Source: Pseudorhodobacter sp.
GTDB lineage: Bacteria > Pseudomonadota > Alphaproteobacteria > Rhodobacterales > Rhodobacteraceae
Assembly (NCBI GenBank): GCA_024641255.1
Contig: JAHEDL010000143.1
Coordinates: forward strand, 1-29,550
DNA: 29,550 nucleotides
Direction: 5' to 3'
Below the pieces are notes generated by a model. It did no database searches, was not told the origin of the DNA, and saw only the letters and a program-made list of their open reading frames with translations. How positions within the stretch are numbered: the stretch's first letter is position 1; each line of letters begins with the position of its first letter. Positions 1-29,550 of the stretch are shown in pieces. The position numbers and the translations under genes are program-made.

Positions 1-1751
1 ACTTCAATCAGCTTATTGCGGATCAAGACGGTGCCTTTTCTATAAACTGGGCTTATGATCTCATCCGTTGGGCGCGCAGTTGTGCTGCGCTGCCGTGTCG
101 GATCGGGCACCGGCACGGCATCCATCAGGCGACGCGTGTAGGCATGTTGCGGATTACCGAAAACCTGCGCGCGGCTGCCCATTTCCACGATCTGGCCACG
201 GTACATCACGCCGACCCTGTCCGAGATATTCTCGACGACCGCCATATCGTGGCTGATGAACAGCATCGCAATGCCGAATTCGTCTTTCAGGCTTTGCAGC
301 AGCGCCAGCACCCGCGCCTGAACGGACACGTCAAGCGCAGCCACGCTTTCGTCGGCCACAAGAAGTTTGGGCGTAAGTGCCAAGGCACGCGCGATGCAAA
401 TGCGCTGCCTTTGACCGCCCGAAAATTCATGCGGATAATTGTCGAGCTGCGCTGCGGTCAGACCGACCTTGTGCATCAGGTCCGAGGCGCGGGCGCGGCG
501 GCTTTCGGTGTCTTCATCACCATGGATCAACAGCGGCTCCGCGATCTGATCGCCCACGGTCATCCGTGGATCGAGCGAGGACATCGGATCTTGAAACACG
601 ATCTGGGCGGCGGTGCTGAGGCGGCGGCGCATGGCGGCTGTCATGGTGCCCACCATTTGGCCCGCGATGCTGATCTGGCCCTCATGCGGCACCAGCCCGA
701 CAATGGCGCGCGCAATGGTTGATTTGCCGCATCCCGACTCGCCCACCAGCGAAAACGTCTCACCGGCGCGGATGTCAAAGCTGACGCCCTCGACCGCATG
801 GACGCGGTGGGTGACGCGGTTCAGCACGCCGCCGCGGATGTCAAAGCCAACCTTGACTTCGCGCAGATCGGCAACAACAGGGGTTTCGGGGCGCGGCTTG
901 GCACTGCCGCCCTGCCCCATACGCGGCACTGCGGCGAGCAAATCGCGCGTATAGCTTTGCGCGGGGGCTGCAAAAATCTGCCGCACCGCTCCGGTTTCAA
1001 CCACCCGCCCGCTGCGCATGATCACGACCCGGTCGGCCATCTCTGCAACCACACCCATGTCGTGGGTGATCAGCAAAATCGCGGTGCCGTGCTCGGCCTG
1101 CAAATCGCGCAGCAATTCCAAAACCTCGCGCTGCACGGTGACATCCAGCGCCGTCGTCGGCTCGTCGGCAATCAGAACCTCGGGTTTGAGAGCAAGCGCC
1201 ATGGCAATCATCACACGCTGACGCATACCGCCCGAAAGCTCGTGCGGATATTGGCCCATCCGGCGCGCGGGATCGGACATGCGCACAGCTTTCAGCGCCG
1301 CAAGCGCCTCGGCGCGGGCCTGGTGCTGCGACAGCGGGGCGTGGGCGCGGATCGCCTCGATCAGTTGCGCGCCGATGCTCATCATCGGGTTGAGTGAGGT
1401 CATCGGTTCTTGAAAAATCATCGCGACGCGGTTGCCGCGGATCTGGCGCATCTCGGCCTCGGAGAGCGACGAAAGCGGCAGGCCGCCCAAACTGATACTG
1501 CCAGAGGTAATCCTGACCGCTGGCGGCGGCAGCAGGCCCATGATCGCCAGCGACGTGATCGATTTTCCAGACCCGCTCTCGCCCGCGATGGCCAAGGTCT
1601 CGCCGCGCCGCAGATCAAAGCTGATGTCGTTGATCAACGGCACCAGCCCGCTTTGGTTGCGAACCGAGACAGTCAAATCGCGCAACGACAGCACCACGGA
1701 CTCTTCCGAGGCCACGGGGGTCTCGGAACGATGGTTCGCATCCTTGGTCAT
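1..1751 (-). CDS. Dipeptide/oligopeptide-type ABC transporter, tandem ATP-binding protein (3' end cut by window edge)
   Basis: The open frame runs from ATG at 1751 to the left edge without a stop, giving about 583 residues. Two complete nucleotide-binding domains are fused, as in GsiA or DppD-DppF fusions. Domain 1 has Walker A GESGSGKS (about 57-64), signature LSGGM (about 172) and Walker B ending ADEP (about 195-198). Domain 2 has Walker A GESGCGKS (about 337-344), signature FSGGQRQR (about 443) and ADES in place of ADEP. The tail after the second domain is of the kind usual for oligopeptide ATPases, so probably only a few residues are missing. The start overlaps the stop of the upstream amidase gene by 4 bases (ATGA), which implies translational coupling. 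It would energise import through the two permeases encoded in the same operon. The family call is firm; the substrate is inferred. Confidence 0.93.
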   Translation of the reverse strand, partial: MTKDANHRSETPVASEESVVLSLRDLTVSVRNQSGLVPLINDISFDLRRGETLAIAGESGSGKSITSLAIMGLLPPPAVRITSGSISLGGLPLSSLSEAEMRQIRGNRVAMIFQEPMTSLNPMMSIGAQLIEAIRAHAPLSQHQARAEALAALKAVRMSDPARRMGQYPHELSGGMRQRVMIAMALALKPEVLIADEPTTALDVTVQREVLELLRDLQAEHGTAILLITHDMGVVAEMADRVVIMRSGRVVETGAVRQIFAAPAQSYTRDLLAAVPRMGQGGSAKPRPETPVVADLREVKVGFDIRGGVLNRVTHRVHAVEGVSFDIRAGETFSLVGESGCGKSTIARAIVGLVPHEGQISIAGQMVGTMTAAMRRRLSTAAQIVFQDPMSSLDPRMTVGDQIAEPLLIHGDEDTESRRARASDLMHKVGLTAAQLDNYPHEFSGGQRQRICIARALALTPKLLVADESVAALDVSVQARVLALLQSLKDEFGIAMLFISHDMAVVENISDRVGVMYRGQIVEMGSRAQVFGNPQHAYTRRLMDAVPVPDPTRQRSTTARPTDEIISPVYRKGTVLIRNKLIE

Positions 1752-2707
1752 TCGAAAACGCACCGAGGGAAATAGAAGCTGACCACCCAGTTTGGCATAT
1801 CGACGATCTCCGAAATACGCAGATCGCCGCACGTGCTGACCAGCATATAGGCGTCCACCGCAGCCATGCCGCGTGTTGCACAGAGGAAATCGACCATGCT
1901 CGCCACGGCATCGCGGCTTGCGGTCATCAGGTCCGGCCCGATGCCGGTGGTGACCTCATAGCCCTTAGCGTCCAAGTGCCGCGTCACAGGCCCCGGCGTG
2001 GTAAAGCGCGGAGTTTTCAGGTTGGCGCCTTTTACCAGATCAAGTGTCAGGATCACATCCATCGGGCTTTCAATCGCCGTGCCGCAGACCTCGCCGTCCC
2101 CCTGCGCCGCATGGGTGTCGCCCACGCTGAACAAAGCGCCCGCAACCTCGACCGGCAGATAAAGTGTGGTGCCCGCTGACAGATCACGGATGTCCAGATT
2201 ACCACCGGCGCGCCGTGGCGGCACGATTGAATGCAGACCATTTTCCGCCAAGGCATTGCCGATCGTGCCCGCAAACGGCTTCAAAGGCACCCGCGCCTCT
2301 TTGCCGAACATCGAAGGCGCCATCAGGTCCGGATCATAGGACCAGACATGCAGCGCGGGGTCGGTGAACTGATCGGCAAGCAGGCCAAAACCCGGAATAT
2401 TCGCGGTCCAGCCCCAACCTTTGCCGCCTTGGGTTTGCGGCGCAAAACTGTCGAGCGTGACTTTCAACGCATCACCCGGCTCGGCCCCCTCGACCCAGAT
2501 CGGCCCTGACACCGGATTGATCTTGCCGAAATCAAGCGTCGCCACATCGGCCACGGTGGACGACGGGCCAAGCTGGCCCGCCGAACTGTCGTGGCAGTGA
2601 AACTTGATCGTCTGGCCCGGCTCCACCCGTTCGGCTGGGGCAAATGAATTGTCCCAGCCGAAATGATGTTGCGCGCCGTGGATCGTATAATCACAAGCCT
2701 TGCACAT
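1748..2707 (-). CDS. Acetamidase/formamidase family protein (FmdA/AmdA)
   Basis: A 319-residue protein whose length and motifs fit the FmdA_AmdA family, which hydrolyses short amides such as formamide or acetamide to ammonia and the acid. Visible family motifs are a histidine-rich N-terminus (MCKACDYTIHGAQHHFGW), the HCHDSSAGQ stretch near residue 50, and the strongly conserved GDTHAAQGDGEVCGTAIE region. No signal peptide is seen, so it is likely cytoplasmic. The open frame extends further upstream, but the start at 2707 is preferred because a good Shine-Dalgarno (AAGGAG) lies 8 bases before it and the protein begins at the family N-terminus. It sits between the solute-binding protein and the ATPase of a peptide-type transporter, with AmiC/AmiR-like regulators at the operon head. 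It therefore probably acts on the imported compound or a product of it. The true substrate is not known. Confidence 0.93.
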   Translation of the reverse strand: MCKACDYTIHGAQHHFGWDNSFAPAERVEPGQTIKFHCHDSSAGQLGPSSTVADVATLDFGKINPVSGPIWVEGAEPGDALKVTLDSFAPQTQGGKGWGWTANIPGFGLLADQFTDPALHVWSYDPDLMAPSMFGKEARVPLKPFAGTIGNALAENGLHSIVPPRRAGGNLDIRDLSAGTTLYLPVEVAGALFSVGDTHAAQGDGEVCGTAIESPMDVILTLDLVKGANLKTPRFTTPGPVTRHLDAKGYEVTTGIGPDLMTASRDAVASMVDFLCATRGMAAVDAYMLVSTCGDLRISEIVDMPNWVVSFYFPRCVFE

Positions 2708-2712
2708 CTGGT

Positions 2713-4329
2713 TTACTCCTTGACGTAAACGTAGTCGTAGTTCACCGGGATCGACACCGGATCGACATAGAGGTTGTCCGCCCCGCCCATACGCGCGGAT
2801 TTCATGGTGTAGCGTTGCTCGTTGAACACCGGCACCCAAGGCGCTTGCTCCATCACTTTCATGTAGACATCGGACCACATCTTCATGCGTTCCGGTGCGG
2901 CGGGGTCAATCATGCTGTCAGCGGCTGTTGCTTCGGCATCAATCGCCGGATCGCAGAACTTGGACCAGTTCCAACCGCCATCCACCGCACCCGAGCAGCC
3001 AAGGATCGGGCCGTAGAAGTTCGACGGATCGGGGAAATCCGCGATCCAGGCCATGCCACCCGACCAGATCATCGGCGCGGTGCCAGCACCACCTGCCTCG
3101 ATCACATTAGCCTGCGCAATGGACTGGATCGACGCCTTGACGCCAATAGCCGCCAGATCCTGCTGGATCGCTTGGGCAATCCGCGGGTTCGGGTCGGTGT
3201 TCATCACATAAAGCTCGGTCTCAAAGCCATCGGGCAGGCCGGCCTCGGCCAGCATCTTCTTGGCCTCATCGGGATTGAAGGCATAACCGGCATGATCCGT
3301 GGTGTAGCCCGGCATCGACGGCGGCAGCGGCTGATTGGCCGGCACGGCGCGGCCGTTGATGATCTGGACAATGCGGTCCTTGTTGATCGCCATGTTGATG
3401 GCGCGGCGGACCTCGACATTGTCGAAAGGCGGGGTTTTGACGTTCAGTGTGATATAGCCGGTTTGCAACTGACCGCCTTCAACCACCATAGCTGCCTGTG
3501 CGGGATCGCCCATTACCTCTTGGAATTTCGCAGGCGGGATGCCGTCGCCGGGGACATCGACTTCGCCGTTTTGCAGCCGCAGCAGCGCCACGACGGGTTC
3601 CTGGCCAACTTCAAAGGTCACCGTATCCAGATAGGGCAGACCCGCACGCCAGTAGTCGGGGTTTTTTGCAAAAACCAGCTTCTGGCCGATGGTCCATTCG
3701 GCGAGTTTGAACGCGCCAGTGCCGACGGGCATCTTGCCGAAATCGCCATTGGCCGCCTCGACCGCCTCTTTCGGCACGACAGAGGCGAAATTCAGCGCCA
3801 TGACATGCAAGAAAGTCGCGTCGGGGCGCGACAGTTTGATTTCAACTGTTGCAGGGTCAATTACCGTCACTCCGGCAAGCGAGGTCGCAGAGCCATCCGC
3901 CATCGCGTCATAGCCAGCAATCGCGCCGAAGAAACCCGCACCGGGGGATTGGGTGGCCGGCGAGGTCACGCGGTCGAGCGAATATTTCACGTCATCCGCC
4001 GTCATCTCGCGACCATTGTGGAATTTGACGCCTTGGCGCAGGTGGAAGGTAAAGGTCATGCCATCGGCCGAAACGTCATAGCTTTCCGCAAGACCGGGGC
4101 GCAGTTCGGTGGTGCCGGGGGTATAATCCATCAGCCCGTCGAACAGCGATTTGATCATCGACCAGTTTTGCCAGTCATAGCCAATCGCAGGGTCAAGTGT
4201 AGCCACATCGTCCTTATAGGTGATGACGATCCCGCCGCCTGATTTGGCGTCCGGGTCCAATGCCTCTTGCGCAAAGGCGGGCAGTGCGAGGGCTGCGATA
4301 AGCGCAGTAGATACGAGCAGTTTTTTCAT
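2713..4329 (-). CDS. ABC transporter solute-binding protein, family 5 (DppA/OppA-like)
   Basis: A 538-residue periplasmic binding protein. It begins with a classical Sec signal peptide: MKKLL, a hydrophobic stretch, and AFA followed by Q at residues 18-21, with no lipobox cysteine, so it should be soluble in the periplasm. The SBP_bac_5 family is visible from the N-terminal ATLDPAIGYDWQN segment, the TFHLRQGVKFHNGREMTADDVKYSLDR core around residues 95-120 (read in pieces), and the later ALLRLQNGEVDV and RRAINMAINKD segments. The start has an AGGAG at 4342-4338, 8 bases upstream. Family members bind di- and oligopeptides, nickel, glutathione or sugars. With an amidase next door and an amide-type sensor heading the operon, the ligand may be an amide-containing compound, which is an inference. 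Confidence 0.95.
   Translation of the reverse strand: MKKLLVSTALIAALALPAFAQEALDPDAKSGGGIVITYKDDVATLDPAIGYDWQNWSMIKSLFDGLMDYTPGTTELRPGLAESYDVSADGMTFTFHLRQGVKFHNGREMTADDVKYSLDRVTSPATQSPGAGFFGAIAGYDAMADGSATSLAGVTVIDPATVEIKLSRPDATFLHVMALNFASVVPKEAVEAANGDFGKMPVGTGAFKLAEWTIGQKLVFAKNPDYWRAGLPYLDTVTFEVGQEPVVALLRLQNGEVDVPGDGIPPAKFQEVMGDPAQAAMVVEGGQLQTGYITLNVKTPPFDNVEVRRAINMAINKDRIVQIINGRAVPANQPLPPSMPGYTTDHAGYAFNPDEAKKMLAEAGLPDGFETELYVMNTDPNPRIAQAIQQDLAAIGVKASIQSIAQANVIEAGGAGTAPMIWSGGMAWIADFPDPSNFYGPILGCSGAVDGGWNWSKFCDPAIDAEATAADSMIDPAAPERMKMWSDVYMKVMEQAPWVPVFNEQRYTMKSARMGGADNLYVDPVSIPVNYDYVYVKE
2716..2721 (-). promoter_or_regulatory. Ribosome binding site of the acetamidase gene
   Basis: AAGGAG on the minus strand lies 8 bases before ATG 2707 and abuts the stop codon (2715-2713) of the solute-binding protein gene. 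It decides the amidase start against the longer upstream-extended frame, and it shows that the two genes are translated from one message. Confidence 0.8.
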
Positions 4330-4357
4330 AGCTTTCTCTCCTGTTGATGGTTTGCTG

Positions 4358-5278
4358 TCAGCGAATTCGGATACGGGGGTCGATCAGAGGGACCACAAGG
4401 TCGGCCAACAGATTGCCCAGAACGATGGCGCAGGCCGAGACCAGCGTGACCCCCATGATGATAGGAATGTCGATGCGCTGGATCGCCTGCCATGCAAGCT
4501 GGCCGATGCCGGGCCAGCCAAACACGCCCTCGACCACCACGATGCCGCCCATAAAAATGCCGATGTCGATGCCGATCATCGCGATCACTGGAAGGATGGC
4601 ATTGGGCAGAGCGTGGCGCAGAATGACACGGCTGCGGGCAAGGCCCTTGGCGCGGGCGGTGCGGATGAAATCGGCGCGCAACACCTCTATCATGCTGGAT
4701 CGCATGATCCGTGCATACCAGCCCGACCCAAGAATGCCCAAGGTCAGGGCAGGTAGCACAAGATGGGCGGGCGTACCGTAGCCGCCGATGGGAAACCAGC
4801 CAAGCTTGACAGCAAAGACATAGAGCAACAGCAAAGCCACCACGAACTGCGGCGCCGAAACGGTGATGAACGAGGTCATCATCAAGCTGTTGTCCACCGC
4901 CCGCCCGCGCCAGATCGCGGCGATCACGCCCATGCTCAGCCCGATCAGCAGTTCGGCAGCAATCCCCGCCGCCATCAGCAAAAGCGAGGCCGGCAACCGC
5001 GCCATGATCAGCGTGGTCACATCGGTCTTTTGCAAATAACTGCGCCCCATATCACCGTGAAACAGCCCGGCCAGATAGCGCGTGTATTGCACGACAAAGG
5101 GCTGATCCAAGCCCAGTTGCTCGCGGATATTCGCCACCGTTTGCGGCGTGGCCGACCGCCCCGCAATTTGGCGCACCGGATCGGCAGGCAGCACATAGAG
5201 CAAAAAGAAGGTGATGAAGGATACCCCCAGCAGGATCAGCGCCGATTGGATCAGACGACGGAAAATAAGCGCAGCCAT
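4358..5278 (-). CDS. ABC transporter permease, DppB/OppB family
   Basis: A 306-residue inner-membrane protein. The N-terminal segment (LIFRRLIQSALILLGVSFI), the periplasmic loop with LGLDQPFVVQYTRYLAGL, and five further hydrophobic stretches are typical of DppB. The cytoplasmic EAA loop that docks the ATPase is present as DFIRTARAKGLARSRVILRH followed by ALPNAILP. The start codon shares one base with the stop of the upstream DppC-like gene (TGATG). The solute-binding protein follows after 28 bases. It pairs with the DppC-like permease to form the translocation pore. Confidence 0.94.
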   Translation of the reverse strand: MAALIFRRLIQSALILLGVSFITFFLLYVLPADPVRQIAGRSATPQTVANIREQLGLDQPFVVQYTRYLAGLFHGDMGRSYLQKTDVTTLIMARLPASLLLMAAGIAAELLIGLSMGVIAAIWRGRAVDNSLMMTSFITVSAPQFVVALLLLYVFAVKLGWFPIGGYGTPAHLVLPALTLGILGSGWYARIMRSSMIEVLRADFIRTARAKGLARSRVILRHALPNAILPVIAMIGIDIGIFMGGIVVVEGVFGWPGIGQLAWQAIQRIDIPIIMGVTLVSACAIVLGNLLADLVVPLIDPRIRIR

Positions 5279-6156
5279 CAGTCGGATCCTCGCAGGGTTG
5301 GGTCCAGAACGTCGCGCAGGGCGTCACCAACAAGGTTGAAGGCAAGCGCCAGAACCAGAATGGCAAAGCCGGGAATGAACACGAGCCAAGGGGCCGACTG
5401 GAAATAGGTCTGGTTTTCAAAGATGATATTGCCCCAGCTTGGCGTCGGCGGCTGAACCCCGACCCCCAGATAAGACAGCGTCGCCTCCAGCAGCACGGTC
5501 GTCGAAATCCCCAAAGTGCCCCAGACGATGATCAGCGGCATCAGATGCGGCAGGATGTGGCGGAACAGAATGCGCGGCGTGCTTGCGCCTAGGGTCCGCT
5601 CGGCGGCGATGAAATCGCGCGCGGCAAGCGCCGAGGTCTCGGTATAGATCACCCGCGCCGTCTGCACCCAGTTCACCAGCGCTATCACAAAGGCGACGAT
5701 CCAGATCGAAGGCTGAAAGATCGCAGCAAGGCAGATCGCCAGCAAAAGCGCCGGAAAGGCCATCATCAAATCGGTAAACCGCATCAGGATCGCGCCGAGC
5801 CAGCCTTGAAAATACCCCGCCGTGAGCCCGATCATTGTGCCGATGATCAGCGCGATACCATTGGCCATCACCCCGATGATCAGCGAGGTGCGCGCGCCGT
5901 AAAGCAACCGACTGAGCAGATCGCGGCCCAAAAGATCGGTGCCAAGCAGATAGGGGGCGCCGGGCGGCAGCGGTTCGCCCACCAGAGTCAGGCCGTCGAA
6001 ATGCTGCTCGAACGGATCAAAAGGCGCAATCAATGGCGCAAGAATGGCCGCCCCGACAATGATCACAACAAGCGCCAAGCCAAGCAGAGCCAGCTTGCGC
6101 CGCAATAGGCGCCGAAATGCGCTGCTTGCGCCCCGAATGGCTGCGGCATCGCTCAT
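5278..6156 (-). CDS. ABC transporter permease, DppC/OppC family
   Basis: A 292-residue permease with the OppC N-terminal extension (RRLLRRKLALLGLALVVIIV), the LGTDLLGRDLLSRLLYGART motif conserved in DppC/OppC after the first membrane span, and the EAA loop DFIAAERTLGASTPRILFRH. Its first codon overlaps the stop of the ANTAR regulator gene by 4 bases (ATGA), and its stop overlaps the DppB-like start by one base. Regulator and transporter genes are therefore on one transcript. It is the second half of the import pore. Confidence 0.94.
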   Translation of the reverse strand: MSDAAAIRGASSAFRRLLRRKLALLGLALVVIIVGAAILAPLIAPFDPFEQHFDGLTLVGEPLPPGAPYLLGTDLLGRDLLSRLLYGARTSLIIGVMANGIALIIGTMIGLTAGYFQGWLGAILMRFTDLMMAFPALLLAICLAAIFQPSIWIVAFVIALVNWVQTARVIYTETSALAARDFIAAERTLGASTPRILFRHILPHLMPLIIVWGTLGISTTVLLEATLSYLGVGVQPPTPSWGNIIFENQTYFQSAPWLVFIPGFAILVLALAFNLVGDALRDVLDPTLRGSD

Positions 6157-6758
6157 GCGGCCCCCCCTTTCGGTTTGCGCGCGCTTGGCTGCGATCCACG
6201 CAACAGCACCCGGCCTGCAGCCTCTTCGATGCTGATCCGGGCATCCATGGCTTCGCTTCGCAGCGCGCTATAGGCGGCGGCCTCTGACCCGGTCTGTTCA
6301 ATCAGCATCACCACCGCGCGCACCACGGTCTGCCGCTCGCCGATTTTCTGGCGCAGATCGGCCACCTCGGCCGACAAAGCGCGCCGCGCCTCAAAGGCAT
6401 TACGCGCGATCAATAGCGCGCTGTAGACGCCACTGTCACCCACCGGCTTCAATATCTGCGCCGTCGCCCCCGTGGACAACGCCCATTCAATCCGCCCCGG
6501 TGCCTCGGTGCCAATCAGCGCTATCAATGGCATTGGCGCCTGCGCCTTTTGCCAGGGAAACTGCTCGTCAAAGCCCATATCGGCGTCGAAAAATACGAAA
6601 TCCGCGGCAAGTGCATCGGCCTCAAGCACCGGCCATTGCGTGCTGACCCGTAATCCCACCGCAAGCAATTGGCGGCTCAGCGCCGAAACGGCGGCATGAG
6701 GGCGGTGCAGGATGATGGCATGCGCGCCGCCCAGATCAACGATCCTGCCCCCCCGCAT
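6153..6758 (-). CDS. ANTAR-domain transcription antiterminator (AmiR-like)
   Basis: A protein of about 201 residues. The N-terminal half is a degenerate receiver-like fold without an obvious phosphorylation triad, as in AmiR. A coiled coil follows (ALSAEVADLRQKIGERQTVV), and then a helical ANTAR RNA-binding domain (residues about 130-185, including AAYSALRSEAMDARISIEEA). AmiR-type proteins stop premature termination by binding hexaloop hairpins in leader RNA, and are held inactive by an AmiC-type sensor until it binds its amide ligand. The start is ATG 6758, which shares one base with the stop of the sensor gene. A GTG one codon earlier would give GTGA coupling. A run of seven G begins at the third codon and could be slippage-prone. 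Its likely target is the terminator leader at 7844-7916. Confidence 0.88.
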   Translation of the reverse strand: MRGGRIVDLGGAHAIILHRPHAAVSALSRQLLAVGLRVSTQWPVLEADALAADFVFFDADMGFDEQFPWQKAQAPMPLIALIGTEAPGRIEWALSTGATAQILKPVGDSGVYSALLIARNAFEARRALSAEVADLRQKIGERQTVVRAVVMLIEQTGSEAAAYSALRSEAMDARISIEEAAGRVLLRGSQPSARKPKGGAA

Positions 6759-7831
6759 CACGACACCACTCGCAAGCGGCGCATCGCATTGGGCACAGGT
6801 TGCGACAGATAGGGGTCGCCCGCCACCAGCCCGCCGGAATGCACCACCCTGAACGCGCCATTCCGCACCTGCGCAATCAACACAGGTTGCGGCATGTGAT
6901 GCGTCTTGGCATCAATGCGGCTTTGCAGCCCCGCCGGAGTTTGCAGCAAAGCCGCAATGTGCAGGCGGCTGTTCTCTTCCGCGCCCTCCAGCAGATTTGC
7001 CAAGGTATAGACGGCGGCGTTGGCCGCAGCCTCGTGGCTGCTGACAAAGGCCTGCGCGCCATCATGGAAATAGGGCCCCGCCGCGATCAGCCCCTCAGAC
7101 GCCGCCCCAATATCGTCCAGCTCACATTCCGTCAGATTGCACGACAGGACAGGGCAGTGATCGGGACTGAACCGCGGGTCATCAGCCCCCAAAGCCGCAT
7201 AGGCCTTCAAGAACGCATAAGACGAGGGGCCGATCAGCGAGTTCAGGATAAAGTCAGGCTCTGTGGCGCGGATTTCTTCGATCATACGACCGATGTCCAC
7301 TGATCCGATTGGCAAATAGCGCTCGCCCAGCACTTCGCCTCCGACAGCGTGAAGGGTCTCACGCGCCAGGCGGTTGATCTCCCAGCCCCAGATATAGTTG
7401 CTGCCCGTCAGATAGCCGCGCCGCCCGTACGTCGGAAAAGTCCATTCCAGCAGCGGTAAAAGATGTTGATTTGGGCAGGCATGCAAATAGACAACATGAT
7501 CCGAGGCCTCATAGCCCTCATAGGGCACTGTATACCAAAGCGTGCCCCCCGATTTCTCAAGCGTCGGGATGACCTCTTTGCGGCTCCAAGACGTCACGCA
7601 GCCGATGATATGACGCGCAGGCGTATCACGCAAAATCTCTTCGCAAAGCGGGCCGTAGCTATCCACATTTCCTGCCGGATCGCGTTCGATGGCCTCAAAA
7701 CGGATTGAACGGGCCGGATCGGCGTTGATCTCTTCGATGGCATTCAGCGCGCCCTTTCGGCAGGCATCGCTGATGCGGGCATAGCTGCCGCTGCGCGAAT
7801 AAAGAATTCCAACTGGCACGCTGCGTTTCAT
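6758..7831 (-). CDS. AmiC-like amide-sensing periplasmic-binding-fold protein
   Basis: A 357-residue protein of the type 1 periplasmic binding fold without a signal peptide, so it is a cytoplasmic sensor and not a transporter component. The N-terminus VPVGILYSRSGSYARISDA and the segments GCVTSWSRKEVIP, LWYTVPYEGYE and LTGSNYIWGWEINRLARE match AmiC and the urea/short-chain amide-binding proteins. In the Pseudomonas paradigm AmiC sequesters AmiR and releases it when an amide is bound. The gene is first in the operon and overlaps the antiterminator gene. GAGG lies 4 bases before ATG 7831, a rather short spacing. An intrinsic terminator ends 12 bases before the start, so expression must depend on readthrough. 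Confidence 0.9.
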   Translation of the reverse strand: MKRSVPVGILYSRSGSYARISDACRKGALNAIEEINADPARSIRFEAIERDPAGNVDSYGPLCEEILRDTPARHIIGCVTSWSRKEVIPTLEKSGGTLWYTVPYEGYEASDHVVYLHACPNQHLLPLLEWTFPTYGRRGYLTGSNYIWGWEINRLARETLHAVGGEVLGERYLPIGSVDIGRMIEEIRATEPDFILNSLIGPSSYAFLKAYAALGADDPRFSPDHCPVLSCNLTECELDDIGAASEGLIAAGPYFHDGAQAFVSSHEAAANAAVYTLANLLEGAEENSRLHIAALLQTPAGLQSRIDAKTHHMPQPVLIAQVRNGAFRVVHSGGLVAGDPYLSQPVPNAMRRLRVVS

Positions 7832-7843
7832 GGAGCCTCAAAT

Positions 7844-7892
7844 AAAAAAAACCCGCCCGAAAATCCTCCAAGTGCGAAGATTTCGGGTCGGG
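7844..7892 (-). terminator. Intrinsic terminator in the leader of the AmiC-like operon (attenuator)
   Basis: On the minus strand the arm 7892-7879 (CCCGACCCGAAATC) pairs with 7865-7852 (GATTTTCGGGCGGG), with one or two bulges and a 13-base loop. A run of eight T follows at 7851-7844. It points into the AmiC-like gene, whose ATG is only 12 bases further, so it terminates before the operon and not after a gene. With an ANTAR antiterminator encoded second in the operon, this is best read as a regulated attenuator. Confidence 0.85.
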
Positions 7893-7916
7893 CCTGATTG
7901 CCGCTCGGCGTTGAGC
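7891..7916 (-). promoter_or_regulatory. Putative ANTAR target: two adjacent hexaloop hairpins
   Basis: On the minus strand, 7916-7903 forms a GCTC/GAGC stem closing the six-base loop AACGCC. Its A at loop position 1 and G at position 4 match the published ANTAR loop rule. Directly after it, 7902-7891 forms a GGC/GCC stem with the six-base loop AATCAG. Position 1 fits the rule, but position 4 is C. The second hairpin shares bases 7891-7892 with the 5' arm of the terminator, so forming it would compete with termination, as known for EutV/AmiR-type leaders. The short stems and the imperfect second loop keep this a proposal. Confidence 0.5.
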
Positions 7917-8338
7917 CGTATTTGCACCAAGGGTGTTCCGAGAAAACCGCTACGTCAAGTGCCCTGATCTGATAGGCCGAATGTTTCGGCTATGTTTTAA
8001 ATTTGTTTCAAGAATTTGCCATTCTGTTGGGCAGTTCCCGCATGCCGGGCGCAAGATCTTTGTCCGAACAGAAGCAACCTTATCGTTCTTTAACGATATA
8101 GCCCTCGCCATCGGCATGAGGCGCGCGCAACTGCGCACTAACTTCCCATGAAACTTGCCATTCACGCCAAAGACTTTCAAGAATGCGCCTTATGACCCTT
8201 GCGGCTGTTGTGACAGCGTAAGACTGGGCGTTCGACTTGCAAGGACAATCCGAGCGCACCCGGACTGGGGCATATTCCCTCTTGACCGTACAGTGGGTGC
8301 TAATGGCCGACTATTGCTTCGCCGATGACATCCGACAT
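7917..8338. other. Intergenic region between the acyltransferase operon and the amide operon
   Basis: No convincing gene is seen. The region must contain the promoter and early leader of the minus-strand AmiC-like operon and the 3' end of the minus-strand acyltransferase operon. A TTGACG at 7958-7953 could be a -35 element, but there is no good -10 at 16-18 bases. I see no clear terminator for the acyltransferase operon. The short open frames here have poor starts and composition unlike the neighbouring genes. Confidence 0.5.
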
Positions 8339-9727
8339 TCAACAGTCGATGACGCCGTCGAGGCCGAAGTCTGCCATGGTGCGCGAGGTTGCCTGACGCA
8401 GCGCATCAGTTGTGGTGAGCGCGGGTTCAAGCTGACAGGCTTCGATGCAAAGGGACACAGCGTTGGCATAGTGAGAGGCTACAACCACTAAATGTCCGTG
8501 CGAGCGTTGAAGGTCGCGGCGCAATACGTTTACATCCACGGCGCGCATCAGCAGGCGGGCGCAAGGTGCACCGTCAATCTGCGCGAGCCCATCTGAAAGC
8601 GTACCAAGGTTCGAACAGCTGACCGGCAAATCTTCGGCATAGGAAAAGAAGTTGTTTACCATCGCTGTGGTGATGCCACGCGGCATCCAGGCGACGGCAG
8701 GCAGAAGTGACGTCTGGGTGGACTCATCGCTGTCGCGTGCGCTGCGAAGCATCGCCATGTGTAGCTTATTCAAAGGCCGCAGGTCGGTGCAAAGGCGCTC
8801 TGGTGCGACAGTCATCGTGCGAAAATCGATTGCAAGTGCGCGCTCGTCCTCAAGCCCGCGCCGTCTATCGATGGGGACAAGCAGGCTAACTGCACCATCG
8901 GAAACCCGGCGGCGGCCCATGTGCATGGCCAAAGTTGCCACAAAACCCGGGAGCAAGGTGTTTGGACGGCCGCCAAGCCGACGGGCGCAGGCATCCCATG
9001 CCTGAAAGTTGATGGTCACGGCTAGAGAGGGAAGATTTACGACCGTTGCCGGGTCAGCAGGCGCGGCGGCGAGGGGCATTTGCGGCGCCCTTCGCCGCAC
9101 CAAGGATCTGACCGGGATCTTGCGGGCAATCGCGGCAAGTGCGGCAACCGTGCGCGGCGTGTCTGATACGACTTGCAGGAAATCCGATATGCATCCGGCC
9201 AGCAAGCCACGCGCGCCCTGCGGCAAATAGGGGTTAGCAAGCTGTGTTCGGGTTGCAGCCGCTTCGATGGCGCGCAGCGCACCGATGCCGTCGATCACCA
9301 AATGCGAACCCAGAATACTTACGGCGGTGGTACCATCGTCGAAGCGCTGCATGTCCAGGTGCCATGCCGGACCCGTGGTGGGGTCAATGGTCTGGCGCGC
9401 CTGCTGGTTGGCCCATTGCATCAATTCGGATCGTTGCAGCGGCTTGTGGTCTTGTGTGAGTGTCTGGTGCGGGCCATTCGGCTTTACCCAACGGGGCCGG
9501 CCCAACCGCAGGACCGATGGCGCAATAAGGCGGTTGAATGGCAAAGCAGCCAGCCGTTCGTTCATTTCATTCAGTGCAGCGAGGTTCACCTCACGGTCGT
9601 AAAGCCAGATGCACTGCATCAACTGTGCCCTGCCCGTGGCCCGGAATAGCTCGAAGGCCACTTGATCAACCCAAGCGAGCCGGTGGCGCATATGCGCAGC
9701 TGTGCGGGACGCCGGTTTTTCAGGCAT
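8339..9727 (-). CDS. Condensation/WS-DGAT/Pap-type acyltransferase (paralogue A)
   Basis: About 462 residues. The HxxxDG active-site signature of CoA- and carrier-dependent acyltransferases is present as SHLVIDG, with the first of the usual two histidines replaced by serine. It follows a DPTTGPAWHLD segment shared with the other paralogues. A C-terminal LPVSCSNLG motif resembles the SN-G motif of WS/DGAT-like proteins. It is collinear with the proteins at 9720-11084 and 13047-14435, and all three start with a related D-Q segment and share a GRxxWV motif near residue 75. The start at 9727 is chosen because it gives an 8-base overlap with the upstream stop; a longer frame runs into the neighbour. 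It probably transfers an acyl group to a hydroxyl of a lipid or sugar acceptor. It could equally act in a peptide-like condensation, and the substrate is unknown. Confidence 0.72.
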   Translation of the reverse strand: MPEKPASRTAAHMRHRLAWVDQVAFELFRATGRAQLMQCIWLYDREVNLAALNEMNERLAALPFNRLIAPSVLRLGRPRWVKPNGPHQTLTQDHKPLQRSELMQWANQQARQTIDPTTGPAWHLDMQRFDDGTTAVSILGSHLVIDGIGALRAIEAAATRTQLANPYLPQGARGLLAGCISDFLQVVSDTPRTVAALAAIARKIPVRSLVRRRAPQMPLAAAPADPATVVNLPSLAVTINFQAWDACARRLGGRPNTLLPGFVATLAMHMGRRRVSDGAVSLLVPIDRRRGLEDERALAIDFRTMTVAPERLCTDLRPLNKLHMAMLRSARDSDESTQTSLLPAVAWMPRGITTAMVNNFFSYAEDLPVSCSNLGTLSDGLAQIDGAPCARLLMRAVDVNVLRRDLQRSHGHLVVVASHYANAVSLCIEACQLEPALTTTDALRQATSRTMADFGLDGVIDC

Positions 9728-11084
9728 CGAAGAATTCGCCGGAGAGGCCATACTGGGCCAGAATCTGTTCGACCAGCATGTGAAGGTGGCGGCTTTGGGT
9801 AACAACGCCGGGCTGATACGCTACGAAATTCAGGTGCATATGATCTGAGACCACGCCGCCAAAGAGGGTCGCCACCCCCTGACGCGCTTCGATCGCTTCC
9901 AGTGAAACCTGACGGTCGGTGCCACGAAAACAAACTTCGTCCGCATCGGCGCCGTCAATCCTAAGAATCTCCTGAGGCAATTTCCCTAAATACGAACATG
10001 TGACAGGCAATTCTGACAGCGCGGCAAAAGCCAGATGGCCCGCCCTTTCTACGACAGATGAGGGCACGAAAGGCACTAGCGGCAGCAGCATATCTATCGG
10101 ATCGGTTTCTTTCCTTGTCCGAAGCAATGTGCTCCGCAGACGTCGCTGAAGTTCTGTCAAGCGCCTATCGGGCGCATCGACCGACATCTTGAGCGAGGCT
10201 AGCGAGACGCAGTTTCCCGCTGCGTCCGACTGCCCTTGCCGCAAGTTGACCGGAATTAACATCGTCACGTCGCCGTCGCGCACCCGGCCAAGGGCGGAAG
10301 CAAAGGCGGTCGTAATGGCGGCCAGCAGCGTGAGCCGGTTCGCCCCAAGATTTTTGGCCTTTGCATCCCACACGGTAGTAGGAATGCGCAGCGGGATCGA
10401 GGCAAATGCGATTGTGCGGTCAGGCGTGGTCTTTAGCAGTTTCTTTGAAACCGCACGGCTTGACGTTAAACGCGGGAAGCGAAACATCCGCGCCGCGCGG
10501 GCGAGAGCACGGAACGTCACGGGCAGATCCTGCACTGTGCGCCAAAGTTCGGAAACGATATCCGCGACCGAGTGTTGCGCTGAGATCGCGGGATAGGCTG
10601 GCAACACTGGATTAGCAGCGACGGCTTCGGCCACGGCAAGCGCAACCGAAGTTCCGTCTGCAATGCAATGGGATACGACGAGCGAGACGATTGTATCGCC
10701 GTTGGTAAGGTGTTGGGCCGTCAACGTCCAGGCCGGCCCGTGCTCAGGATCCAGTGGGAGCTCTACCTGTGCGTCCAGCCATGTTTGCAGCCGCGCCGGG
10801 TCAAGTGGCGCTGTGGCCGCTATGGCCGACAGTGCAGGCGGGGCGACTACCCATTGGTGTCGCCCAAACGGCAACAGCGCCGGGCGGATGAGACGGGCCA
10901 AACGGCCATGTGCAAGATTGTCGCGGAACTTTTCCAGTGCGCCCAGATCGACGGGTCGATGATACCGCCAAGCGACTTGGATGACGGCCTGATGCCCGGC
11001 TGCAGTATGCCCCAAGTGAAGCGCCTGGTCCATAAAGGACAGAAAGGAAGGCGGTTGCCGAAACCTGTGCTTTGGAAATGGCAT
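9720..11084 (-). CDS. Condensation/WS-DGAT/Pap-type acyltransferase (paralogue B)
   Basis: About 454 residues. It carries DPEHGPAWTL followed by the catalytic-type motif SHCIADG, and a C-terminal LPVTCSYLGKLP motif. There is no signal peptide or membrane span, so it should be cytoplasmic or membrane-associated. ATG 11084 is preferred over an upstream start because it lies 5 bases after the stop of the preceding gene and opens the segment that aligns with the paralogues (MDQALHLGHTAAGHQ). No clear ribosome site is visible, so translation may be coupled. It is the middle gene of a three-acyltransferase operon. The reaction is inferred from the superfamily only. Confidence 0.72.
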   Translation of the reverse strand: MPFPKHRFRQPPSFLSFMDQALHLGHTAAGHQAVIQVAWRYHRPVDLGALEKFRDNLAHGRLARLIRPALLPFGRHQWVVAPPALSAIAATAPLDPARLQTWLDAQVELPLDPEHGPAWTLTAQHLTNGDTIVSLVVSHCIADGTSVALAVAEAVAANPVLPAYPAISAQHSVADIVSELWRTVQDLPVTFRALARAARMFRFPRLTSSRAVSKKLLKTTPDRTIAFASIPLRIPTTVWDAKAKNLGANRLTLLAAITTAFASALGRVRDGDVTMLIPVNLRQGQSDAAGNCVSLASLKMSVDAPDRRLTELQRRLRSTLLRTRKETDPIDMLLPLVPFVPSSVVERAGHLAFAALSELPVTCSYLGKLPQEILRIDGADADEVCFRGTDRQVSLEAIEARQGVATLFGGVVSDHMHLNFVAYQPGVVTQSRHLHMLVEQILAQYGLSGEFFDA

Positions 11085-11089
11085 CGCGT

Positions 11090-12505
11090 TCAGCGGCGGC
11101 CAACGCGGGCGGGCGTCGATGCACCGGCGACCTGACGGCAAATGTTTTGAAACATCTCAACATAGTTTGTCATTGAAGTGCGGGCTATTTCATTTGCAGG
11201 GTATGACGCCATCAAGCTTAGACCGCGTTGCGTCCGAACGAACCAGATCGCAACCTGTGCCGCCATGCCCCGGTTTACATAGGTCCGCCCGTTCACCTGT
11301 TGCCAGACCCGTGCGAGGTGCGGATTGGAGGGAAGACGGTCAGCATCGGTATAAGAGAGCATCACGCCGCCCGTCGCAACAGGGCGGATCGTCGGCAAGT
11401 CGGCCGCCAACTCCAGCACCCGCTCGATCGGAGTGTCGGCAAGCGGCAGCCGTTCTTCGAATATGCGCTGCGCGGTGGCCGCAAGCGTTGGGAACGCCTG
11501 CGCGTCGACGTCGAAATCGATTGGAACCACGCCCATGCACCAGCCCGCCATCCGGAACGCCTGCGGCGATTTCCGTGTCGATGCAGGCGTGACGACGCTG
11601 TAGCGCCCGTTGCCGGCGAGTGCACGTTCGGTCAGCGCCGCGCAGGCGAGCAAACCGCCCAGCATGCGCGCGCCCGAGGCTTCGCAGGCGTATGCGAAGG
11701 CCGCCGCCCCAGTGTGATCAAGGATATCAAGCGTCACGTAATCGGCTAAGCAACGATCTTCCAGCAGACCCAAGGCAAGTGGAAAAGCTGGCATTCGGCC
11801 CCGATTGCGCTGAAGGAACGCAACCCATTCCGCAACGCCGGGATCGGCAAGCGTCATTTTGGCGGTCCGCAGGCGTTGATTGGTGCAGTAATCCATATAG
11901 CGCGCCGCAGAGGCGATCCGCAGCGGCAACGCGCCGTCGGTAAGGGCGCGATAGGCTGCGTGCACCTCTTGCAGCAATAGTGGGACGACGGACATATCCG
12001 CATGCAGATGGTCAATGCAGGCGAAGCAGGTGAAGCCAGTTTCACGCTGCAGGATGCCGAAACGGAAGCAATCCCATTCGAATGGTGCCGGGGTCGCCAT
12101 AGCTTGATTCCGCCAATCATCCAAGCCCATCTCGCCCAAGGGCGTAGGTTCCATCTGGATGGATTTCGGGTCTGACAGCACGTGCCGCACAAGCGCGTCG
12201 CCGCGATCCTCGAACCAACTGTGGTATGTGTCATGCCTGCGCAGATGGTCGGTCACGACCTGGGTCATGACTTGCAGGTCGCATTGGCCGGGCTCTTCCC
12301 ATTCGACGATGATCAGCCGCGCCATCTCTTCGTTGCGGTGTGCGTAGGCGCGAAAGGCGCTAAGATGCTGCGCCTGTTCGTAGCTTGGCGGCAGGTCGGA
12401 AACAGGGGCGACTCGCGCCTGTTCCACGGTCGCCTTGGATGGAAGCCAGATGGTCGCCTTGCCAAAATCAGCTACGCCGTCGTGCTTCATGCACAAATCA
12501 GCCAT
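11090..12505 (-). CDS. Condensation-domain acyltransferase, PapA-like (paralogue C, divergent)
   Basis: A 471-residue protein, more distant from the other three. The HxxxD catalytic core is present as DHLHADMS (about residue 165), where the usual glycine after the aspartate is methionine. An N-terminal LPPSYEQAQHLSAFRAY segment, a DHLRRHDTYHSWFE segment and a late TGGVMLSYTDADRLP segment fit polyketide-associated (PapA) and NRPS condensation proteins. PapA1-PapA3 of mycobacteria use this fold to acylate trehalose. ATG 12505 has AAGGA about 9 bases upstream. It is the first gene of the minus-strand operon with paralogues A and B, and is divergent from paralogue D. A distinct acceptor or donor from that of A, B and D is likely, but this is an inference. 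Confidence 0.72.
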   Translation of the reverse strand: MADLCMKHDGVADFGKATIWLPSKATVEQARVAPVSDLPPSYEQAQHLSAFRAYAHRNEEMARLIIVEWEEPGQCDLQVMTQVVTDHLRRHDTYHSWFEDRGDALVRHVLSDPKSIQMEPTPLGEMGLDDWRNQAMATPAPFEWDCFRFGILQRETGFTCFACIDHLHADMSVVPLLLQEVHAAYRALTDGALPLRIASAARYMDYCTNQRLRTAKMTLADPGVAEWVAFLQRNRGRMPAFPLALGLLEDRCLADYVTLDILDHTGAAAFAYACEASGARMLGGLLACAALTERALAGNGRYSVVTPASTRKSPQAFRMAGWCMGVVPIDFDVDAQAFPTLAATAQRIFEERLPLADTPIERVLELAADLPTIRPVATGGVMLSYTDADRLPSNPHLARVWQQVNGRTYVNRGMAAQVAIWFVRTQRGLSLMASYPANEIARTSMTNYVEMFQNICRQVAGASTPARVGRR

Positions 12506-13046
12506 CGGCTTGTTCCTTGAGCCGTTGACGTCTGTTCAAAGCGGTTACCCCGCAGCGATTGGGTGGATCGCGACGTTCCTTCAAGGGCATGGAATTGACA
12601 CGCAGGATGCGGCGTTTTCCGACAGCTGCAGTTTCAATCACGTCTCTACCTGTGGTAAAATTTTCGCCATGACGCATTCTTGCGCAACGTTCGTTCGGCT
12701 TGGCAAGCTGTTTTGATCGTAATACGTCTTATACTAATTCTATAAGAATATGTGCTTGAATATTTAAGTCGTATTTCGATCTGTTTTATCTTTTCTGCGC
12801 GACGCGAAATTTGGCCAAATCGTAAGTCTGACTTGGCAGGAATCCCAGTGTGAATGGGGAAACTGCAAGCGGGGGAAATCGCAGCCTTTGTCTGTTTCAG
12901 AAGCATAGAGGCAGATTTAAATGGCAAACAAAGCGTCTAATTGATCCGCAAACAACGCTGATGATGCTTGGTTTCGTCCTGCGGCAGCGGTGTTTAGCAG
13001 GCGGCGGTTGCTACATCGCGCGGCAGCAATGTGAAGGGACGGAGGC
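12506..13046. promoter_or_regulatory. Divergent promoter region between acyltransferase genes, with an inverted repeat
   Basis: These 541 bases separate the start of paralogue C (minus) from paralogue D (plus) and must drive both. The middle (about 12715-12840) is markedly AT-richer than the surroundings. At 12727-12747 a perfect 7-base inverted repeat, TCTTATA and TATAAGA with a 7-base spacer, could be an operator. AAGGGACGGAGG precedes the ATG at 13047 and serves as its ribosome site. I could not assign -35/-10 boxes with confidence, and open frames here look spurious. Confidence 0.5.
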
Positions 13047-14435
13047 ATGAGCGTTCGATCGGCGGAAAAAAAGCGCGTGCGGCGCAGCGGCGCAATCGAA
13101 CCCGAGGTCGATTTAGGCAACGTTTTGTGCTATGCGGACCAAGGATCATTCTTGGGCCTGCGTGCGCTTGGGCGCCAGCCAACGCTTCATCTTACCTGGA
13201 TTTATCCGCACCCGCTCGAAAGGGCCGCGGTATTGCAATTTGCCCGGCGCATCGCACAGGGCTTGCTTGGGCGCGTCGTGCAGCGTTCGGCTTTGCCTTG
13301 GGGGCGGCACCGCTGGGTGGCCAGTCCCGTGCCGCCGGCGGTGACGTGGCGCGAGACGCCAGTTGCGATCGAGGCCCTGCAGGCGACGCGAAGCGATTTG
13401 TTCGATTTGCCTATCGACCCCGAACACGGCCCCGGTTGGCGGCTGGTGGTGCAGCCCCTGAATGGTGGCGGCACGGCCTTGTCGATGCTGGTGTCGCACA
13501 CCATTGCCGACGGGCAAGCTTGTGTGCAGGCCCTTGTCAGCGCAATCACAGGCCAAGGTCTTGTCCATGGCCTTCCGGCGCGGTCGTGGCGATGGTCTCC
13601 TTGGATGTTGGTGCGCGACAGTGCGCAAAGCTTGCACAGCCTGCCTGCGGCATGGCGGGCCGTGAACGAACTTTGGCGCAATGTGCACATGATCAAACCC
13701 GGAAAGCTGCGGCCGGTGCCGCCATTGCGGCACCGTGAAGATACTTTATCCGATCCGGTCGTGGAGGTTCCTCTGGTGTGCGTGGGGATGGACGCGGGAC
13801 TCTGCGAACAACTGGCAATGGATAGGGGCGTTGCAAGCAACACTCTGCTTTTGGCTTTTGCAACAAGGCTTGCCTTTCGATTAGGCCGTGTCGATGCCGC
13901 CGGACAAGTGAAACTGGCGCTGCCGGTCAGTAACCGTCAACCGGGAGATCGGCGTGGCAACGCGTTGCAGCCAGCCAGTGTGGTGGTGGACCCCACGGTT
14001 TGCCACGCTGATCTGCCAGGGTTGCAACGGCAGGTCAGGAGAGCCTTTGCTGATATTCTGCGCAATGGCGACGGGATATCTATGCTTGCTCCACTTGTGC
14101 TTTATGTGCCGCGGTGGCTGGTTCGCAAGATGGAATGGCACGCGCTTGGGGCGGACCTGCCCGTGGGTTGCAGCATGTTAGGCAAACTTCCCACCGAACT
14201 GGGCAACCCGGTTGGCAAAGGTGAGCTTATTCAGTTTTCTGCGCTGGAGCGCTATACGAAATCCGCACTGGAACGGCTGGAAGGGCTACTGTTTATTGTG
14301 AGCTACCGTATTGGCGACCGTCAAATCGTCACTGTGTCCGGCTACCAACCGGATCGCGCAACGACCCGTGCCACGCTGGTTCCCGTTGTGCGCGCGGCGC
14401 TGGACGACATAGGTCTTGCGGCGACGGTTGTCTAA
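13047..14435 (+). CDS. Condensation/WS-DGAT/Pap-type acyltransferase (paralogue D)
   Basis: A 462-residue protein close in layout to paralogues A and B. It has an N-terminal ADQGSFLGLRALGRQP segment, LPWGRHRWVASP near residue 90, DPEHGPGWRLVVQPLN, then the active-site motif SHTIADG, and a C-terminal LPVGCSMLGKLP motif. The C-terminus (ALDDIGLAATVV) aligns with the ends of A and B, so the gene is complete although an insertion-sequence remnant begins only 2-3 bases after its stop. It is divergently transcribed from the other three, which suggests shared control. The acyl-transfer role is inferred from the superfamily. Four such proteins imply several acyl positions or substrates. Confidence 0.72.
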   Translation: MSVRSAEKKRVRRSGAIEPEVDLGNVLCYADQGSFLGLRALGRQPTLHLTWIYPHPLERAAVLQFARRIAQGLLGRVVQRSALPWGRHRWVASPVPPAVTWRETPVAIEALQATRSDLFDLPIDPEHGPGWRLVVQPLNGGGTALSMLVSHTIADGQACVQALVSAITGQGLVHGLPARSWRWSPWMLVRDSAQSLHSLPAAWRAVNELWRNVHMIKPGKLRPVPPLRHREDTLSDPVVEVPLVCVGMDAGLCEQLAMDRGVASNTLLLAFATRLAFRLGRVDAAGQVKLALPVSNRQPGDRRGNALQPASVVVDPTVCHADLPGLQRQVRRAFADILRNGDGISMLAPLVLYVPRWLVRKMEWHALGADLPVGCSMLGKLPTELGNPVGKGELIQFSALERYTKSALERLEGLLFIVSYRIGDRQIVTVSGYQPDRATTRATLVPVVRAALDDIGLAATVV

Positions 14436-14437
14436 CA

Positions 14438-14834
14438 CGCTGCTGAAAAAATCCACCCTGGGCGTCGGACCTGGAAAATGATTCACATTCCGGGCGGTTT
14501 GGTGGGGGAAGACGATGCGAAGATCGGACGAGACGAGCGGGTCGCTGTTCAGCTATGTCGATCTTGAGGAGCGCATTCCGGCCCGGCATCCGCTGCGCAA
14601 GATCCGACAGGTCGTCAACTATTCGCTGGTCAGCCTTGATGCTGAGTTCGCGCCGGTTTATGCCGACTTCGGCCGTCCGCCGATTGCGCCGGAGCGGTTG
14701 ATCCGGGCCAGCCTGCTGCATCACCCGGCATCCCGCCTACGCCGTCTCGCAGAAATATGCCGCAAGAGGGTCGAGGAGCCGTTCGGCTGGGCCAAGACGG
14801 TCGGACCGATGGCGCAGACCATGCGGCGGGGGCG
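14438..14834 (+). mobile_element. Remnant of an IS1182-like (IS5-superfamily) insertion sequence
   Basis: The element seems to begin at about 14438 with CACGCTGCTGAAAAAATCC, which resembles the terminal repeat of this IS group. A transposase start follows at 14515. It has lost most of its interior and its right end, and abuts a second IS remnant at about 14835. Confidence 0.6.
14515..14834 (+). pseudogene. Truncated IS1182-like transposase with internal deletion
   Basis: The N-terminus (MRRSDETSGSLFSYVDLEER and the following ARHPLRKIRQVVN and FGRPPIAPERLIRASLL) is the usual start of this transposase. At about 14720 it jumps straight to the C-terminal part. That part reads HPAYAVSQKY in the next frame and RKRVEEPFGWAKTVG in the original frame, so a deletion of some 250-300 codons was followed by frame damage. 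Homology ends at about 14834. It cannot be functional. Confidence 0.75.
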
Positions 14835-14835
14835 G

Positions 14836-15042
14836 CCTGCAATCTTGAGCAGCCCAATTTGCCCGCGATCGCCGTCAGTGCCACAGCTTCGCTTTGATAC
14901 TCATCGCGGTGTTGCATCGCCAACCGAACCGCACGCTCGCGAAACTCAGGGGAATACGACTTCGAGGTCTTCTCTTTGATGTCTGTTCCATAACGGGCAA
15001 GTCTCCGAGAGTTTTGCCCTCCGGTAAATCCGGGGCGGTTCA
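14836..15042 (-). mobile_element. Remnant of an IS3-family element: terminal repeat plus start of OrfA
   Basis: On the minus strand the end at 15042 reads TGAACCGCCCCGGATTTACC, which matches the terminal inverted repeat style of IS3-family elements. The OrfA N-terminus follows from about 14980, with KTSKSYSPEFRERAVRLAMQ and then a segment ending IAGKLGCS. The frame has no good start codon, and the element stops at about 14836 where the other IS remnant begins. OrfB is absent, so this is a scar and not a mobile element today. Confidence 0.68.
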
Positions 15043-15087
15043 GGTCTAAGGGCGATGCTCGCCGCAAGGATGGCATGTTGGGCGCGA

Positions 15088-16254
15088 TCAATTAGCCCGT
15101 AGCGCATCGACGATTTTCATCCGCGAGGCACGCAGCGCCGGAAGGAAGCCGCCAAGAAACCCCATCACGATTGCGAAACACAAGGATTGCAGAACGATGC
15201 CAGGTGTCAGAACAAACCGGAAGGCAAGCTCGGACAACGACGCCCAGTTCAGAGTCGTAACCTTTACCAGCATCATCAGCGAGGCAAGTGACAGGCCGAC
15301 GACCCAACCGACCATCCCGAGCAGCATAGCCTCGGCCAGAAAGGCGACGAGGATACTGGAGCGCCGGAAACCAAGAGCCCGCAAAGCCCCGATCTCGCGC
15401 TTTCGGCTGGCGACGGCCGCATACATCGTGATGGTCGCACCGATAACGGCGCCGACTGAGAAAAGAACCGAAAGCGTAACACCAAGGATCTGGATGAACC
15501 CCGACATCAGGCGCGACTGTTCTTCGTAAAAAACGCCCTCGCGCTTGGCTTCGACGGTAAGACGGCGATCTGACTCGAGACGTGCCTTGATAGAGTTGAA
15601 ACCGGCGCGGCTCGCAAGGCGGACCACGACCGAAGAGTAGGCGTCGCGTCGGAACGCCTGCATGAACTGCGCGTTGTCCCCCCAAATCTCGGAGTCAAAC
15701 CCACTGCCGCCAGCGTCGAACTGCCCGACCACCTGCCAATCCCGCTGGGCAAACCGGAGGGTCGATCCCTCCTGAAGACCAGTAAACCGCCCGACAAGCG
15801 CGCCGCCGATCATGATCTCGTTTGACCCCGGACGGAACATGCGCCCCTTTGCTATGTGTATCTTTGGACGCAGGGTCAGAACTGCCGCACCAACACCGCG
15901 GGTCACGATGTTGCTTGTCTGACCAGACCCCTGCCTTGGCAAGGCGATCAATACCACCACTTCCTTTGATACGACCGGCGCGCCATCGGAGCCAAGCAGC
16001 ACCTCGGGCTGGCTCTCGATGATGCCTGCCTGTCTGCGATCAACCATGCTTTGGATTTCGACCTCTGCCGAGCGGCGCACGAAGATAGCGTTCGCGTCTT
16101 CGCCAGTTGAAACCAACGTCTGCTTCAACCCAGAGTCAAGCATCAGCACTGCTGCAAAGACAAACAGCACAAGGGCCATACCGCCCGCCGTAAGCGCAGT
16201 GGTGATCTTGCGTGTGCGAAGGTTCCGCAGGCTGTAGGCAAGTAGCAAACGCAT
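15088..16254 (-). CDS. ABC exporter permease, FtsX/MacB-like (second permease)
   Basis: About 388 residues starting MRLLLAYSLRNLRTRKITTA. The layout is one N-terminal membrane span, a periplasmic domain (about residues 45-255) and three C-terminal spans, as in MacB, LolCE and DevC. The sequence SRKREIGALRALGFRRSSIL, which precedes a late span, is the typical FtsX-family coupling helix. ATG 16254 lies 2 bases after the stop of the first permease (TGATCATG) and is preferred to a longer frame. It is the last gene of the exporter operon and ends just before the IS scar. The partner permease at 16257 suggests a heterodimer. Confidence 0.88.
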   Translation of the reverse strand: MRLLLAYSLRNLRTRKITTALTAGGMALVLFVFAAVLMLDSGLKQTLVSTGEDANAIFVRRSAEVEIQSMVDRRQAGIIESQPEVLLGSDGAPVVSKEVVVLIALPRQGSGQTSNIVTRGVGAAVLTLRPKIHIAKGRMFRPGSNEIMIGGALVGRFTGLQEGSTLRFAQRDWQVVGQFDAGGSGFDSEIWGDNAQFMQAFRRDAYSSVVVRLASRAGFNSIKARLESDRRLTVEAKREGVFYEEQSRLMSGFIQILGVTLSVLFSVGAVIGATITMYAAVASRKREIGALRALGFRRSSILVAFLAEAMLLGMVGWVVGLSLASLMMLVKVTTLNWASLSELAFRFVLTPGIVLQSLCFAIVMGFLGGFLPALRASRMKIVDALRAN

Positions 16255-16256
16255 GA

Positions 16257-17417
16257 TCAGCCCACTGCCCGAAGGCCCTCGATGATGTTGACGCGGGATG
16301 CCCGCCACATCGGAAAGACCGCCGAAAGCACGCCCACAGTCAGCGCCGCGACAGCTTGCAACGCAACGGTGTCTTTGCTGACGACCAAAGTCGGGAAAAG
16401 CGCCTTGGTCAGCACGGCGATCTGCGCGGCAACAAGGGGTGTGAGCCAGATGGCGACAGCAGCGCCAACAAGTGCAAGCACGACAGACTCCGCAAGGATC
16501 AGACTTGCAACATAGCCCGGTCCGAAGCCCAGAACCTTGAGTGTGGCGTATTCTGCCAGTCTTTCACGTGCCGTCATGGCCATCGTGTTCGCCATCACAC
16601 TTAAGATTATAAAAATCACCACGAAAGAGACAACGCGGATGGAAATAAGGATCGATTCAGTCTGCTTCATGAAGCCGATCTGGAAGGCGCGCTCTGTCTC
16701 GGTGCGTGTTTCGGCGAAAGAGTTGCGGAAGGTGTGGTCGATGGCTTCGCTTACTTCCGCGACCCGGTTAACGTCGGCCACGTCCACAACGAACACACCC
16801 ACCTGTTCGGCTTGCGCTTTCGAACGCATGCGGAGCGTTTCGTTCAGATAGTCCCAGCGGAAGAACAGTTGGGTCGTGTCGATCTTCGGATCGCGGCCAT
16901 CGAAGATGCCCTTGACCACGAATTCCCAAGGGCCGGGATAGATTGTTCCCTCTAGCTGCACCACGTCGCCCGGTTTCAGGCCGAAGCGGTTGGCAAGCTT
17001 GCGCCCGATGATGGCGCCACGGCGATCATGCTGAAATTCGCGCAACACATCCTCTGGTACGACATTCTCGGGATACATGCGAAAATAGCTCGCGCTGTCG
17101 ACGGCGTATTGTGGAAAGAAATTCTTGGCATCCTTGTAGATGCCGCCGAACCAGGTCACGAACGTAACGTCCCGGACCCCATCGACCTCGCGGATGCGCT
17201 TTTCATAGGCACGCGGCAAGGGTGAACTGAACGAAATGGAGTTCCGCGTGATTAGACGCGATGCCACTGCGCCATCGACGCCCGCGAACCACGCCTCGAC
17301 GATGGTCTGAAGCAGACCGAAAGCCAGGATCGCCGCGACAATCCCGGCAACCGTAAGCGCCGAACGTAGCCGGTTTCGCAGCGAATTACGCGCGACGAGC
17401 TTGAAGAACTGCATCAT
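16257..17417 (-). CDS. ABC exporter permease, FtsX/MacB-like (first permease)
   Basis: A 386-residue protein beginning MMQFFKLVARNSLRNRLRSA, with one N-terminal span, a large periplasmic domain and three C-terminal spans. The ARERLAEYATLKVLGFGPGY segment is the FtsX-type cytoplasmic helix. It is 9 bases downstream of the ATPase gene and 2 bases upstream of the second permease. Such permeases move lipoproteins, glycolipids, peptides or drugs from the inner membrane or periplasm outward, together with an adaptor protein. DevC of heterocyst glycolipid export is a relevant family example. The cargo here is inferred from the neighbouring acyltransferase and glycosyltransferase genes. Confidence 0.88.
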   Translation of the reverse strand: MMQFFKLVARNSLRNRLRSALTVAGIVAAILAFGLLQTIVEAWFAGVDGAVASRLITRNSISFSSPLPRAYEKRIREVDGVRDVTFVTWFGGIYKDAKNFFPQYAVDSASYFRMYPENVVPEDVLREFQHDRRGAIIGRKLANRFGLKPGDVVQLEGTIYPGPWEFVVKGIFDGRDPKIDTTQLFFRWDYLNETLRMRSKAQAEQVGVFVVDVADVNRVAEVSEAIDHTFRNSFAETRTETERAFQIGFMKQTESILISIRVVSFVVIFIILSVMANTMAMTARERLAEYATLKVLGFGPGYVASLILAESVVLALVGAAVAIWLTPLVAAQIAVLTKALFPTLVVSKDTVALQAVAALTVGVLSAVFPMWRASRVNIIEGLRAVG

Positions 17418-17426
17418 GCGTAGAAG

Positions 17427-18158
17427 TCAGTCATGGGGTAACTCCACCCGCTGCGACAGCTCACCCTTTTCAAGCTGCATGATCGAGCGAGCGTGCTCCG
17501 CCGCGCGGCGGTCATGCGTCACCATCACAATGGTCTTGCCCATTTCGCGATTCAGCCGCTGCATGATGGCCAGAACGTCTTCTGCGGACTGACGGTCGAG
17601 GTCGCCGGTAGGCTCGTCGGCCACCAGCACTGTCGGGTCTGTTACGATTGCCCGCGCAATGGCGACGCGTTGCTGCTGCCCACCCGAAAGCTCGGATGGG
17701 AAATGGCGAACACGATCACTAAGGCCGACGAGGTCAAGCGCAAGCAACGCGCGTTCACGGCGGTCGCGCCGGCCCAGCCTTGTGAGGGTGAGAGGCAGCT
17801 CCACATTTTCAAGCGCGGTAAGCACAGGCATCAGATTGTAGAACTGGAAGATAAATCCCACGTTCGCCGCACGCCAGTCTGCAAGTTCGGCCTCTGGAAG
17901 GCGGGTGATATCGGCGCCGCCCATCGTGATCGATCCGCCATCCGGCGTGTCGATCCCGGCAATGAGGTTAAGCAATGTAGACTTCCCCGAGCCTGATGGA
18001 CCCATCAGGGCCAGAAACTCTGCCCGGCGTATGTCAAATGTTATGTCCGAAACCACGGGGATGATCTGACCACCACGTCGATAGCTTTTGCTTACATGCC
18101 GCAGTGCGATGAGGACATCAGCCCCTGACGCAGCTCCGGTACGGGGAAGTATGCTCAC
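17427..18158 (-). CDS. ABC exporter ATP-binding protein, MacB/LolD/DevA-like
   Basis: A 243-residue ATPase with Walker [10 protein letters not shown] (residues 53-61), Q-loop region [19 protein letters not shown], signature LSGGQQQR (157-164), Walker [13 protein letters not shown] (177-188) and the switch histidine in [22 protein letters not shown] and the DEPTGDLD box are typical of the LolD/MacB subfamily of extrusion ATPases and not of importers. It overlaps the adaptor gene by 4 bases (ATGA). Confidence 0.94.
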
Positions 18159-19402
18159 GTTGCTTCCTCGTTCACCGCATGGCCGTCGGTCAGTCCTTGC
18201 GGTGGGCGGATGACAACGCGCGTGCCCTGATCAAGGCCGTGGACTTCGATCTGGTCACCAATCTTGGCACCACGTTTCACGGGCCGCATCCTGGCCTTGC
18301 CATTCTCGACCACAAAAACCTGCAGCTTACCTTCCGCCTCGAACAGGGCTGAAGCAGGCACGGCGAGAATCGGCTTGTGCTCTGCTTCGGTCAGCCCCCG
18401 ATCCAGAAAAGCTGCCCGCGCGCTCATCTCGGGAAGGATACGCGGATCATGTTGCCTAAAGCGGATCTTGACAAGTGTAGACGCTTTGGCACGGTCCACC
18501 GTCGGCACCATCCGGCTAACAACACCTTCGAATCTTTGCCCCGGAATAGCGTCCAGCTGGATTTCAACCGGCTGGCCTTCGTGGATGGCCAGATACGATG
18601 CCTCGGCCACGTCAGCCTCGACTTCCAGTGTATCCATGTCCGCGATCGTGACCACCGCACCCCTGGTGTCGACAGCCTGCGAGAACGGCGTGATCGTATC
18701 GCCCACACCGGCGTTCAATGTCAGCACGACACCATCGAAGGGAGCACGGATGAATGTTTGATCAAGGGCGACATCCGACACGCGGAGGTTTGCCTCGGCG
18801 ACTGCAACTGCCGCCTCGTATCCCGCAACTGCGGCCAAGGCCTTGCCACGAAGTGCTGTGGCGCTGTCATGGTCTGCAGCGCTAACAAGCTTCTTGTCGG
18901 AGAGGACATCGGTACGGGTGAACGCAAGTTCCGCTTCCACCAGATCCGCGCGCCCCATGCCAAGATTGGCCTTCGCAACCAGTACATTGGCTGCTGCCAG
19001 ATCGCGCATAGCCTGTGTGTCGCGGTTTTCAAGCCGGGCGATCACCTCGCCTTTACGCACTTTGGTCCCTTCTGTCACGCTCAGCCATTCAAGACGGCCT
19101 GTCGCCTTTGATGCCACGGACGCCCTGCGCTGCGCTACGACGTAACCTGTCGCATTAAGCAGGGTCAGCGCTTGTGCGGGATAGACCGTGGAGACGACGG
19201 CGGTTTCGACCGCAAGTGGCGCGCTTTGTCGCCACAGCCATATCGCGCCGGCAAGGCACATCAGCACTGACAGTAAAATCAGACGCCGATGAGCGCGGCT
19301 CAGCTGTTTGCTGTGCTGCGATCCGGCGCTGCGATCTATCGAAAGTGCGGAGAGGTCTCGGAGCGGTGTTGCGCCATCAACAGCGCCTTTTTGCAGGTTC
19401 AT
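18155..19402 (-). CDS. HlyD/MacA-family periplasmic adaptor of the ABC exporter
   Basis: About 415 residues from ATG 19402. A TTG 14 codons earlier is possible, but neither start has a clear ribosome site. A cytoplasmic N-tail is followed by one membrane anchor (about residues 41-57, LILLSVLMCLAGAIWLW). Then come a biotinyl-lipoyl-like half (VTEGTKVRKGEVIARLENRD), a short helical hairpin (residues about 130-210), the second lipoyl half (FIRAPFDGVVLTLNAGVGD) and beta-barrel domains. This is the membrane-fusion architecture of MacA/DevB. It heads a four-gene exporter operon divergent from the glycosyltransferase. No outer-membrane TolC-type gene is present in the window. Confidence 0.9.
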   Translation of the reverse strand: MNLQKGAVDGATPLRDLSALSIDRSAGSQHSKQLSRAHRRLILLSVLMCLAGAIWLWRQSAPLAVETAVVSTVYPAQALTLLNATGYVVAQRRASVASKATGRLEWLSVTEGTKVRKGEVIARLENRDTQAMRDLAAANVLVAKANLGMGRADLVEAELAFTRTDVLSDKKLVSAADHDSATALRGKALAAVAGYEAAVAVAEANLRVSDVALDQTFIRAPFDGVVLTLNAGVGDTITPFSQAVDTRGAVVTIADMDTLEVEADVAEASYLAIHEGQPVEIQLDAIPGQRFEGVVSRMVPTVDRAKASTLVKIRFRQHDPRILPEMSARAAFLDRGLTEAEHKPILAVPASALFEAEGKLQVFVVENGKARMRPVKRGAKIGDQIEVHGLDQGTRVVIRPPQGLTDGHAVNEEAT

Positions 19403-19809
19403 AGATTGATCACGAGTTTCCAGAAATCCGGGCGCTTGGCCCAAGATTAGAGCCGAGGTTGCCGCGATTCATTTTGCGTTTCAGCGTAAGCGAAACCGAT
19501 CCATTCGGCGACACGTCCTCGGTTTCCGCTCCTTTCCGATGGATTTAAGGCGACGTTAAAACGCTATCCGCGGAAAGGCAAGAATCGGACAGCAATCAAA
19601 CACCGAGGTTTTCGCGTCGTGTTGCTAAACCTACGGGATTTGGAAAAGGGAAACCGAGTATTTCAATTCATCACAGGGCGTAAAATTGTGATATTAATCA
19701 ATGTCGGCAATCACCTATACAGTCCGATTTAATAGCAATAAAGCGAAGCCTGAACGTGCCCACCGAGAACCTTGCCTGCGCTTGAAACCCTAAACAACAA
19801 AGCTTGCCA
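19403..19809. promoter_or_regulatory. Divergent promoter region with repeated CGGTTTC boxes
   Basis: These 407 bases separate the exporter operon (minus) from the glycosyltransferase gene (plus). The motif CGGTTTC recurs: on minus at 19500-19490 (ATCGGTTTCGC), on plus at 19518-19529 (CTCGGTTTCCGC) and on minus at 19659-19648 (ACTCGGTTTCCC). A related GAGGTTTTCGC lies at 19605-19615 on plus. Iterated boxes in a divergent control region suggest a shared regulator site. The stretch 19680-19740 is AT-rich and probably holds the plus-strand promoter, but I cannot fix its boxes. Confidence 0.45.
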
Positions 19810-21051
19810 ATGAAATTCGCCATTGCAGTCCACGGCACACGCGGCGACGTCGAACCCGCAGCGGCCCTCGCCCTTGAATTACAGGGTCGTGGTCATTACG
19901 TGACGATGGCTGTGCCCCCCAATCTTGTCGGTTTCACCCGGTCGGCTGGACTGCCTTCAGTCGCGGCTTACGGGCGGGATTCACAGCAGCAATTGGAGGC
20001 TGAGCTTTTTCGCAAACTGTGGACGTTGCGTAATCCGTTCACTGTGTTGCGGCAGGCAAGAGCGTACCTGATGGATGGCTGGGCCGAAATGAACGAAACG
20101 CTCACAAGCGTCAGTGCAGATGCCGACCTGATATTGACTGGCACAACCTATCAAGAGGTGGCCGCCAACGTCGCCGAGGCCAGGGGCATCCCTTTCGCTG
20201 CCCTGCATTATTTTCCCGCAAGGGCAAACACCCATATCCTGCCGGTTCGGTTTCCGCGACGTTGGGCGAACTGGCTTTGGGCGATCGCGGAATGGGGACA
20301 CTGGCGTCTGTTGAAGCCGGCCTATGATGCGCAGCGCTGCACGCTCGGGCTGCCCGTCTCAAAAATCCGGGCGGCCCGCCGGATCGTCGATGGGGGGGCG
20401 TTGGAAATTCAGGCCTATGACAGGGTATTTTTTCCCGGACTAGAAGAGCAATGGGGTGGAAAAAGACCGTTGGTCGGCGCGTTGACCCTAGAGTTGACCA
20501 CTGCGGGTGATGCCGCTGTCGCGTCCTGGATCGCAGAAGGCAGCCCGCCGGTCTATTTCGGATTTGGCAGCATGTCAGCCGACCACATCAAGCGGTCTCT
20601 ACCGATTATAACCCAAGTATGCCAAGAACTTGGCCTGCGCGCGCTGATATGTCTGGGTGCGCTGCCGATTGATGGCATCGCCTGTGCCGACGACATCATG
20701 TTGGTTCCGTCGGTAAAGCATGCCGATGTGTTTCCGCACTGCCGGGCCATTGTCCATCATGGCGGCTCGGGAACCACGGCTGCCAGTGTTCGCTCCGGTG
20801 TGCCAACATTGGTGCTTTGGGTCGGGGCTGACCAGCCTGTCTGGGCGAGACAGGTCAAGCGCCTGGGCGTTGGCACTTCACGTCGCTTGTCCAGCATCAC
20901 TGCGGACACGCTGCGCGAAGACTTGCAATCGGTTCTAAAGCCCGCATGTGTGTTCAGGGCGCGAGAGGCGGCAAGCTGGATGACGTCTCCGCGCCAAAGC
21001 GTTTTGGTCACGGCTGACCTGATCGAAGCGCGTGCGGCCCAACGCGCGTGA
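19810..21051 (+). CDS. GT1-family glycosyltransferase (UGT/glycopeptidolipid Gtf-like)
   Basis: About 413 residues. The N-terminus MKFAIAVHGTRGDVEPAAAL is the acceptor-side Rossmann start of bacterial GT1 enzymes (macrolide, rhamnolipid and mycobacterial glycopeptidolipid glycosyltransferases). The C-terminal nucleotide-sugar site is intact: PVYFGFGSM, then HHGGSGTTAASVRSGVP (about residues 316-332), and PVWARQVKRLGVG. The ATG at 19810 is chosen over a TTG two codons earlier because it opens the family N-terminus. The GAP-like gene follows in the same direction, and the exporter operon is divergent. It probably adds a sugar to a lipid acceptor in the cytoplasm. The donor and acceptor are unknown. 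Confidence 0.88.
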   Translation: MKFAIAVHGTRGDVEPAAALALELQGRGHYVTMAVPPNLVGFTRSAGLPSVAAYGRDSQQQLEAELFRKLWTLRNPFTVLRQARAYLMDGWAEMNETLTSVSADADLILTGTTYQEVAANVAEARGIPFAALHYFPARANTHILPVRFPRRWANWLWAIAEWGHWRLLKPAYDAQRCTLGLPVSKIRAARRIVDGGALEIQAYDRVFFPGLEEQWGGKRPLVGALTLELTTAGDAAVASWIAEGSPPVYFGFGSMSADHIKRSLPIITQVCQELGLRALICLGALPIDGIACADDIMLVPSVKHADVFPHCRAIVHHGGSGTTAASVRSGVPTLVLWVGADQPVWARQVKRLGVGTSRRLSSITADTLREDLQSVLKPACVFRAREAASWMTSPRQSVLVTADLIEARAAQRA

Positions 21052-21100
21052 TGCTGAACCGTTTGCACAATCAAGCAAGCCCCTTCGAAAGCTGCAACAG

Positions 21101-21799
21101 ATGTGGATGACTGTCTTGCTGCTGGCTATTACAGTCAATTTCGAACCAACGCGGATCGGGTTGGTTCCTTTACTTTTGGCCCGCGACAAACCGTTGCTAC
21201 AGCTTTGGGCCTTCCTTGCTGGCAGTGTGACAGTTAGCTTGACGGCCGGATTTCTGGTTCTTTTTGTGTTCCACCGTGACCCGTTTGGCATTGGTAGGTT
21301 TGACCCCGGCTGGATCCAGATTACACTTGGCATAATTGCTTTGGTTTCATCAGTGATCATACTGCAGCGGTGGAAAAACACGCGCCCAAGAAAAAGCTTG
21401 GCATCCGCTGATAGGTTGTCGCTGAGTACAAAACCAAGCTTGGGTCGCCGTTTCGCCGAACTGGTGCGCCGTATCCTTCGAAAAGACAGCGCCCCGTTGG
21501 TGGCTGCACTGGTTGGCATCTGCGTTGGACTGCCCTCGGTCGATTATTTGGCGTTGCTGGCATTCATTGCTAAATCCGGCACGCCTCCCTTGGATCAGGC
21601 GGCCGCTTTGATCACGTTTGTACTGATCGGTAGTTTGGTCGTCTTTCTGCCGCTTGTCGGGCTGATGGTGGCGCGCGAACGACCCTTAGGTCGCCTACAT
21701 CGTTTCGGCCAGTGGATCAGATTGAGATGCCACACCCCGTTGCATTATGCAGGGCTGCTGGCAGTCGCCGGTTGTTTACTGATTGGTCTTGGGCTGTAG
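21101..21799 (+). CDS. GAP/Sap-family (sulfolipid/glycopeptidolipid-addressing) integral membrane protein
   Basis: About 232 residues and six hydrophobic segments. The start MWMTVLLLAITVNFEPTRIG, with a conserved E-P-x-R-I/L-G after the first span, and the GLPSVDYLALLAFI segment before the later spans, match the GAP/Sap family. That family is best known from mycobacteria: Gap in glycopeptidolipid and Sap (Rv3821) in sulfolipid SL-1 transport. A GTG at 21032 overlapping the glycosyltransferase gene would add 23 non-hydrophobic residues. ATG 21101 is preferred because it matches the family N-terminus. It lies 50 bases after the glycosyltransferase stop, presumably co-transcribed. In mycobacteria the partner exporter is MmpL; here an ABC exporter is the only candidate. 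Confidence 0.78.
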   Translation: MWMTVLLLAITVNFEPTRIGLVPLLLARDKPLLQLWAFLAGSVTVSLTAGFLVLFVFHRDPFGIGRFDPGWIQITLGIIALVSSVIILQRWKNTRPRKSLASADRLSLSTKPSLGRRFAELVRRILRKDSAPLVAALVGICVGLPSVDYLALLAFIAKSGTPPLDQAAALITFVLIGSLVVFLPLVGLMVARERPLGRLHRFGQWIRLRCHTPLHYAGLLAVAGCLLIGLGL

Positions 21800-21986
21800 G
21801 ATCTGTCGATTCAGCAAGATACCTTCGGCCATCTCCATTTTGGAGTGGGAGGGTGGTCATCGTTGCCTTCTCGGGTGCATTTTGGAAAGGGTGCGGATCT
21901 GGGCAGGTTGCCCCAAGTCTTACCAACTCAGGATAATATGTGCCTGCGTCCGAGACGGCCTAGCCCATTCGCCGCATGCGCCTAGA

Positions 21987-22392
21987 TCACCCCCGCTGAC
22001 CCTCTAACACGGCCAACCGCGCTTCCAGCTCGGTGACTTCCAGCGTTCGCCTATAGCTGTCCACCCGCCCCATTACCTGCGCACCCTCTTTTGGGGGCGC
22101 AGGTCGCCCACAGCACAGACACCGCTTCCAGCGCGGCTCCAGCGGCCCCAGCGGCATCGTGGGCGGCAGACATGGGGGCAGCGGAAACTGGACGGGGCTG
22201 CCCTTGCGGGGCGGTGCCAGCCGGTCGAGGCAGAGCCGCAGCGCCACGCCCGCGCCATCTCCACAGCCTTTCGCCCCAATGCTTCGGCTTCTCCTTCCAG
22301 CAGCGCCGGAACCGCCTGCGTGGTCGTGTTGCGCGCTCCCTTGGGCTGTCCGGTGTTTCCGGCGGTGAAGGTGCCATCCGCAGATCTGCCAT
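21987..22392 (-). pseudogene. Frame-broken DUF5681-type protein gene
   Basis: Three minus-strand frames must be joined to recover one protein. The first frame gives ADGTFTAGNTGQPKGARN and LLEGEAEALGRKAVEMA. The next gives LRLCLDRLAPPRKGSPV, and a third gives MSAAHDAAGAAGAALEAV. The second frame then returns with EGAQVMGRVDSYRRTLEVTE up to the TGA at 21987. The order and spacing match the DUF5681 (KGAR..LLEGEAEALTRKA) proteins that sit near phage or island genes. At least three frameshifts mean it is not functional. It begins right after the stop of the small ORF at 22393. Confidence 0.65.
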
Positions 22393-22515
22393 CTATGCGG
22401 AAAGCTTCCGCAAGTTGTCTTCCAGCATGTCAAGCTGGGCGAGAGTCATCTGGTCAATGTCCACTGCCAGCCACAGAGCCAGCACCGTAGGATCGAGGTC
22501 ATTGGCGTCCACCAT
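22393..22515 (-). CDS. Small conserved-looking protein upstream of the DUF5681 pseudogene
   Basis: A 40-residue frame beginning MVDANDLDPTVLALWLAVD and ending MLEDNLRKLSA. The same frame is open upstream to an ATA at 22581-22579 (ATA-ACG-GCC-CTA, translating xTALSRRLAKLEAR). That looks like the natural N-terminus with its ATG changed to ATA. Its stop (TAG) directly precedes the ATG at 22392. It may be a decayed island or phage-type companion of the DUF5681 gene. The function is unknown. A palindrome TGTTATAACA sits at 22583-22592, just upstream. Confidence 0.4.
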   Translation of the reverse strand: MVDANDLDPTVLALWLAVDIDQMTLAQLDMLEDNLRKLSA

Positions 22516-22626
22516 CTGCGCAGGACCCTGTGCAGGGCGGCGGGCTTCAAGTTTGGCGAGGCGGCGGGATAGGGCCGTTATGTGTTATAACATAGCAAAC
22601 TTCTAGGCCTGCGCAAACGGAGCGCG

Positions 22627-22641
22627 CATGTTTTTGCCACA
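22627..22641 (+). repeat. Left arm of an inverted repeat flanking the DUF3291-like gene
   Basis: CATGTTTTTGCCACA here is the inverse of TGTGACAAAACATG at 23051-23064, with one mismatch and one base length difference. A third copy, GTTTTTGTCACAGAT, lies at 23088-23102 in the same orientation as this arm (14 of 15 identical to 22630-22644). Confidence 0.5.
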
Positions 22642-22684
22642 GATTTGGGTTTGTGGGGGCGAGAAGTGTCACGATGGCATGGCT

Positions 22685-23098
22685 TCAGGCTTTCACGATC
22701 CTGCCTTTGGCAGCCCAAATTTCAGGCACCTGCTCCCATGTGGGCGGTATGTCACACTCAAAGCCGAAGGTGCGCCCCGTGGCCAGTCGGTGGAAGGCCT
22801 TCATCGCCCCCAGATGCGCTCCGGTGACAAGATAGGCGCGCATCGAGGCCTCGCTATCCCAGACGGTCAGGGTGTGGTGGACCCCGCCGATCTTGCGGGC
22901 TTGGGCGCGGATCAATCCCGAGGCAGCATAGGCCTGCTGCATCGACCGGACGGCGTGCCACCAAAAGGCTGGGGCCAAGAAGGGCGATTTCAACTGTAGT
23001 CCTGTGATCGAGACATAGGGCAAGGTGACTTCCGTGACGTGAGGGTGAGGTGTGACAAAACATGGCCTACTTCTTACAGACAAAGCAGTTTTTGTCAC
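22685..23098 (-). CDS. DUF3291-like (ferredoxin-fold monooxygenase-like) protein
   Basis: Up to 137 residues from a GTG at 23098; the real start may be a TTG at 23023. The conserved-looking part begins LPYVSITGLQLKSPF and continues through a FWWHAVRSMQQAYAASG helix, the VHHTLTVWDSEASMRAYL strand-helix, and a C-terminal PPTWEQVPEIW motif. This is the dimeric alpha/beta-barrel pattern of DUF3291 and spheroidene-monooxygenase-like proteins, whose function is mostly unknown. The right inverted-repeat copy (23051-23064) falls inside the extended N-terminus, which argues for the shorter form. It stands alone among decayed genes. Confidence 0.6.
   Translation of the reverse strand: MTKTALSVRSRPCFVTPHPHVTEVTLPYVSITGLQLKSPFLAPAFWWHAVRSMQQAYAASGLIRAQARKIGGVHHTLTVWDSEASMRAYLVTGAHLGAMKAFHRLATGRTFGFECDIPPTWEQVPEIWAAKGRIVKA
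23051..23064 (-). repeat. Right arm of the inverted repeat flanking the DUF3291-like gene
   Basis: TGTGACAAAACATG, inverse to the copy at 22627-22641. Together with TTTTGTCACA at 23090-23099 it also forms a perfect 10-base inverted repeat with a 29-base spacer, so it might be an operator pair and not an element end. Confidence 0.5.
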
Positions 23099-23107
23099 AG
23101 ATAGGGG

Positions 23108-23707
23108 TCAATGCGCCTTCCGCCAGTCCCATGGCATCTCGAAGGTCCCAGACCAAATGCCGATCTCGTTGGCAGGTGCGGCCTTTTCGTCGGAGACACA
23201 AGCGGTTGAGTATTTCCGGTAGGTGACCGCCAAACCATTGGCCACCATGTATCGCCCCACATCCTCACCAGCCACCGAGCATGTCGCAACCATGCGCTTG
23301 TACCGGTCAATGTCCACCTTCACTCAGGACACGATCTGAGGGCCAATCAAGGCTGCAAGGGCATTCACGGCCAACTGACCGGAGCGGTAAGCCTTGCCCT
23401 TTACGTCGTTGCACAGTTGTTTCGCTTCGGGGGCGTCGATGCCAGAAATGCGGAAATGCTGGCCGTGAATTTCAATCGTGTCACCATCGATGACCGAAGC
23501 CACACCGACATATGCGGGGCCATGGCAGTGGTATTCGCCGGTCTTTCCAGTGTGGTGGCAGCCGTGCGCATCCACTATCTCCATCCCGCATTTCTGGCCA
23601 AGCGCCTCAATTGGCCGGCGGCGTTGGATAGAGGCGTAGAACTCGTCGATGCGCTGGCCGAAGGCATTTAGGCCCTTGATCAGCGCCTCGAAGGTCGACC
23701 GGATCAC
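23108..23707 (-). pseudogene. Thermonuclease (SNase-like) gene interrupted by an in-frame TGA
   Basis: The frame from GTG 23707 encodes an N-terminal helix, an HxxGCH-type motif (DAHGCHHTGKTGEYHCH) and the first half of a staphylococcal-nuclease fold with VIDGDTIEIHGQHFRISGID. A TGA stands at 23326-23324. The same frame then continues VKVDIDRYKRMVATCSV to DWRKAH and stops at 23108. In the family the residue before this segment is commonly cysteine, so a single TGC/TGT to TGA change explains the break. No frameshift is needed. The DRYKR arginine of the active site lies after the stop, so a truncated product should be inactive. A very recent pseudogene, or low readthrough, are both possible. 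Confidence 0.78.
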
Positions 23708-23754
23708 CTCGCTGGTGTTCGCTTGCCGGGCTGAGTCACAGGAAACGCTTACCT

Positions 23755-24590
23755 AGCACCGTTGCGCCGCGGAAAAGTCCTGTCGAGCCCGGGCTTGTCG
23801 ACATCCGGCGACGAAAATGGGGAGTAGAACTGCAAAGCTTGCGGACGGCGCGCTGTGTTCCGATCTTAAGCACCAACCCGATCTTGTTCCAATCGTCGGC
23901 GCGTTCGGCGGCAAGGGCGCCTTACAACGCCGCCACGTCGTCTGCGGACTGCGTGAAGGAAAATTCGATCGCGTCGGCGTGCCGCGCGAGAAAGGGCAAA
24001 ATTGCCCTGTCGTCATCGGTAAGGGCGGTCACATCAAGGTCAACGTCAAGAAAGTTGACGCCCTTTTTGGATCTGAGTTTTTGGCCCTTTTCGTCGGGGC
24101 CAGCAGCGATGCGCACCGCAACGCCCAAAGGTTCACGGCGCAGCACTTTCGTCAGCAGTTTCCCGTCATGGACGTAAATGCGATGGCCGACATCAGAAAG
24201 GGTCAGCGCTTCGGCCAAGGTGTATTCAATGCCGGGCAGTTTTGGGTGCCAGATGCAACTGGCCCGGCAAGGTGATGGCCAATTCGTCGTCCGTCATCAC
24301 ACGGTGCCGTCTTTGCGGGCATGCACTGCGCCAGTTCGAATTTTGAGACCGGGCAGATCCATCATGATCTTCATCCGCCGACCGGTTTCGGTGACGGCGT
24401 GGGCCACATGCGGCGCTGCAAGTCGCGCAGATCGTTGTGACGCAACGCCAGATAATGCGCAAAGTTTTCCGCGCTTGGCGGAAATTCGGGGGTATAGATC
24501 CGGCCCTAGCAGCGGTTAACGATCTGTCCCGCATCGGTTAGCGCCGCGGCTTTCAGTCCCGCCAGATCGTTGGCGAGAGTGGTCAGGCTA
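23755..24590 (-). pseudogene. Decayed pyruvate kinase fragment
   Basis: Pieces in several minus-strand frames fall in the right order for the long, atypical bacterial pyruvate kinase. There is an N-terminal LANDLAGLKAAALTDAGQIV and PPSAENFAHYLALRHNDLRD, then MDLPGLKIRTGAVHARKDGT. After that come a frame with DVGHRIYVHDGKLLTKVLRR, FLDVDLDVTALTDDDRAILP and FSFTQSADDVAAL, and finally IGLVLKIGTQRA. Homology ends at about 23755, before the C-terminal half. Stops and shifts are frequent, and the gene is clearly dead. Confidence 0.7.
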
Positions 24591-24593
24591 TTG

Positions 24594-24815
24594 TCAGTTA
24601 TCGGAGGCTCTTTCACCCAGCAAACCTGACACGCAAAAGAAGACACATCCGTGACAAGGCAGCGGGGTGGCAGGCCAAAGAGCTTCGAATTGGGGTTGGT
24701 TTATCGAAATTTCACACTCGGTCCGCTGAAATCCGCTGCCAGATTTCACGGTCATAAAATAGGCGTTCGCTTTCTGAGGCAAACGCACTTCAGGAAAATC
24801 CGCTGCCAAAGTCAA
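24594..24815 (-). pseudogene. CYTH-domain-like gene fragment
   Basis: A 73-codon frame. Residues about 8-50 (EVRLPQKANAYFMTVKSG, then GFQRTECEISINQPQFEALW) follow the CYTH/triphosphate tunnel pattern of alternating charged strands (R-L-x-K, T-V-K-S-G, R-x-E-x-E). The C-terminal part (CHGCVFFCVSGLL) does not fit. The N-terminal EXEXK strand and the rest of the tunnel are missing, so this is a relic if the assignment is right. Confidence 0.45.
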
Positions 24816-24878
24816 ATAGCCGTGTTGCGCCGGAAAGGTCGTTCAATATTGCACGATCGGCGGTGCGGCGACTAAAAA

Positions 24879-25120
24879 TTGCATTTAGTACTGCGTTGGG
24901 CGCGGACGGATGTGACCGCAGACTTTGCTGCGTGCGCGATTCTGTTGACGCTGGCGATGAATACCGCAGCGAAGGCGGCGACGGTGGCTTGGTTGGGCGG
25001 CAGTTTGGTTGGCAAACGGGTGGGCTTGGCGCGTGCAATGGCTGTGGCGGCCGGGAGCTTGGATATTTCAGCTTTGGCGACGCAAATCGTGGGCCGGACT
25101 TATACGGCGCTGGCTTTTAG
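24879..25120 (+). pseudogene. C-terminal fragment of a DUF4010/MgtC-like membrane protein
   Basis: In the frame from 24879, the segment after RTDVTADFAACAILLTLAMN reads NTAAKAATVAWLGGSLVGKR and then VGLARAMAVAAG. This resembles the last membrane spans of the DUF4010 domain found in MgtC/SapB-type proteins. Nothing of the N-terminal two thirds is present upstream, and the 3' end runs into the HprK-like gene on the other strand. It is listed as a relic; the family call is tentative. Confidence 0.42.
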
Positions 25121-26062
25121 CCTTGCGATCAGGTCCGCCGCGCAGTCAGGCAACAGCGACAGATCGTCGGGCAAGGACAGCCGATGCACCTGACAGCGCG
25201 TGGCCACCCGGAATCCCCATTCGGCCAAGCGCCGATGTAGGTCGGCAGAAAGCACGCGATACCAATAGCCAGATTGCGCCAAAAGCGGGGCCGCCTTTTC
25301 AAAGGAAAGCTGCGGGGAAAGCTGCAGCGCCTTGTTCTTATTGCGGGGTTCAAGAATATAGACCTGCCGCAAGGCCGCATCGGCGCGCGAAGGATTGGTT
25401 GCGGGGGGCGTCCAGACCACGCCTTCGTCAAGCAAAAGCGGGTGTTCAAAGGCGGGTCTGATATTGCCTTGCAGGCCAAAGCGTTGCGCAAAGGCGGGCG
25501 AGATTTTGACGCCTTCGGGGCCCGCGCGCAGTTGCAGCGGATCTGCGGCAGGAAGAACAACCTCTTCCGACAAAAGCCGCCCGCCTGCTGCGATCAGGGC
25601 CGCAGTCAGCGATGATTTTCCTGCGCCGCTTTCGCCCACGAACATCGCGGCATGATCCCCGGCGGCAATCGCGCAGCCGTGCAGACAGACGCCGCCGCTG
25701 ACATAGGCATGCGCGGCAAAACCGATGGTAAGCACCAGTTGCGCCACGTCTGCCGGGCGGCTTGCGCCGGACCAATCCACCATGATTTGGGTCGGCTTCA
25801 CCGAGATGACCGCCTTGTCGGCAAGCTCTGCCGCGTGGCACAGCAACAGCCAGTGGTCTGGTGCCAGAACGGCAAGCGACAGATAGGCCGAAATCCGTTC
25901 CTGCGGCAAAGCGTAGGGGTCTGGATGCGCGGCCCCGATCACAACGTGCAAATCCGGATCAGCAGTTTCCGGCGCGGGGGTTTCCGGCACGGCGGGCAAA
26001 TGCAGCGGCAGGTCTGACCAGATGCGGCGACCGAAGGCGGCGTAGTGAAAGGCTTGTGTCAT
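25100..26062 (-). CDS. HPr kinase-related protein (HprK C-terminal-like kinase)
   Basis: A 320-residue protein. The C-terminal two thirds carry LHGCAIAAGDHAAMFVGESG with P-loop GESGAGKS (residues 143-150), followed by LTAALIAAGGRLLSEEVV. That is the HprK-type order, with glutamates (SEEV) where many relatives have aspartates. Such HprK-related kinases occur in RiPP-type clusters, including lasso peptide kinases, and in the HPr-rel-A systems with PqqD-like proteins; they are not carbon-regulation HprK. Its ATG overlaps the stop of the upstream glycosyltransferase gene by 4 bases (ATGA). It likely phosphorylates a serine or sugar in a modified peptide, which is inference. Confidence 0.82.
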   Translation of the reverse strand: MTQAFHYAAFGRRIWSDLPLHLPAVPETPAPETADPDLHVVIGAAHPDPYALPQERISAYLSLAVLAPDHWLLLCHAAELADKAVISVKPTQIMVDWSGASRPADVAQLVLTIGFAAHAYVSGGVCLHGCAIAAGDHAAMFVGESGAGKSSLTAALIAAGGRLLSEEVVLPAADPLQLRAGPEGVKISPAFAQRFGLQGNIRPAFEHPLLLDEGVVWTPPATNPSRADAALRQVYILEPRNKNKALQLSPQLSFEKAAPLLAQSGYWYRVLSADLHRRLAEWGFRVATRCQVHRLSLPDDLSLLPDCAADLIARLKASAV

Positions 26063-27348
26063 ACGGCGCCCTCGGCCTTGTTCAGCGTCGCGATCAGCGG
26101 CGCATAAAGGTGGTGCCCCTGCATCGGCGCAAAAGCCGCCTGCGCCTCTGCGTCGCGCCCGGCATCTTGCAGCAAGCGGCCAGCTAGCCAGCGCGCTGGC
26201 AGATGGTCGGGCCAGCGGTTTTGCAGATCAAGCGCCTTGGCCAAGCGCGCCTGCTGGCTTGAGGTCTTGTCATAAAACACACCGATAAAGGCCATTTCCT
26301 GCCGACTGTCGCGGGTAAATTCCAGCGATTGACCTGAGGCCGGAACCTTCCAGCCGCGATACCACGCCAAATGGCGCGCCAGCACTGGCCTTTGACCGCG
26401 ACGGCGCTTTGCCAAGATATAGCCGCGTCTGGCGCTGTGCTGCAAAAACGCGCGATCCGCCTTCATCTGTTGCAGCAGGTGATACAGCTCTTGTGGGTCG
26501 GTGAAGGTGGGAAACAGGCCGGAAAGGCCCGAAAACGCAGGCGCGTCTTCGACAATCACCGCAGCGCCGGAAAAGGCCATTTCGATCGGTTTTACGTCAG
26601 ACCGACCAGCGTTGAAGCGGCCCGGCGCAAGCGGCGCGATGCCGACATGCAGGCTACGCAGAAAATTGCGATAGGCGTCATAGCTTCCAAAGCCGATATG
26701 TTCGAACTGGCGTGGATCAAGCGCCGTGAACAAATCACCAATCGCCTGATCTGCCATCAGCGCAAATGTGACGTCGGGATGGGCGGCACAGAAATCGCAA
26801 AGCATTGGCACAAGGCGTTGCAGGTCGCCAAGATGCGACCGGGTTCCGGCCCAGCCAATTCGAAAGCCATTGTCTTTCAATGGCATATCATCAGGGGCAT
26901 CGACGATGTTGGGCAGAACCGCAAAGGCAGGTCGCCACGATCCGTAGGTTTGCGCAAGGCCCTGCGATGAAAACTGCATTCCATCGGCCAAAGTGGCGGC
27001 CGACATATAGCCCGCCGTAAACGCGTGACTTGGCTTGAACGGAGTCGACAACCAGGTGCGGGCGGTAAAGGGTTCGTCGCCCATTTCAATCAAGGTCACT
27101 TTGCCGGCAGCCCGCCGCAGCTTCATCACTGCGGTCACTTCCATGCCGTAATACCCATGCACAACCAGCAGATCAGCAGCCAAGGCCGCGTCAAGCGCGC
27201 CTTGGGCGAACCAGTTGCTTTCGAAGCAATTAAAGTCGTCGGTTTGGTTAAGACGCTGAGTTGGGTTCAAAACGCGGTGGTAATACTGGCCTTGCTCTTC
27301 GCCCGAAAGGTTAAAGGCGTGCAGATGCAGCAAGGATGGCTTTTCCAA
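26059..27348 (-). CDS. Glycosyltransferase, GT4/group 1-like
   Basis: A 429-residue protein with a TTG start. The N-terminal half is divergent; the C-terminal half is GT4-like, with FRIGWAGTRSHLGDLQRLV at about residues 182-200, HVGIAPLAPGRFNAGRSDVK and PIEMAFSGAAVIVEDAPAFS. No signal peptide or membrane span is seen. A C-terminal region of about 60 residues reads like a tetratricopeptide-type helical repeat (LAKALDLQNRWPDHLPARWL). It is first in an operon with the HprK-like kinase and is divergent from the asparagine-synthetase-like gene. Donor and acceptor are unknown. Confidence 0.82.
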   Translation of the reverse strand: MEKPSLLHLHAFNLSGEEQGQYYHRVLNPTQRLNQTDDFNCFESNWFAQGALDAALAADLLVVHGYYGMEVTAVMKLRRAAGKVTLIEMGDEPFTARTWLSTPFKPSHAFTAGYMSAATLADGMQFSSQGLAQTYGSWRPAFAVLPNIVDAPDDMPLKDNGFRIGWAGTRSHLGDLQRLVPMLCDFCAAHPDVTFALMADQAIGDLFTALDPRQFEHIGFGSYDAYRNFLRSLHVGIAPLAPGRFNAGRSDVKPIEMAFSGAAVIVEDAPAFSGLSGLFPTFTDPQELYHLLQQMKADRAFLQHSARRGYILAKRRRGQRPVLARHLAWYRGWKVPASGQSLEFTRDSRQEMAFIGVFYDKTSSQQARLAKALDLQNRWPDHLPARWLAGRLLQDAGRDAEAQAAFAPMQGHHLYAPLIATLNKAEGAV

Positions 27349-27357
27349 ATCCGTTCT

Positions 27358-27362
27358 CTCCT
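27358..27362 (-). promoter_or_regulatory. Ribosome binding site supporting a TTG start
   Basis: AGGAG on the minus strand lies 9 bases before the TTG at 27348. No ATG or GTG in frame lies nearby, so this site decides the start of the glycosyltransferase. Confidence 0.65.
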
Positions 27363-27457
27363 GACTGCGCTACTTTAATCGTTTCGTTCAACCACTTTAG
27401 TTGGCAGTTGTCTGATAAACCTGACAACCATAGCATTGTGGCGTCACAGTTTGCACT

Positions 27458-27486
27458 TTGGCAATTATTAAGCTGATATATATAGA
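27458..27486 (+). promoter_or_regulatory. Candidate sigma-70 promoter of the asparagine-synthetase-like gene
   Basis: TTGGCA (27458-27463) and TATAGA (27481-27486) are separated by 17 bases, in an AT-rich patch of a GC-rich sequence 58-86 bases before the ATG at 27544. The 195-base gap also has to serve the divergent glycosyltransferase operon. No small precursor-peptide gene is visible in this gap. Confidence 0.5.
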
Positions 27487-27543
27487 TAAATTATAGCATA
27501 TCGTCTGGCATCTGTAGCGCCAACCGACAGAACGGAAGCAAAA

Positions 27544-29400
27544 ATGACTGCACTTGCGGCAATCTGGACTGGGGTTGGTGACATATCTTCAGCGCGGTCG
27601 CTGGAAAGGATGCTGGATGCTCAGGCGTTGTATGGCAGCGGAGCACGCCAACGTCTTGATCACGGCGATGCTGCGGTTGGCATCATGCTGCGGGCGCTGT
27701 TGCCCGAAGATCGGTTTGACCGGCAGCCTTTGGCTTTGCAAGCTGGCCGTTTTAGCTTTGTCGCCGATTTGCGACTGGATAATCGTGCCGAGCTGATCGC
27801 AGCGCTGTCACCACGGACAGATGCCGCCCAGCTTAGTGATGCGGCGATCGCCGGCCTTGCCTTTGAAGCGTGGGAAGAGAAATCCTTTGATCGCCTGCGC
27901 GGGGATTTCGCGATTATCGTGTGGGACGCGGCAAAGCACCGCTTCATTTTGGCACGCGACGGCTTTGGCACCCGGCCGCTATATTTCCACCATCGGCCCG
28001 GGCTGATGGCGGCGGCGTCGATGCCCAAGGGGCTGAACGCGCTGGAACATATGCCGCGACGGCCGGATATCGACTTTATCGAAGCCTCTGCGCAGAGGAT
28101 GTCGATGTATGGCGATGGCACGTTTTGGCTGGGCATTCGGCGGGTGCTGCCGGGGCATTACGCCGTTGTGTCTGCCGATGCGGTGCAACAAACCCGCTAT
28201 TGGCAACCAGAGATTCGGCTGTTGAAACTGCGCAACCATGCCGAATATGCCGAGGCGCTGCGGGAACGCATTGACCATGCGGTGCGCGTGCGCCTGCGCG
28301 GCGAAACCAATGTGGCCACCCATCTAAGCGCCGGGCTGGACAGTGGTGCGATCACCGCGACCGTCGCGCAGATGCTTGGCGCATCGGGCAGCGTTACGGC
28401 ATTTACCGCAGCGCCACGGCTGGGATACGCAGAAACGGCGGTCGGGGCGCTAACGGATGAAAGCCCGATCGCCGCCGAAACGGCAGCGATGTATGGCAAT
28501 ATCAGTCATGTTGTGCTGCGCCCGAAAGCCGAATGGACCACCCGCGAGTTGGACCGCCAGTTTGATTTGTCGGATACGCCGGCGGCCAATATCTGCAATC
28601 TTACCTGGATAAATGCGATCAACGATGAATTGCGCAACCGCAAGATCAAAGTGCTGATGCCGGGGGCGATGGGCAATCTGGCAATGAGCCATTCTGGCGA
28701 AGCCACGCTTATCGCCTATGTTGCGCGCCGCGATTACTTGGGGTTTCTGCGCAATATCCTTGATATGTGGCCCATTGGGCCGCGCCATATGGTGCGATCT
28801 GCCCGAACTGCGCTGTATGCGGCGGGGCCGGCCCGATTGCGGCGCAGGTTGCAAGGGGCCGCGCATAATCCATTGCGCAGCGCGCTTGATCATAGCCACA
28901 GCTTGGGCGCAACCTATGGCGAAATACTGTCGAGTGCCATTCAGCGCATTGACATGGGGCCGCTGAACAAAGCGGCGCTTGGCGGTTGGGGCGTTGACAC
29001 GCGCGACCCGACGACCGACCGCGACCTTGTAGAGTTTTCCCTTGCGGTGCCGGGGCGGCAAAACTGGCAGCACGGGCATAGCCGCGCCTTAATCCGCAGC
29101 GCGATGCAGGGCCGGATGGCCGAAAGCGCTCTGATGCTGGAACAACGTGGCGTTCAGGCCGCCGATTGGCATGAGGGCGCCGAACAGCACCGCGACTGGC
29201 TGCGCGAACAACTGGCCGCCACCGCCGATTTTGCAGAGGCAAACCGCATTATCGACACCGATCAGTTGATGACCTTGCTGGACAACTGGCCAACCGAAGG
29301 CTGGCAAAGCGGCGCGGTGGTCAACCCCTACCGCTTTGCCTTGCTGCGCGGCGTGTCGATGAGCCATTTCATCCGGCGGGCCAGCAGGTCAAACCGCTAG
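27544..29400 (+). CDS. Asparagine-synthetase-like protein lacking the glutaminase cysteine (lasso-cyclase-like or amide ligase)
   Basis: A 618-residue protein with two domains. Residues 1-about 200 keep the class II glutamine-amidotransferase fold (LALQAGRFSFVADLRLDNR, FAIIVWDAAKHRFILARDGF, GTRPLYFHH). The N-terminal residue after methionine is threonine, not the catalytic cysteine, so glutamine hydrolysis is not expected. The synthetase domain has an ATP-binding PP-loop SAGLDSGAI (residues 262-270) in place of SGGLDSS. Lasso peptide cyclases and other amide-forming AsnB relatives show these features. GGAAG precedes the ATG by 5-6 bases. It is divergent from the glycosyltransferase/HprK operon and convergent with a TylF-like methyltransferase gene. 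It probably adenylates a carboxylate and forms an amide on a peptide or sugar. True asparagine synthesis is less likely. Confidence 0.85.
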   Translation: MTALAAIWTGVGDISSARSLERMLDAQALYGSGARQRLDHGDAAVGIMLRALLPEDRFDRQPLALQAGRFSFVADLRLDNRAELIAALSPRTDAAQLSDAAIAGLAFEAWEEKSFDRLRGDFAIIVWDAAKHRFILARDGFGTRPLYFHHRPGLMAAASMPKGLNALEHMPRRPDIDFIEASAQRMSMYGDGTFWLGIRRVLPGHYAVVSADAVQQTRYWQPEIRLLKLRNHAEYAEALRERIDHAVRVRLRGETNVATHLSAGLDSGAITATVAQMLGASGSVTAFTAAPRLGYAETAVGALTDESPIAAETAAMYGNISHVVLRPKAEWTTRELDRQFDLSDTPAANICNLTWINAINDELRNRKIKVLMPGAMGNLAMSHSGEATLIAYVARRDYLGFLRNILDMWPIGPRHMVRSARTALYAAGPARLRRRLQGAAHNPLRSALDHSHSLGATYGEILSSAIQRIDMGPLNKAALGGWGVDTRDPTTDRDLVEFSLAVPGRQNWQHGHSRALIRSAMQGRMAESALMLEQRGVQAADWHEGAEQHRDWLREQLAATADFAEANRIIDTDQLMTLLDNWPTEGWQSGAVVNPYRFALLRGVSMSHFIRRASRSNR

Positions 29401-29422
29401 GACCGCGCGCCGCGCCGCCAAG

Positions 29423-29550
29423 TCAGTCTTGCTTGCGCCAATGCACGATGGTCCAGCTGATCTTTTCGATGGGCGCGGTTATGCCACGGCTGGCGCGAAA
29501 CTCGTCAATCGCCTGCTTGCAGGGGGCCAAACCATAGTCGTCCACGATGA
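29423..29550 (-). CDS. TylF/macrocin O-methyltransferase-family protein, C-terminal end only
   Basis: The last 42 codons of a minus-strand gene that begins beyond the right edge. They read IVDDYGLAPCKQAIDEFRAS, then a GIT motif, and end TIVHWRKQD before the TGA at 29423. The DDYG, KxAxDEF and final W-R-K features are the usual C-terminus of the TylF (macrocin O-methyltransferase) family, which methylates sugar hydroxyls in natural products. The gene ends convergently, 22 bases from the asparagine-synthetase-like gene. Only the tail is visible, so completeness and substrate cannot be judged. Confidence 0.7.
   Translation of the reverse strand, partial: IVDDYGLAPCKQAIDEFRASRGITAPIEKISWTIVHWRKQD

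Follow-up and report, generated by a model that had tools for sequence, protein, structure and literature searches.

LOS-type acyltrehalose lipids are usually attributed to mycobacteria, in connection with the mycomembrane and MmpL pumps, and we know of no lipid measured in any of the Gram-negative carriers described below. LOS is abolished in M. marinum on loss of papA4 (PMC5706390), MmpL12 is required for LOS transport in the same organism (PMC12507525), and the LOS island alters phage adsorption in M. smegmatis (PMC11139207). In the open-access literature (PMC), searches combining Bradyrhizobium with either acyltrehalose or mycocerosic acid synthase returned no paper, and in broader searches there no title among the matches listed concerned such a lipid system in Gram-negatives.

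Here we analyzed a stretch of 29,550 nucleotides from the alphaproteobacterium Pseudorhodobacter sp. (contig JAHEDL010000143.1; hereinafter the window), all named genes of which correspond to ORFs within 8339-21799 (Table 1). These genes probably form a cassette that was acquired horizontally, derives from actinobacteria, and serves to make a glycosylated trehalose lipid with several acyl chains, similar in kind to mycobacterial LOS/acyltrehaloses.

Table 1. Features of the cassette with their positions in the window and the evidence used to assign them
Feature	Position	Strand	Evidence
AT1, condensation/WS-DGAT-superfamily acyltransferase (HLVIDG)	8339-9805	-	Homology, AT1 clade in trees
AT2, AT1/AT4-family acyltransferase (HCIADG)	9720-11141	-	Model with PapA5/condensation fold
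AT3, PapA2-type acyltransferase (HLHADM)	11090-12505	-	Pfam, PapA2 structure match, family profile
Divergent intergenic stretch, 541 bases	12506-13046	.	Site of otsA and otsB in relative L015
AT4, AT1/AT2-family acyltransferase (HTIADG)	13047-14435	+	Divergent transcription, homology, trees
Short stretch	14847-15042	.	90% identity to same-genus genome G005
Exporter permease 2 (MacB_PCD + FtsX)	15088-16308	-	Pfam/NCBIfam
Exporter permease 1 (MacB_PCD + FtsX)	16257-17417	-	Pfam/NCBIfam
Exporter ATPase (Walker A, LSGGQ)	17427-18158	-	Pfam/NCBIfam, motifs
Periplasmic adaptor (HlyD/RND_mfp type)	18155-19444	-	Pfam/NCBIfam
GT1 glycosyltransferase (HHGGSG)	19804-21051	+	Pfam/NCBIfam, motif
Sap/GAP-family membrane protein	21032-21799	+	PF11139

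A PapA2-type enzyme and a distinct acyltransferase family

AT3 is by its sequence a PapA2-type acyltransferase, with trehalose as the predicted acceptor: it matches the Pfam Condensation model at 51 bits and its family profile at 642 bits, and aligns over its full length (residues 8-460) with the structure of the trehalose-2-sulfate acyltransferase PapA2 (6aef; E 3.2e-98). The H and D of the catalytic HxxxD are kept in 20/20 aligned AT3 members, including that of the window. At E 1e-5 AT3 was recovered in 0/294 other Rhodobacteraceae genomes; weak AT3-like matches in large, NRPS-size ORFs (1/60 relatives, E 8e-5; 2/298 genomes of the phylum, E 1e-7) were left out of the AT3 counts. More distant PapA-like genes (22.8-29.3% identity to AT3) are linked to a sulfotransferase on Sinorhizobium and Cupriavidus plasmids.

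AT1, AT2, and AT4 are mutually homologous (27-30% identity), and none of the three window proteins has an NCBIfam match at E 0.1 or a Pfam match at E 1, save PF02458 for AT4 (E 0.15). Across 59 aligned members of this AT family, the window's three included, the catalytic H and D are present in all, and the WS/DGAT models TIGR02946 and PF03007 reach E 0.001 in 30/59 and 9/59, respectively. The AT2 model (pLDDT 89.9; structural matches 8s6l, 1q9j, and 6chj) has the condensation/PapA5/WS-DGAT fold, which AT1 and AT4 are predicted to share through their homology to AT2 only. When the AT2 and AT3 families were compared profile to profile, no link by sequence emerged (probability 0.2%), so that the connection between them rests on fold and motif; an AT2 profile search against the PDB recovered 8s6l as the best chain (E 0.0011), followed by unrelated chains. 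No member of the trio has a convincing sequence match to a characterized enzyme, and the family was found in 0/384 other genomes sampled from the class. The listed start of AT1 is probably too far upstream.

A glycosyltransferase, a Sap/GAP protein, and a MacB-type exporter

The GT1 gene is intact, with its HHGGSG at residue 318 and an EryCIII-like C-terminal domain (63 bits), and the following gene belongs to the Sap/GAP family (PF11139, 102 bits against a cut-off of 35). As listed, the Sap ORF overlaps the end of GT1; its start likely lies near 21101, 49 bases after GT1. PF11139 exceeds its cut-off in 0/14 control genomes and in 0/11 Gram-negative carrier genomes, a sample without the L045 genome; the L015 genome has a sub-cut-off match of 21 bits.

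The exporter (15088-19444, minus strand) comprises four intact genes with the domains of the MacB-type ABC exporter superfamily. It was initially described as a complete MacAB/DevBCA-like system, of which two permeases, ATPase, and adaptor bear out the description; no outer-membrane channel was detected among the 24 window proteins scanned with Pfam (a set drawn outside the left-flank ORFs 3-1832, 2713-4329, 4358-5278, and 5278-6156), and none of the NCBIfam DevA, DevB, DevC, MacA, and MacB cut-offs was reached (scores against cut-offs: DevA, 206.7/295.8; DevB, 55.2/129; DevC, 36.7 and 23.3/290.35). The adaptor passes the general RND_mfp cut-off only, and among the 25 matches listed for the ATPase none passes its own cut-off.

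Conservation of the gene block across genomes

With three proteins of the window and one from Tsukamurella as query patterns, we confirmed 233 loci, of which the best 80 were compared: 11 alphaproteobacterial (10 from Bradyrhizobium or Bradyrhizobiaceae), 68 actinobacterial (mostly mycobacterial), and the Gemmatimonadetes locus L018. A locus titled Bifidobacterium breve (L021) clusters with the mycobacterial ones, and its label is probably wrong. Gene-presence score thresholds were chosen for this analysis, and because each locus spans at most ~21 kb, some being ended by contig ends, absences of neighbors are lower-bound statements. As AT1, AT2, and AT4 scores cross-match, the actinobacterial loci are described by gene runs.

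All four acyltransferases and the exporter are present in 11/11 alphaproteobacterial loci, and a same-strand AT3-AT-AT run occurs in these, in L018, and in 51/68 actinobacterial loci. Beside the run, a Pks2/Pks5-type (mycobacterial-type) PKS is found in 9/11 alphaproteobacterial and 51/68 actinobacterial loci. GT1 is present in 5/11 and 43/68, Sap in 0/11 and 23/68, and FadD in 0/11 and 26/68 of the two sets, respectively; in Bradyrhizobium L014 one ORF falls loosely into the FadD cluster (57 bits against a presence threshold of 150). GT1 and Sap adjoin each other in 14/80 loci, and AT3, PKS, GT1, Sap, and MmpL come together in only 5/68 actinobacterial loci (at most ~21 kb each). The exporter occurs in none of the 69 other loci, MmpL in 41/68 actinobacterial and 0/11 alphaproteobacterial ones, and the window likewise has no MmpL; hence, by synteny, the ABC exporter appears to take the place of MmpL in alphaproteobacteria, as the first-pass annotation had proposed.

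The gene-level observations of that annotation are likewise confirmed. The four condensation-superfamily acyltransferases were recovered (AT3 through PapA2, the others through HxxxD and the AT2 model fold), as were the intact GT1 and the GAP/Sap-family protein. None of the outcomes it had named as counting against it appeared: the acyltransferases belong with Pap/WS-DGAT/condensation proteins, the GAP-like protein with PF11139, and the genes co-occur. The expected co-occurrence and adjacency were found in Bradyrhizobium and mycobacteria and not in other Rhodobacteraceae. The window has no PKS or NRPS, as had been stated; PKS is nonetheless part of the block in most alphaproteobacterial relatives.

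Direction of transfer

In paralogue-rooted trees the Gram-negative AT-family copies are nested within actinobacterial diversity; the block thus came from Actinomycetota. A single actinobacterial clade was rejected for the AT2, AT1, and AT4 rows (p=0.0035, 0.0002, and 0.029) in a test on 54 selected rows (the window, 15 actinobacterial loci, and 5 Gram-negative loci), with paralogue labels given by gene order; these p-values are not blind, as the groups were named after tree inspection, and the long branches L018 and L068 may attract each other. The AT3 tree gives no direction, and the GT1 tree, computed without the L020 copy and rooted on one very distant outgroup, serves as agreeing evidence only. 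Overall, the gene set seems to have passed as a unit from Actinomycetota into some Gram-negative bacteria, including the host of the window.

Alternative explanations

It is very unlikely that the cassette is an artefact of a chimeric metagenome contig or of misbinning. Such an origin would accord with the fragmented state of the host genome (85% complete, 641 contigs), with the end of same-genus DNA similarity at 7963, shortly before the cassette, and with the lack of any match to 22600-29550 in 14 other genomes of the genus at E 1e-30. However, the left flank is 87% identical to the same-genus genome G002 over 7963 bases, and the short G005-like stretch within the cassette, the ORFs of which have no Pfam match and which is probably an insertion-sequence remnant, lends weak support in the same direction, such elements being mobile. 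Moreover, AT3 and the other acyltransferases cluster with those of alphaproteobacterial isolates, so the cassette would be real and of alphaproteobacterial type even were the contig misjoined. Likewise improbable, though less so, is that the exporter is an unrelated neighbor serving drug or peptide efflux, with the lipid leaving otherwise and Sap alone helping: its adaptor and ATPase are similar to general proteins of the MacAB/LolD type, with the cut-off behavior given above, and in L018 an MFS gene, and not this exporter, accompanies the acyltransferases; yet all four exporter genes accompany the acyltransferases in every alphaproteobacterial locus, at 65-85% identity and in two different gene arrangements. 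We accordingly favor the lipid as the candidate substrate, given the adjacency of the genes.

The nature of the acceptor leaves somewhat more room. Re-purposed actinobacterial enzymes could acylate some other sugar, or a glycoside, in place of trehalose (e.g., a glycoside of a hopanoid or carotenoid, or a different disaccharide), a reading that we regard as unlikely. It draws on the varied acceptors of the GT1 family, on the lack of a convincing characterized relative for AT1/AT2/AT4, and on the fact that no trehalose synthase was found in the assembled host genome: OtsA is absent from it at 85% completeness, and neither of its two GH13 enzymes exceeds the TreS, TreY, or TreZ cut-off. Against it, the closest solved structure to AT3 is the trehalose-acylating PapA2, and otsA-otsB lie directly before AT4 in the distant relatives L015 and L018 (the only 2/80 loci with otsAB, both without GT1, Sap, or PKS in the sequence covered, at most ~21 kb), which points to trehalose as the acceptor; the window and L015 otherwise share one layout, otsAB and GT1-Sap excepted. 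No remnant of otsA or otsB was found in the window. Of the two products first suggested, the multiply acylated glycolipid is supported by gene content and nothing supports a glycopeptide, which we rejected since there is no NRPS among the window ORFs and the condensation-type proteins stand alone.

A proposed acyltrehalose system in a Gram-negative envelope

Taking trehalose as the favored acceptor, we infer that AT3 would load the first fatty acyl chain onto it and that AT2, AT1, and AT4 would add up to three further chains. The acylated core would receive a sugar through GT1. At the inner membrane Sap may aid presentation of the lipid, which the ATPase, the two MacB/FtsX permeases, and the adaptor would drive across the periplasm in the direction of the outer membrane. 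No FadD is encoded in the window, and no Mas/Pks2-type PKS in the window or in the assembled part of the 85%-complete host genome; as the window thus lacks a PKS for branched chains, the acyl donors are likely to be ordinary fatty acyl-CoAs. The longest PKS match in the host genome (C533; KS-AT-KR-DH-ACP-TE) was rejected as a missing partner, for ER is absent at the limit used and a thioesterase is present, so that it is not Mas-like.

A broader reading, for and against which we see the chances as evenly balanced, is that an Actinomycetota-derived acyltrehalose glycolipid system was rebuilt for the Gram-negative envelope, with a MacB-type tripartite exporter substituting for MmpL, and that some Bradyrhizobium, together with one rare strain of Rhodobacteraceae, would contain the lipid in their outer membrane. 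As part of it, AT1, AT2, and AT4 would be an unrecognized acyltransferase family that also adds the later acyl chains of mycobacterial LOS. If true, transfer of the block into Gram-negatives with another pump reveals portable parts, Bradyrhizobium isolates become tractable carriers for testing each acyltransferase, and the AT family offers candidate enzymes for those LOS acylation steps that the literature consulted leaves without a named one. Since the LOS island alters phage adsorption in M. smegmatis, one could test for a comparable role at the surface of Bradyrhizobium.

Comparison with known systems

PapA2 resembles AT3 throughout its length, as noted above (E 3e-98, HxxxD kept); however, no sulfotransferase model was matched by any of the 24 window proteins scanned with Pfam, on which ground a sulfolipid product was rejected. 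Among mycobacterial systems, the LOS/acyltrehalose type of locus is nearer than the sulfolipid or glycopeptidolipid types that the first-pass annotation had also named. Unlike PapA5 and the WS/DGAT acyltransferases, AT1/AT2/AT4 form a separate family, the window members of which lack significant Pfam/NCBIfam matches and about half of whose relatives match WS/DGAT models weakly. As in MacAB/DevBCA-type exporters, the window has MacB_PCD+FtsX permeases, a LolD-like ATPase, and an adaptor, and differs in its two separate permeases. The Tsukamurella tyrosinosolvens locus L004 encodes a GT1-like protein (31%), one AT2-family protein, a PapA-like protein (25% to AT3), and two more similarly sized proteins that carry an acyltransferase annotation and have no BLAST match to AT1/AT2/AT4; its 30 listed features include no Sap or MacB-type exporter.

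The closest likeness is to the mycobacterial LOS locus (M. smegmatis MSMEG_4727-4737; M. marinum papA4/pks5/mmpL12). By gene content and the map position of ileS, which is near in 22/68 actinobacterial loci, the mycobacterial loci compared here are probably LOS loci. There, too, two AT-family genes come after a PapA-type enzyme, ordered as in the 51/68 actinobacterial loci, and GT1 adjoins Sap, so that the window likewise brings PapA, GT1, and Sap/GAP into proximity. The PKS of the LOS locus is common to the 9/11 alphaproteobacterial relatives and absent from the window, which, in contrast to that locus, dispenses also with FadD and MmpL and carries instead a four-gene ABC exporter in a Gram-negative host.

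Cassette layout and flanking DNA

The block comprises four acyltransferase genes (AT1 to AT4), a four-gene ABC exporter, a GT1 glycosyltransferase gene and a Sap/GAP gene, arranged as tabulated below. Residues 8-460 of AT3 matched PapA2 in PDB (E 3.2e-98), and AT1, AT2 and AT4 are paralogues sharing 27-30% identity, with no significant Pfam or NCBIfam match (AT4 gave a hint of PF02458, E 0.15).

Features of the cassette in window coordinates
Feature	Position	Strand	Remark
AT1, AT2, AT3	8339-12505	-	mutually overlapping genes
Gap between AT3 and AT4			541 bases
AT4	13047-14435	+	
Probable insertion-sequence remnant	14847-15042		90% identity to same-genus DNA
Two permeases, ATPase, adaptor	15088-19444	-	
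GT1 and Sap	19804-21799	+	

The genome carrying the window, as contig C63 (positions 1-29550), spans 3.08 Mb in 641 contigs and is 85% complete. Positions 1-7963 are collinear with the same-genus genome G002 at 87% identity, are matched across most of their length by four further genomes at 72-74%, and have their widest match among plasmids in Rhodobacter sp. CZR27 (74%); judged from this left-flank sequence, the host is therefore a Rhodobacteraceae-like alphaproteobacterium. Positions 22600-29550 had no match at E 1e-30 in 14 other genomes of the genus, AT3 was found neither in these nor in 294 other genomes sampled from the family, and the AT family was not found in 384 sampled from the class. 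Accordingly, the cassette appears to be part of a strain-specific island whose left edge is near 8 kb and whose right edge is beyond the window. The co-occurrence in other Rhodobacteraceae that the first-pass annotation had proposed to check was not found in these samples; adjacency of the genes holds in Bradyrhizobium and mycobacterial loci.

Positions 1-7831 encode an ABC transporter, an acetamidase/formamidase and AmiC/AmiR-like regulators, and comparable stretches occur on plasmids of rhizobia and Rhodobacteraceae. To the right lie a thermonuclease-like (SNase) gene seemingly split into two ORFs (23108-23707; PF00565 match only at 23108-23323) and a pyruvate kinase fragment, probably a decayed gene (23922-24218; PF00224, 40 bits). 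Positions 25100-29400 hold weakly matching HprK-like kinase and glycosyltransferase-like genes and a divergent asparagine synthase scoring 211 bits against the lasso cyclase model (cut-off 525); this is perhaps a lasso-peptide-like or RiPP set, in which no precursor was recognised.

Conservation across relatives

A single scan of a species-genome collection with an AT2/AT1/AT4/Tsukamurella alignment yielded 233 confirmed loci, the best 80 of which were compared, with PKS, GT1, Sap, MmpL, FadD and other genes scored by analyst-set thresholds. These best 80 of 233 comprise 11 alphaproteobacterial loci (10 from Bradyrhizobium/Bradyrhizobiaceae and a MAG, L015), one from a Gemmatimonadetes MAG (L018) and 68 titled actinobacterial, 64 of them labelled Mycobacterium or Mycolicibacterium. 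Among these best 80, all 11 alphaproteobacterial loci carry AT3, AT2, AT1, AT4 and the complete exporter, with a 2100-residue PKS in 9 and GT1 in 5, and Sap, MmpL and FadD fall below threshold in every one; the earlier proposal of an ABC exporter where mycobacteria have MmpL is borne out by this pattern. When 11 of the 12 Gram-negative carriers (all but L045) were searched genome-wide, the results agreed with the locus-level counts: GT1 in 5 and Sap over cut-off in none. In the 68 actinobacterial loci of the same best 80, AT3 occurs in 55, a same-strand AT3-AT-AT run in 51, PKS in 51, GT1 in 43, MmpL in 41, FadD in 26, Sap in 23 and ileS in 22; the exporter permeases or adaptor occur in none, and AT3, PKS, GT1, Sap and MmpL come together in 5 within the stretches compared. 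GT1 adjoins Sap in 14 of the best 80 loci, and the window's copies share 66% (GT1) and 48% (Sap) identity with those of L020, and 65% and 53% with those of L023. The window is alone among the Gram-negative carriers compared in having both the exporter and the GT1-Sap pair.

The Bradyrhizobium PKS of L012 has the domain order KS-AT-DH-ER-KR-ACP and scores 2595 bits against the Pks2 equivalog model of NCBIfam, above its cut-off of 2400. No PKS of this type is present in the window, and none was found in L015, L017 or L018 within the stretches compared. Several large PKS-like ORFs were seen in the genome to which the window belongs (L111; contigs C126, C158 and C454), one with a neighbouring GT2-like gene.

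Other loci came to light. L021, a contig titled Bifidobacterium breve MAG, has a mycobacterial block clustering with mycobacteria and is likely a mislabelled bin. On Sinorhizobium and Cupriavidus plasmids (L005, L007), a distant PapA-like gene lies near sulfotransferase, GMC oxidoreductase and aminotransferase genes, pointing to a separate acyl product that is possibly sulfated. On Tsukamurella 'plasmid 9' (L004), GT1-like, AT2-like and PapA-like genes adjoin acyl-CoA carboxylase genes, perhaps another glycolipid locus.

Direction of transfer

In the three-paralogue tree, actinobacterial and Gram-negative sequences occur together in the AT1, AT2 and AT4 clades alike, and each time the Gram-negative ones form a single clade nested within the actinobacterial ones, placing Gram-negative AT1, AT2 and AT4 inside actinobacterial diversity. 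Constraining the actinobacterial rows to one clade was rejected (AT2 p 0.0035, AT1 p 0.0002, AT4 p 0.029; groups chosen after inspecting the tree). Because the paralogues root each other and the Gram-negative clades are nested, Actinomycetota are the most likely source of the block. The AT3 tree keeps the phyla apart and shows no direction, and in the GT1 tree, with a distant outgroup, the alphaproteobacterial copies adjoin Mycobacterium sp. ZLKRG22. Since actinobacterial loci have no counterpart of the exporter, we infer that it was added on the Gram-negative side.

Predicted product and comparison with mycobacterial systems

L015 has otsA, otsB and AT4 on one strand with AT3-AT2-AT1 divergent, and L018 has AT3, AT2, AT1, otsA, otsB and AT4 all on the same strand (56% identity between the two otsA and 46% between the otsB); the window repeats the L015 layout minus otsAB plus GT1-Sap. 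No otsAB remnant was found in the window and no OtsA in its 85% complete genome, neither of whose two GH13 enzymes passed the TreS/TreY/TreZ cut-offs. With otsAB in the L015 and L018 blocks set against the lack of OtsA and TreS/TreY/TreZ in the window's own genome, trehalose as the acceptor is something we infer.

Mycobacterial lipooligosaccharides (LOS) are trehalose-based glycolipids acylated with polymethylated fatty acids, and papA4 disruption abolishes them in M. marinum (PMC5706390), where MmpL12 is required for their transport (PMC12507525). In M. smegmatis, MSMEG_4727 is the LOS Mas-like PKS (PMC8125055) and the island MSMEG_4727-4737 influences phage adsorption (PMC11139207). PapA3 adds acyl chains to positions 2 and 3 of trehalose, and Sap has been proposed to assist in sulfolipid translocation (PMC4183827). 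The portions of the LOS literature cited here name no function for AT2- or AT1-type genes, and a search of the open PMC literature for MSMEG_4729 and MSMEG_4730 in connection with LOS yielded no paper. The cassette is almost certainly homologous to the mycobacterial LOS/acyltrehalose type, and transferred; its product is probably an acylated, glycosylated trehalose, and export quite probably proceeds via the ABC system. Unlike a strict LOS locus, it has no PKS, FadD or MmpL and so is not a strict member of that class, yet the parts present suggest that it operates like one.
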